Source: Eucommia ulmoides
Taxonomy: Eukaryota > Streptophyta > Magnoliopsida > Garryales > Eucommiaceae
Direction: 5' to 3'
NCBI GenBank assembly: GCA_016647705.1
Contig: CM028335.1
Coordinates: 20,686,905-20,750,904, forward strand
DNA: 64,000 bases
Below the pieces are notes generated by a model that saw only the letters and a list, made by a program, of their open reading frames with translations, did not search any database and was not told the DNA's origin. Positions 1 to 64,000 of the stretch are shown here, in pieces (position 1 is the stretch's first letter; every line of letters begins with the position of its first letter). Both the position numbers and the translations under genes were made by a program.

Positions 1-1205
1 GAAAAAGACATATTTGGTCCATCACATTTCATTTTCATTCTAAATTTATCCCTGAGCAAGATTTGATTATGTCAAAATAACAGTCAACATTTGATTAAGG
101 GCATTTGGGTCATTTTTTTTATCTCAACTCATTTCCCTCTCATTTCTTGTGATATTTCCCGCTAATTCCTTCCTTGGCAGCCTATAATACTCTTCCTACC
201 CCATCTTTATTATTTATTTTCCATTTCCACCGTAAAAACACTCTTTCTCACTTTTCTTTCTTATTTGTTCAACAAAATATCATGGAGAATCAACAAATTT
301 ATAATTAAGGGAAGAAAGAAAAAATGGTAACTTCTTGGATTGCACATAATCTTGGAAGGAGATTCTATTCTTGTTGAAATTACAATCAAGAATTTTTTTC
401 TTATTCATACCATTTTCATCAAATATTTAAAAAAAATAAAATTCTAATTTGATTTTTGAGGCTAGAGGTTATGGCTATATCACGTGGGTTGATCCTGTGT
501 CCTAGGTCAGGGCAATAATACTAGGATTATTAAGAAAAATGAATGTTTTAGAAGAGGAGAATAATCGAAGGAACGACAGAAAGAAGAAATTATGGATAGC
601 ATTAGTCTTTTCATGGGTGGTATTTGTAAACCACATTTTAAGGTTTTATTATATTTTGTTTAATTAATGGTGCATCTTGTATTTTATTTCCTATTGAAAC
701 AACCTTAATCAATGGTTTATTTTGTATTTTTGAACTCAATCACTCTTCATTTTTGAACTATAGGAAAAAACATATTGCAATTTCCACAAGAATAAAATCT
801 CTTCCGGGATTATATGCAATCCAAGAAGTTACGATTCTTACTTTCCTCCCAGAATTACAAATTTGTTAATTCTCCATGAATTTTGTTGAATAAATAAGAA
901 AGAAGAGTGAGAAAGATTGTTTTTAGGGTGGAAATAGAAAATAAATAATAAGGATGGGGTAGGGAAGAATTTTTATAGGCTGCCAAGGAAGGATTTAGTG
1001 GGAAACATACTAGAAATGGGAGGAAAATGAGTTGGAATCGAAAATGACCGAAATGCCCTTAATCAAACATTGGCTGTTATTTTGACTTAATAGAATTTTG
1101 CTCATAGGCTAATTTGAAATGAAAATGAAATATGAAGGACCTAATATGTCTATTTCTAAATACGAGGGGCCAATTGAGTACCGATGACATTTGTTAGGGA
1201 GCAAA
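1..1205. mobile_element. MULE-like element with long inverted arms, left end cut by window
   Basis: Bases 1-388 and about 770-1160 are reverse complements of each other over nearly 390 bp, with only scattered mismatches and small gaps. They surround a loop of about 380 bp. The outer right end (about 1130-1205) is similar to the right end of the neighbouring inverted-repeat element (9940-10005), so both belong to one TIR superfamily. The mutual orientation and the long TIRs fit non-autonomous Mutator-like or foldback elements. No coding sequence is visible in the loop. The left tip probably lies just outside the window, so no target duplication can be checked. A transcript through it would fold into a long hairpin. 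Confidence 0.7.
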
Positions 1206-1629
1206 AATGTCATTTTTCCTAAATAGTTTTTATTATAAAGCTATTCAAGTTTTTATTATATAACTATTCAATTGTGTCAAACTCCGGTCACTGACTTTTT
1301 TGGCCCCTCGTAAATGCTGCCAGTGTTCAATTGGTCCCTGATATTTGAAAATCGACAATTTGGACCTTAACATTTTATTTTTGGTTTCGAATTGGCCTGA
1401 TTGACAAATCTGTTAGGTCAATTTAACAATCAACATTAAACTAAGGCTATTTTGATCATTTCATGTCTAATTTTGTCCTGTTACTATATAGAGTTTATTT
1501 AAAAAAATATTTAAAATTTTAGGGTCTTAAATGTAATTTTAAGTCAAAGCGTGAGCTGCCTCCACATCCTCCTCTTCAGACCATATTCATTCTCTTTTTC
1601 AACGATGACAAGCAATTGGAACTGCAACC

Positions 1630-2939
1630 TGTTGGTATACATGCCGAAATTTCAAGATAAATAATTAAATAACCATGGAATAAAATTAATAATTATTAAT
1701 GTAAATATTAATAATTCATGTAAGGGCATTAAAAAATAAATTATGAAAATTTTGTGATGCAAATTAAGTGAATAATAAACCAGAAATGTGACGTTAACGT
1801 TAACGTAACAGAAATAAAGAAAAACAGTGACAGAATGTGTTAATGTTAACGTAACAGAAATAAAGAAGAACAGTGGCAGAATGTGTTAATATTAACGTAA
1901 CAGAAACAATGTTTTAAAAATTATATAAAAACTTACCCGGATGTTCAAACGACGAATTAAATTGAAGTAGATCGAGGCTAGAGTTTGAATCTATACCCTT
2001 AAAGTAGATTCATGCCCCCACACTGGTCCTAATGGTTGAATGGACGTCTGCCTCCCAGGGTTCAACGATCTTCAAGTTTTTGGTATAAGCACTTGAAACC
2101 AAAAACTTCGGCGAACTAGACTTGTGCTTGAACTCTCACAAAACTCTAAATGTTCTATGTTTTTTGTGGTGATATGAAGTGATAATTTTGTGTATGAGAC
2201 AAAATAAAATGAATGGCAAGTCTCCTATTTATAGAAGACCAAAAGTCACCATTGAATGGATGCAACTTTGGAAAGACATCTGTTCACGTTAACATTAACA
2301 CGAACCGTCACCAACTTTGGAAAGACACCTATTCGCGTTAACGTTAACGCGAACAGTCACCTAATAAATCTTCATGTTTGTTCATTGGTGCTAATTCAAA
2401 ATTAATGATTAAGCAGTTAATTAACTGCTTAACTGCCACTAATTAAATTTTAAACTATTCTGGCAAGTCAAGATCCGACCCGATCCGACCCAACTCGGAT
2501 CCAGTCCAAACCAAATCCAAATATGGATCAATTTGTCCCAACCCAAACTCAACCCGACCCAATTTCGAGTTTAAAGGTTTGATTGTTAGTGGTTTGCCTT
2601 TGTACTCAATTTATAGGTTGATACAAGCTTGAGTTTCTTCTCCACAACAAATATGGGATAACTATACCTTACAACTCAAGTTTCCCCTTTCCAAGCAATG
2701 CGGGATAACTCATCCCCTTTCTAAGTAATGTGGGATAATTCATTCATTTATATCTTCAGTCAATCTCAAATGGGTTTCTTTGAGAATTAAAATCTCATTC
2801 ATAAGTTAATTATTTTTGGCATATAAATATACTACGTTGATCCTTAAACGACGAGAAATACAACGGAATAATAACCCGATTAATTTATTTAATGGGTCTC
2901 ACTTTAATTAATTAATTAAAGTAGCAAAAAATTCTAACA
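1630..2939 (-). repeat. Copia 3' LTR
   Basis: The 1310-bp LTR has TG...CA ends and is colinear with the 1288-bp copy at 7726-9013, with scattered substitutions and small indels. It contains a triplicated unit of about 50 bp (1788-1910) built around GTTAACGTTAACGTAACAGA and a perfect 18-bp palindrome at 2334-2351. Confidence 0.92.
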
Positions 2940-2951
2940 ATCCCCCACATG
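2940..2951 (-). other. Polypurine tract of the Copia element
   Basis: On the minus strand the sequence GTGGGGGAT lies immediately before the TG of the 3' LTR, the expected position for priming plus-strand DNA synthesis. Confidence 0.75.
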
Positions 2952-3520
2952 AATGAGATTGACTAGATATACATGCATATGCAATGTTGACACACTATAG
3001 AGAGTTCAAATAGAAAGTAACTGCATCGAGATAGGTAGCTTTTGGCCTTGAACCTTCTCTAGTGAAAGACTATCGGATTTACTTGGCTAACCACTGAACG
3101 CGATGGCTTGAACTGTTCATCTGTTTGTGTAAACCAAGACAATAGAATTCACACAAATACTTCCTGACATAGTCAGTTCTCTGATTGTGTTCATTTTGGC
3201 CTTGAACATCCTGGTATTTCAATGAGTGCTTTAGAGAATTTAACATTCTCATTCTCATAGAACCGACCTTGTTCGTAACTCATCTAGGTGATTAAGCTAT
3301 CAACAATATCAAATATACCCTACTTGAATTTTTCAAGCTATAGGAATCATTAAAAGCAAAGCTTATCGTCAATACTTATATTTATCACTGGTTCACCATA
3401 AGAATAAGTATAAGACTTAAAGTCTTCTAATGATTACTTAGTCTACACATAATTAGGTTGTCCCTTTGAACCTAGATCTTGGAATCTCCAGTCAGCTAGG
3501 TTGGGTTTCCATTAAGGTGA

Positions 3521-4681
3521 CTATTTAGTTGTAGGTTTTAAACTCATTCCCCTCGATGAACAGTATACTCTCTCTCTAGTTAACCCTTTGGTTAGAGGAT
3601 CCACAATATTATCTTTTGACTTCACGTAGTCAATTGTGATAACTCCATTTGAGAGTAACTGTCTAACGATATTATGTCTACGTCGTATGTGTCGAGACTT
3701 ACCATTATACATACTACTTTGTGCCCTACCACTTGCATATTGGCTATCACAATGTATACAAATAGATGGCACATGTTTCGTCCATATTGGAATATCTTCT
3801 AAAAATTGAGGAATCCATTCTGCTTCTTCACTTTCTTTGTCTAAAGTAATAAACTCAGATTCCATTGTAGACTTTGCAGTATACGTCTGTTTGGAGGATT
3901 TCCATGAGACAACTCCTTCTCCAAGTGTAAAGATGTATCCACTTGTGGATTTAGTATCTTTATAATCCGTTATCCAATTAGCATTACTGTAACCTTCAAG
4001 TACAACTAGATATTTGGTGTAATGCAATCCATAGTTTAGGATATACCTTAAATATCTAAGTACCCTAACTATCATATTCCAATGTATGTGTCCTGGGTTT
4101 TTAGTATATCTGCTCAGTCTGCTCACCGTGTAGGCAATATCAGGTCTAGTACAATTCATTAAGTACATTAGACTGCCTATTATACGAGCATATTCTAACT
4201 GAGAGTTACTTTCACTAGTATTCTTAGTTAGATGACAATTCACATCAATAGGTGTTTTAGCTAGACTAGTGTCATACTTATTGAATTTCTCAAGTATCTT
4301 CTCAATATAATGAGATTGTGATAATACTAGTCCTTCAGTAGATCTAGAAATTTTAATTCCTACAATTACATCAGCAACACCTAAATCTTTCATATCGAAC
4401 TTACTGGTTAACATCCTTTTGGTAGACTTAATGATGTCATTGTTGCTACCAATAATTAGCATGTCATCTACATAAAGGCATACAATGATATATTCGGATT
4501 CATTATGTTTAATGTAGACACATTTGTCACATTCATTGATTTTAAATCTATTTGACATCACAACTTTGTCAAATTTCTCATGCCATTGTTTTGGTGCTTG
4601 TTTAAGTCCATATAAAGACTTAACAAGTCTACAAACTTTGTTCTTTTGGCCAGAAACAACAAAACCTTCTGGTTGTTCCAT
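3521..4681 (-). pseudogene. pol: Copia reverse transcriptase and RNase H, partial
   Basis: The 386-residue open stretch starts inside the RT domain ([27 protein letters not shown]), keeps the catalytic YVDDM and reaches the connection motif [21 protein letters not shown]. RNase H follows, with SNANW where SDADW is usual, then [20 protein letters not shown] and the C-terminal [14 protein letters not shown]. The N-terminal part of RT, upstream at about 4682-5140, is out of frame. In an active element this enzyme copies the RNA into cDNA. It sits next to the 3' LTR, as expected for Copia. Confidence 0.88.
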
Positions 4682-5692
4682 GTAGATTTCCTCATCTAGT
4701 TAACCATTTAGGAAAGCTATCTTAATATCCATTTGATGTAATTCAAGATTATGTATAGCTGCTATGCTATCTACATTCTAATGGATGTTATTCTAGTAAC
4801 CGGTGAGTACGTGTCAAAGTAATCATCACCCTCTCTTTACTTGTAACCTTTAGCTACAAGTCTAGCTTTATATTTATCAATTGATCTATCTGCTTTCATC
4901 TTCTTTTGAAGATCCATTTACACCCAAGAGGTTTGGAACCAGATGGAAGATCCACTAGTTCCCATGTATGGTTTTGCAAGATAGATTCTATTTCATTGTT
5001 TACAACTTCTTTACAAAATGGTGCTTCAGGAGTTGACATCGCCTCCTTAAAACTCTTAGGATCACCTTCTACCATATAGCTAAGAAAGTTAGGATCAAAT
5101 GACTTTGTTGTCTTAGCCCTCTTACTACGTCTAGGTTAATTATCTTCCAAAGATATTTTATTTTGGACCTCACCTATTGTAGTATCAAGCGTTCTTTTTA
5201 AAGAACCAGACTCTCGAGAAGTCTTACAAGGAAATATATCCTCATAAAAGAATGCATTTCTGGATTCCATTATTGTATTCTCATGTACATCTTCAATCTC
5301 AGACTTGTGAACTAAAAACTGATAAGCACTACTATTTTGGGCTTACCCAATGAATATGCAATCAATTGTTTTAGGTCTTATTTTAGTCTTTTTAGGAATA
5401 TGAACCGCCAGCTTAGCAAGACACCTCCACACTTTCAAGAATTTATAAGTAGGAGTCTTTCATTTCCACATTTCATATGGAGTTTTATCCAATTTCTTAT
5501 GTGGCAACTTGTTAAGAACGTAATTGGCGGTAAGCAATGCTTTCCACCACATGTTCTAGGTTAGTCCAGAACTTATCAACATAACATTCATCATTTCTTT
5601 TAAAGTTCTATTCTTCCTCTCAGCTACTCCATTTTACTGAGGTGAATAAGGTGCAGTTGTTTGATGAATTATTCCATGTTGAGCACAGAATT

Positions 5693-6499
5693 TCACAAAC
5701 GGTGATTCATATTCACTACCTCTATCACTTCGAAGAACTTAATCTTTTTGCTAAGTTGATTCTCAACTTCGTTCTTATATTGCATAAACTTTTCCAAGGC
5801 TTCATCTTTACTTCTTAGAAGATAAACATAACAGTATCTTTTGCAATCATCAATAAAAATAATAAAAATACTTTTTACTACCTCTAGTTTGGATAAATTT
5901 AAATCACAAATATCAGTGTGAATTAACTCTAGAGGTTTAGTACTTCTTTCGATCGATTGAAAAGAAGTTCGAGTCAACTTGGACTCCACACAAGTATTAC
6001 ATTTATGATTTGAACCAATTTTGCATTTTGGCAATAAATCTAAACTAATCAACTTACGTAAAGAATCATAATTAACATGTTCTAATCTACCATGCCAAAC
6101 ATCAATTGACTCAATCATATAAACAGAAGATGTAGTTTTATTAGCTTTTGGAATCACAATCATTACATTTAATTTAAAGAGGCCTACATTCATGTTGTCC
6201 CTTCCCACATACACTCCACTTTTGGTTATTACAACCTTTTTAGACTCAAATACCATTCTAAAGCCCTTCTTACTCATCAAAGATTCGGAAACTAGATTCT
6301 TGTGAATGTCCGGCACATAAAGCACATCATTAAGAGTAAGTTCTTTTCCATAAGTTATTTTCAGCACAATCCTTCCATGTCCTTCAACTTTAGAAGTCGA
6401 GGAGTTTCCCATATAGAGTTTTTCATTTTGATCCACCGGTTGATAGGCGGTGAACATTCTCTTATCTGAGCAGATATAGCGTGTAGCCTCAGTGTCCAT
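5693..6499 (-). pseudogene. pol: Copia protease and integrase N-terminal half, degenerate
   Basis: The frame opens with DTEATRYICSD, the aspartic protease active site in which the invariant Gly of D(T/S)GA is Glu. It continues through the conserved beta-strand region (NDVLYVPDIHKNLVS) to the gag-pre-integrase zinc-binding motif WHGRLEHVNYDSL...CNTCVESK (HHCC). The start of the integrase core follows, with HTDICDL and the second acidic residue in FIDDCKRYCYVYLL. The rest of the integrase, about 4700-5690, is recognisable only as broken pieces in shifted frames. The family role is polyprotein cleavage and insertion of the cDNA; with the protease glycine lost and frames broken, this copy is dead. 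Confidence 0.85.
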
Positions 6500-6502
6500 G
6501 TA

Positions 6503-7490
6503 CTATTCTTTAGGGTTGCCAACTAGGTTGACTTCAGACACCACTACTGAAAGGTTCATTTTGGAAACATCCGAAGTAAGATGCTTGACTTTAGTTATGT
6601 TAGCTTGATGTGTATGCCTCTTTACATTATGTTTCACTCGGCATTCACTTGTACGGTATCTAGCCTTTCCACACGAGAAGCAATTCCCCTTGAATTTTTT
6701 CTTTCTTATGGGACCAAAGCTTTGACCCGTTCCAAGGTTATGAAACTTTCGTTTCTTATTTATCTTGTAAACCTCCACAACATTTGCCTTTGAGTTCATG
6801 GAATAACAACTATCAGGATTCTCAGCAAACCAATGTTCTTCTTCAATTCTAAGCCTCACAATCAGATCTTCAACGTTCATCTCTTTGCGTTTATGCTTGA
6901 GATAATTTTTGAAATCACTCCAGGTCGGTGGTAACTTCTCAATAATAGAAGCTACTTGAAATGATTCACTCAATGACATTCCCTCAGCGAGAATGTCAGG
7001 TATAATGACTTGAAGATCTTCGGCTTGATTGACAACAGATTTGGAATCCACCATTACATAATCAAGGAACTTGCCAACTACAAATTTCTTTGAGTCGACG
7101 TCCTCTGTTTTCTATTTTTTATCCAAGGATTCCCATAGTTCTTTAGCTGCTGAAATCCCTCCATATACTTTATACAGAGAGTTGCTGAGAGCATTGAAGA
7201 TGTAGTTTCGACACAAATAGTCAGAATCTTTCTATGCTTCTACCACAGCCTTTGTTTGATCATTGGCATTCTCAGTCATAACTAGAGCCTCTTCTTTGAG
7301 AAAACGAATCAATCTCAAAGTCGTAAGGTAGAACATCATCTTTTGTTGCCATCACTTAAAGTTGCTCCCATCAAACTTGTCAGGCTTTTCACCTTTTAGG
7401 TAATGGAGTAGATACCGTAGTGAAAATGTTCTGAGTCATAGGAGACGTCACTTTAGACGTCTCAATTGGCGTAGTGTTTTCACTTGCCAT
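6503..7490 (-). pseudogene. gag: Copia gag polyprotein remnant
   Basis: Gag begins at a minus-strand ATG at 7490-7488 (MASENTTP) and is interrupted by stops before the longest open part, 7054-6503. The open part has the gag motif [19 protein letters not shown] followed by [10 protein letters not shown], typical of plant Copia capsid proteins that multimerise into virus-like particles. A zinc knuckle for RNA binding follows, but it reads [14 protein letters not shown], so the histidine of CX2CX4HX4C is a tyrosine. The knuckle is therefore probably non-functional. Protease begins almost directly after it, separated by one stop. Confidence 0.85.
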
Positions 7491-7599
7491 CACAGAGTAG
7501 TATGTCTACAATTTTAACAAATGTATAATAAATGCTTAGAAAATTTTATAACCAAAGCACAAACTAATGAATCAAATGTTTCACTAATCAGAAACTGAA

Positions 7600-7660
7600 A
7601 GTTAACGTTCACACAAGAATCAATAATCAATTTAGAACGTTAACGTTCACACAACAGATT
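7600..7660. repeat. Two GTTAACGTTCACACAA repeats beside the Copia 5' LTR
   Basis: Two copies of a unit containing GTTAACGTTCACACAA (7601 and 7640) lie just inside the element next to its 5' LTR. They are variants of the palindrome found in the LTRs, so the motif also occupies the untranslated leader. Confidence 0.6.
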
Positions 7661-7725
7661 ATGTACGTAAATGTTTACTTATTTATCTTAAAATTTCAGA
7701 ATAAAAATTGAATCTGCTTTAAGAT

Positions 7726-9013
7726 TGTTGGTATAAATACCGAAATTTCAAGATAAATAATTAAATAACCATGGAATAAAATTAATAATTATTAAAAATT
7801 ATTAATGTAAATATTAATAATTCATGTAAGGGCATTAAAAAATAAATTATGAAAATTCTGTAATGCAAATTAAGTGAATAATAAACCAAAAATGTGACGT
7901 TAATGTTAACATAACAGAAATAAAGAAAAACAGTGATAGAATGTGTTAACATTAACATAATAGAAACAAAGAAGAATAGTAATAGAATGTGTTAACGTTA
8001 ACGTAACAGAAACAGTATTTTAAATATTATATAAAAACTTACTTGGATGTTCAAACGACGAATTGACTTGAAGTAGATCGAGACTAAAGTTTGACTCTAT
8101 GCCCTTAAAGCAGATTCACACAACCCTACTAGTGCTAATGGTTGAATAGACGTCTGCCTCCCAGGGTACAACGATCTTTAAATTTTTGGTACAAGCACTT
8201 GAAACCAAAAACTTCGGCGAACTAGACTTGTGCTTGAACTCTCACAAAACTCTAAATGTTCTGTATTTTTGTGGTGATATGAAGTGATAATGTTGTGTAT
8301 GAGACGAAATAAAATGAATGACAAGTCTCCTATTTATCGAAGACCAAAAGTCACCATTGAATGGATGCAACTTTAGAAAGACATATGTTCATGTTAATGT
8401 TAAAGCGAACCGTCACCAACTTTGGAAAGGCACCTGTTCGCGTTAACGTTAACGCGAATAGTCACCTAATAAACTTTCATGTCTGTTCATTGGTGCTAAT
8501 TCAAAATTAAAGATTAAGCAATTAATTAACTGCTTAACTGTCACTAATTAAATTTTAAACTATTCTGGCGGGTCAAAATTCGACTCGATCCGACCCAACT
8601 CGGATCTGGTCCAAACCAAATCTAAATATGGATCGATTTGTCCTAACCTAAACTCAACCCGACCCAATTTTGAGTTTGAAGGTTTGATTGTTAGTGGCTT
8701 GCCTTTGTCCTCAATTTATTGGTTGATACAAGCTTGAGTTTCTCCTCCACAACCAATGTGTGATAACTATACCTTACAACTCAAGTTTCTCCTTTCCAAG
8801 CAATGTGGGATAATTCATTTATTTATATCATCAATCAATCTTAAATGAGTTTCTTTGAGAATTAAATTCTCATTCATAACTTAATTATTTTTAGCATATA
8901 AATATACTACGTTGATCCTCAAACAATGAGGAACATAACAGAATAATAACCCGATTAATTTATTTAATGGGTCTTACTTTAATTAATCAATTAAAGTAGT
9001 AAAAAATCTAACA
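7726..9013 (-). repeat. Copia 5' LTR
   Basis: The 1288-bp partner of the LTR at 1630-2939 is the 5' LTR, because gag lies next to it on the minus strand. It keeps the triplicated unit (7893-8010; one intact GTTAACGTTAAC at 7991) and the 18-bp palindrome at 8439-8456. Some palindrome copies that are intact in the other LTR are degraded here, for example GTTAATGTTAAC near 7900. Confidence 0.92.
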
Positions 9014-9018
9014 CAACC

Positions 9019-9490
9019 AATTTCGGCGATTTGGGTCTCGAGCTTCTCAGGCTTAAACTGACCAGAGTAGAAACATTTAACGATACGGGCCTCACTGGTG
9101 AACCAGATCTCAATAAGGAGTACGAGGACGAGCTAGATCCACTACTCTTTCCAACCAGTATTTCCGCTGCCACCTCTGCAAAGTCTCTCATCGACGCCGA
9201 TCCAGTGTCGATCGAGCTCTTGCGACCATTTAACAACCCTCTCGAAGTGTAGAACTCTTCGTCTTCATCTCTGATAGATCCCACTTCACTATTTCGGTAA
9301 TACTGTCAAAAACTTAGGCCACCTAGTGGCGGCAGCGGGTGGAGCTTCGACCGAATTCATTTCGCTTCCACCGTTAGAAGTTCCACGACCATTTTGCGAA
9401 ACCCGCCCACTGTCGATGCTGCCATGGGAGTTGACCAGAGTGCTAAGATAAAGGAACTCAGAGGGTGGCTTTGGTGGTGGCGGTGGTGGA
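9019..9490 (-). pseudogene. Captured fragment of a plant formin gene (class I formin-like)
   Basis: Read on the minus strand, a proline-rich run is followed by EFLYLSTLVNSHG, a Gly/Ser/Asn-rich linker, a stop, then DEDEEFYTSRG, a Ser-rich block and SRPKSPKLV. Plant class I formins carry this order (KFLYLGTLVNS, DEDEEFYSPRGS, SRPKSPELVAV) between the transmembrane/proline-rich region and the FH2 actin-nucleating domain. No FH2 domain is present, so this is an internal exon piece only. The frame breaks once near 9290. The Copia insertion cuts it after LV, and across the insertion, at 1624 downwards, the formin frame briefly continues (AV) before a stop. It is interpreted as a transduplicated fragment without actin function. 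Confidence 0.72.
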
Positions 9491-9715
9491 GACGGGTATG
9501 ACGGAAAAAGGGCTGGTTAATGGGGGTAGAAGTGGAAAATGCGATTCTAGGAGTAGGGGGAGATGGGGATGGGGGTTGCGATAGAGGAAGTGAGTCTAAC
9601 GGGAAAAAAAAGGGTTGGGGGAGGATACTACGATTGTGGGCGGCAATGGCGGTGGAGAAAAAGGATAAAGGGAGGTAGAGGGGGAGGGCATTGTGGAGAT
9701 GAGTTGGAGAGAGAA

Positions 9716-9718
<3 letters not shown>

Positions 9719-9746
<28 letters not shown>
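9719..9746. repeat. (AG)n microsatellite
   Basis: About 14 AG units in a purine-rich stretch upstream (on the minus strand) of the formin fragment. A CT-rich leader of this kind is common in plant 5' UTRs and may have been captured together with the gene fragment. Confidence 0.85.
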
Positions 9747-9749
<3 letters not shown>

Positions 9750-10007
9750 ATGGTGGATTAGATGGGTGGGAAAAGAAAAAAGAAAAAAAACGTTTTGACC
9801 GTTAAAATTTTTTATGCTTTTTAAAATTAACCCATGAATTGAAAATGACTAAAATAGTCTTAGTTTAAAGTTAACCGTTAAATTGACCCAACAGATTTGT
9901 CAATCGGGCCAATTAGAAACTAAAAATGAGATGTTAAGGACCAAATTGTCTATTTTCAAGTACCAGTGACCAATTGAACACCAACTGCATTTGTAAGGGA
10001 TCAAATA

Positions 10008-10796
10008 AGTTATTATCTCAATATTTAATAATCAACATTTGCTTCTAACATTTAAAAAATATGTATGTATACACATATATTTGTATATATATAAAAAAAA
10101 AAAACTTGTTCGAGTATAAATAGTTTTATTATGTAGCAACCTGCATGCTTAAAAGAGTTAAGTGATTAATTTTCCGCATCAAAACCATATTATCTCTAGA
10201 CTTACATTTTATATGCACCCAATCATGTAATTTAATAAATGAAATGATATGTTGAACTTTGAGATTTCCAGGATTTTGTTTCGACCTTATCATCAAATTT
10301 CAAGTGCTATGCATCTACCTATATTAACTATAATGCCTTGAACCTCAATTTTTGCACTTGGTGGAAAAGAGATGCTGCAGGAGTTGAAATTAACAAAAAT
10401 GAACACTAATAATTATACGCCCTAAATCCCCACTTTTTAGAAATAGAAATAAAATAGAAGTAATTATTAAAAAAATACAAAAAAACACAAGATTTTAAAA
10501 TAGAATCTAATAAATATTGTAAGACCGCTAAGAATATCCAACCGCAATTTAATTTAAAGAAATATGTATCAAAATTGAAGCAAAAATTACAAAATTCTAT
10601 CCAATTAAACTAAAATAAGTATTGGGAGACAATTAATTATCAATTAAACCAAATAAAAAATTGAAAAGAGAGTTATAATGTATTTCATATTTCAAATAAA
10701 AACAAAAAATCAAAGTAAAATAGGTTCTGGAGTAAAAAAATATTGAATAGTCTGAGACCAATTATTGAATTCCCAATATGAGTTTCCTCCATTAAT
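10008..10796. other. AT-rich spacer, nothing recognised
   Basis: About 790 bp of AT-rich DNA between the inverted-repeat element and the F-box pseudogene. No open frame, repeat or RNA gene is visible. Confidence 0.6.
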
Positions 10797-11815
10797 CTAG
10801 ACAAGACTCACTTTGTATTTAAATATATTGCATATTTTAAATTCCTTGTAGTAATTGTTCCACGCCTGATGAATACTGATTTTCTCGGAATGGGAGTCGT
10901 ACAAAACTAAATTGTCAGAAGTTCTGAGGTGAAACTGATAATCCTTCCAAAACCCATGAAATCTATAAACTTTTGGACAATCTATAATTGCATAATTTTT
11001 TGTCCAACACCCTTCTTGTCCCATTAACCATATATCCAACTTAGACAATCCGGAGAATTTCCAAAGGAAAAGAGCGATGGATTCGTTGCAAAGGGCAAGA
11101 TTGCCATGGTTTGTACTGGCATCAGCTAGTGGTGGTACTTCTCGAAACTCCTCATTGGCCATATCAAATGCCAAAATATAAACATCATTGTGATCGTCGA
11201 CCGATATCAACCAATAATAAACACCCTTGGCATAGGTATTTGACATGGATGGATTCTAGAAATGCATTGAAGGGAAATGAAACTTAAGGTGTCTCCAAGA
11301 ATCATGACCCTACGTATACACTGAAACAAAGGCTTCGTCAAAACGTGGGTTGTGACCTTCCCTCTCGTCCCAAAATAACAGAATCAAAACAACCTTGTAT
11401 AAATTAGTTGAGGGGTCCAACCCAAAACCAAAATCTGGACATGATGGATCCAAGTATGAGGCTACATCGTCACGGGGTGAAGCCATAGGGAGGGGCTTAA
11501 ACTCTCTAGTCGCCGGATTCCACCATGCCAAGTGGAAGGCATTTGTAGGTACTTTGGCTGTTTAAAAGTGACATCAGGAAGGGTTGGATCAGAGCAATAG
11601 ACAATTGCATGTTTCATGGGAGTGTGTTGGGTAGCATATATGAGCATACATGCCTTATTTCTATTATCCTTGTAGTGTTGATGAATGAAAGCATTGCTTT
11701 TGATAAGTGAGTTCTAGAATTTACAAACACACTTAAATCACAATAAGGATTTCATTGGAAGTATTAAGAGAATCTCCATTAACATATCTTCCGGAAGATG
11801 GAAATCAATGTCAGT
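10797..11815 (-). pseudogene. F-box/FBA-domain gene, inactivated
   Basis: Minus-strand reading shows an F-box from about 11806 (DFHLPEDMLMEILLILPMKS, then FKCVCKF, NSLI). It is followed by the F-box-associated region: NPATREFKPLP, DFGFGLDPSTNLYKVV, FVSVYT, SWRHL, KGVYYWL, ILAFDMANEEFREVP and WLMGQEG. This is the layout of plant F-box proteins that act as substrate receptors of SCF ubiquitin ligases. At least four in-frame stops are visible: two in the F-box at positions where Trp or Arg is expected, and two between VSVYT and MSNTYAKGVYYWL. A frameshift/deletion lies near 11520, before NPATREF. No start codon is found. It is the only cellular-gene-like locus outside a mobile element, and is clearly dead. 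Confidence 0.85.
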
Positions 11816-14227
11816 CCACTGGTATCATCATGGAAAAATTAAAAAGTTAATAACATATACATGTTAAAAAAGACGAAACAAATTAGGTTGAGGATTATAA
11901 GAACATACTTCTTTTTCTAAAGGAACACGAGAATAAACATTGTTTGACATCTTTGCCATATACCCACTGTATGTATCAATTTTGTGATGCCATAGATTAG
12001 ATGAGACTCATACACATGGCCAATATTTCGAGAATCATGAATAATAATCCCAAATGCATGACATATTTGAAAGAATAACATAAGCACAAAAATCTATTAA
12101 ATTTATTTGTTAATTAATTAAATGGATAGTGCAATTGTAGTTATCTATAATAAATTTCATTAAATACATAAAATCACAGTAAGATTCTACACTATATAAG
12201 ATTTATTGGGGAAATGGCGCATGATTTCCAAATCTGAAGATTAATGTGTAATAATAATATGTAAATCTAATTATTTACTTTGAAATAATTAAAAAAATTA
12301 AAATTCCAAATTTTTATATTTGATTTTAAACAATATTGTCACTATGTAATATGGAGCAATTAATGGATGGAATAATTGAACATATATCTCTATTTTGAAT
12401 ACTTGAGTTTACACCCGGTTACTAAATTAGTTAAAACATTATAAAAACTGACTGACACCATATATGTTTAAAAACATTAACCTTGCAACTTCAAAAAATC
12501 ATATTTGTTTTTCGTTTGTCATATTTTAATATTTGTTTTATTTTTGGTTTTTATTCTACCTCTCATCCTCTTGTTTTGCCAACATATATATATATTTTTT
12601 ATTTTGTTCTCTATTTTATTTTGTTTGTTTCATTTGTATTATATTTAATCTATAGAGAAAAATAAAAAATCGAACCTAAAAATAAGAAAAAAAAATTAAA
12701 AAAAAAAAGAAGAAGAAGTAAACTAAACAATTGAAACTAAAAAGGAAAAAAAAAAAAAAATCTCTTTAACCTTGCAAATTCGAAAGTCGATTTTTTTTTT
12801 TGTTTGATTTCTATTTTATTTAATTTTAATTTTTTGTTTGTTATCTATTTTTATTTTGTTTGTTTCATTTGTTTTTTATTTACTTCATAGAAAATGAAAA
12901 ATTAAAAATCGAATCTAAAAACAAGACCACAACATTAGAAAAAAATAAAAATAAAATAAAAATTATAAATAAAATTAAAACTAAAAAAGGAAAAATGAAA
13001 AACAAGAACACAAAAAAATTAACAAAAATAAAATAAAATTAATTCTTTTTATTTTTCTTTATTTTTGCTTCATTTTTTATTAGATTTTTTTTTTTTGGGT
13101 AAAATGAGATTTGAGTAGTAAAGAATTTGAAAACATTATTACATCGTGTTACAACATATTAAGAACAAATGATTTTAAAATCAAATCAGCAAATGATTAA
13201 TGAATTATTTTAAAATTATAATTTTTCCTTGGTGACGCAAAATTTGCATAAGTTGCATAATCTAAACATTGTTTAATAAATTTGATTGATTTATATGAAT
13301 AAGACCAAATATATATAAATTACAAACTTTATCGAGTAATTAAATTCATACTAGGAGTCAAATGACAAATAGGTTTACGCAAACCGTTTACAATTGGTGT
13401 ATATAATTGAAGGAATGAATTGTTGAAGTTCGACTTCGGTCTTTTGATCATATTTTAATTGTAATTTATCTAATGACTGTGAGTGATAAAAATGCAATAT
13501 ATCATAGTTTAAGAGCTTTATCAAAGATATTGACGCACCTCGGAAAAACATTTGAAGCTGTTAATTTGTTATTTTTGTTTTTTTAAATGAATTTGGATAA
13601 GCTTATGTTGAAATCTTTTATGAAAACAAATATAAGATTTTTCTAGGCACCGGTTTTTTAAAACAAAGTTTTTGGTCGGTTGTTTTTTAGAGAAAAAAAA
13701 TAAAATTAAACACCACTTAGCATTGCGTTTAAATGGTGTTAGGTCACCGGGGTTTTGAAAATACTATTTTATTTTATAAGTGGCCCAAATTTTACTCGAA
13801 TATTAGCCTAATCAGAGAAGTCCCAAAGTTTGAGGTTCAGTTTGCCTAAATAATCTTTTAAATTAAAACAAATCCAAGGGATATTTAGTTTAGTTAAAAA
13901 TGATATTCCCTTTACTTGCTTTTTGATTGTCAATTGATTACGAAAAAAATCAACAAGTTTGGCCCCTGGTGGGTTGATTTTTTTTAGTTAAGCTACTTTG
14001 GCAACTAGAATTTTAAATACTTGCAGAAATTCCTCGGAAGAAATGAGGAGAGAAAAAATATTTAAAAGCAAAATACTTAAATAAAAATATTTTTCGGGAT
14101 CCTTATTGTGTAAGTATCTGTTTTTGAGAAAGATCCTTATTATGCATAATTTTTTTAATTTTTTTTTATGATCTTTACTATGAAGAAATATACATATATA
14201 CATACATAAATACATGCATACGTACGT

Positions 14228-14230
<3 letters not shown>
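11816..14230. repeat. AT-rich intergenic DNA with a 290-bp degenerate tandem duplication
   Basis: No gene is visible. At 12480-13080 a T-rich then A-rich unit occurs twice: CCTTGCAA at 12482 and 12770, then TTTGTTTCATTTG, then AAAAATCGAA. This is a low-complexity tandem duplication. Short open frames here are products of poly-T/poly-A composition. Confidence 0.5.

Positions 14231-14272
<42 letters not shown>
14231..14272. repeat. (TA)n tract at the Helitron A junction
   Basis: About 20 TA units directly border the CTAG terminus at 14273-14276. Helitrons insert between A and T, so TA-rich tracts are natural targets. Confidence 0.85.
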
Positions 14273-14273
<1 letters not shown>

Positions 14274-14306
14274 TAGGGCATAATCCGTGCCTGAAGGTAC
14301 GGGTGA
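14273..14306 (-). other. Helitron 3' hairpin and CTAG terminus
   Basis: The stem of about 9-10 bp is formed by CCGTGCC and GGTACGG around GAA, followed on the minus strand by a short spacer and CTAG. Confidence 0.7.
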
Positions 14307-14589
14307 AAAAAAAAATTGAACTTCTCGTCTATACAACAATATAAACTTAATAAATTGCAATACATGGAATCTAATCGAGATTAGGATAAAATTCACGAAA
14401 TATTAAATTGCACTCATGGAAAAAAAAATGAAACTGAAAATTGATTATCCAAGCCATGTATTTATCACCAAATCCATCAAATTATAACACAATACAAATG
14501 CAAATGACATCTTAACATGAACTCTCGAAATTTCAAACAATAATCTTCATATGTGCTGATGCAGATGAAACCATGCTGTTGACCTATCA

Positions 14590-14660
14590 AATCCATGCCT
14601 GAAGGTAGTTGATAAAATTCTTGTCTAGGGTATAACCTGTGCCTGAAGGCATGGGTTTTA
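14590..14660 (-). other. Additional internal Helitron-type 3' termini
   Basis: A second complete terminus lies at 14625-14658: hairpin AACCTGTGCC-TGAA-GGCATGGGTT followed on the minus strand by ATACCCTAG. Half of another hairpin lies at 14591-14610 (ATCCATGCCTGAAGGTAG). They indicate end-to-end or nested insertion of the same family, or duplication of its terminus. Confidence 0.6.
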
Positions 14661-15339
14661 ATTTTTTTTTTTTAATATCAGGCATGACAATAACTAACAC
14701 AATGATACCATAAACAATTATTTTCTAATTTATGATAATACCATAATTTACAATATGAACTTTAACAATCCAACATAATAATCTATTGTCATACATTAAA
14801 AATTCAGTAGTATAAATCTATCACTCATGATACTGAAGCCTACCATTCAGAACTACTGAAACTTACCTTAATTATAAAATGTCAATCCATAAATTCTCTC
14901 CATTTGTCTTCAATATTTGAAGTGCCACATGTTTTTATATCGTCTAATAAAAAACAAACGCAATAATTAAATTTAATATAAAAAAGGGCATGATTTAGCA
15001 AGAAAAAAAATTGACATAACCCTTTTTATTTCTATAACATTCCCAAATTATCAACACATGTCTTATAATAAACACGATATAAACAAACACAACCAATAAA
15101 AAAATTGCAATATTTTGACATAATCCTTCTTGTTTATATGACACTCAAATTTCGGAAAAATAATTTGAAAACAAAAATAATGTATTAAAAATATACAAAT
15201 ATATTATTTTCAGGCTAGGAATGATTAAGAATCCCTATTTATGGGAAGATCGGTGCAAAAAATGATAAAATTCATCTAAATACATGTATAAATGGGTGAG
15301 ATTGACTATAAGAATATGAAAATTTGATGGAATCAAGAG

Positions 15340-15460
15340 GATTACTGTTGACATAATACCGTCCGACCATCTCCCAAACCACCAATTTTGGACATCAACT
15401 CTTTTTCTTGAAGCTCCGTATTTTGTCTGGTGAATTCGACAATTAATATTAATGTTTCAA
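15340..15460 (-). pseudogene. Unidentified exon-like fragment in Helitron A
   Basis: The minus strand has a 40-residue coding-like stretch (FETLILIVEFTRQNTELQEKEL, then GGLGDGRTVLCQQ) with a coiled-coil look. It is preceded by a pyrimidine-rich, intron-like tract. I do not recognise the protein. It may be part of a captured gene. Confidence 0.25.
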
Positions 15461-16509
15461 AACGGTGTTGTGAATTGAAATTTAGAAATATATACACCAA
15501 GTAAAACCCCCAATGTTCAAATTTTGCAAACAGCACATAACCTTTTGCAGAAATTCACACCAATATATATAAACAGAAATCAAGATTAAATGATACCAAT
15601 AAACATTAAGGGTATTTATTTTTTTTGTTGAGTCCTCTTTGTTTCCGACATAGTCCAAATTCAGAAAAATGATATACGAAATTAATGTAAAAACAAAATG
15701 TGTTTGAGTATAGTCGATTGTGGAAGAGTTGAAAATAAATTCGATGGTGATTAAACAATAAAAAACAGGATAAAAATACCAAAAATTTGAAAACAAAGTG
15801 CATTCAAGCTCCGTCGACGATGGTCAGTCAAAGAATTCAAGAAATTAAAAAATAATAAATTCACTGAATCTAATCCAAAAATTCATTGTAGATCTTATTG
15901 GGAGGGACTCACACCGTAGGAAGAGATTCTAAAACATTCAAAACAATTTATGTGACATCCACCCACAAAATTTTAAAAAATAAACAAAGAATTTAAAAAT
16001 CAGGTAACGATTAGCACCAAAACAAATAACATACGAATGTTTTCCAGCCTCTAGGACATGTATCATCAAGATTTGGATAATCAAGAAATTGTGAACATTA
16101 ACCGTTAGCTAAACAGGTTTGCAATATAAATAGGCTAGAGAAATATGTCAGGTGATAGATTCAACCCATTATTTAATAAGTGTATATTGTGGTTTGGTTA
16201 TATATTTAGAAATGTTGAATTCAACTGGTGAATTAAAACTTGAACTAAAATTTTTAGTAATCCGTTTATAATTCAAAATCCAATTCCCAAGTTAACCCAA
16301 ATCACCTAAGATGAGGATTACTCGAATTTATAAAAAATAAAATAAAATAAATAAATAAATAAATTCACTTACAACCTAGAGTATGTGTATATGAATTTTT
16401 TTCTCTTACATCTATATGTTAAGTAATCTGATATAAGTAATAAGAAGGTTTACGAAATAAAAAAGATAATAAGTTACAAAAAATAAAAATAAAAAATAAA
16501 TGTTATAAA

Positions 16510-16565
16510 GAGGATTATACCCTAAGTAACCCTTCCCTAGGGTATAACCCTTGCCTAGAGTATAA
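16510..16565 (-). other. Degenerate Helitron-type terminus
   Basis: The sequence CCCTAGGGTATAACCCTTGCC at 16535-16555, preceded by CCCTAAGTAACCC, repeats the CTAG plus hairpin-arm core of the termini at 14273, 14625 and 20893. Only one hairpin arm is kept. Confidence 0.45.
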
Positions 16566-16581
16566 AATAACAAACATATTT

Positions 16582-17240
16582 TAGGATCATGGAGGAGCAT
16601 GATGAAGAACTGGTATCAAAGCTGAAAGCTAATGAAAAAATGTTGAAACACCTAAAATTACCATTTGCTACAATGCCGTTGTGATCGATTTCAGAAATTC
16701 ATATAGAAGGCTAATAGTTTCCAAAACCTGTAAAAGAACATCAATCCTGAAGAATTCAAAAACAAACATATATTTAGAAATAGATAACATGAAATCAAGA
16801 AATTAGGTATTACGATTTCATGTATAAAGACCTCATAACAGAAAAATGTGATTGAATAAATCATGAACAGTTGAAATCGTATAGGTACACAAACAGATTT
16901 TGGAATCATGGTTAGCGTAACGAAGAACTGGTATCAAAACTGAAAGTTAATGAAAAACTGTTGAAAGACATGAAATTACCATTCACTACAATGCCATCGT
17001 GATCAATTTCAGAAATTCAGATAGATCAGAAATTCATATAGAAGTCTAATAGTTTCCAAAACCCATAAAAGAACGTCAATCCTGAAGAATTTAAAAACAA
17101 ACATATATTTAGAAATAGATTAACATGAAATCAAGAAGTTAGGTATTACGATTTCATGAATAAAGGCCTCAAAACAGAAAAATGTGATTGAATAAATCAA
17201 GAACAATTGAAACCGCATAGGTACACAAACAAATTTTAAG
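16582..17240. repeat. Tandem duplication, two copies of about 325 bp
   Basis: Copy 1 (about 16582-16905) and copy 2 (about 16906-17240) share GAAGAACTGGTATCAAA, CATTTGCTACAATGCC-like, GTTTCCAAAACC and AACAAACATATATTTAG in the same order at nearly identical spacing. Copy 2 has a short internal repeat of AGAAATTCA near 17010-17040. Confidence 0.85.
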
Positions 17241-17259
17241 ATAAAAATACTAAATATAC

Positions 17260-18572
17260 TAATAATAAAAAAAACCTTATTTTTGTAGCTTCCTCCCAAG
17301 GGAAAAAATGGAAAAAGAAAAGAAAATAAATGTGCAACGGGAAAATAGAGAAAATCGGGGGGAAAAAAAAAAACTAAAAAAAGGTAAAAACAGGAAAAAA
17401 TAGGGAAAAAAAATAAAAATAAATCCAATCTCTAAAAACAATAAAATCAAACAAAAATATAACTTAACTAAAATAAATGTAAGTTTATATTTTTGAACAA
17501 ATAATTTGTAAAACTAAAACCATCTTTTGCAACTTTCTTCTAAGGAAAAAAATTATAAAAACAAAAAATAAAAAAGAGAACATAAAAAGACAAAAAAAAA
17601 AAAAAAAAAACAAGAAAAAAAAGAAGAAAAGAAAAGACAATTATCTAGGTAATAAACTCAATACAAGCACACTATAAGATCACTATAAACCAAAAAAATC
17701 TAACCACACAATAACACATACAATTATCTAGGAACAAACTTTAATGATAAATCATTCACAATTCATTCATTATTAATAATGACGATACAACATCCATACT
17801 TGAACTAATGCACATAAATCAAAATTAAAACATCAAACTCAAGTAAAATTTACGATCAAGATATTGTGAAAACATGTGGGATTCCACAAAAATTCAAATC
17901 AATAAATACATCCTAATCCAAAGAAGGAAACAAAAACATATTAAAAAAAAAAAAAAAAAAACAGGAAAAAAAAAAAGGAAAATAGGAAAAAACTAAAAAA
18001 TAAATAAAAAAAATAGGATATTTTTTTTTTCATCTTCCTTCCTAAGAAAAAAAAAAATGAAAGGAAAAAATAGTATAATAGGAAAACATGAGAAAATTGG
18101 GAAAAAAAATAAAAAGAAGAAAACAAATACAAAATGGGAAAACATGAGAAAATCAGGGAGAAAAAAGAATTAAAAAATAGTAAAAATAGGGAGAAATAGA
18201 TTAAAAGAAAATTCAATCTCTCAAAATAGTAAAATTTAACTAAAATTTAACTTATATAAAACAAATGTATGTTTATTTTTTCCAACACATAATATGTAAA
18301 ACTAAAACTATGTTTTGCAACTTTATTTTCAAGAAAACAAAAAATAGCAAAGAAAAGAAAAATAAAATAGGTAAAAAAGAGGGAAAGAAAAAAAAAAAAA
18401 AAAAAAGAAGGTTCTTGCTTTAGCACCTTCCTAAGTAAAGAATAGAATAAAAAGAAAAAAATAGTATAAGAGGGGAGAAAACTGGGGAAAAAAAAAACCC
18501 AGTGAAAACAGGGAAAAAAAAATAACGAACAAAAAAAAAAACATTGAAAATAGGAAAAAATAGATAATAATA

Positions 18573-18606
<34 letters not shown>

Positions 18607-18860
18607 CATTAAACAGAAATCGGAGATAACATGAAAAATCAGAATATAAAAAGAAATAAAAAATAAAAAATTATCATAGGGAAATAGGAAAAGACAAAAA
18701 AATAAAAACAGAAGAAAACATAAAATAACTCAGTCTCTAAAAATTGTACAATCAAGTTGATGATAGAGAGAGGGACAAAAAAAAGAGATAAAGAAAAATA
18801 GTAACATATAGAAAGAAAAAAAAAGAAGTGAAAATACGAAACAAAAATAAAACTGTTTTC
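17260..18860. repeat. Purine-rich (AAAAGGGAAAA) degenerate tandem region
   Basis: About 1.6 kb in which the + strand is almost entirely A with G. It is built from runs such as GGAAAAAA, broken by two related pyrimidine-containing segments (17430-17545 and 18215-18330) that share AACTAAAA, AAATGTA and TTTGCAACTTT. The spacing suggests a diverged tandem unit of about 780 bp. Long open frames on the minus strand are Phe/Leu/Ser runs caused by composition and are not genes. Confidence 0.7.
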
Positions 18861-19120
18861 AACAAAACACATTACATAAACCAAATCATTCATTGAATAA
18901 CAATTAAATGTAAAGAAAAGCAAAATAAATTGTGACACAAATCATAGCAAAAAACATAGAAAATTACACTATTTGCCCATGAAATGCTCATAATTACAAA
19001 TCATAGCAGGAAGCATAGAAAAAATCTAATTTGTTGCAAACAGTGCAATTCATGGGCAATCATTTAATCATAACATTCTATTTTCGACAAAAAAATACCT
19101 CATTATCTGAGATTTTGTCT

Positions 19121-19456
19121 TTAGTCGTCAATCATCAATGTTGTCTTCATCCTTGGATTATGTTTTCTTATTATGTTCCACAATCTCATATTTGCGTACT
19201 GCTTCACCGCATTAGATTTAACAAATAATTTTCCTTCTTCGATTTCTATCACTGGCTTTCCTGAATTAAAAATCCATAAAGTTAATCGATGTATAAATGT
19301 AATATAAATACCAAATGAAGGAAACTGCAATGGCATACCATTGGGTGCGGGAACAGCAAAAATATCGTCTTTAGACTCACCAGATGAGTCTTCCATGGAC
19401 CCATCTAATGTGATCAACCAGGAAGGAAAAAACGTCAACCAAATATCACAAACCAC
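19121..19456 (-). pseudogene. Captured two-exon gene fragment with splice sites
   Basis: On the minus strand an acidic, Ser-rich stretch (DGSMEDSSGESKDDIF, AVPAPNG) is followed by GTATGCC, an AT-rich intron of about 80 bp and the acceptor TTTTAATTCAG. It continues with KPVIEIEEGKLFVKS and NAVKQYANMRLWNIIRKHN. The frame ends at a stop after LMIDD. Intron removal joins two open segments in one frame, which supports a real gene origin. I do not recognise the protein. Position inside Helitron A and the lack of a start suggest gene capture. Confidence 0.5.
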
Positions 19457-20049
19457 TTCTTATGCATTTTAGACTAATCGAAGAAATCGAGTGGATATTA
19501 TCTATGGAAATAGAGAAACTACAACAAAAATAGAGTAACAAAATTTCCAAGAATCAATTGAGATCATTAGTACACAATTCAATACTTTCCCCAGTTTCGC
19601 ATTTTAAGAGAAAAATCAAAAGAAAAAAAAAATCAAAATGCATAAGATGCTTGCAAGTTGACTTGGCGACTTATGAGCCAGAAGTACCCCAAAACGTTCA
19701 CATCTGAAAAAATTCAAAGCTCAATGAATTCATGCAGAATCCAAATACAAAACTCACAAAAAATCTGTAGATGAAATAGTCTAGAAACCAATTGTGGCCG
19801 ATTAAGAAAATAAGAAAAAGTGAGAGATAGAGAATCAACTGTTCATATCCAAATTTTTTCAAAGCTTACAAATTTTCAAAACAATGATACGAAGAACCCT
19901 AAATATAAATTTCAGAAGAAAAATCATGTACATTTCACAATTAAGAATCCTCCAGTTTTCTCGAAACAACCATCGTCAGATCCACTTACTGGGTAGACGA
20001 AATCATGGATCCAATCAGGCTATAAACACTAACCCATAAGATTCGATAA

Positions 20050-20470
20050 ACAGATCTGAAAAGAAAGGGGTTGGAGAGACTTACCTGGAGATCGGTGGAC
20101 GATTTCTTGCAAAACTCACGCGAGATCGACAAACATGATGGTGCGGCGAAGTGGTAAGGTACGACAGCTGGATAGTGGCGTGGATGAACATATCTGGAAA
20201 AAAAAAAGAGATGGGAGAGACCTTCCTGGACGACGGTGATGGATGGTGGTGCGGCAACGTGGAAGGCAGCAGGAGTGAGGAAGAGGAGGAGAGAGAGAGC
20301 GCTGACAGGGCCGTGATGGCGCGGCGAGAATGGCGAGAAAGAGAGAATCTAGATGGGAGAAAGGAGCAGGAGCGACCGCCACATATGAACTCGACAGAGA
20401 CTGAAGCCGATTTCAGGTGATGGCGATGGTCTAGGGATGGCGACGAAAAAAATGACGGTAATGGTGGCGG
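20050..20470 (-). pseudogene. Captured 5' UTR/first-exon-like fragment
   Basis: GC-rich DNA, unlike its surroundings, carries on the minus strand a CT-rich leader and a strong 5' splice donor (CTCCAG|GTAAGT near 20085). Before the donor an open reading ends SISREFCKKSSTDLQ. It lies upstream, in the minus-strand sense, of the spliced fragment at 19121-19456 and may be the first exon of the same captured gene. The protein is not identified. Confidence 0.4.
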
Positions 20471-20775
20471 TGAAGGTGATGGAATAGTGATATAGCATAG
20501 GGAAGGAGGAAGGTTGGAGGAGAATTAACTAAACCCTAACCCTACCGATTAAGAGTTTGATTGAATAATTAATTAATCTATAAAGTTAATCTCAACCCTT
20601 GATCTAATTTGATCTAACGGAAAACAATATCACTTAATATTATTTAATCTCGACCGTTGGATATTCGATCCAACGATCTAAAATGCCTCAAATATATAAT
20701 TTGTCCATATTCAATCTCAACCATCAGATATTCGATTTGACGGCTCAAAATGTCTCAAAATGTAAATATGTTGTG

Positions 20776-20776
<1 letters not shown>

Positions 20777-20829
<53 letters not shown>

Positions 20830-20892
20830 GTATATATGTATATATATGTATATATATATATACATATATACATATATATATGTATGTATGTA
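20777..20892. repeat. (TA)n / TATG microsatellite between two Helitrons
   Basis: A pure TA run (about 20780-20816) grades into (TATATG)n. It is bordered by the proposed 5' end of Helitron A and the 3' end of Helitron B. Confidence 0.85.
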
Positions 20893-22300
20893 TTAGGGTA
20901 TAACCCGTGCCTAAAGGCACGGGTTTTAATTTTTTTTATATTTAAAATTGATTAAATTACGCTATTAGTATATACTCCAAGTATTTTGGAAATGAAATTG
21001 CAAACCAAACAACCGGACTAATCCCATGTTGAGTGTAAAAATTATACAAAGAAAAAAAACGAAACATTTTTTTGACCAATCATAACAATTTCTACTTTTG
21101 ATGTTCATCTTTTTAATAAATGATGAACTTGGTTTTGAACCATTCTAAAAATTCTCAAAATATCCATCTCCCAAACAGGTTGTATTCCTAAATTGATACT
21201 CACACCACGTTTTGATTCGAAATCGAACAGTGAACTAAATGAATCTTTATTCGAACTCATCCCACTTTCTGTTCTAATCATATTCTGCATAGATAGACCT
21301 CCAAGATTCGAATTTTTAGTATCTACCAATGTTAACATTGGTGTTAGCATTTGGTGCACTTGTATAACATTGGTGTTACCTAGTTTGGGCAATGAATCAG
21401 TCATGATCCCCATCAAATAGGCACCCTTAAAAAATTAAAAATATTTTGATATAGTTTCCTTTGTTTATATGACACACTCCAATATTTGAAAGTTATTTTC
21501 AAATGAACACAATCAATAATTAATGTAAAAAAAAAATTGGGCATAGCTCCCTTGATTTATATAACATTCGAATTTATCAACTCTTGTTTTATAACACAAC
21601 ATTGACAAACACAACCAATATTAATTAGGCAAGACAACAACGAACACAATCATATCATAAAACAATAAGATCATAATCTACAATATAAACTTTAACAATA
21701 CAACAAATAACAAATATGTATATATATTATAAACTCAGTAATATAAGTTCACCACTGGAGCCTACCACCTAGGGCTACTGAAACTTACCTTAATTATAGT
21801 TTGTCAAGTTAAAGATTATCTCCATTTGTCTTCAATATTTGAAGTGCCACATGTTTGTATAACATCTAGTGAAAATCAAACACAATAATTATCAACTGGA
21901 CAAATAAATTAGAATCATAACAAAGTTCTAAACACTTATTTTAAATTGAACACAACATAATCCACATAATAATAATATGGGTCCAATTTTTTATTTATTT
22001 TTATTATTTTAATATAGTCCCCCTATTTTTTGGGGAGAGGGGCAAGATTTCAAAATTTTTAAACTCTTATTTCCAAATGAACAAAGAAATAACCACACAA
22101 CCAATAGCTTATATAAAACAATTGATGTAACACCCTTTGTTTATGAAACATTTTCAAATTTTAGACTCATGTTTTCAAATAAATACAACAATAACACAAC
22201 CAATAACCTCCAAACACGATATTAACCAACACAACCAAAGTTTGGAATGGACAATAACACAAAAATTACGAATGAATGAACAATAATACATAATTTTAAA
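20893..22300 (-). mobile_element. Helitron B, same family as A (5' end not found)
   Basis: The minus strand reads AACCCGTGCC-TTTA-GGCACGGGTT (a perfect 10-bp stem), ATACC, CTAA, then T, a clean Helitron 3' end at 20893. The blocks at 21540-21660 and 21750-21900 match 15000-15100 and 14835-14965 in element A, including CTACTGAAACTTACCTTAATTAT and CTTCAATATTTGAAGTGCC. This establishes one family. Extent beyond 22300 is uncertain, and no replicase is seen. Confidence 0.6.
21105..21416 (-). pseudogene. Unidentified coding-like fragment in Helitron B
   Basis: A 103-residue open frame with normal composition (IQVHQMLTPMLTLVDTKNSN, SKRGVSINLGIQPVWEMDIL) lies next to the Helitron 3' end and is absent at the equivalent position of copy A. 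I do not recognise it. It may be a captured exon or chance. Confidence 0.25.
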
Positions 22301-22696
22301 TGCAGTCAGGAAGGATCTCTTTTGCTGATATGGACACATGGCATTCTAAGAAGCTGCCACATCCGCTGCCTCATTTTCTTGAAGTTTTCTAATTTTTTAT
22401 GTTCGTTCTTTTATAAGTTGCATTAAACGTTAATAGTTCTTTAATATGTAATAGATTAAATATATCTTTATTGTATAGTGTTAATATTTTGTGTTATCGT
22501 GTAACAATATAAATTATCGTGTCGTGTTCGTGTTCTGGTTTTGTGACACGATATCTTATCTTGTCATATTGTGTTTCATGTTATCGGGTTTATGTCAGAC
22601 CATGACACAACTTGATAACACAATTTGTTAGCCCTAGCTTGAACAACGTAAGGACACATTTTGTCCTTATTTTTTTTTTTTAAATTATTGTTGTTG

Positions 22697-22755
<59 letters not shown>

Positions 22756-23850
22756 GTTATATCACAAATAATAATTTGAAATTTCTATTTAGACCCAAAT
22801 CAAAATTTAAGAGCAGTAACAAAATGAAGAACAAAAATTGAGACTACCTAATCAAATAATTTTTGAAGGCTCCTCAATGAGTTAGCCATATACATTTTCC
22901 TTCTCTCCTTCTGAAAAATATTATCCTCTAGAGAGTAGTTGCATTGCCTACTATAATAAGAGAAAATATGTATAAACAAATCGAATTAAACAACTTGTTT
23001 AAGCCTACACATTTTAATCCAAATCTAATAGAAAACATGAGAAGACCTTATACACATTCCAAACCATAGTAACCAATAGCGCCATTACAACAACTTAAAC
23101 AACTAATTCAAATAGGTATTAAATCCATAGCATTTGGTCAAAAAATGTGTAGAAATATAATTAGCTTGAGCAAATGCAATTTTGATTATCCAAACATACA
23201 ACTATCAAAGTAAAACTAAAAGACATTAATTTCACAAAGATATAAACATGAATAGAAATATAAACCAAAACAAAAGCAAAACAATTCATTTCTCTTCATA
23301 TATTTCAAAATAATCCAAAAACATGAATAGAACCCCTATAGACATTAACAAAAAAAAATAAAAAAATAGAAGATAAATGCCTACAAATGAAAGTGAAATA
23401 TACCTGAATAAAAAGTACAGAACCACTGCACGTTTGAGTAAATATTGCACCAAGAATTGAAGGTGGCTCCTATTGAAGGTAAGCTTTGGAAAAAATTTAC
23501 CCTATTTCATTTCACAACACATAATATTGTTAAAAAAATTCATCTTATTTTATTTCATAACACAAAATTAAATATTGTTTACATCTGTCTTGGAACACAA
23601 AATTAAATATTTTATTTCATAAACAATCATTGTAAATGGAAACATTTTTAAACTTAGTAATTAGAGAAAAAACCAATTAAACATATCTAAATTTGAGGAT
23701 AGTGAAAAAAAAATTCTTTCCATCACGACAAAAATCGAGAGTTGGGTTACATGTTTGGTGCGGTTCGTCTCGGAAAGAACTAAGTTTCACCATGATCTGC
23801 TGCCGTCGGATCAAATCTTTAGGGTTAATCTGTTCGGAATTTAGATAAAC
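22301..23850. other. AT-rich spacer with a (TTA)n microsatellite
   Basis: No gene is visible. A (TTG)n(TTA)n tract lies at 22685-22757. At 22495-22620 repeated CGTGTCGTGTTCGTGTT-type sequence ends in TTAGCCCTAG, the look of a degraded dispersed repeat terminus. The rest is plain AT-rich DNA. Confidence 0.5.
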
Positions 23851-24110
23851 TGTAAGATCCTGATTTTTTTTTTTTATCGTATTTTAGAATAATTCAAAAT
23901 TTACAAGGGTAAATAGTGTAATTTATTATTTGATTTAAAATTTTAGGGGTTAATTCGCAATTTTAAAACCTTAAAATTTGAAATGGGACTTAAGCAACTT
24001 CAAACTTTTAATTGAAGGGAGGCTAATGTAATTTGGATATAATTAATATATATATATATATAAAAAAAAAATAAAAAAAAAAAGAGAAGAGAGAGTGTCA
24101 GTGGCGAACG

Positions 24111-24169
<59 letters not shown>

Positions 24170-25865
24170 GCGTGTAATCAAATAGAGCGACGGAGGACAC
24201 TTGGAAAATGCTATATATACATATATATACACTCATGCACACACACACGATAGGAAGGGGGGAGCAAAACAGAAAACTGAAGAGAGAGGAAACTCGCCGG
24301 TGACGAGAAATTCAAATCGGAAACTTACATGCAGCATGTGTGTGCGTCGGTTGTTCGTAGAGATAGTCGTGAGTATGTGTAGGTGGCCGGCGATCGCATA
24401 TAAGGGTAAGGTGTTACCGTTCGTCGATGGTGTGTTCTTCGGTGTTGGTTGGTGTGTGTCGCCGTTCGGTTCGGTGGCGTGGAAGTGTTGTTCGGCCTGC
24501 GATCATGTGAGTGAGTGTTGTGTGAGCCCTGTGTGTTGCTTCCCGTCGTCCGGTGCCGGCGTATGTGAGTGTATGTGTTCGTCGTCGGCGGAGGGTTAGA
24601 GAGAGAAAGAGGGAGATAGGTCGGAAAAGTGGTCGATCGCGGTGGTTTGGGGAGTGCCGTTCGCCGTTATCATTGATGGGTTGTGGGTGTGTGTTCCATT
24701 TGGGTTAAGTAGGCGATGGTGTGGGTGGCATGACGGCGCTGCTCGGCTGAGTAGAAACAGAGGCAGAAACAGAGGAAGGGGGAGCGTGGTGGGCCGCCGG
24801 TAGTGAGGGCCGGTGGAGGTGCCGGCGGATGAACCAGAAACACAGACGAAAAAAAAAATAGAAGAAGAAAAAGGGAAAGGAAGAGAAAATGGGGAGCCGT
24901 CGCCGGCGGTGCAGGCCGGCGGAAGAAAGAGGGAGGTTCGGTGAAGCCATCGGGGACCATAAAACGAAGAAGGAACAGGAAGAAAAGAAAAAAAAAAGAA
25001 AAAGAAAAAAAGGAAAAAGAAAATTAGGGAAATTCCACAAACCACCTCAACAGAAATTAAAAATTCAATTTTGCGACCGATGGAAAAGTCAAAAGAGGTA
25101 AAATTCCTATCACTTTTAATATATGAACTTAATTGTGTTTAAATTGTTTCGTGAGTGATTATAAAACTAATCTCTAGTACCGAAATGTCGAAGTGATGAT
25201 AATAAATATTGAGACCATTCGCATGAATGAATTTGATATCGTAAACGGTAACGGAACCATACTCGTTAAATAGTAATATAGAATTCGGTGAATAGGAAAT
25301 TACAAAAATTAGAGCCTGTATTTACTGGTTAGGTAATTTTTACGTAAAATATTAATTTAGGACTTGTCACGAATAGGTTCCCAATTTCCAGAGGATCAGT
25401 AGCAGAGAGTCGGTGGAACCTTTGGAAACGGATATTCAGGTGAGTGTACTGTCTTCTTACCAAACTATGTTTGTATATATATATATGATAGAAAATAGTT
25501 GTGTTTACATTAGATGCTTTAAAAATTTTGTGGATCAAGCAGGTTTTGGGTGAGTTGGTAAACGGGATTTTTGAAAGATTTCGATGGTTTCGAAACGAAG
25601 TTGAAAATGAATTTTTGTTGGATTTGGTGAAATCAGACGGTGTTTTTTTTAAAAGAAAATAGAAAACATCTGTTTTCTTAAAAATGCCGGGTTTTCTAAA
25701 AATAAAGGGTGAAAAAGTGGTTTTGATAAAATCAGACATTTTCTTTAAAAGGAAGTGTGAAATATGATTTTTAAATTTAAAAGTTGGTTTTGAGAAAAAG
25801 AGATAGACGTGGTGATTTGACGATGTTGAGTAGACGATATTTATTGAGTTGTGATTCGATGATGC
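23851..25865 (+). mobile_element. Probable Ty3/Gypsy LTR or 5' end, truncated by the Copia array
   Basis: The region starts TGTAAGATCC. It continues with an AT-rich stretch reading AATTTACAAGGGTAAAT, then a GC-rich CCGG-rich and purine-rich block (24240-24980), and then an AT-rich part containing AGTCGGTGGAACC and a GTGAGTG donor-like site. Plant Gypsy LTRs often have this TGTAAGA start with a GC-rich R/U5 leader. Homology with the adjoining Copia internal sequence starts abruptly at about 25866, so the right end is cut. No second LTR or coding region is present. An alternative is a degraded gene 5' region; the GC-rich open frames here show no recognisable domain. Confidence 0.4.
24112..24171. 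repeat. (AT)n(AC)n compound microsatellite
   Basis: The AT run (24114-24153) passes directly into an AC run (24154-24168), inside the proposed Gypsy LTR. Confidence 0.85.
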
Positions 25866-27717
25866 TATTGGTTATTCATATTACCTGCATCATCATCATT
25901 CAAAACCATTCTCTACATAAATGGATCAGGCTCTTCAAATACAACATGCATAGACTCTTTAACTATTAACGTACGTTTATTATAATCTCTATAAGCTTTA
26001 CTATTAGTAGCATATACAAGAAAAATACCATAGTCAAATTTCACATCAAATTTACCTAGATTATACTTATCATTCAAAATGAATCATTTACAACCAAAAT
26101 TTATAAAATAAAAGGATATAAAAAAAATAATATATATACTTGTCTCTGCTTCAGAAACATGATTCTCATTTTGTATTGTTCTTTTCTCCTCCTGAAGCAC
26201 TTTTGCTCTTTCTTTCCACAACACTATTGTTGTGGCGCTCTTCGACATATTCTCCATCACACACATGACTATTATCTTTAGGTGTAAAAGATGCGATTTC
26301 AACGTTAATGTCTTGTCACATGCTAAGAACACTCTTTTCCTCGGAACGATTTCTCCTTGCATATAGATGTTTTTAGAATAACATGCAAGAAGCACCTTAA
26401 AATGTTCCTAGATGGAACCCAATCTATGTGAGTCCAATTTGGTTAGTCGAATCCTCCTTTCTTCCTTTGGGAACCCATACCAGCTCACATTTAGATCTCT
26501 TTAAAAAAATATTTACTAGAGATATTTTCCACAACATTACAGTTAAAACATTTCACAACTTTCTTAGTTTCAGAAAATAATTTTTTAAATCTCTTTTTCT
26601 TGACATTTTTCCGAAAACCAAGATCGGATTTGTCGAAAACACCTTTAGAGTTTCCCAACAGCATTTTGAAATTATTTTCATCATTTATAAACTTGAAAAA
26701 ATAGAATCTAAATCCATAACTTTGGACCTCAACTCATTGTTTTCCTTTTCTAAATCACACGAAGCCGTTTTAGAAATTTATTTTTTAAGATCGGTGTTTT
26801 CGGCCTCAAAACTTTCAATGCCTTTGTTTAATGTAATCACTGTACTTTTTAGGGCATCAAATCGAGAACATTGATTCTTATACTCATGCCATAATTATTG
26901 GAAGATACAAAATAATTTATCAAAATCCGGAGGACAAAAATTAGAGCATTTAGTTACCTCAACCTTTTTAGCAATAAGAGCAAATGTTGGAGTTATCTCA
27001 TTATCACTTAATGACTCAGAATTGCTGGAATCTGTATCATCGCGTAGCTATCTCATGGGTCAATAAATCATCGATAAAATCATCGGTTTTGGCCTCTTTG
27101 ATTTCATTCAATTTTGATTCCCAGATCTTGGGTAATGATATCAAGATCTTTTGAATTTTCCGCTCCATGGAGTAAGGCTTTCCAAGCTTAGAAGATTGTC
27201 GCATATGTTAGTGAACCTTACGGACATTTTCAAGATGTTTTCTACATCACTCATTCAAAACAATTCGAATTGGTGAATGTAGACATTAATTATGGATAAC
27301 TTCACTTGATTAGTTCCTTCATATATGTCTTTCAATTCATCCCACATTTCTTTTGTAGAAACAGAACCCGAAAATTTGTTGTACTCGTTTGCTTCTAAAG
27401 AAGAAAGCAAAATGTTAAAAGCCTGAGAGTTAATAGATAATTTCCTTTTATCAAAGGAACTGAGTTGCTCATTTCCCTTAGCTACTCCATTTTCTATGGG
27501 AATGTATGGATCATCTTCAATAATCATCCATGCCTCGTAGTTAGTTGCCTACAAAAATGAAATTATTTTGTTCTTCCAAAAGGCATAATTACTACCTGTA
27601 AACAATGGTGGACCGTGTATAGAAATCCCCTCACCTAGTGTGCCTATCAGGTGCGCCATATGATCTTTAATAGCTAGTGTTTTAAGCTAATCAAGCTAAA
27701 CTAGCTTTGGTACCAAT
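25866..27717 (-). mobile_element. Copia internal region, truncated copy of a tandem array
   Basis: This segment is colinear with 33648-35604 throughout, from the integrase C-terminal region to gag and primer site. It lies directly to the left of an LTR (27718-31581) that also serves as the left LTR of the complete neighbour. On the minus strand the LTR therefore precedes gag, as it should for a 5' LTR. The left side breaks inside integrase. The primer site beside the LTR reads TTGGTACCAAAGC on the minus strand, close to the initiator-Met complement TGGTATCAGAGC. Confidence 0.75.
27255..27690 (-). pseudogene. gag: Copia gag remnant, left copy
   Basis: The minus-strand frame keeps MIIEDDPYIPIENGVAKGNE, QAFNILLSSLEANEYNKFSG and STKEMWDELKDIYEGTNQV. 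This is the N-terminal gag region (UBN2/DUF4219 type) of plant Copia elements of the large SIRE-like kind. The upstream part, with the start near 27658, is separated by a stop at about 27530. It is parallel to the copy at 35115-35546, which is open through the same site. Confidence 0.8.
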
Positions 27718-29235
27718 TGTTGGCCCAGTGAGCTACCCAAGAGAAAGAGTGAATTGGGTATATATAAAAATTTAAACAAATTTAATTCTTTTCAACACTT
27801 AATAAATCAAATGATCAATTTATCTTAAATCAATTATAATCTTAGTTACGCAGCGGATAAGTTTATTTAATAAAAGTTCACACCCAAACAAAATGTAAAC
27901 AAATTAAACAATGCAGCACACCAAGATATATCCTAGTTCAACAAGCTAACATTGCCTAATCCAGTCCCCCGAGCTCCACGGACATTCATACCCTCTAAAT
28001 CCCTGATTCCTTTAATGGTTGAAACCAAACCTTCACAATGATTATTTTCACACGCTAAGAATCGACCTTTACAATTTCCTTTTCCCAAGCTGAGGAAGAT
28101 CCTTATCTTTTTGTAGGTTAAAGACTAACCTAATTTTATTATAGGGAGAATCACAACCTAATCCTTTTAACAGGCTAAGATTCAAACCTCATAAACTCTC
28201 CAAGTATCATTTTCACCGATAAGGATGAAATCATTATAAATCACTCACAACTAATTCTATTCAGGGAGAATTAACACCTAATTCTTTTCAAAGGAAAAGA
28301 ATAACCTAACATTTTTATACTCTAGGCAAAGATCAAACCTCAATAACTTTCATGAAAAATATTGAAACCCTAACAATCCTGACTAGATACAGCTCAACCG
28401 TATATAATCCGCATAAAACTCCCCAATTAGAAACATAATGAGTTTCTTCTCACTCAGAGCTTCTACCACCTCAAAACAATTAAACTCGATTAATGTCCCA
28501 AAATTTACTAGTGATAGAATTTAAGTGAGGAATTCAATATCTGATTATATCAAGTGTGGGTAACATAAAATTAAACATGTAATCAGATAATCACAAAATT
28601 ATTTTTTAAAAAAGATTTTTACGCTTTTTAAGTTTGAAAATCCAAGCAATCAATAATAATATGAAATCAAATATAAGAACTCTTAAATTGGAAAGTTCTC
28701 ACCAGAAAAAAAAAACATAAATAATCTAATCAAAATTGTAAGACAACACAGATCGGTGATGCAAACTCAATAGCACTTTAAGCCAAGAACTTTTTCACAC
28801 AATAATCTCATGAATAATCTCTCGAATAAATCTTAGAATAATATCTCTTAGAAAAGATTAGGAACTTGATAGTTAATGATGGTGTGATGTATTAGATCTT
28901 AAAATTCGTAGGTCTATTTAAGTTGATTTGAAACATGCCCTCTAACGATTAGTTTCCTCAAGATAGACTTCTAAAAGGAACCTATAGACCGCGAATATCA
29001 TAACCATTCAATCCTGGTATAATTCACTCAACTATTGCTTTTACAATTCTCAATTAGGTCCTCAAATTATTTCTCGTTTACTAATAGAATAAATAAGAAG
29101 TATTTAATGAACCAAATTGAAAACCATTGTAATTATATGTACCATATCTATAGAGATATCAAAATAGATGTGTTATATCTTAAATATATTTAAATTTCTA
29201 AAATATCTCAATCAGATATGCCAAAAACGGCTAAT

Positions 29236-30731
29236 TGTACGCTGAGGTTTTTATGCTCACGTTTGACTCACTCGCAAGTGCACGAGGTCAAGTTTTAGAA
29301 TAGTGGATCTTTAAGATCGGGTATCGCTCCACTGGGAAACGTATTTGAATAATTGAATACTGTAATTGACATAGTGTTATATTATCTCGACTTTTCAAGA
29401 ATTGTTTGAAATTTAATTACAACTAAGTTAAACTAATACTATTTGGTTAGTTCTAATTACATGGATTACCTAGGAATTGATTTCATTCACTTAATACATG
29501 TTTGACTTCGTTTAGTTAACAATAACGGTGTTTATCCTATCCAACAATCTCTGTATCTTAAACTCATTCACTCTCTCTTTCAATTGTTTAGTGAATGAAT
29601 ATGTGACTTCGCATTAATGCCAAAATCCCCCTCGAACGTCTTTTTGAACACATAGTCACATGAGTCTTGAGCCAACGTCATGGATTGTAAACTTTCTAAC
29701 GCCATCCCGGGTCGTTAGAACGTCGCGATGTGTTTAACCCTAGTCCAAATCTGAGGTTACCTCTCCCGAGTGTAAAAAATCCCGTATTCTGAAAACTAAC
29801 CCTAATATATTGACAAGCATATTAAAATTGTAATAAAATGGTAAACACAATCGGATTTAGACAAATAACCATTAAGGTAACATATATTCAACCAAACGAG
29901 TATTTACATGAATTACAACAACTCCTAGATAATATCTATCTAATCTGCATTATCTTAGCCATATAACTATTAAAAGAAAAGGGATTCAACATCATTAGAT
30001 ATGGAAAAGTAATTACAAAGATAAAAACAAAGGAAGAACGATCAAATCTGAGAGTGGAATAGCCCACAGTCGCCAAGGATTGGTCTGCAAATACTTCGTC
30101 TTCTCAAATGATGAACCTTCTCTTTGAGCTCTCAAGAATGGCTAAAAGATCACTTCTCAAGTGTGGGAACGTTCTTTACAATTGTGGGAACAAAATCCTT
30201 AAGTACAAGGGTTGAAAAGATCTAGAAAATATATTTTTTCTGTTGTAGAGTGACCTTCGCGATGGTGAGGATCACCGTTGCAGCGGTGGGTATGTCGGCA
30301 AGCTCACTATTGCAGCGGTAAATTTGACCGCTATGGCGGTGAGCTAAAATCTGAACTCACTGGACTTTCACCACTATGGCGGTATATTTGACCGCTGCGG
30401 CAATGGGTCTTCACAATTTTCCCTGCATCTCCACCGCCATAGTGGGGATTTGACCGCTGCAACGGTGGGACTTGTGATCAATTAGCCTTCTCTGCATTCT
30501 CACCGCCACGGCGGTAGATTTGACCGTTGCGGTGGTGGCTTTCTATCTTGAACACTTGTATTTTTCATCGTTTCTTCGTTTTTTTCTCACCGTTTTTGCT
30601 CGTTTATTGTTCATTCACGTTCCTACACTTGATTTACATAAAAACACACTAAAACACAATTAAATATTACTAATTTACTCAAAAACTACCGAATTTGGCT
30701 TAGAAGTAGATAGGTATATTTCAACCTATCA
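29236..30731. mobile_element. Solo LTR (1.5 kb) of a second family, nested
   Basis: The sequence runs TGTACGCTGAGG ... AACCTATCA. It sits inside the Copia LTR and is flanked by CTAAT (29231-29235) and CTAGT (30732-30736), a 5-bp target duplication with one mismatch. The homologous Copia LTR at about 36970 is uninterrupted at this point. The same LTR family forms the fused pair at 45823-48816 and fragments at 38490 and 41440. Shared landmarks are CGCAAGTGCACGAGGTCAAG near one end and CCCCCTCGAACG internally. No internal region is present. It contains a palindrome array (30250-30545). Confidence 0.8.
30250..30545. repeat. Array of near-palindromes ACCGC-N4-GCGGT
   Basis: About nine copies of a 14-bp near-palindrome, such as ACCGCTATGGCGGT (30330) and ACCGCCACGGCGGT (30502), lie within 300 bp of the solo LTR. 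Several come in pairs joined by a short A/T-rich spacer (AAATTTG, TATATTTG, GGATTTG, AGATTTG). Confidence 0.85.
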
Positions 30732-30779
30732 CTAGTAACAGCTAGTATTTAATCAGATTATTAAAATCCTCGAAATCTA

Positions 30780-31100
30780 AACTAGACAATCGGTTGACCG
30801 AACACAAGCCCATCGGTTGATCAATTGATTCAGCATGTAAGCTAGGCCAGCCCTTAAAGGACAATTGGTTAACCGACCCATCAATGGTTGGTTGATTAAT
30901 CTATTCAGATTAAATTTCCAAGCCAAAATCTAGCCCTATTCGGTTGATCGATCCCGTCACGATCGATTGACCGTTCAATTCATAGAGTTTCACTTGGCAA
31001 TTCGGTTGACCGATCTCTCCTGGTCGGCTAATTGATCAATTCAGAGAGTTCTCATTTTCCAGCCTATGCCACTCGGTTGACCGAACCCCTTCTGGTCAGT
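30780..31100. repeat. Array of TCGGTTGACCGA near-palindromes, left LTR
   Basis: Eight or more copies or variants of CGGTTGACCGA lie in about 320 bp of the Copia LTR. The matching array of the other LTR is at 37020-37375. Confidence 0.85.
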
Positions 31101-31949
31101 TGACCAAATACTGCTGGAACATCCTCTTTTCAACTTATTTTAACTCCAAACTTCAACGTTTAATCTCGTTAACGAATTTCTTTTCTCGGTTAACATAATT
31201 AACACTAATATTTAATTTTAAACATTAATCTCAATTAGGTTAACTTTCATTTTTCAATTTCTCATCGAAGCAAATAATTAAACACTAATTAGGATCTTAA
31301 TTTCATCAAATTACATACACATAAATGTAACTTATTATTCAGTGTCGTGTGTATTCCTAATTCGGGATACGTTAAGGGTAAAAGAGTGTTTGAGTTGTTT
31401 TCACCTAATTTCTTCGGAATCTTCAACACTCTCCATTTCTTCAACATTTGTCTTTGTGTTCTTGATAATTAGTTCATGATCTAATCTTTAATGGAACTTA
31501 TTATACTGAAACAATCAACAAATACATTAGTTCCACAAAAATATCAACTCTTAATTGTCCATCAATACCTCGGCGTCAACAATCTTCCCTTTTTTGATGA
31601 TGACAATTAACTTTTATGTTTTCATCAAAAATAAAAAAATGTAAGCTAGGACGGGTATTTAACTTATTGAAGCACAATCATAAAGATCATTCAAATAACT
31701 CATTAGATATTTAATAGAACACAATTTGATCAATTCAACGACAAAGATATTCAATAAAGCATAATATGATCAATTCACCATAGTTCTATATTTTATCGAT
31801 GCAATGCTTAGGCGAACAAAGTTTAAAGCTCAATAATGAAATTCCATTTATATTTCCCCCTTTGCCAATCAATTCAATTCAATAAATATCAAATATATTC
31901 TACCCATTTGTCATCTCAAAAAGTGGGGAAGGGGAATAAAAAACATTAC

Positions 31950-33833
31950 TCTAGGCAAACTTATTATGCCTAGCCATACCTAAACCTCAAATAATTTTCA
32001 TAAACTGATCTTCCGCTAAAGGTTTGGTAAATATATCGGCAAGCTGATAAGAGGTATCAATTTATTCAATAGTAACATCCATTTTCTGAATATGATCACG
32101 AATAAAATAATGTCTAATCTCAATGTGCTTAGTTTATGAGTACTGTGTAGGATTCTTACTTAAATATATAGCACTTTTATTGTCACAATAAATAGGCACT
32201 TCCTCCATACACACTCCAAAATCATTCATTTATTACTTAATATATAAAATTTGAGCACAATAATTGCCAGTTTCCATATACTTAGCCACAGTAGTAGATA
32301 AGGCTATGGAATTCCGTTTCTTGCTAAACCAAGAAGCTAAGACATGTCCTAAAAAGTAACATGTCTCGCTTGTGCTTTTACCCTCCACTTTGCATCCAGC
32401 AAAATCAGCGTCAGAGTAACTAATTAGCTTGAAGTCACTCTATTTAGGATACCATAATTCTAGGTCAGTCGTCCCTTTCAAATATCGAAAGATTCGTTTA
32501 ACCGTGGTTAAATGCGATTCTTTAAGACAAGACTGAAATCTAGCACACAAGCAAACACTAAACATATTATCAGGTCTACTAGTAGTAAGATACAACAAGA
32601 TGCCAATCATACCTCGATACAATTTCTTATTTACGTTTTTGCCTGTATCGTCTAAGTCTATTTTGTAGCTATTGCCATGTGAGTATTGTATTCTTTAGCC
32701 CAATCCAAGCCATACATTTTGTGTAACTCTTTGGTTTATTTGGCTTGGTTTATAAAGATCTCTTCTTTGTTTTACTTGATTTGCAACCAAAGGAAGAAAG
32801 TCAACCCTCCCATCATACTCATTATAAATTCGACCTACATTATCTTGGCAAACTCTTGGCAAAAATCGTCATTAGTAGATCTAAAAACAATATCATCAAC
32901 TTAAATTTGTACTAATAGGATATCAAAATCAATTTTCTTGATAAATAATGTTATGTCACTAATACCCCTTCGAAAACCATTTTCACTGAAATAACGCCTA
33001 AGTTTCTCATACCAAGCTTGCAGAGCTTGTTTGAGCCCATACAAATCCTTTCAAAGTTTAAACACGTGATCGGGAAGTTTATCACTCTCAAATCCCGAAG
33101 GTTCAACATAAACTTCTTCTTCTAGAAAGCTATTCAAGACTGCACTCTTTACATCCATTTGATATAATTTAAAATTACGCAAACATGCAAATGCGAGTAA
33201 CATTCTAATAGCCTCTAATCTAGCCCAGGTACATAAGTCTCATCATAATCAATTCTCTTTTCTTGATCATAGCCTTGTGCAACTAATCTTGCTTTATTTC
33301 TAATTACCATGCCAGTTTCATCATTTTTATTACAAAAAACCCATTTAGTACTAATCACATGATGAAAGTCCGGTCTAGGAACTAGAGACCGCACTTTATT
33401 ATGTTCAAATTTAACAAATTCTTCTTGCATCGCAGAGATCCAATATCTCTTTCACATTCTTAGGCTCAATTTGAGTTAGAAAAGAAAGATTTATAATATC
33501 TCTAAAGGAGGAATGTGTACTTACACCTCTTTCAAAATTACCATTGATTTCTTGTTCCACATCTATCTTTATAGCTTGCGGTAACGTAAAATCCTCTTCC
33601 ATAGGCTTCTCTTTTTGATGTTCCTTTGTTTTACCATCACCTCAGTTTTGGCTATTCATATTACCTGCATCATCATCATCATCCAAAATCTTTCCCGACA
33701 TAAATGGATCGGACTCTTCAAATACAACATGCATAGATTCTTCAACTACTAACTTACGTTTATTATAAACTCTATAAATTTTACTTTTAGTAGTATATAC
33801 AAAAAAAAATACCATAGTCAGATTTAGCATCAA
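31950..33833 (-). pseudogene. pol: Copia integrase C-terminus, reverse transcriptase and RNase H remnants
   Basis: Pieces in order on the minus strand are: YRVYNKRKLVVEESMHVVFE with an acidic tail (integrase C-terminal region, 33833); MQEEFVKFEHNKV, TKWVFCNKNDETG and RNKARLVAQGY (RT start, 33430); LYGLKQALQAWYEKL (about 33000); QI-stop-VDDIVF (32901); and YRGMIGILLYLTTSRPDNMF with VKRIFRYLKGT (32622). The stop codon at 32901-32903 replaces the Tyr of the YVDD catalytic box. This is the SIRE-like sequence type. It is clearly non-functional. Confidence 0.82.
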
Positions 33834-33909
33834 ATTTACCTAGATTATACTTTTCATTCAAAATAAAACATTTACAACCAAAATTTATAAGATAAAAGGA
33901 TATAAAGAA

Positions 33910-33943
<34 letters not shown>

Positions 33944-34689
33944 CTTTGCTTCAAAAAATTGATTCTCATTCTGTATTGTTTTGTTCTCCTGCTGAAGCAC
34001 TTTTGTTTTTTCTTTCCACAATACCATTGTTGTGGCGCTCTTGGGAATATTCTTTATCACACACATGACTATCATCTTTAGGTGTAAAATACGTGATTTC
34101 AATGTTAATATCTTGTCGCATGCTAAGAACAACCTTTTCCTAAGATTGATTTGTACTTTTACATAGATATTTCTAGAATAACCTACAAGAAGCACTTCAA
34201 AAAATTCCTAGGTGGTACCCAATCTACATGGGTCCAATTTTTATAGTCGAATTCTCCTTTGTTCCTTTAGGAATCCATACCTGCTCACATTTAGATCTCT
34301 TTAAAAAAATCATTCACTAGAGGTATGCTGCACAATATTACAGTTAAAACATTTCACAACTTTTTTAGTTTCAGAAAAGAATTTTTCAAATTTCTTTTGC
34401 TTGACATTTTTCTGAAAATCAAGACCGGCTTTGTTGAAAACACATTTAGAGTTTCCCAAAAGCATTTTGAAATTATTTTCACAATTTATAAACTAGAAAA
34501 CAATAGAATCTAAATCCATCACTTTGGACATCAACTCATTGTTTTGCTTTTCTAAATCACACGAAGCCTTTTTCGAAATTGATATTTAAGATCGGTGTTT
34601 TCGGCCTCAAAACTTTCAATGCGTTTATTTAATGTAATCACTGTATTTTGTAAGACATCAAATTGTGAACATTAATTCTTATAATCGTG

Positions 34690-35546
34690 TCATAATTCTT
34701 GAATGATACAAAACAATTCATCAAAATCCAAAGGACAAGAACTAGAGCATTTAATTACCTCAACCACTTTAGCAATAAGAGCAAATGTTAGAGTTACCTC
34801 ATTATCAATTAATAATTCAAAATTGCTGGAATCCGTATCATCCCATATTTCTTTTGCAGATCTGTCTTTCATTTTTTGTTTTCTTTTTTTATCCAACCTC
34901 ATACTATCGCATAGCTATCTTGTGGGTCAATAAATCACCGATGAGTTCATCGGTAGTGAGTTTGTTAAGATCTTTGACCTTCTTGATTACATTCTATTTT
35001 TTATTCCCAGATCTTAGGTAACGATATCAAGATCTTTTGTATTTTTCACTTCATGTAGCACGACTTTCCAAGCTGATCAAGATTGTCGCATATGTTAGTG
35101 TACCTTATAGACATTTACGAGTTGTTTTCTGCATTACTCATTTTGAACACTTTGAATTGGTGAATGTAGACATTGATTATGAATAGATTTACTTGATTAG
35201 TTCCCTTGTATATGTCTTTCAATGTATCCCATGTTTCTTTTGCAGAAACACAACTTGAAACTTTGTTGTACTCGTTTGCATCTAAAGAAAAAAGCAAAAT
35301 GTTAATAGCTTGAGAGTTAATAGATGATTTCCTTTTATCAAAGGAAATCAGTTGCTCCTTTCTCTTAGCTACTCGATTTTCTATGGGAATGTATAGACCA
35401 TCTTCAATAACCATCCATGCCTCATAGTTAGTTGCCTGCAAAAGTCCAATTATTCTGTTCTTACAAAAGGCATAATTACTACTTGTAAATAGCGGTGGAT
35501 GGTGCATAGAAAGCTCCTCACCTAGTGTGTCGATTGGGTGCGCCAT
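34690..35546 (-). pseudogene. gag: Copia gag remnant, right copy
   Basis: A 143-residue open frame starts MAHPIDTLGEELSMHHPPLF at 35546 and contains NYEAWMVIEDG, QAINILLFSLDANEYNKVSS, SAKETWDTLKDIYKGTNQV and ending FKMSNAENNS. This is the N-terminal half of a plant Copia gag. The start is well placed, just downstream of the primer site. The C-terminal part, about 34902-34690 in another frame, has the acidic Ser/Asp stretch usual before the zinc knuckle, but no knuckle follows. Confidence 0.82.
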
Positions 35547-35604
35547 GTGATCTTTATTAGCTAGTGTTTTAAGCTAAACGAGTTAAACCAGCTCTAGAAC
35601 CAAT

Positions 35605-37825
35605 TGTTGGCCCAGTGAGCTACCCAAGAGATGGGGTGAATTGGTTATATATAAAAATCTAAACAAATATAATTCTTTTCAACACTTACTAAATCAAATA
35701 ATCATTTTTTCTTAAATAAATTTTTATCTTAGTTACGCAGCAGATAAGTTTATTTAATATAAGTGCACACCCAAACAAAATGTAAAGAAATTAAATAATG
35801 CAGCAAACCAAGATATATTCTGATTCAGCAAGCTAACCTTGCCTGATCCAGTCCCCTGAGATCCACAGAGTCATAACCTAGTCCTTTTAACAGGCTATGA
35901 TTCAAACCTCACAAACTCTCCAAGTATCATTTTCACCGGTAAGGATGGAACCGCTACAAATCACTCACAATTAATTCTATTTTGGAAGAATTAACACTTA
36001 ATTCTTTTCAAGAGAAAAGAATAATCTAACCTTTCTATATTCTAGGCAAAGATCGAACGACAATCTTTTTCCCAAAAAATATTGAAACCCCAGCAACCCT
36101 GACTAGATACAACCCAAAGATATATAATCCACACAAAACTCCCCAATTAGAAAAATAATAAGTTTTTTCCCACTCGGAGATTCTACCACCTCAAAACAAT
36201 TAAACTCGATTAATGTCCCAAAATTTATTAGTGATAGAATTTAAGTGAAAAATTCAATATTTGATTATATCAAGTGTGAGTAGCATAAAATTAAGCACGT
36301 AATCAAATAATCACAAAATTATTTTTTTAAAAAGATTTTTATGGTTTTTAAGTTTAAAAAAAAAAATTACGACGATCTTAAATCCAAGTAATCAATAATA
36401 ACATGAAATCAAATATAAAGACAATAAATTGAAAAGTTCTCACCAAGAAAACACAGAAAGAATCTAATCAGAATATCATGACGTCACAGATCAGTAACGT
36501 AAACTCAACAGCACTTTAATCCAAGAACGTTTTCACAAAATAATCTCACGAATGATCTCTCGAATAAATTTTAGAATAATATCTATTAGAAAAGCTCTGG
36601 AACTTGATAGTTATTGATGGTGTGATGTATTAGATCTTAAAATTCGTAGGTCTATTTAAGTTGATTTGAAACAGGCCCTCCAACGGTTAGTTTCCTCAAG
36701 ATAGGCCTCTAAAAGGCACCTATAGAACCTATATCTCATAACCATTCAATCCTGGTATAATTCACCCAAATATGGCTTTTAATACTCTTAATTAAGTCCT
36801 CAAATTATTTCTCAAATTCTAATAGAATAGATAGGAAGTATTTAATGAACCAAATTTATAAACACTGCAATTAGATATACCATATCTATCGGGATATCAA
36901 AATAGATGTGTTATATCTTAAGTATATTCAAATCCCCAAAATATCTCAATCAAATTTGTCAAAAATGACTAGCAATGGTTAATATTTGATCAGATCCTTA
37001 AAATCCTCGAAATCTCAAAAGATAGTCGGTTGACCGAACACAAGCCCATCGGTTGACGGATTGATTCAGCATGTAAGCTGGGCCAGCCCTTAAATGTAGT
37101 CGGTTGATCGACCCATCAATGGTTGGTTGATCGATCAATTCAGGTTCAATTTCAAAACCAAAATCTAGCCTTAGTCGGTTGACCGATCTCACCATGGTCG
37201 GTTGACTGATCGATTCAGAGAGTTTCACTTGGCCAATTTAGTTGACTGATCTCTCCTGGTCGGTTGACCAATCAATTCAGAGAGTTCTCTTTTTCCAGCC
37301 TATGCCACTCGGTTGACCAAACCCCTTCTTGTCGGTTGACCGAACCCCTTCTGGTCGGTTAACCGAACACTGTTAGAACATTTCCTTTTCAACTTATTTC
37401 AACTCCAAGATTCAATGTTTAATCCTATTAACCGATTTCTTTTCTCGATTAACACAATTGATGCTAATATTCAATTTTAAACATTATTCTCACTTAGGTC
37501 AATTTTCATTTTTCAATTTCTCATTGGAGCAAATAATTGAACACTAATTAGGATCTTAATTTCATTAAATTAAACACACATAAATATAACTTATTATTTA
37601 GTGTTGTGTGTGATCCTAATTTAGGATACATTAAAAGTAAAAGAGTGTTTGAGTTGTTTTCACCAAATTTATTCGGAATCTTCAACACTCTTCATTTCTT
37701 AAAGCGTCCTTGATAATTACATCATGATTTAATTTTGAATGGAACTTCTTATACTGAAACACTCAACAAATACGTTAGTTCCACAAAAAAACACTTAGTT
37801 GTCCATTAAAATCTCGGGATCAACA
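35605..37825 (-). repeat. Right LTR (5' LTR) of the SIRE-like Copia array
   Basis: The 2221-bp LTR runs TGTTGGCCCAGTGAGC ... GATCAACA. It is colinear with 27718-31581, apart from the nested insertion there and a deletion of about 150 bp near 35870. The signature CCCAAGAGATGGGGTGAATTGG near the start is typical of plant SIRE-like LTRs. Confidence 0.85.
37020..37375. repeat. Array of TCGGTTGACCGA near-palindromes, right LTR
   Basis: Ten or so copies or variants of CGGTTGACCGA are separated by 15-45 bp, at the position equivalent to 30780-31100. The extra copy CGGTTGACCGAACCCCTTCT near 37333 is a local duplication absent from the other LTR. Confidence 0.85.
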
Positions 37826-37888
37826 ATGTTTGATTTATTATTCTTAACAAAGAAATTGGCCACATTGTGGCCCATTTCTTGCTTGGTG

Positions 37889-38478
37889 TCAGGCAAAGTT
37901 ATTGGCCCCCTTGCTCCCACCCCCTAAATTTCCCAACCCCTCATTCCACCCATTAATTTCCCCAACTCCCCCCCCCCCTATTTTTAAATCTTATAAAATA
38001 AAATAAAAATAAAAATCAAATATATTTAATTCTTATAAAAAAAAAAATTTAATTAATTTTTAGAAAAAGTTCAATTCGATCAATTTTGGACACAAATAGG
38101 GTACCTTATGTGCGCTAAAATTTCAACACATCCGACTCTTAAAAATATATGATGTGAATCGTATGTGAATTGTTTTTAAATATATTATTAAAAAAATTAA
38201 ATATGATAAATATAAAATAATTTAATTTGTTTTTCTAAATACAAGTTTGAAAAATAGCCAAATTTTACAAAATTTATAAATATTATATTTTCAAAAATTA
38301 AAAGTTTCCAAAAAATAGTGAAAAAAATATTTTTTATAAGAATTAAATATATTAGATTTTAATTTTTTTATTACTTTATAAGATTTTGAAAAATATGGGG
38401 TGTTGGAGAAATTAATAAGGGGGCTGGGGAGTTGTGGAAATTTAGGGAGGGGGGGAGGGGGGCCTGCAACTTTGCTGG
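37889..38478. mobile_element. MITE with terminal inverted repeats
   Basis: The left end CAGGCAAAGTTATTGGCCCCC is the reverse complement, with few changes, of the right end GGGGCCTGCAACTTTGCTGG. Inverted similarity continues inward through CTAAATTTCC, CCCATTAATTT, AATCTTATAAA and TATATTTAATTCTTATAAAA, so most of the 590 bp folds into a hairpin. No coding capacity is present. Flanks contain TTGGTG on both sides, but the target duplication is not clear. Confidence 0.75.
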
Positions 38479-38489
38479 CTATTGGTGAA

Positions 38490-38750
38490 ATTTTAATCGC
38501 TTCGATTTTACTCGCAAGTGCACGAGGTCAAGTTTTAATATAGTGGATCCGAAGATCGAGTGTCGTCCACTGGAATTTGTCCGAGGATTAGTTAAGTACT
38601 ACAATTAACATAACTTAATATTATCTAGATGTTTCAAGAATTGATTTGTGATTGCTTAATCGAAAACTAATTAAACCCAAAAACTTGGGATTAATTCTAT
38701 GAAAATGGATTACCTAGGGATTAATTTCGTTCACTAATACACTCATGTTC
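38490..38750. repeat. Fragment of the second LTR family
   Basis: Matches the first part of the LTR at 29236: TTTACTCGCAAGTGCACGAGG, AGTGGATC, TCCACTGG, TTAATATTATCT and GGATTACCTAGG. Similarity ends abruptly at about 38750. Confidence 0.7.
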
Positions 38751-41440
38751 AACATTCTGGCAAATCAACTAGAAACTTGTGGTGGCATACTCCTTTACCG
38801 GATGTTCTCACCTTTGTTTCTTGATATTTTAGGATCCAAATATTTATAGAAAGTACTTTCTCCATTATCCTAGACTCCGAAAAAATCTCTCCTCTCTCAC
38901 TACCACTCATGAGATACCATCTAGTAAATGGGGTGCAGTTTAAAAAGGGTGAATAAAGATAAGGGTCTTCCACCTAATCAAGAAAAGGGAAAGAAAAGGT
39001 AGAAAAATAAATGAATGCAAAAGGAAAGGGAGAATTAGAAGAAAATGAAGACGATGTTGATATCTGAGCCTACATGACTCAGAATTGTTGAGATGGACTG
39101 ACTGATGCTTCGATGGATGTCACGTAGGAGGCATCATAGGAAGACTTGATGTTATTACTCAAGACTTTTATGAAGATTCAATTTTCCTCACATACGTAGA
39201 ACATGGATGAGAGGTTCGACAATGAGCAAGCTTCAGTGGGAGAGCTATCAACATATGGACACTCCTACATGTCATTCAATCCACCTTCTCTACCCAATCT
39301 TTAGATGTTTTTCTGATGAAACATTGTAATCCTTAAGTCCAACATGAATTTTGGTTCTAATAGTTAAAGTCTACAATCGGGAATACTTATCCCTGGATTA
39401 TTTTTTTTGGATGATAGTTTAACTCTTATATATTTTTGAACTTAATTTGTCCATCACATTTAGATCACATATGTGACATATTTGTGCGTGGATTCTTCAT
39501 CTTTTCTACTAAAACTACATGTAGCTATTATCATACCCATCCTACCAGAATTTTTGGTCTTAGTATATGTGTATTGTTCTCTGTTTCATTTGCTTGACCT
39601 ATGAAACCATGCTAATGTACCTTTATTCCCTACATAAATCACACTCCCTACTTTTTGACATGACAGTAGAGGAGACATTAATGATTTGTTTTTTTCACCT
39701 AGAACACTCTATTCACACTATATTTGTTTTTCCTAGCATATACCTTATCATATTCTTCATGCTATATCTCCATGCTTGTTATTCATGCTTATTGCTATCT
39801 TCCTTAGATACATGGTAATTACTATTTTTTAAATTAAAATGTCGAAGACACTATTCTAATAGGGAATTGATTCCCTTTGTTCAATTAACTGGTCAGTCCA
39901 CAAATTAAGGCCAAAACAAATTTCATTTAGCTAATTAAGAATATCGATCGACTAATGGGGTATCCAGTTAATCGATTGTCGTAACTTTGTTTGTATTTTT
40001 TGGGCCAAAAATAAAATTTGAGATCTAAATGAACATGAAATTGATTCAAACTTGTTTCAAATGTTAACTAGACTTTTTACCTATCAATTTAATCAAACAT
40101 TATGAATTGAGAAACAAGATGAAAGGTAAAATTGGATGAACAAAAGTGACAAATTTTCAAACCAATTTTCAGTCTTTTTCATAATTATTTGTCTCTCATG
40201 GGATTCATTCTTAATTAGAGCAATCTAATATTAACTAGATTTCATGGCCCTAAATTGATTCTTTAGATTAACATAACTAAATAAAAAATATTTTTATTTT
40301 ATTTTAATAAAAAAATTAAAATATGCCTTTTAAAAAAAACCATGTCTTTTTAAAATATTTTTTTCTAATGATAAATATTTATTTCCTTAATTTGTTTTAT
40401 TCTCTTTTCTTATTTTTTCTCACTCTCACCCTCACTCTTTCGAACAACTCGTTTCCTATTTCCTTATTTATCCTCTCTCTCTCTCTCTCTCTCTCTCATT
40501 ATAGTCTATCTCTCTCACAGGGTTGTATTCCTAAAATTTCAACCCTAACCACAGACCTTCCTCCTCCCTCATTATTCACTTTAAACTCTAGTGCTCTCTC
40601 TCCCTCTCGCTGTCGAGTTGTCTTCCCCGAAAATCGTTCTTGTACATCCATGTATCCAACGTCGCAATTCCAATCTCTTCCACTATCGTTCTCGCAAACC
40701 CACATCGTCGTCGTCGCATATCAAGCCCCATCCCTATCGTCGTTGTAAACACAGAACCCTTCAGTTCAAACCTTTCTCTCTCTTTCCCACATCCCCCATC
40801 TCTATTTGCGCGGCCACAAACCTCTCTCTCTCACATCGCCAACATTCTATGCGTTGGGTAAGTTATAGAGAAGTTTTGTCGAAACTAACCTCTCAAAAGG
40901 CCTCTATTACCTCTTCTTCTAATAGGTTAACTATTTGCACTGTATTGAATTCGTTGTTGTTTATTAACGTTGTATATTCTGCATTGTTCCTGTTGACATA
41001 TTTTTGTCGATTTAATTCTATGTTTATTACATTCTATTTGCAAATTTAGTTAAGGTTTAATTAGGATTCTATTTGTTTTTATTTTAGATTTCAATTTTCC
41101 TTTAGTTAAGCTTTAAGTTTTGGATTTCAATTTTTTTATGAGTTGGATTAAAGTTAGGGTTTTTAATCTATGAATTTGATTACAATTCATTGAAGGGATA
41201 TAGACTGCTTTGTTACCAAATTTCTATTTTGCTTTCCAAAAAATAAGGGATGCGAACATAATCAACGAAAAAAGAGGAATTGTACCAATATTGCTTTTCA
41301 TGCAAGCCTCACTCCAAAGAACCGGGATTGATGTAGTTTATTAATATGCATCGTTTGTTTAATCTTTGTTTCAATATCCATTGTTCTTGCCTATTCGATT
41401 GTATTTACTGTTCTTCAACTTTTATATGTTTGTTAAGATA
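38751..41440. other. Unassigned AT-rich region with a (CT)n leader-like block
   Basis: No gene is recognised. A (CT)n run lies at 40472-40498. It is followed by about 360 bp of CT-rich, GC-richer DNA (to 40858) ending in a splice-donor-like GGGTAAGTT, as in a plant 5' UTR plus first exon. The open frames in it (LFPHYRSRKPT type) show no domain. It may be a captured promoter/5' UTR. The remainder, 38751-40450, is AT-rich without repeats that I can name. Confidence 0.4.
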
Positions 41441-42010
41441 TATTGAGAATATGGGGTTTGACACTCGGGAGATGTAACTCTGAATTCGGACTAGGGTTTA
41501 AACATAATATGACGATCTAATGACCCAGGAGGGTGTTAGAAAGTATGCAATCCATGAGGTTGGGGTAAGACTCATGTGACCAAATGTCGTATAAACGCTC
41601 GAGGGGGACTTTGGCGTTGACGCGAAATCACATATTCATTCATTTTACACTCTGGAAAGGTAGTGAGTCAGTTTTCGATACTTAGATTGTCACATAGTTT
41701 GAATACCGTTAATGTAAACTAGATTGGATCAAACATGTATACATAAACGAAGTTAATCCCTAGATAATCTATTCCCATATAATAGATTTAGTATTATAAT
41801 TTAATTAATTGTTAATTTAGTTTATTATTCATTAAAAATAAAAACATAATTTTTATCACCTAAATAAAGTTCAGTTATGATAATTGCGGTACTTAGCGAC
41901 AATTTAATCCAATCCCTGTGGATACGACAACCCTTACTCTTTCCTATTCTATAAAACTTGACCCGTACACTTGTGGTGGAAGTAGAGACGTAATATTCCG
42001 CTACCAGTAA
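41440..42010. repeat. Inverted fragment of the second LTR family
   Basis: Reverse complement of the LTR end seen at 29236, 38490 and 45823. It contains GGGGGACTTTGGCGTTGACG, AACTCTGAATTCGGACTAGG, CCAATCCCTGTGGATACGAC and TTGACCCGTACACTTG. With 38490-38750 it forms an inverted pair about 3.2 kb apart. Confidence 0.7.
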
Positions 42011-42089
42011 CTGTAGAGAGTCACAAACCTACAGGCGGTTCAGGTGGTAACTATAGAAATTAACTCCTACATCTTAATGCATGATTTTT

Positions 42090-42894
42090 AGCTTCATTGC
42101 CTTCAGTTATTACTTCTACTCCATATAAAAGGACAGACATTCTCAGCATATAGATATCACATCCTAAAGTTGTATTTTTTAGATTATTTTGAGTGGTTCG
42201 AGAGATTTTGTTTTTCTTGAGAGTTTTTTAGAGAGCTAACATATTTCTAGTTGTTGAGATTTTGGTTTCCAGTGCTGGTATCAATGGCTATTTGATTATT
42301 ATATCTTAGGAGGTAGACACTCATTCAAATCATAAGCACCGTAGCAGGGGTGAAATTTTGTTTTAAGGAGAAATTGTATGTCATGGTCTAGATCTCCTTA
42401 TGGGTATTTTGTTTTTCGTTTCAATTAAGTAATAGAGTTAGTATCTTGCTCTTTTTTTCATTCAGTACTTAATAATCACACTATAATATAAATTTCTAAT
42501 TTGTCTTTTTATATTATCATTTGTTAATCTGGAATGTTTCAGTAACAAATAATTTTGATCAATTTCATTTTTATTTCTCATATTTATTATTAATAATTAT
42601 TTATTTATTTAATTAATTTTTGCACCAATTTTGTCAATAATCTTAAAGTAGATTTCAAATATTCATGTACAGTTTTGGTTTTTTGTTTAATAAAATATTT
42701 CAGTAAAAAAAAATTGCTTATATTTTTATTGATTTGTTTATAGAAAAATTGTCCTATTCTAATGATATTATTATTATCATTGCTACAGCTGCAAATCAAA
42801 GTGTTACATCATCCATTGTGTCTGTGCTTGTCGCATATCCAATGTCTACTCCACAACCAGAAAAGACGGAGAAGTTTGATGGAAGCGAATGGGT
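42090..42894 (+). mobile_element. Copia remnant: LTR 3' part and gag start
   Basis: A TATA-like box (TATAAAAGG at 42125) and a GA-rich transcribed leader are followed by ATAAGCACCGTAGCAGGG and GGAGAAATTGTATGTCATG, in the style of Copia R/U5 regions. A short plus-strand coding stretch then appears (SSIVSVLVAYPMSTPQPEKT, then EKFDGSEW), matching the usual EKFDG-type gag N-terminus. It is cut at 42894 by the next element. The assignment rests on weak but consistent signals. Confidence 0.4.
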
Positions 42895-44315
42895 TGTTGT
42901 CGACAAAAACGTTTTGTGTCTAGTTCTAAATTTACTCGCAAGCACATGAATTAGTTGTAGCAAAGATTAATGGTAGCAAGGTAGATCCTACGAAGATTTC
43001 TATCAAAGGAAAAATACTTAATCCGTTCAAGTTAATTTAATTATAATCTAGTTCAAAATGGTTTTGTTTTAAAAAAAAATTCAAAATAAATTAAAATGAT
43101 ATTGAATAAAATAAGAAATACATAGTAAAATAAATAAGAAAAATTCATAACCACGTTAGGAATTGTGGGTTTGGTATTTTGGGCATTATGTCGTTTTTGT
43201 ATTTTTACCGTTAACTTGGATTTGTGCAAACGAGCATTCACAACCTTAAGCCGGAACTATTTAGAAAGATCATATTGATTATTCTCAAGCATGATATATC
43301 TTCAATATTTAATTCTTACGTTACTCTAATTTAGGGTGAATTAAAATGGAGGAATAAACCATCAAGTTTATTAATTAATCTCTGTGAATACTATTGTATG
43401 ACCTTTAGATTTAGACCACAAGTTCTAAATCTAACAAAACAATTGAATGAATTTAGAATCAAAATTTCGACAAGAACCTTTTGAAATAAATCCAATTATA
43501 AAATCGATTTCAAGAACAATATTCATCGTCACACAATTGTTTATATAGATCCAAAATTAAATTAAAAATAGAATATTACATAAACTCGACAATATAATGG
43601 CATAATCCTAATCTGATTGGAAGAAGTTATCCGCTCATCGTTGTGTAAAGTAGTGTTTTCTTAGAAACAATTCTTAAAAATACCGTTTTGCACTTTGTAC
43701 TCATAAGAATTCAAGTTTCCTCTTCTCCAAAATAAAAATAAAAATAAAGAAGAATAATGAAATATTTACAAAAATAGTGGCATTTGGTCTTAGGAAATGG
43801 TATGGAATTCTCTCTAACATCCAAGGATATTTTATAGGCATCCAAGATCAACTTTGGGGTGCTAATTGAGAAAAACATAATAGTTTGGGGTGCAATTTGT
43901 CAAGTGGTTGAACCTTCTAGGGTTTGTAGCCCACAGCCACGCACATTGCACAGCCAAGGAAATGGGCTCTCTCTGTTTACGGCTTCATTTTTTATCCGAT
44001 TTGCTCCAACTTAACACCATTTTGTTCCTTTTTCAAAAACTTACAAAAACATATAAAATGATTAAATTTTTTATATTTGAATCTGATCGAACGATTTATT
44101 CCGATTTCTTTGGTTTTTGTTCGGCTTTCGCTCGGCTTGTCGTGGTTTGCTCATTTTTTTTATCCAATTTACCCCCAACATAGCGTCGTTTTATTCCATT
44201 TTCAAAAATATGGAAAAACAACAAAAATAACTCTATTTATAATAATTTACTCTAATCGAATAATTAACAAAACTAAGTTTAGTGGTATAAAATCACATAA
44301 AATAAGGTGTGATCA
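42895..44315 (-). repeat. LTR A (3' LTR) of the tRNA-Asp-primed element
   Basis: The 1421-bp LTR runs TGTTGTCGAC ... GTGTGATCA. It contains ACTCGCAAGCACATGAATTAG and GTAGCAAAGATTAATGGTAGC, and is colinear with LTR B. On the minus strand it begins TGATCACACC straight after the polypurine tract. No insertions are present. Confidence 0.75.
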
Positions 44316-45387
44316 CACCCCTAAACCTAACTTTTGGTAGTCCTCGAGCGAAACTAAATATAATAATTAAATGAAAAGCCACTTTCGTGGAGAACACGAT
44401 TGCATTTAGCTTATGCAACAAGCCTTTAAACGCTTAGATCACCTCTAGTGGACGAGTATAGTCTCGTGAGGGTCTACAGTGATATTACCCATAAACATCC
44501 TAAATTCCTTATTGTGAATTTCTATTCCTCATAGAAAATTTATAAGTCTTGTCCAATGCTAACATATTAATTGAAATCATTCGAAAGTTACCAAAATATT
44601 CATTAATCTCATAGCGCGTGATTCCTAACAATATCCATTTTTGTAGCCGCAACATACATGCAACTCTCATTTATAATGAATTTAACATATAGTAGCTAGT
44701 CAACTGGTTTTAAACAATCAAACATATTTTTCCTGAAATAAAATTATATTTGTCCATATATATATATATGAAATATAAATATAAAATTTTCTTTAAATGA
44801 CTCGTACAATGCTTACTCCACTGGGCTTTCTAAGATGTTCGTGTACCGAGTGTTAGGTCAATTATCCCAATCCAGTTGGTTCGAGGCATTAGATGTTAAA
44901 ACGCCCTTCAGGCTTAATAACCCGAACATCTTAGGATTTTCGAGATTAACGAGCCACTTATTGTCCTAACAAATCGCTCACTCCTTTTGACATGAACACT
45001 TACTGCTTACTGAAGCAAGAGACCTGGTTACTCAGCGAAAGTTCATAATTAAAACAAAAAGTTTTTATTATTAACACATTTTTTAATAGTTTTCATTTTT
45101 TTTTTTTTTATAAATATTTAAACTTCGGGGATAGGTTATTATCATGCCAAAATTTAAAAAATCAACTATTGTAGTAAATTTAAAATAATATAGTAAAATT
45201 AAAATAAAGGAAAGTTAGTAAGTATGCAAGGGTTGAAAAATAACTTTTTTAAAAAAATCAATGTTATGCTCCATTGATTATTTAGCAAACTCAAGTTTAT
45301 AACCGATAGACATGCTATCATAGGATAGGTTGATACAATTAAGTATGAATTAAAATAACAAAAGGAAAATAAGCATTTACCCCCCCT

Positions 45388-45419
<32 letters not shown>

Positions 45420-45822
45420 TAAATCTCGCATTATTCTCAATGAGAAAAGTACAAAGTTAATTTGGCAAGGAAATATATTACCTGGTGTAACTGAACTATA
45501 TGGTCTGATAGAATTCTTGTAAATCTATCTATCACAACACTAAAAGAAACTCATAAAATCAAATATAAAAGTAAAAACTAAAATCTAAAACAACAATGGG
45601 TTGCCTCTCACTCAATGCTAAGTTTTAGTGTCTTCAGCTAGAAGATGAGTGTCTCAACTCCCTAACTATGGTGGAGTAACTCGCTTCTCACCTTTTGTTG
45701 AGTTACTCTCCAATCGATGAGAGATATGTTACATGCGACACTCAAATTTCTCAACTTTTTTCCCAAATCAAATCCCATTTCTTGTCTGTGGGACTTTTTT
45801 GGTAGTCTTCTTATTAAGACTC
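44316..45822. other. 3' untranslated internal part of the tRNA-Asp-primed element
   Basis: No coding sequence is visible. It includes CACCCCTAAACCTAACTTTT and a block with CTTCAGGCTTAATAACCC. A run of C with one T, then A, lies at 45380-45417. Homopolymer runs here are probably length-variable. Confidence 0.5.
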
Positions 45823-46160
45823 TGTACGCCGAAGGATTCTACTTTCCTTCGCGTATATGACTACTCTCAAGTGTACGAGGTCAAAGTTTTAGTATAGTGT
45901 TATCGTTAAGATTGGGTTATCGTATCCACAGGGATTGGTGTCGTTACTATCGAATACCGCGTTTGTCGTGACCTAATTTTATCTAGGCGGAAAACAAATG
46001 TATTTAATGAATTAAACTAATACTAATATGTCCTAAATTAACTACACTAATATGCTAATATGTTTTAGGGTGAAAAATTGCCTAGGGATTAACGTGTTTA
46101 CAAATACGTATTTGATCTCGATTTACTCACGTTTATAGTGTTCAACCTATTTGACAATCT

Positions 46161-46570
46161 CAGTACGTAAACTCCACCGCCACCTCTCCCGAGTGTAAGA
46201 TGGGGGAATACATGACTTCGAGTCAACGAAGAAGTCCCCCTCAATGTCTTAACGACCCTAGGTCACGTGAGTTTCGCCCAGTGTCATTGATTGCACACAA
46301 TCCAACTCTCTCCCGGGCTATTGGATCATGCGTTGTATTTACCCTATCGATAATCTCCGTTCTAAAACTCCCTCGCCACCTCTCCCTAGTATAAGACGGG
46401 GGATATAACGCAACTTCGATCCAATAAAAAAGTCTCCCTCAATGTCTTAACGACCCTAGGTCGTGTGAGTCTTGCCCCAACGTCATCGATTGTTCACGAT
46501 TCAAACCCCGACCGGGTTATAGAATCGTGGCGTTTGTTTACCGTAATCCGAATCCAGGGTTTTGTCAAAA
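46161..46570. repeat. Tandem duplication of about 207 bp inside the first LTR
   Basis: CGCCACCTCTCCC, AAGTC(C/T)CCCTCAATGTCTTA, CGACCCTAGGTC and TCGATTG-type blocks occur in the same order from 46161 and again from about 46368. The second LTR (47700-47960) has a single copy. Confidence 0.8.
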
Positions 46571-47039
46571 CCCCATATTCTCCAATTATCATTCTAATCA
46601 TGATAAATAAACAATACGATAAATACAATCAAACTACAAAGAATAATCACAAATGAAACACCGAAATCATCCAAACAACGTATTTATAAATTATATGTTA
46701 ATCCCTATACAATCCATGTTTAGCTATGGCCTTAGCCACATTTACAATGAAACAACAAGCTAAACATTCTCACATGATCCTAAGATAAAGAAATAAGGAA
46801 AAACAATCGAAGAACTTAGCCTCGTCCGAAGATAAACCGCTAAGAACGTTTAACGATCGATTCGCCATCTTCTCTACTTCGGGATGTGAGCTCCACCTCT
46901 AAAACTCCTAAACACAAGCCTAAATATGGCCTAAGATGCCCAAATGGCCGAGGGGTTTACAAGGAGGGGAGAGGGAATGGTATTTATAGCCAAAATATCT
47001 CAAAATATCTAATAAATATCAAGGCTGTGTCAGGGGTTT

Positions 47040-47445
47040 CCGTCTAGGCGCAGGGTTTTCTGCCTAGGCGCATTAGGTCAGTTAACTTTCTACCGTTTTT
47101 TCACCTAGGAGGTGGAATTTTCTCCTAGGCCGAGGAACTTCAGGTTTGTATTTTGTTTTGACTGTAACTTCTTCATCCGAACTCCGATTGAGCTTATTCA
47201 ACAACCTATGGAAAGCTAAAAAACATATCTACAACTTCTATGTTTTGAGTGTTTCTAAAATCATATTGCATAGTAGTCCAAAATAGCCTTGAAGTTACAG
47301 CACCTGTACCGGCTTTGCAGGTTTGGTGACCGCCTAGGCGAAGAAGTAGGCGGTGGACTTGGAACAATTTCTGCTGGGGTTTCCACCTAGGCGGTGGGTT
47401 GTCAGATGCCTTTTTTCATTCTCAGCATCTTCACTGCCTAGGCGG
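47040..47445. repeat. CCTAGGCGG palindrome array, first LTR
   Basis: Seven copies or variants of CGCCTAGGCG(G) lie between 47050 and 47440. The best, CACCTAGGCGGTGGG and TGCCTAGGCGGTGGG, fit the 12-bp palindrome CCGCCTAGGCGG with one or two changes. Each is usually followed by TGG. Confidence 0.85.
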
Positions 47446-48479
47446 TGGGCCTATTTCACAATTTTGCCTCCGAGCTTGTTTAACCACTGTAACTTTGTCT
47501 GCTTTTGGTTCGATCTCATCGTTTTCGCTCCAGTTTCCTATCTTTTTGCCCCACACACCTGATTTATACAAAAAGAAATAAAACTAATTAAAACATAATA
47601 AAATACTACATAAATTCTCGAAAACTAACTTAATTCGGTTTGGAAATAAATAGATGGATCACACATATCAACAAAACAATCCCCGGTTATCTATAACGGT
47701 TATTATCACATCCAACAATCTCAGTATCTATAACTCACTCGCTCCCTCTTCCGAGTGAAAAGCGAGCGAATACATGACTTTGCATTGACGCCGAAGTCCC
47801 CCTCGAACGCCTTTCCGAACACATAGCCACGTGAGTCTTGACCCAACCTCATGGATTGCACATAATCCAAATCCCTCCCGGGTTATTGGATCGTTGTATT
47901 GTGTTTATCCCTAATCCGAATCCGGGGTTATCTCTCCCGAGTATTAAACCCCGTATTCTCGATTTATCGTAATAAGCATAATAAACGTGAAATAATGGTA
48001 AGCACAATTGGAATTGGATAACAAACCATTAGAATAACTTATATTCAATCAAAGAGATATTTACATAAATTACATCTAACCCTGATTAATCTCTAACTAA
48101 ACTAACATGATCTTAACCATTACAATATTAAATCAAGAGGAGATCATCATCATCAATAATAAACATTAAGTACAAAGATGAAAACAAGGAAAGAAAAATC
48201 AAATCTCAAAGTGGAGTAGTCCACTTTCGCCAAAGAACGATCCTCCCGAGCTTCCTCTTCTCCATTGATGATCTTCCTCTTTTAGCCCTTCAAGAATTGG
48301 CCAAAATCAATTCCTAAAACTAATCTAATCTACTCCTAAATTATCTAATCCTATCTAAGGTGAAAAGGGCTCTCCAAATATAATAGGGCATAAGACAAAA
48401 ATGGGGAAGAAAGGGGTTAAAGTAAAGGTTTGAAAAATATCTTCAAAATATCTAAAATTAGATATTTCTTGCAGAGTGT

Positions 48480-48625
48480 CACCGCCTAGGCAGTGGTTAA
48501 GTCGGTTTAGGTTCTGACAGGTCTTCGCCTAGGCGGAGGTTAAGTTGGTTAAGGTTCTGACGGATCTCCGCCTAGGCGGTGGTTCAGCAATCCAACTTCC
48601 AGCCTCTTCTATGCCTAGGCGGTGG
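48480..48625. repeat. CCTAGGCGG palindrome array with exact 43-bp period, second LTR
   Basis: Four GCCTAGG cores start at 48484, 48527, 48570 and 48613, each 43 bp apart. The third copy contains the perfect palindrome CCGCCTAGGCGG. Spacers share GGTTAAGT and GGTTCTGAC. Confidence 0.9.
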
Positions 48626-48890
48626 TCTTTATGCACTGAAACCTTGTTCTTCACGTTTTGTTCACCGTTTCTCCACCGTTTTCACTTGTTTATCACTTAT
48701 TTTCATCCCTTCACCTGTTTTACACTAAAACAAATTAAAACGAAATTAAATATAACTAATACGCTCAAAAACTAACAAATTCAGTTTAAAATTAAAAAGG
48801 TTATTTCCACCTATCAGACTCCAAATAGAAGTTGAGTTTAGTCAACCCATTGAATTTGACATGAATTATTTAGGGTTGACGACTGGTCCA

Positions 48891-49697
48891 TCATATAAAA
48901 AAGATATACCTTAAATATTTGGGATACGGTGGCATGGGTGTAATGGATATTTGAATCAACGGAAGATTATCTAAATGTGTCACTGGTAGGAAGATCTCAT
49001 CTTCCTTATGATTTTCTACCTTAACCTCTTCCATGTATGTATTTTCAATTTCTAAGTTCATCCACTCATCTTCATTCTCGTAGACCACCATTTTCTCTAC
49101 TTTACCCAATAGTGATGGTTGAGCGAAACATGGCTCAAGCTCGGGATTATATTGTTGATATTCCTCACCAGTTTTCTTACTTACCCAATGGTCAACCTCA
49201 AGACTACTTTCCATATTTTCCTTATTCACTATTTCAATGATTCGCCTAACTTGGCCTTCTTCCCAGTCTATCTCTTCGGATTTAGCTTTCAAAGATTGTG
49301 CTAGCCTTTTTAAGATTTGATTTTGTCTTTATGAGATCTCGCCTTGCTCTAAGGATTGGTAGTTCTCTGCTAAGGTTTGGTGTTGTTCTACTAAGGCTTG
49401 GCCTCATTCTGCAAATGATCGTTGTTTTTTTGAGAGATTTAGAATTTGTTGCATTTTAGCGGGTTTAGAATTCTTAACTTCTTGAGGAAATAGTGGTTGG
49501 CTTTAGGGTTGGTAATAAGAATGATCGTTAAAGTGAGACCCTGAAGGTTTACTGTAATATTGTTGATCCAATCCATATGTGTTTGAATATTGATTATACT
49601 CGGGCAGTGGATAATCGGTATAAACATTATTATAGGAACAAATGGGGTCTAAGAAATTGTTAAGACATTGATCGGTGAGATGAGTAGGGTTTTCCAC
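48891..49697 (-). pseudogene. gag: Gag-like remnant of the tRNA-Asp-primed element
   Basis: The minus strand reads, with two or more stops, MENPTHLTDQC and a Tyr/Asn/Gln-rich linker. It then reads a heptad-like helix (QILNLSKKQRSF, LVEQHQTLAENYQSLEQ, LKRLAQSLKAKSEE), an acidic segment and a Pro-rich end. A polar Asn/Gln/Tyr linker followed by a coiled coil of repeated Gln and Leu is typical of the gag C-terminal half in Tat/Athila elements. No zinc knuckle or capsid signature is visible. Position, about 300 bp after the primer site, agrees with gag. Assignment is moderate. Confidence 0.4.
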
Positions 49698-50000
49698 ATA
49701 TAGTACATGGAAGAGGATTGTGTTGTGTTCTTGGGAGATTATATTGTTTTAATTTCTTAATCAAAGTGACTAATATCCTTAATTCAGTATCCATCATCCC
49801 GAGTCCCAATTTTTTTTACTACAATCAAATTAAAGAAAATAATAACAATCGTAATAGCAAACAATTTAGAAGGCTCAACCGTCTTGTCAAACAAAAGAAA
49901 AAAAAATGAGAAGAAGGCTCAGTCTTCCTGTCAAACAAAAAAGAAATAAAACTAGTAGAAGAATTAAACTAACTTGGATTTCAAATCTTTTCCGTCACAA

Positions 50001-50018
50001 TTCCAGGCAATAGCACCA
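50001..50018 (-). other. tRNA-Asp-like primer binding site
   Basis: The minus strand TGGTGCTATTGCCTGGAA differs at a few positions (mostly C to T or G to A) from TGGCGCCGTTGCCGGGGA. It lies six bases from the LTR end at 50025. Confidence 0.65.
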
Positions 50019-50036
50019 AAAACTTGTTGCCGACAG

Positions 50037-51062
50037 TAATGTTTTAAAAGTCAGACCGGACCAACCGATCGAATCAGTTGAATCGTCACCCAGTCTAGGT
50101 TCCGGTCCGGTTGACCATATAGAATTGTTTTAGGGTAAAAACCGGTCACTCGACCGGTTCAACCCAGTTCAACCAATGAACAGTCAAATCGAAGCGAGTT
50201 GTAGAGAACCAACCAAGTTTCAGTTGTTTTTTATCTATATAAATTCTTCGGTTCTTACTTCTTTCCCAAAAAACACTAATTTCCTCCTAAACTAATTCGC
50301 TGCCTTTTTTGTTTTCTCTTCCTAATCTCCGATCCGATTTCAGCCATTTCATCGTGTTCGATTTTCGCTGCCCTATAATCCCAAATCTCAACCATTCCAC
50401 TTCGTAAAACCAATAGGCGATGATGACCGATCTCATCCCTGATTCCCTTTTCCTATTTTTGTGTTTGATCTCAGCCCAACCCGTAGGCGACGACAACCGA
50501 CGGCGAAGGACGAACCTCTCCCACTGCACCGCAACTCCGACGACGATAGCAAATGACAAACACTAGACGACCGACGACAAACGACAAACGGCATTGAGTG
50601 ACTGAATTCATTGTTTTTTTTTTTTTTTTGTGAAATTTATATTTTGTTTATTTAATATTTATAAATTGTTGTGTTTTGGGTTTTCTTCTTTACTTCTTGA
50701 TCGTTATTTATTTGATTTGTTTAAATTAATGTGTTTAGGAAAGATTTTGTTCCTGAGTTCTTAATTATTATTTATTTAAATTAATGTGTTTAGGCTTGAT
50801 TATTATTTATTTATTTTGTTTAAATTAATGTGTTTATGGATTATTTTGTTCTTAACTCTTGAGTTTTTTTATTGTTCTTGACTGTTTTTAGGGTTTTGTT
50901 ATTTTTATTTTATTTTTCCTTTAAATGTGTGTGTGTATTTGTATTTTTTAATATTTTTTATTTTAATACACACACACGCACGCACGCGCATATATATATG
51001 ATATAATTATGATGTCATGATTCAACTACGGTTCGCCGTTTGGTTCGGTTTTTAAAATATTA
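50037..51062. mobile_element. hAT-like non-autonomous transposon
   Basis: The left end TAATGTTTTAAAAGTCAGACC and the right end (reverse complement TAATATTTTAAAAACCGAACC) are imperfect inverted repeats rich in CCGG/GGTTC. Flanking 8-mers GCCGACAG (50029-50036) and GTCAACAG (51063-51070) fit an aged 8-bp hAT target duplication. Removing it restores a reading of LTR B comparable with LTR A. The interior includes a GC-richer block (50300-50600) of unknown origin and T-rich DNA. No transposase is present. Confidence 0.6.
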
Positions 51063-51111
51063 GTCAACAGAAACTTGTTACATTTAGTTTTAAATTTACT
51101 CGCAAGCACAC

Positions 51112-51520
51112 TATAGGACCTCAGACGCAACCACTCATCCTAAAACCAATTGGTGTTAGGAAAGGCATATACCCTAGTATTATAGTACATTCAGCACACA
51201 CAAGCGCCCACAGCATTCGACTGTGACTTGACCCACACCCGGGCCTCCGCCACGGGATAATTACTGCCAAAACCCTGGCTAACAGTCTCCCCCTCAGCAA
51301 TTGCTCCCACTGGGAATCGAACCCGTGACCTTGGCTCTGATACCACTTATAGGACCTCAAGTGTAACCATTCATCCTAAAACCAATTAGTGTTAGGAAAG
51401 GTATATACCCTAACCTTATAGTGCATTCAGCACACACAAGTGCCAATGGCATTCGATTGTGACTTGATCCACATCCGGGCCTCCGCCACGGCACAATTGT
51501 TGCCAAAACCCTGGCCAACT
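51112..51520 (-). mobile_element. TRIM (miniature LTR retrotransposon)
   Basis: Two direct repeats of about 174 bp (51112-51286 and 51350-51520; TATAGGACCTCA ... CCTGGCYAAC) flank only about 60 bp. On the minus strand that core begins TGGTATCAGAGCC, a perfect initiator-Met primer site, and ends in the polypurine tract TGAGGGGGAGA before TGTTAGCC. There is no coding capacity. Flanks CACAC (51107-51111 and 51521-51525) are a 5-bp target duplication. This matches the TRIM definition. Confidence 0.88.
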
Positions 51521-52751
51521 CACACAAATCAGTTGTAGCAAAGATTAGCGGAAGCAAGGTCGACCCCACGAGGATTGCTATCAGAGGGAAAACACTTAAT
51601 TCGTCCAAGTTAATTTAATTATAATCTAGTTCGAAATGATTTTGCTTTGATTTTTCAAAATAAATTAAAATGATATTAAATAAACGATAAAAAAAATAAG
51701 AAATTAAAATAGGGAACGAGATTAGAAATTGTGGGTTTCGTATTTTGGGCATTATGTCGTTTTCGTATTTTTTCCTTTAAATTGGATTCGTGCAAACGAG
51801 TGTTTCCAACCTTAAGCCTGAACTACTCAGAAATATCAGATTGATTATTCCCAAACATGATATATCTTCGATATTTAATTTTTACATTACTCTAATCTAA
51901 GGTGAATTAAAATTGAGGCATAAACCATCAAGTTTACTAATCTATCCATTTGAATACTATTGTATAACCCTTAAATTTAGCCCTCAAATACTAAATTTAA
52001 CGGAGCAATTGAATTTGGAGTCAAAATTTCGATAAAAACCTTTTGAAAATAAATCCAATTATAAATTCATTAATAAAATCGATTTCAAGAACACAATTCA
52101 TCGTCACACAATTGTTTGTGCAAATCCAAAATTAAATTAAAAATAGAATATCACATAAACTCAACAATACAATACCACAATCCTAACCTCATTGGAGGAA
52201 ATTAGCCGGTCATTGTTGTGCAAAACGGTGTTTTCTTGGAAACAATCCGCAAAAACACAGTTTTACACTTTCTACCCCTAAGAATTCAAGCTTCCTCTTC
52301 TCCAAAATAAAAATAAAATAAAACAAAGAATAAATAGAAATATTTACAAAATGGTCAAAAATGGTCTTAGGAATGATCCTAGAATGATATATAACATCCA
52401 AGGATATTTCTAGGCATGCAAAATCAACTTTGGGGTACTAATTGAGTAAAAAATGATGGTTTGGGGTGCAATTTGTCAAGTGGCTGAAACTTCTAGGGGT
52501 GCAGGCTATCAGGTGGATGAAGATCAAGTGGGTTGGCCATTTGGGTAGCCCACAATAGTGCATATTGCACGACTGGGGAAATGAAAAAGTTGGCTTCTCT
52601 CTCTGTTTGTAGCTCCGAAAGCGACGTAATGTGCAGCTTCATGAGCAGCGAACTGCTCCACTTCTTTCGGCTTCTATTCAGCTTATTGTGATTTGCTGAT
52701 TTTTTTATCCGATTTGCTTTATTTAATGCCATTTTGTTCCTTTTTCAAAAA

Positions 52752-52980
52752 GTTGTCAAGAACGTAGAGGAAGTAGGATGGGCAGTTGATCAAATCTAGT
52801 ATGGATCGTATATGGACAGTGGTTGGAGTCGACGACCTTCCCAGGGTTCCCAGAGGAGGGATCTCTTGGGAAGTTGACCCTTGCGAACAACTTGATGCAC
52901 TATCTCCCTTCAACCCTTTGAGCGAAATGCAGAAAAAAAGAAGAAAACTCCATGGACCGACCCCATCATTTCCACCCCTA
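52752..52980 (+). pseudogene. Coding-like insert in LTR B (possible captured gene fragment)
   Basis: About 230 bp present in LTR B and absent from LTR A, with higher GC than the LTR. The + strand is open across it: SMDRIWTVVGVDDLPRVPRG, ISWEVDPCEQLDAL, SPFNPLSEMQKKRRKLHG. A WEVDP core followed by a proline-rich, basic stretch recalls the segment after the DNA-binding region of auxin response factors. The resemblance is only suggestive, and I would not name it on this alone. It ends where LTR homology resumes (CAAAAACATA). Confidence 0.35.
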
Positions 52981-53242
52981 CAAAAACATAAAATAATTCA
53001 ATTTTTTATATTTGAATCTGAACGAATGATTTATTCTAGTTTCTTCAGTTTTTGTTCAGCTTTTATTCGATTTGCCATGGTTTGCTCGTTTTTTATCTGA
53101 TTTACCCCAGCTTAACCCCATTTTATTCCATTTTCAAAAACATAGAAAGACAACTAAAATAATTCTATTTATAATAATTTGCTCTAATCGAACGATTAAC
53201 AAAACTAAATTTAGCGGTATAAAATTACAAAAAATGCAGTGT

Positions 53243-53339
53243 TGTTGGCCCAATGGAATACCCAAGAAGGGGGTGAATTGAGTAATTAAAAATAGAGTTT
53301 TTTATTAAATAGTCCCTTATAGAGAGTTCTGTTAGAATA
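53243..53339. repeat. Start of a SIRE-like LTR fragment
   Basis: TGTTGGCCCAATGGAATACC then CAAGAAGGGGGTGAATTG closely matches the start of the LTRs at 27718 and 35605. The similarity fades within about 50 bp, so it is a fragment or a related LTR of another subfamily. The border with the following MULE is not resolved. Confidence 0.5.
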
Positions 53340-53726
53340 TAAACCTTTTCACAAGACCGTTTAGGGCTCAGACCTCCCCGTACGATGGGTTTAGATTTCA
53401 GTCCTCCGACGAATACAAGGCGAACGGCGATGGATGATAATACCCCTGTTCACTCCGACGAACCAGGTGGATGAATCAATTCGGTTATGGTAAGTGACAA
53501 AATAGAGTTTTTCATTTTGCTGATTCAAATACATGTACGACATCCATTACACAGGCGCGGATTTTCAAAAACATTCGATTCAAATTTGTAGGCATTGCAG
53601 AACGGGTACGAGGTGAAGGTTTTGATACGGCGGCGACGGCAACTATATCACTAGACGGCGTTTGGACTGTGTTTAAAGGCGAAACAGGTCAGTTACTCGA
53701 TTGTATTCATTGAAAAGTTATATAGT

Positions 53727-54138
53727 CGTGTTTAATATCGTTTTTGGGTTTTTCGGAGTTGTTACAACGTTTTTCGAAGTTGGATGTTCGAGGTTGGCGA
53801 TGAACGAATGCCCATTTGTGAAGGATGTACGCTCCTGAGGTAACGTGAGCAGCACATTAACGTTAATGTACTGGGTTTGTATTTTGTGCATCACGACGTA
53901 ATAACAATGTCAATATAACAAACACAGTCAGGGTGTTTAATATCGTTTTTTGGGTTTTTCGTCGGTGTTACAATGTTTTTCGAAATTGGATGTTGGGGGG
54001 GTGGCGATGAATGATTGCCCATTTGTGAGGAATGTACGCTATGAGATAACGTGAGCAATGCGTTAACGTTAACGTACTTTGTGGTTATTTTGTGTATGAC
54101 GACGTAATAATAATGTGGATACAAGCAAACACAGTCAG
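53727..54138. repeat. Tandem duplication (2 x about 206 bp) upstream of the transposase
   Basis: Copies at 53727-53932 and 53933-54138 share GTGTTTAATATCGTTTTT, TGCCCATTTGTGA, GTACGCT and AACACAGTCAGG. Each holds one palindrome: CATTAACGTTAATG at 53855 and GCGTTAACGTTAACGT at 54060. A further diverged pair follows at 54139-54430 with three palindrome copies. Confidence 0.8.
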
Positions 54139-54850
54139 GAAATGGGTGTACATGGTAAAGTTAAATAACTCACAATTTTTCAGCTTTTTTCTAAAAAGTA
54201 AGATGCTCCAAGATACAGAGGTTCTCTGGGTTGTATACAACGAAACGCCTTAACGTTAACATGTTTTAACTGTAACTTTTTTTTTTTGCGTTAACGTTAA
54301 CGTAATGCTTGTAAACGGTAAAGTTAGTTAACTCACAGTTTTTTCAGTTTTTTCCCGAAAAATAAGATGCTACAAACTACAGAGGAACTCGGTTGTATTC
54401 AATAAAACGGGGTAACGTTAACATGTTTTTAATAAGCTGCTACTTTCGTGTTAACGGTAACATTAACGCATTAAGTAATGCATTAACGTTTTTACACAAT
54501 CAGTAGTGCTGGATTGCGTTAACGTTAACGCAATAAGTAATGCATTTAACGGTAACACATTAAGTTAATGCATCAACGGTGACGTTTCACAATGGTCAAC
54601 CCACGAACTGATTGCGTTAACGTTAACGTAATCAAGTCGATTTCGTTAATGTTTACGCAATAAGTATAAGCGCTCAACTAGAACAATTTTGGGGATGCAT
54701 TTTTTTTTATTTCACACGTTATACGTTAACGGTTACGCAATTAATATAAGTGCTTGACCAGAGTAACGCAGCGTTAACGTTAATGTAACCCCTGTTTTTT
54801 TACAAGTCAATTTGATTGCGTTAATATTTACGCAATTAGTAGTAAGCGCG
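54040..54850. repeat. Palindrome cluster in the transposase 5' region
   Basis: Exact GTTAACGTTAAC cores start at 54062, 54290, 54518 and 54616. Ten or more variants, such as GTTAACGGTAAC and GTTAATGTTTAC, are interspersed. The cluster stops before the first coding exon. Confidence 0.9.
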
Positions 54851-54974
54851 CTTACAGACCAATAAGCATACTGAAATCTAAATCCCCCCGATGCCCATTA
54901 ATGTTTGTCTACTGTTTTTTTCTTGCACAATGGGTTTGCATCCGTTTGATGTTGCAGATTTACTGGGGGGGTCA

Positions 54975-57387
54975 ATGGCTACGCGCATATTTTTGATGTG
55001 CAAGTTTGATGGTTACTCGTTGGGCGTTAAGGTGGATGATGATTTCACACAAGCGGTTCTAATTCAAAATGTGTTGTCGCGATGGGACGTGTTGAGGGAT
55101 GTTTCGTTCGAGATGTTTTATTCCATACCAGGACATGACAGGTGCCTAATATTGTGTCAGGATGACGTAGAGGTAATGGTTAGCCTTGCACGAGCAATGA
55201 AGCTTGAATATGTAGGGGTGGAGATAAAGGTGTGCGGCAGCGGTAGTGGACCAAGTGGCAGTCGGGACAGGATGTTATTTGAATATCCAACGGGATAGAG
55301 GGCGGGATGGCATGGACAGGGAGGACGACCTGTTGTCCGTTTTCTACCCATTGCATAAAAAGGCATTATTGTCCGATCATTGGGCTGAAGGTCTTAAAGA
55401 AGCCGGGCAGATTTTTAAGGGTGGAATACCGGAATTTAGAGAATCACTAAGAAAATATGCTGTACAAATGGGTTTCACATTTCAGTACATAAAGAACGAC
55501 AAGAAGAGGATGACAGCTGAATGTTCACTCAAGGAGGAGAGGGAATGCAAATGGAGAGTGCATGGCAGGCTAGACGAAAGGAATGGGTTTTTTTATATTT
55601 GGGAGTTCCAGGGAAATCATAGTTGCGGTGTTGTTTACAGGACAGCGAGGAATGAGAAGATGAACTGTAGCGTTGTGAAGTCATGTCTTTTAGACTTAGT
55701 TCGGAATACCCCGTTAACTCGCCTAATTGACGTTGTTCACACGTTCAAGAACGACTATGGGATTGAGATCCTATATCACATTGCATGGAACGGCGTGGAA
55801 AAAGCTCGGGATGATTGGCGACCACGAATCGTCTTATGATCAATTGCGCTGGTACTTGGATGCATGTAGTCAGACGAACCCAGGCAGCCACCTGGCGTTG
55901 GATTTTGAAAAAGAATCTGGGCATTTCAAGAGGCTGTTTGTATCGTTCTATGCGACTGCGCACGGGTTCAAATTCTGCAGGCCGATGCTGTTTCTAGACG
56001 GGACATTTCTGGGGGGTAGGTACAAGGGGTGTTTGTTGGCGGCCAGCGCAAAGGATGGAAACAATGGTAAATTGGTTGACTACTTATTACATAAACGCAA
56101 TTACACCTATCGTTTACACATTACATGCAATTAACACTTTCTTCTTTCTTTTTTTTACATTTTTTTCGAACAGTTTGTGTGAGAGGGGGGGTTTCTGATG
56201 AGACAAGCTGATCATGTTTGGGGATGAGACATAGAAATTTTTGCAATGTTAACGTTAAATGCGTTAACGTTAACGCATTTAAAACGGCTGTGTATACAAT
56301 GTTTTTTTCATAGTGTGCTGATCTGTTTTGTGTTTTTCGTAAATGGACAGGTCTTTTCCCGGTTGCATTCGCTGTTGTTGATGCGGAGAACAATGACAAC
56401 TCGTATTGGTTCATGACCAATTTAGAAAAAATTGTGGTGAAAGAACGTGTGCTAACCTTCATTTCTGATCAACATAGTGGCATTCTTGAAGGGGTCCGGA
56501 AGATGTTCCCGCATTGTTTTCATTCTTATTGCTTGAACCACCTGAAGAACAATCTAAGGGACAAATTGGCAGGTTTGAAACAGGCGTGGAAGGAGAAGCT
56601 CGTGCACAAATATTCGATGATGGCATATGCGACGATGCTTGACAAATACTACCAGCTGAGGGAAGAATTAAGAACAGAAGGTATGGGACGAGTAGAGAAT
56701 TTCCTAGAGGATGTGCCGCCAGACAACTTCTGCAACATGTTTTTCAAAGGTAAAAGATATGGGGAGATGTCATCCAACCTAGCGGAGTCATTCAACGCAT
56801 GGATTCGTGATTACCGGCACCTGCCGATCATATTAATGGTCGACAAGATTAGGTGCAAGGTAATGAACCAGTTGTCAGTGAGACGTGCCGAATCACTGCT
56901 GATGACGGGTTTCCTATGCCCAGTACGCGATAAAATGTTGTCGCGGATGATAAGCGACGGGCGGACGTGGAATGTTGTTGAGTGCGGCAACAGCGTATAC
57001 GAAGTGCACTCGATCCCATCCGTTCTGGTTGATGTGGATAAAAAAAAGTGCTCCTGCTTCGGGTGGCAGGGAAATAGGTTCCCGTGTGTTCATGTTTGTG
57101 CGGCAATACAAAAAAGCGGCCAGAATATACATTCATCCGTTGAGTCGTTTTTCATGGTGGAATATTACCGAATGACCTACTCGGAAGGTATATATGGTGT
57201 ACCCACGTTTGAGAAACCGGAATGGAATGCATCGGAAGCTGTAATTATCCCGCCGATCACAAAAAAACAACCTGGTCGACCGCGGAAGAAACGCATCCTA
57301 TCAAGGGGTGAGATCCCAGAAATAAGATGTGGTAGATGCAAAAAGAATGGGCACCACAACAGGAAGACATGCACTGCTTCAATTTAA
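54975..57387 (+). pseudogene. MuDR-type MULE transposase, one intron, two frameshifts
   Basis: I choose the start at 54975 (MATRIFLMCKFDGYSLGV), after a possible acceptor at 54956. Order: a PB1-like N-terminus; the MuDR N-terminal domain (FKGGIPEFRESLRKYAVQMG, CKWRVHGRLDERNGFFYIW, HSCGVV); the MULE DDE domain; SWIM zinc finger CSCFGWQGNRFPCVHVCA; GRPRKKR basic patch; CCHC-like knuckle CGRCKKNGHHNRKTC. Catalytic residues are present: D in FLDGTF, D in ISDQHSG, E in NLAESFNAW, plus the CFHSYCLNHL zinc motif. One intron, 56067-56350 (AATG|GTAAAT ... GGACAG|GTC), joins in frame. Frameshifts near 55270-55325 and at about 55812 (one extra G restores the family reading) break the gene. The protein would cut and rejoin element ends. 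Confidence 0.88.
56067..56350 (+). other. Transposase intron containing palindromes
   Basis: The GT...AG intron of 284 bp lies between the first catalytic Asp region and the rest of the DDE domain. It contains GCGTTAACGTTAACGC at 56261 and a truncated copy (GTTAACGTTAAA) at 56248. None occurs in the flanking exons. Confidence 0.8.
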
Positions 57388-58617
57388 AGCACAGAGTAAT
57401 CAAATATTTCCTTTTATGTAGTTTTTACACAGCAACACTTTATGTGTTTAATGTCAGGGGGGTGGAACCTCGTTTTTTTTTCACGCGATGTTTTTGTTTT
57501 GCGTAAACAGGTAATAAACACACACAAACTTTTTTTTGTGTTAACGTAAACGCAATTCCGATTCACACATTTTAATGTTCAACGCTTTTCATAATTCTTT
57601 TGTATAGAATTAATCGCGTCAACGTTAACGCATTTACAACCAAAAAAACTCAAAATAATTAATCGCGTAAACATTAACGCATTTTTCATTACAAACCAGC
57701 ATTAGCAAAATACAACTACGTTAACGTTAACGTGAACGAAAATTACAGCAGGGAAGTAAGTAATTGCGTTAACGTTAACACCGTAAGGAAACCATCACAT
57801 GTAATTTTATTGCGTTAACGTCACAGCAAATACTAACCAGTAACAAAGTCAAAGGCAACGCAATTAAGGTCATTTCGTTAACGGTAATACATTTTTTTAA
57901 TAAATATTGTTCCACCAGACAAACAAACTAACCAAATCTGAACATTAACTAATCTAGACTACATTTGTTCTTGCGTTAACGTTAACACAGTAAGGAAACC
58001 ATCACATGTAACTTTATTGCATTAAAGTCACGGCAAAAACAATCCAGTAACAAAGTCAAAGGCAACGCAATTAAGGTTATTTCGTCAACGGTAACACATT
58101 TCTTTAATAAAAATTGTTCCACCAGACCAACAAACTAACCAAAATTGAACATTAACCAATCTAGTTAACGTTAACGCAGTTTTTAAAAGACCAGAATAAA
58201 ACAATTTCAATTTGTGAGTTAACGTTAACGTGCAACAAAGTACAAATTGGATTAAAGTTAATTGATTAACAAAACTAGCCATTTAACATACTTGCGTTAA
58301 CGTTAACACAACTAAAACCCAGCAACAAAAGACAAAGCAACGCAATTAAGGTCCTTTTCGTTAACGGTAACACATTTTTTAGTAAAAATTGTTCAACCAG
58401 ACCAACAAACTAAACCAAATCTAAACATTAACTAAGCCCATTAACGTTAACGCGTTTGGTCACAGCCAGCACATGTAAAATTACAAATTGTGTTAACAAT
58501 TAACACAATTAAAAACCCCACACACGCACCAACAATCGCAAAAAATGAATAAATCAGTGGGATATATACATTTTCTCAGATTTTTGTTTTGTGTCATTGA
58601 TAAACTCCACCCATAGG
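57388..58617. repeat. Intergenic tandem repeats between the convergent genes, palindrome-rich
   Basis: Units with GCGTTAACGTTAACACNG, AAGGAAACCATCACATGTAA, GGCAACGCAATTAAGGT and CCACCAGACNAACAAACTA start at 57766 and 57973 (207-bp period), with a partial third from 58294. Exact GTTAACGTTAAC cores start at 57720, 57768, 57975, 58164, 58218 and 58296. Both genes end at the borders, so polyadenylation signals of both must lie here, but I cannot single them out. Confidence 0.85.
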
Positions 58618-59091
58618 TCAGGGGGTGCCCTCATCTGGTTGGGTTGTTTCAACACCGGCGCCCACCACGGGCACCCAACTGTAGTGCGGATGGTTGAGTA
58701 GAGCGTGTATTACGTCTCTCCGGACACCCCGTACATTTGCCACCGACAGTTTTTTCGCGACGGGCATATTTGCAGCATATTGTTTCATGATATACATAAC
58801 AAAAACACCACAATCAGTCCTGCAAACCCAGGGGGGAAGGTAAACAGATGAGAATGATATATTTACAAATACATACGACTTTTTAGTACACATGTTTCGG
58901 ACGGGTGAACTTACGCCCCGCGTTGTTGTGGTGAATCGACACATTGTTCGATACGTGCGTCACCCCAATCTGGACGTATTTCCATGTTGATATGTCGTTC
59001 CACAAACCTTTTCTGTTCAGAATTTAGGTTAGTCAAACAAAACAGAGTGTAGTTAGAGACAATCAAAGTAGTCACATGTTAAATCACATAC

Positions 59092-59331
59092 CACCGTAAG
59101 CGCATCATTATAATAATGATCGGTCGTGTTCTTTCTAGGATGGATGGAATTGTAGAACGTCCATTTTTTATCATGTATGTCCAACACCATTACAGTCCAG
59201 TGATTGGGTGACGCATGTCGAACGTAAGTGTTCATCGGGAACACAACATAACGGGTTTTTTTGCTGAATGCGCTGGAGATTGTGTAGTACAGGTCTTTCA
59301 GCAGCACATTGTTGTCCTCCCTTATAACATT
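59092..59331 (-). other. Exon 7 of the Ulp1-like gene: catalytic histidine region
   Basis: The 80-codon exon (TAG|AATGTT ... ACGGTG|GTATG) encodes YYTISSAF, TRYVVFPMNTYVR, NHWTVMVLDIHDKKW and FYNSI. The HW pair is the C48 catalytic histidine. The usual acidic residue of the Y-D-S-L motif is Asn here, which would weaken catalysis unless this subfamily tolerates it. Confidence 0.75.
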
Positions 59332-59524
59332 CTATGATTTTTTCTTTTACGTGTTAGCAAGTTTGGATGAAAAAGGAATAAAAGCTAACATGTGCTAAAG
59401 TGTCTTACCCAAATGCATGATAGCGCAAACCGCATTTCGTGCAACAGCACAATTGACGTGGACATCCACTCGCGATTGATTGATCTAATTTGGTCTTCCA
59501 AACACTCTCCATATGAATCAATCA

Positions 59525-59664
59525 CTTGTGAGTAAAGGGAGGGGGAAAGACAGACACGTTAACGTTAACGCAAATTTTGTTAACACAGGCACATTTTTTA
59601 CTAAACAAGTTGATGTAATCAGTTAATCAAGTCAATCACAAACACTATGCAGTCGGTTTCATAC
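59525..59664 (-). other. Intron 5 of the Ulp1-like gene with one palindrome
   Basis: GTTAACGTTAACGC starts at 59558. It is the only exact copy within the short introns; the others lie in the long introns and gaps. Confidence 0.7.
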
Positions 59665-59859
59665 GTTATCCGACACACGTCGCTCCATAATCATGCAAAT
59701 GATGTCGCCACATGAAACCGTGGCCATGGGTTTCCCACCTCCAAACACGAATGTACTGGGACATTGTCAAAAACAACATATCACATGATCAGCAAACATT
59801 TTATGGAAAAAGGAATTTCAAAAGTAAAAAGGCACTTTGAGTAATTTTTTATTTTTTAC

Positions 59860-61154
59860 CCTGGCCCCTCTTTGGAAATCACAGACAACTTCTCCCAATC
59901 GTTGTCAACAAGCATCGCACCAACGGTCGTCGAATCACGAGCTGGGAGTACTGCATTGTCTTCATACATTGTTGCCGGGTGGAGCTCATCGACATTAACT
60001 ATGTCAGCTCTCTCTTTCTGCTTCCCTTTCTCTTTTGCTTTGGGGTAGACAAAATCACTGCCTTGTTTCTTCGGTTGCCTCTCCTTTTTCTTTACTCGAC
60101 CAACCATAGAGCTAACTTTTTGCGTTGCCCCCTCATGCGACGTAGGTATAGGGACTGGCGACGGCGCATTGGGGGTGTCGGTCGGCATGACCATAGAGAG
60201 CGGTTGAGGTTCTTGAGGTTCGCGAACTGCGAGAGTGGTAGGGGTACCCCTACCCCCTGTTTGCATGTGGGCGTTCAATTTTGTCTGGAGGTCCTGTATT
60301 TGTTTATTCAGCGCCACACGCATTTTTACGTCTGATTTGGCTATCTCCTTCTTCTCTTGCCTCAGTAGGTTGTTGATTTCTTGTTCTGCTTTCAAGTCAA
60401 GAGCAAGATCATTATATTTCTTCTTCATTTCGCCAGCAGTATCAGCATGTTGCTGATTCAACATTTCGATTGTGTTTTTAAGTGTTTACACCTCCCGGGC
60501 GAGCTCGTCACATCTCCGCCTAAGGTCATCTTTTTCTGTATCGACGGCGGGCTCTTTATACTTCTGAGTCACGTCGTGCACGCTCATTTCTGTCAGGATG
60601 TCTCTCTTCTCCCCAATTGATTTCGCTAATCTCGCAGAGAGATTAGAGACAGAACGCTCATAACTTTCTTTTTCTTTCAACGACGATGCTTTCAGATGAT
60701 CAATCTCATTTTTCTGCTCGACGTTGGCAGCGGTTATGATTGCAATCACCCTATGTAACGCTGCAATGGTCTGCTCTTTTTCCATTTTATTCGCATCGAA
60801 CTCACCCTGCATGTGTTCGATCTGTCTGCAGATGTCATCAACTGTACCTGCGGACACAGACGGTGGCTCCAAGGCACCTGCTGAAGGTGTGCAAAATGCA
60901 CTCTCAGCGGGGGCAGAATCATCACCCAAATCGGTTGCGGCTTGAGTTGGGACGGGAGAAGGATGATATATGAGGGGTGCGAGATACCGCCCTATGATGT
61001 CGTCAACCATTGCATCACAGTCATCATCAGCAGCAGCGTCTGTATCTCCGCCCTCATTGCCCGAGCTATCGTTAATTGAGTCATTACTATCCTCTTTCAA
61101 AGCAATCCCCATTTAAAGCTCCGCTAAAGTCTCATCAGCGGGCTGATCTTTCAC
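59860..61154 (-). other. Exon 4 of the Ulp1-like gene: acidic, coiled-coil and basic regions
   Basis: About 430 codons in one frame with two stops (61115-61113 and 60488-60486), otherwise uninterrupted. It starts VKDQPADETLAEL and then an Asp-rich stretch (GGDTDAAADDDCDAMVDDII). Heptads follow from CRQIEHMQGEF to LQTKLNAHM, about 200 residues of predicted coiled coil. A Pro-rich linker and a Lys-rich motif (VGRVKKKERQPKKQ, KAKEKGKQKE) that could bind nucleic acid or act as a nuclear signal complete it. The donor G|GTAAAAAAT leads in phase to exon 5. Confidence 0.7.
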
Positions 61155-61624
61155 CTGGCATATATGCAAGCATTAACGTTAACCAACCATACACACACAC
61201 ACACACACACCCAAAACAACTAACCGATTGCATTTACATTAAAGTTAAATTGCTTGCGTTAACGTTAAACATAAGCACAAAAACCAACAAATAAGTTTGC
61301 TAATGCTAACGCAAATAATAATCCAGCCACAACATCTGCTTTTTGTTATTGCGTTAACGTTAACGCACTTATTATTTGCGTTAACGTTAACGCAAATATT
61401 TATATGCTTAACATTAACGCATATAAATAATTGCGTTAACGTTAACGCAAATACTAAGTGCGTTAACGTTAACGCTAACGCAATAACACTCTAACCATAC
61501 ATAACTTAGTTTGCTTTAACGTTAACGCAACAACTAATTGCGTTAACCATAACGCAAAATACCACATACCATGTTTTACGTACCTGCATCAACGTTAAAA
61601 TCACAACATATTTTTTTTGTTTAC
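61155..61624 (-). repeat. Intron 3 of the Ulp1-like gene, densest palindrome cluster
   Basis: Exact cores start at 61353, 61380, 61435 and 61462, and all four have the full 16-bp GCGTTAACGTTAACGC. Variants lie at 61171, 61258, 61410, 61516 and 61540. A (CA)n tract lies at 61190-61210. Palindromes make up a large share of 61350-61480. Confidence 0.9.
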
Positions 61625-62565
61625 CTTATCAGGTGGCAGTAGACCGAGGGGAATGCCTCCCAAGTTGGAAGAAAACGTGGTAAGGCACCACCACTCCAAA
61701 CGCGGCACACTATGCTCCCTACCCTCGGTGTGGTCAACCAACGTTGTGTGCTCGCACAACCAATACTGTAAGTAAAATTTGTAATATGTCAAGCACGGTC
61801 CACAAACAACGCTTGTAAATATTTGAAAAACGTTTTTCACAATGGGTATGTGTATACCTGGAGAGCAAGCACGCACCCCGTGACCGACCGGGGTTCCATG
61901 TACGATTTCTTGAGGCCGGTTTCGAGATCTGTAAATATTGCAGCTGTCCAGTTGTAATTTGTCATGTCTTCAATTGTTTCAACATAGCGAACCAACGATT
62001 TCTGGACCTGCTGCCCAGTTGTCGCAAAGAAGCACGTGGTCATCAGGTGTAGAATAACCATGCGGACAACATCCTGCACTGTTTCATTGTCCGTGGCATT
62101 GACATTCGCTTGCACTTGTGATCTCAAATAAGAAACACTAAACCCACGGTCTGCGAACATCAGTCTCGACATGAAGGGGGAGTCGGATTTTGTGTAACGA
62201 CTCAAAACAATGGGTTCTTCGCCCGTTGATATCCCGAATATCAGCTGGATGTCAAGCGGGGTTATCCGGATGAGCCTGCCCCTATCCTAAACCCCCCCCC
62301 CCCCCCCCGCCCCACCCCGCGTGCAGGGTTGTAGCATCGGATGATCATTTCAATGAGATCATCCTTTTTGTGGACGTTTTCGAGCATCACTCGCTGCTCA
62401 TATAATGTCTCGAATATTTTTGCGAACGGGTCCGGGCCAGCAGTGTCTTATGCCGATCGTTGAGTTTGCACTCTTTCAGCAATTCATAGGTCTGCTTAAG
62501 GTTGGAGCGATAAAGGAATGTCCGTTGGCTCGAGCTTTCCTTTTTCGGTTTCTTTAGGAGTTTTA

Positions 62566-63465
62566 CTGCAAGAACGACGGGGGAAACACAATTAATGCAC
62601 ATTACAAGCCACACGTTAACGTTAAAACAGTCATCCATATCCCTCGTTACGTAACAAAAACTAGTAACTATTTTGCGTTAACGTTAACGCACAACAATAA
62701 ATGTGTTAACGTTAACGCATTTTTTTCAAAAACACAAAATTTCGCACCAAAACGGTCACCACCCTTTTTACAGGCAAAACGTCTATGTGCGTTAACATTA
62801 ACGCATTTTCATCCACGCGTTAACGTTAACGCAAGACGCAGCATATAGTGCTGCACCAGACAGACAAACAAACAAACCTAAATCTAAACACACAGACTCA
62901 AATTAATGTTAACGTTAAAGTAGTCATCCATATCACTCGGTACGTAACAAAAACAGGCAACTACTATGTTTCAATGTTAACGCACCACAATAAATGCGTT
63001 AACGTATACGCATTTTTCTCAACAAACCAGAACGTCGTCCTAGATTTGAGAAAAATACCGACGAGTAACGCAAAAGGGCCCCCCCTTTTTTACAGGCAAA
63101 TGTCTATTTGCGTTAACATTAACACAATCACATCAACGCGTTAACGTTAACGCAATCGAAGTACATAGTGGTGTACCAGGCAAACAAACAAACCTAAATC
63201 TAAACATACGACTCACATTAATGTTAACGTTAACGCAAGCATTCTTTTTAAATTCCTTCTTTTCGGAGGCAAAACAACATGTGGGTCAGCATCGCAACAC
63301 AATGAAACAAAACACGACGTACAATTTCAAAAAAAAAAGTAAACAGGGGAACAGAGTATGTCGGAGTTGGGTAAAATAGACGAACATCATCATCTCGCTT
63401 TGTGATTTTCATTTCTAAAACGCCGTCGCCCAACAAAATTGTATCGATTTTAGGGTTTCACATAC
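62566..63465 (-). repeat. Intron 1 of the Ulp1-like gene, tandemly duplicated and palindrome-rich
   Basis: Two copies of about 295 bp (from about 62612 and 62906) share GTCATCCATATC, ACGTAACAAAAAC, AATAAATG and CCAGACAG/CCAGGCAAACAAACAAACC. Exact cores start at 62677, 62705, 62819, 63140 and 63223. The equivalents of the first two in copy 2 are degraded (AATGTTAACGCAC, GCGTTAACGTATACGC). Splice sites: CCCGACG|GTATG and TTCTTGCAG|TAAAAC. Confidence 0.85.
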
Positions 63466-63529
63466 CGTCGGGACTGAGGATTGCTCGTTTCTGTGTGGAA
63501 GACGAGGGGGCGCATTCAAAATTCTCCAT

Positions 63530-63770
63530 TATCTGAAGACGATGGGGCGATTTTGGATTATTAGTTTTAGGGTTTTAGGGTTTCGGAGTTTTTAAGTGGG
63601 GAGAGGATAGAGAGTGTGGGAGAGAATAGAGAGCGTTTTGGCGATTTTTTGGTATGCGATCGTGCAGATAGTGGAACGTGTAACAGGACATATCGAAATC
63701 AGAACGGACGCAGTAACACGCCGACTGCTAACCGTGCGTTAACGTTAACGCAATCCGCTACTGTTAACAG
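63530..63770 (-). promoter_or_regulatory. Likely promoter/5' UTR of the Ulp1-like gene with a palindrome
   Basis: Upstream of the ATG at 63529 the minus strand shows a CT-rich leader (CTCTCTATTCTCTCCC near 63610) and AAACCCTAAAACCCTAAAAC, common in plant 5' UTRs. An exact GCGTTAACGTTAACGC lies at 63736-63751, about 210 bp before the start codon. No TATA box stands out. Confidence 0.45.
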
Positions 63771-64000
63771 AAAAAAAAAATACCATTGCAAAGATATCGG
63801 CGAGCTCTTTAATTTGATCACATTTTTATATGATTTGATTCAGAAATGAGGTATATAGAAGCGGATTACGTATTGGGGGGGTTTTTTTTAGTGCCCTGTT
63901 CATGTTGTAGTGTTTGTATCCTCAGAATGGCATGTTGCGTAAATAAACTGTAAAAGGAAGGGCAAAATAGAAGGATTTTTTCCTAAAGAATTGAGGTGGT
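63771..64000. other. Right edge, nothing recognised
   Basis: The last 230 bp show no palindrome, coding sequence or terminal repeat. The element's right end may lie here or outside the window. Confidence 0.4.

Follow-up and report, generated by a model that had tools for sequence, protein, structure and literature searches.

A long palindrome in the non-coding DNA of a Ulp1-carrying MULE of Eucommia ulmoides recurs in an unrelated Copia element: a putative anti-silencing address

A MULE of Eucommia ulmoides, located at positions 53728-63752 of the window (the whole 64,000-nt stretch of contig CM028335.1 that was analysed), contains 49 sites of a 16-bp palindrome, GCGTTAACGTTAACGC, all of them outside its coding exons as we drew them, and an old Copia element that is unrelated to the MULE (1630-9013) is a second carrier. 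With middling confidence, we regard the MULE as VANDAL/KIU-like and the palindrome as the putative site of an anti-silencing protein of the element's own family, likely VANC-like, from which the Copia element would also benefit. The MULE half of this reading is most likely one more instance of the published VANC/VANDAL type, whose target here is unusual in being palindromic and containing CpGs. The surprising part is the presence of the palindrome in both element classes, which may reflect piracy of the code or a common host factor.

The array itself is read directly from the DNA. The 12-mer GTTAACGTTAAC occurs exactly 26 times across the whole window, 22 times in the MULE and four times in the Copia element, whereas 100 dinucleotide shuffles of the window contained no copy (mean 0.00, maximum 0), which rules out a chance origin of the array. 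The initial annotation had listed 22 positions within the MULE and judged the copy number to be beyond chance; every one of these positions was found exactly as given, the shuffles agree with that judgement, and the four copies absent from its list (1793, 2337, 7991 and 8442) all lie in the Copia element. The motif is thus a feature of the MULE, as had been proposed, but is not confined to it. The full 16-mer is present in 12 exact copies (10 in the MULE and two in the Copia LTRs), 51 matches were found with up to three mismatches against 0.11 expected, and with up to four mismatches, overlapping registers being merged, the window holds 63 sites, namely 49 in the MULE, 12 in the Copia element and two elsewhere. 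With low-complexity words excluded, the palindrome family comprises the most clustered 12-mers in the window. A search of viral contigs returned the 16-mer in 15 contigs at one site apiece, i.e., background only, and a literature search for the motif string gave no relevant paper, judged by title among the matches listed.

The gene content of the MULE is likewise directly visible. The transposase is of the MuDR type and is encoded on the forward strand by exon 1 (54931..56066; DBD_Tnp_Mut and the start of the MULE domain) and exon 2 (56351..57387; MULE domain and SWIM zinc finger), with all three domains exceeding their Pfam cut-offs. The gene on the opposite strand combines a weak PMD/DUF1985-like domain, a coiled coil and a Ulp1 domain. 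For the latter, Peptidase_C48 reached 38.1 bits (cut-off 20.7) when the exon pieces within 58610..59770 were joined (approximately 58610-58830, 58912-59012, 59080-59340, 59410-59532 and 59663-59770), and 17.3 and 12.7 bits, under the cut-off, on single exons. The PMD/DUF1985-like exon (61861..62572, reverse strand) gave 21.5 and 24.1 bits for PMD (E 1.5e-4 and 2.5e-5) and 19.8 and 17.6 bits for DUF1985 (E 8.2e-4 and 3.9e-3), below the respective Pfam cut-offs of 34.9 and 35.1, and its fold predicted from the single sequence was uninformative (pLDDT 38.7). Both genes of the present copy look broken: transposase exon 1 appears to be frameshifted twice, near 55290 and near 55810 as judged by eye, the coiled-coil exon (59859..61157, reverse strand) contains two in-frame stops, and the PMD/DUF1985-like exon shows apparent frame changes near 62290, in a homopolymer, and near 62450. 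A search for terminal inverted repeats (TIRs) and target-site duplications yielded no TIR and just short, chance-like matches; the ends of the MULE may lie beyond the window.

The non-coding stretch upstream of the transposase reading frame (53728..54930), which includes a 206-bp tandem duplication at 53728-54139, holds 12 sites, four of them exact 12-mers, and the GT...AG transposase intron (56067..56350, forward strand) has one perfect 16-mer at 56261. Between the two convergent genes (57388..58609), there are 14 sites with six exact 12-mers, part of them inside a 207-bp tandem duplication at 57764-58164. On the reverse strand, one site (59556) is located in the intron of the Ulp1 region at 59533-59662, nine sites with four exact 12-mers, mostly in 27-28-bp steps at 61351-61555, lie in the intron at 61158..61626, and 11 sites with five exact 12-mers, largely in two diverged tandem copies, occupy intron 1 (62573..63466); a further perfect site (63736) is found upstream of the tentative first exon (63467..63529). 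Altogether, 36 of the 49 sites are in introns or between the gene ends and 13 are in the two upstream stretches, while transposase exons 1 and 2, the coiled-coil exon and the PMD/DUF1985-like exon have none. With the element partitioned into 5,200 coding and 4,825 non-coding bases along exons drawn by hand, several of whose borders are a few bases away from the splice signal, none of the 49 sites (up to four mismatches) is coding, and the closest match inside the exons has five mismatches, so that the avoidance of exons noted earlier holds with these exons. The pattern needs no special avoidance, because selection would tend to remove insertions from exons, though two of the three reading frames of the 16-mer are open.

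Such purging is also part of the view that the array grew by neutral spread of the sites within non-coding DNA, through gene conversion and tandem duplication, which we consider decidedly improbable although several sites do lie within tandem duplications. Six comparisons of internal duplicates revealed no clear extra conservation of the sites relative to their surroundings, as this view would have it; the result weighs against the VANC-like reading. However, the flanks of the 49 MULE sites fall into 28 groups at a similarity threshold of 52%, at which diverged duplicates can be missed, and copying of long segments therefore does not readily explain every site; spread solely via segment duplication appears unlikely from these flanks. 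The GTTAAC units are doubled 26 times and never tripled, which also dismisses a simple (GTTAAC)n microsatellite, and neutral spread fits poorly with the same 16-mer in the unrelated Copia element, where no wider homology accompanies it. The preference for palindromic bases reaches about 20 bp, and this extent and the fixed length are as expected for a symmetric binder. Neighbouring sites in the MULE are spaced by 27-28 bp in 9 of 48 cases versus 1.04 expected, some of them stemming from one tandem array, under a null model in which the minimum distance was not enforced in a single segment holding 14 sites.

Mismatches to the motif are preferentially CpG transitions, in a test that took the consensus as ancestral and treated the sites as independent, an assumption that does not hold for the duplicated sites or for the LTR pair. 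This suggests that the motif sites in the present copies were methylated in the past, and it lends indirect support to the earlier argument that the CpGs of the palindrome point to a role linked to methylation.

The arrangement resembles that described for VANC21/VANDAL21 and VANC6/VANDAL6 of Arabidopsis (Hosaka 2017, PMC5735166). According to the parts of that report used here, VANC proteins recognise motifs within the non-coding DNA of their own elements and lower its methylation, with VANC6 acting like VANC21; the VANC21 sites are short motifs, often in tandem repeats, that lie in introns and in intergenic and terminal non-coding sequence, and neither of two exon probes contained them; the second gene of these elements is of the DUF1985 type (PMC5735166). 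By analogy, the element studied here has the same layout: a MuDR-type transposase, a second gene with Ulp1 and a weak PMD/DUF1985-like match, and a dense short-motif array in intronic, intergenic and upstream non-coding DNA, absent from the exons as drawn, with tandem repeats of 206, 207 and 27 bp. Terminal inverted repeats are described as degenerate or missing in VANC/VANDAL MULEs. In contrast, the Arabidopsis motifs are non-palindromic and 8-9 bp long (YAGTATTAY and AGTTGTCC/AGTTGTAC), those of VANC21 occurring in a single orientation, whereas here the motif is a 16-20-bp palindrome; moreover, binding and demethylation were demonstrated in Arabidopsis, while our case is drawn from sequence (PMC5735166). 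A Ulp1 domain in a VANC-type gene recalls KIU, to which the present gene may be related: KIU are Ulp1-carrying VANC genes of VANDAL MULEs that are said in a review to act alike via their own motifs (PMC13317346). The idea of a motif code is thus not new for Ulp1-carrying MULEs.

By this analogy, intact members of the MULE family would encode a protein, probably a dimer, that binds TTGCGTTAACGTTAACGCAA, the likeliest candidate being the VANC-like PMD/DUF1985-coiled-coil-Ulp1 protein. The dense site arrays in introns, intergenic and upstream DNA would recruit this protein to family copies and it would there remove or block silencing marks; both the identity of the binder and its action against methylation are what we infer from the VANC systems. 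Alternatively, the binder might be the MULE transposase, in which a MuDR DNA-binding domain is present; it would use the sites either to transpose or to demethylate, much like TnpA and MURA, which act on their own elements, TnpA at element ends. We hold this to be very improbable. TnpA and MURA have both been reported with lower methylation of their elements, but MURA is reported to act at TIRs, whereas the sites here fill introns and the middle of the element (PMC10398659). Furthermore, no TIR was found, though the ends are not fixed, and a Copia element would have no need of a MULE transposase.

The Copia element, directly flanked by CAACC at both outer ends and running on the reverse strand, has 12 sites, five per LTR and two in the leader. 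They are located at 1791, 1837 and 1883 (46-bp repeats) and at 2286 and 2335 (49-bp repeats) in the 3' LTR (1630..2939), at 7897, 7943, 7989, 8391 and 8440 in the 5' LTR (7726..9013), 8440 being a perfect 16-mer, and, with four and three mismatches, as two degenerate sites in the 5' leader (7599..7652). The coding pieces (gag, pre-integrase region and reverse transcriptase; 3524..7111) have none. When the two LTRs are compared, similarity is lower at the sites (0.85) than in the remaining sequence (0.92), which likewise tells against the VANC-like reading. A comparison of the Copia element with the MULE (E up to 0.01) gave just palindrome-centred matches of 21-24 bp, so that the homology found is limited to the palindrome plus a few adjoining bases, and transfer of a larger segment was rejected. 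Another Copia-like repeat of the window has a second, different palindrome-like array, TCGGTTGACCGA.

The initial annotation had proposed a self-recognition code; the MULE layout matches VANC/VANDAL by analogy, but the same palindrome in unrelated Copia LTRs does not fit a purely private code. There is a precedent in Arabidopsis, where the unrelated element AT9TSD1 has VANC6 motifs and loses methylation with VANC6 (PMC5735166), as the Copia element might here. That an LTR retrotransposon acquired the anti-silencing address of the MULE and would be de-silenced by the MULE family protein, a molecular piracy across classes, is unlikely in our estimate. The sharing would be explained as well by a host transcription factor or other DNA-binding protein, whose site the MULE and the Copia element gathered separately as an enhancer, like the palindromic repeated motifs of Sirevirus LTRs; as an account of the whole array we find this rather unlikely. 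It draws on a site common to two unrelated element classes with no wider homology found, on the different array in the other Copia-like repeat, and on a TATA-like box in both Copia LTRs with two of the five sites 63 and 112 bp upstream, which resembles the palindrome clusters that precede the TATA box in Sirevirus LTRs (PMC2829016). However, the remaining three sites per LTR lie on the downstream side of this box, at 339-432 bp from it, and the 36 MULE sites in introns or between gene ends do not form a plain promoter pattern. The Sirevirus motifs also have, with the exception of Tnd-1, a CGG-CCG core that is missing from GCGTTAACGTTAACGC, and the sections of the report drawn on here describe no sharing of these palindromes with a DNA transposon (PMC2829016).

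If a MULE protein binds the site, the anti-silencing code would extend to a long palindromic, CpG-bearing target, and the binder would be directly testable. If the Copia element uses the same code, sequence-specific anti-silencing would serve more than its encoding element. Unrelated transposons could then be co-mobilised, and the proposed limiting effect of specificity on host damage would have to be qualified. Should a host factor prove to be the binder in both elements, the window would instead show different transposons converging on a single host site.

The central 12-mer GTTAACGTTAAC of the 16-bp palindrome GCGTTAACGTTAACGC occurs in 26 exact copies in the 64-kb window, compared with 0 copies in dinucleotide shuffles, and its family ranks first by far when 12-mers of the window are ordered by local clustering (low-complexity words excluded). 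All 22 copies reported in the initial annotation between 54062 and 63738, within a damaged MuDR-type transposon (the MULE, analysed over 53728-63752), were recovered by exact search, and four previously unlisted copies (1793, 2337, 7991 and 8442) fall in an old, unrelated Copia LTR retrotransposon (1630-9013). Allowing ≤4 mismatches to GCGTTAACGTTAACGC and keeping the best of overlapping registers, we obtained 63 sites, of which the MULE holds 49 and the Copia element 12; the other two (25239 and 33578, four mismatches each) lie elsewhere in the window.

The proposal that the motif avoids MULE exons held: none of the 49 sites lies inside our manually drawn exons, which are based on ORFs, Pfam matches and splice signals and cover 5,200 of the 10,025 bases, and the closest exon match has five mismatches. 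Twelve sites are located upstream of the transposase ORF and 14 in the DNA separating the two genes. The transposase intron holds one, three introns of the opposite-strand gene hold 1, 9 and 11, and one more lies upstream of that gene. The five MULE introns shorter than 100 bp contain none. Grouping by flank similarity divided the 49 sites into 28 groups. A dispersed repeat (42943-44303 and 51521-53235, ~82% alike) ends just left of the element, and its end at 53235 may mark the left boundary of the MULE.

The best-conserved part of the MULE sites is the central GTTAACGTTAAC, with a weaker preference reaching beyond 16 bp to TTGCGTTAACGTTAACGCAA. Runs of GTTAAC in the window comprise 49 single units, 26 double units and no triple, and the palindromic form suggests a binder that would act as a dimer. 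Neighbouring MULE sites are spaced by 27 or 28 bp in 9 of 48 intervals (1.04 expected), a number reached in 0 of 2000 random placements, with the minimum distance unenforced in one segment of the null and part of the nine stemming from a single tandem array. CpG transitions make up 30 of 91 mismatches in the MULE sites and 17 of 33 in the Copia sites; their excess among transitions alone (p = 0.002 and 0.017, respectively, taking the consensus as ancestral and sites as independent) suggests past methylation of the site CpGs.

The Copia element has two LTRs of ~1.3 kb (88.9% identical), CAACC immediately outside both ends and minus-strand gag, pre-integrase and reverse-transcriptase pieces between the LTRs. 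Each LTR carries five sites: two, in 49-bp repeats, precede a TATA-like box by 63 and 112 bp, and three, in 46-bp repeats, follow it at 339-432 bp. Two weak sites occur in the leader (7599 and 7637), and the coding pieces contain none. A Copia-MULE homology search at E 0.01 found nothing past the palindrome and a few surrounding bases. In this copy the LTRs are less alike at the sites (0.85) than in the rest (0.92), differing at 12 of 80 site positions. In the LTR alignment, six of these differences show a CpG retained in one LTR, and four more are central TG versus CA, the pattern that decay of a single CpG on opposite strands would leave. At insertion, the element therefore probably carried better sites.

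The main alternative to a VANC-like self-address of the MULE is that the Copia sites could be enhancers for a host factor, which the MULE could use as well. Such a role is possible given the palindromic clusters described upstream of Sirevirus LTR TATA boxes (PMC2829016) and a separate palindrome-like array in another Copia-like repeat of the window; however, the intron and intergenic location of the MULE sites argues against a plain promoter role. The second motif, TCGGTTGACCGA, forms clusters at 30790-31197 (n = 9) and 37026-37366 (n = 10) that hold 19 of its 20 window matches (≤2 mismatches), often 23 bp apart, and resembles the CGGT..ACCG palindromes of Sireviruses (same source); TCGGTYRACCGA has 20 matches in the window versus 3.6 expected. 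Both clusters sit in a duplicated Copia-like region (25868-31586 and 33648-37830, ~5.7 and ~4.2 kb, 82-86% alike, order kept); a match to Copia gag lies in the latter stretch (35118-35573). Elsewhere, a minus-strand ORF at 10800-11255 with an F-box-associated domain is likely a piece of a host gene; this domain, the PMD match and the Copia matches together suggest a plant host.

The plus-strand MULE gene encodes DBD_Tnp_Mut, MULE and SWIM domains (Pfam), and the minus-strand gene combines a PMD/DUF1985-like exon scoring under Pfam cut-offs with a coiled-coil exon and with Ulp1 exons, which fall under the Peptidase_C48 cut-off singly and reach 38.1 bits when joined. The transposase gene has apparent frame changes and the opposite-strand gene frame changes and stops. 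Both thus look broken; any MULE-encoded binder must be supplied by another copy, unless the system is dead in this element. In the PMD-like exon, one frame change falls at a poly-C run (62292-62308; poly-G in coding orientation), owing either to slippage within the element or to an error in sequencing.

In Arabidopsis, VANC21 was shown to bind YAGTATTAY in VANDAL21 introns, intergenic and terminal DNA, leading to methylation loss there, whereas VANC6 has other motifs, present also in the unrelated AT9TSD1, which likewise loses methylation (Hosaka et al. 2017, PMC5735166). According to a 2026 review (PMC13317346), an Ulp1 domain is present in certain VANC genes (KIU), which target motif-bearing relatives, and VANC action and host silencing have been described as converging on the same non-coding regions (Sasaki 2023, PMC10398659). 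A limited literature search found no report of an LTR retrotransposon with a MULE anti-silencing motif. The MULE shares the anatomy of these elements, which favours a VANC-like self-address; we give even chances to a scheme in which the protein of the Ulp1 gene would read the palindrome array as the MULE's own address. For the MULE, this idea is already published in kind; the variant lies in the target, a long palindrome that bears CpGs.
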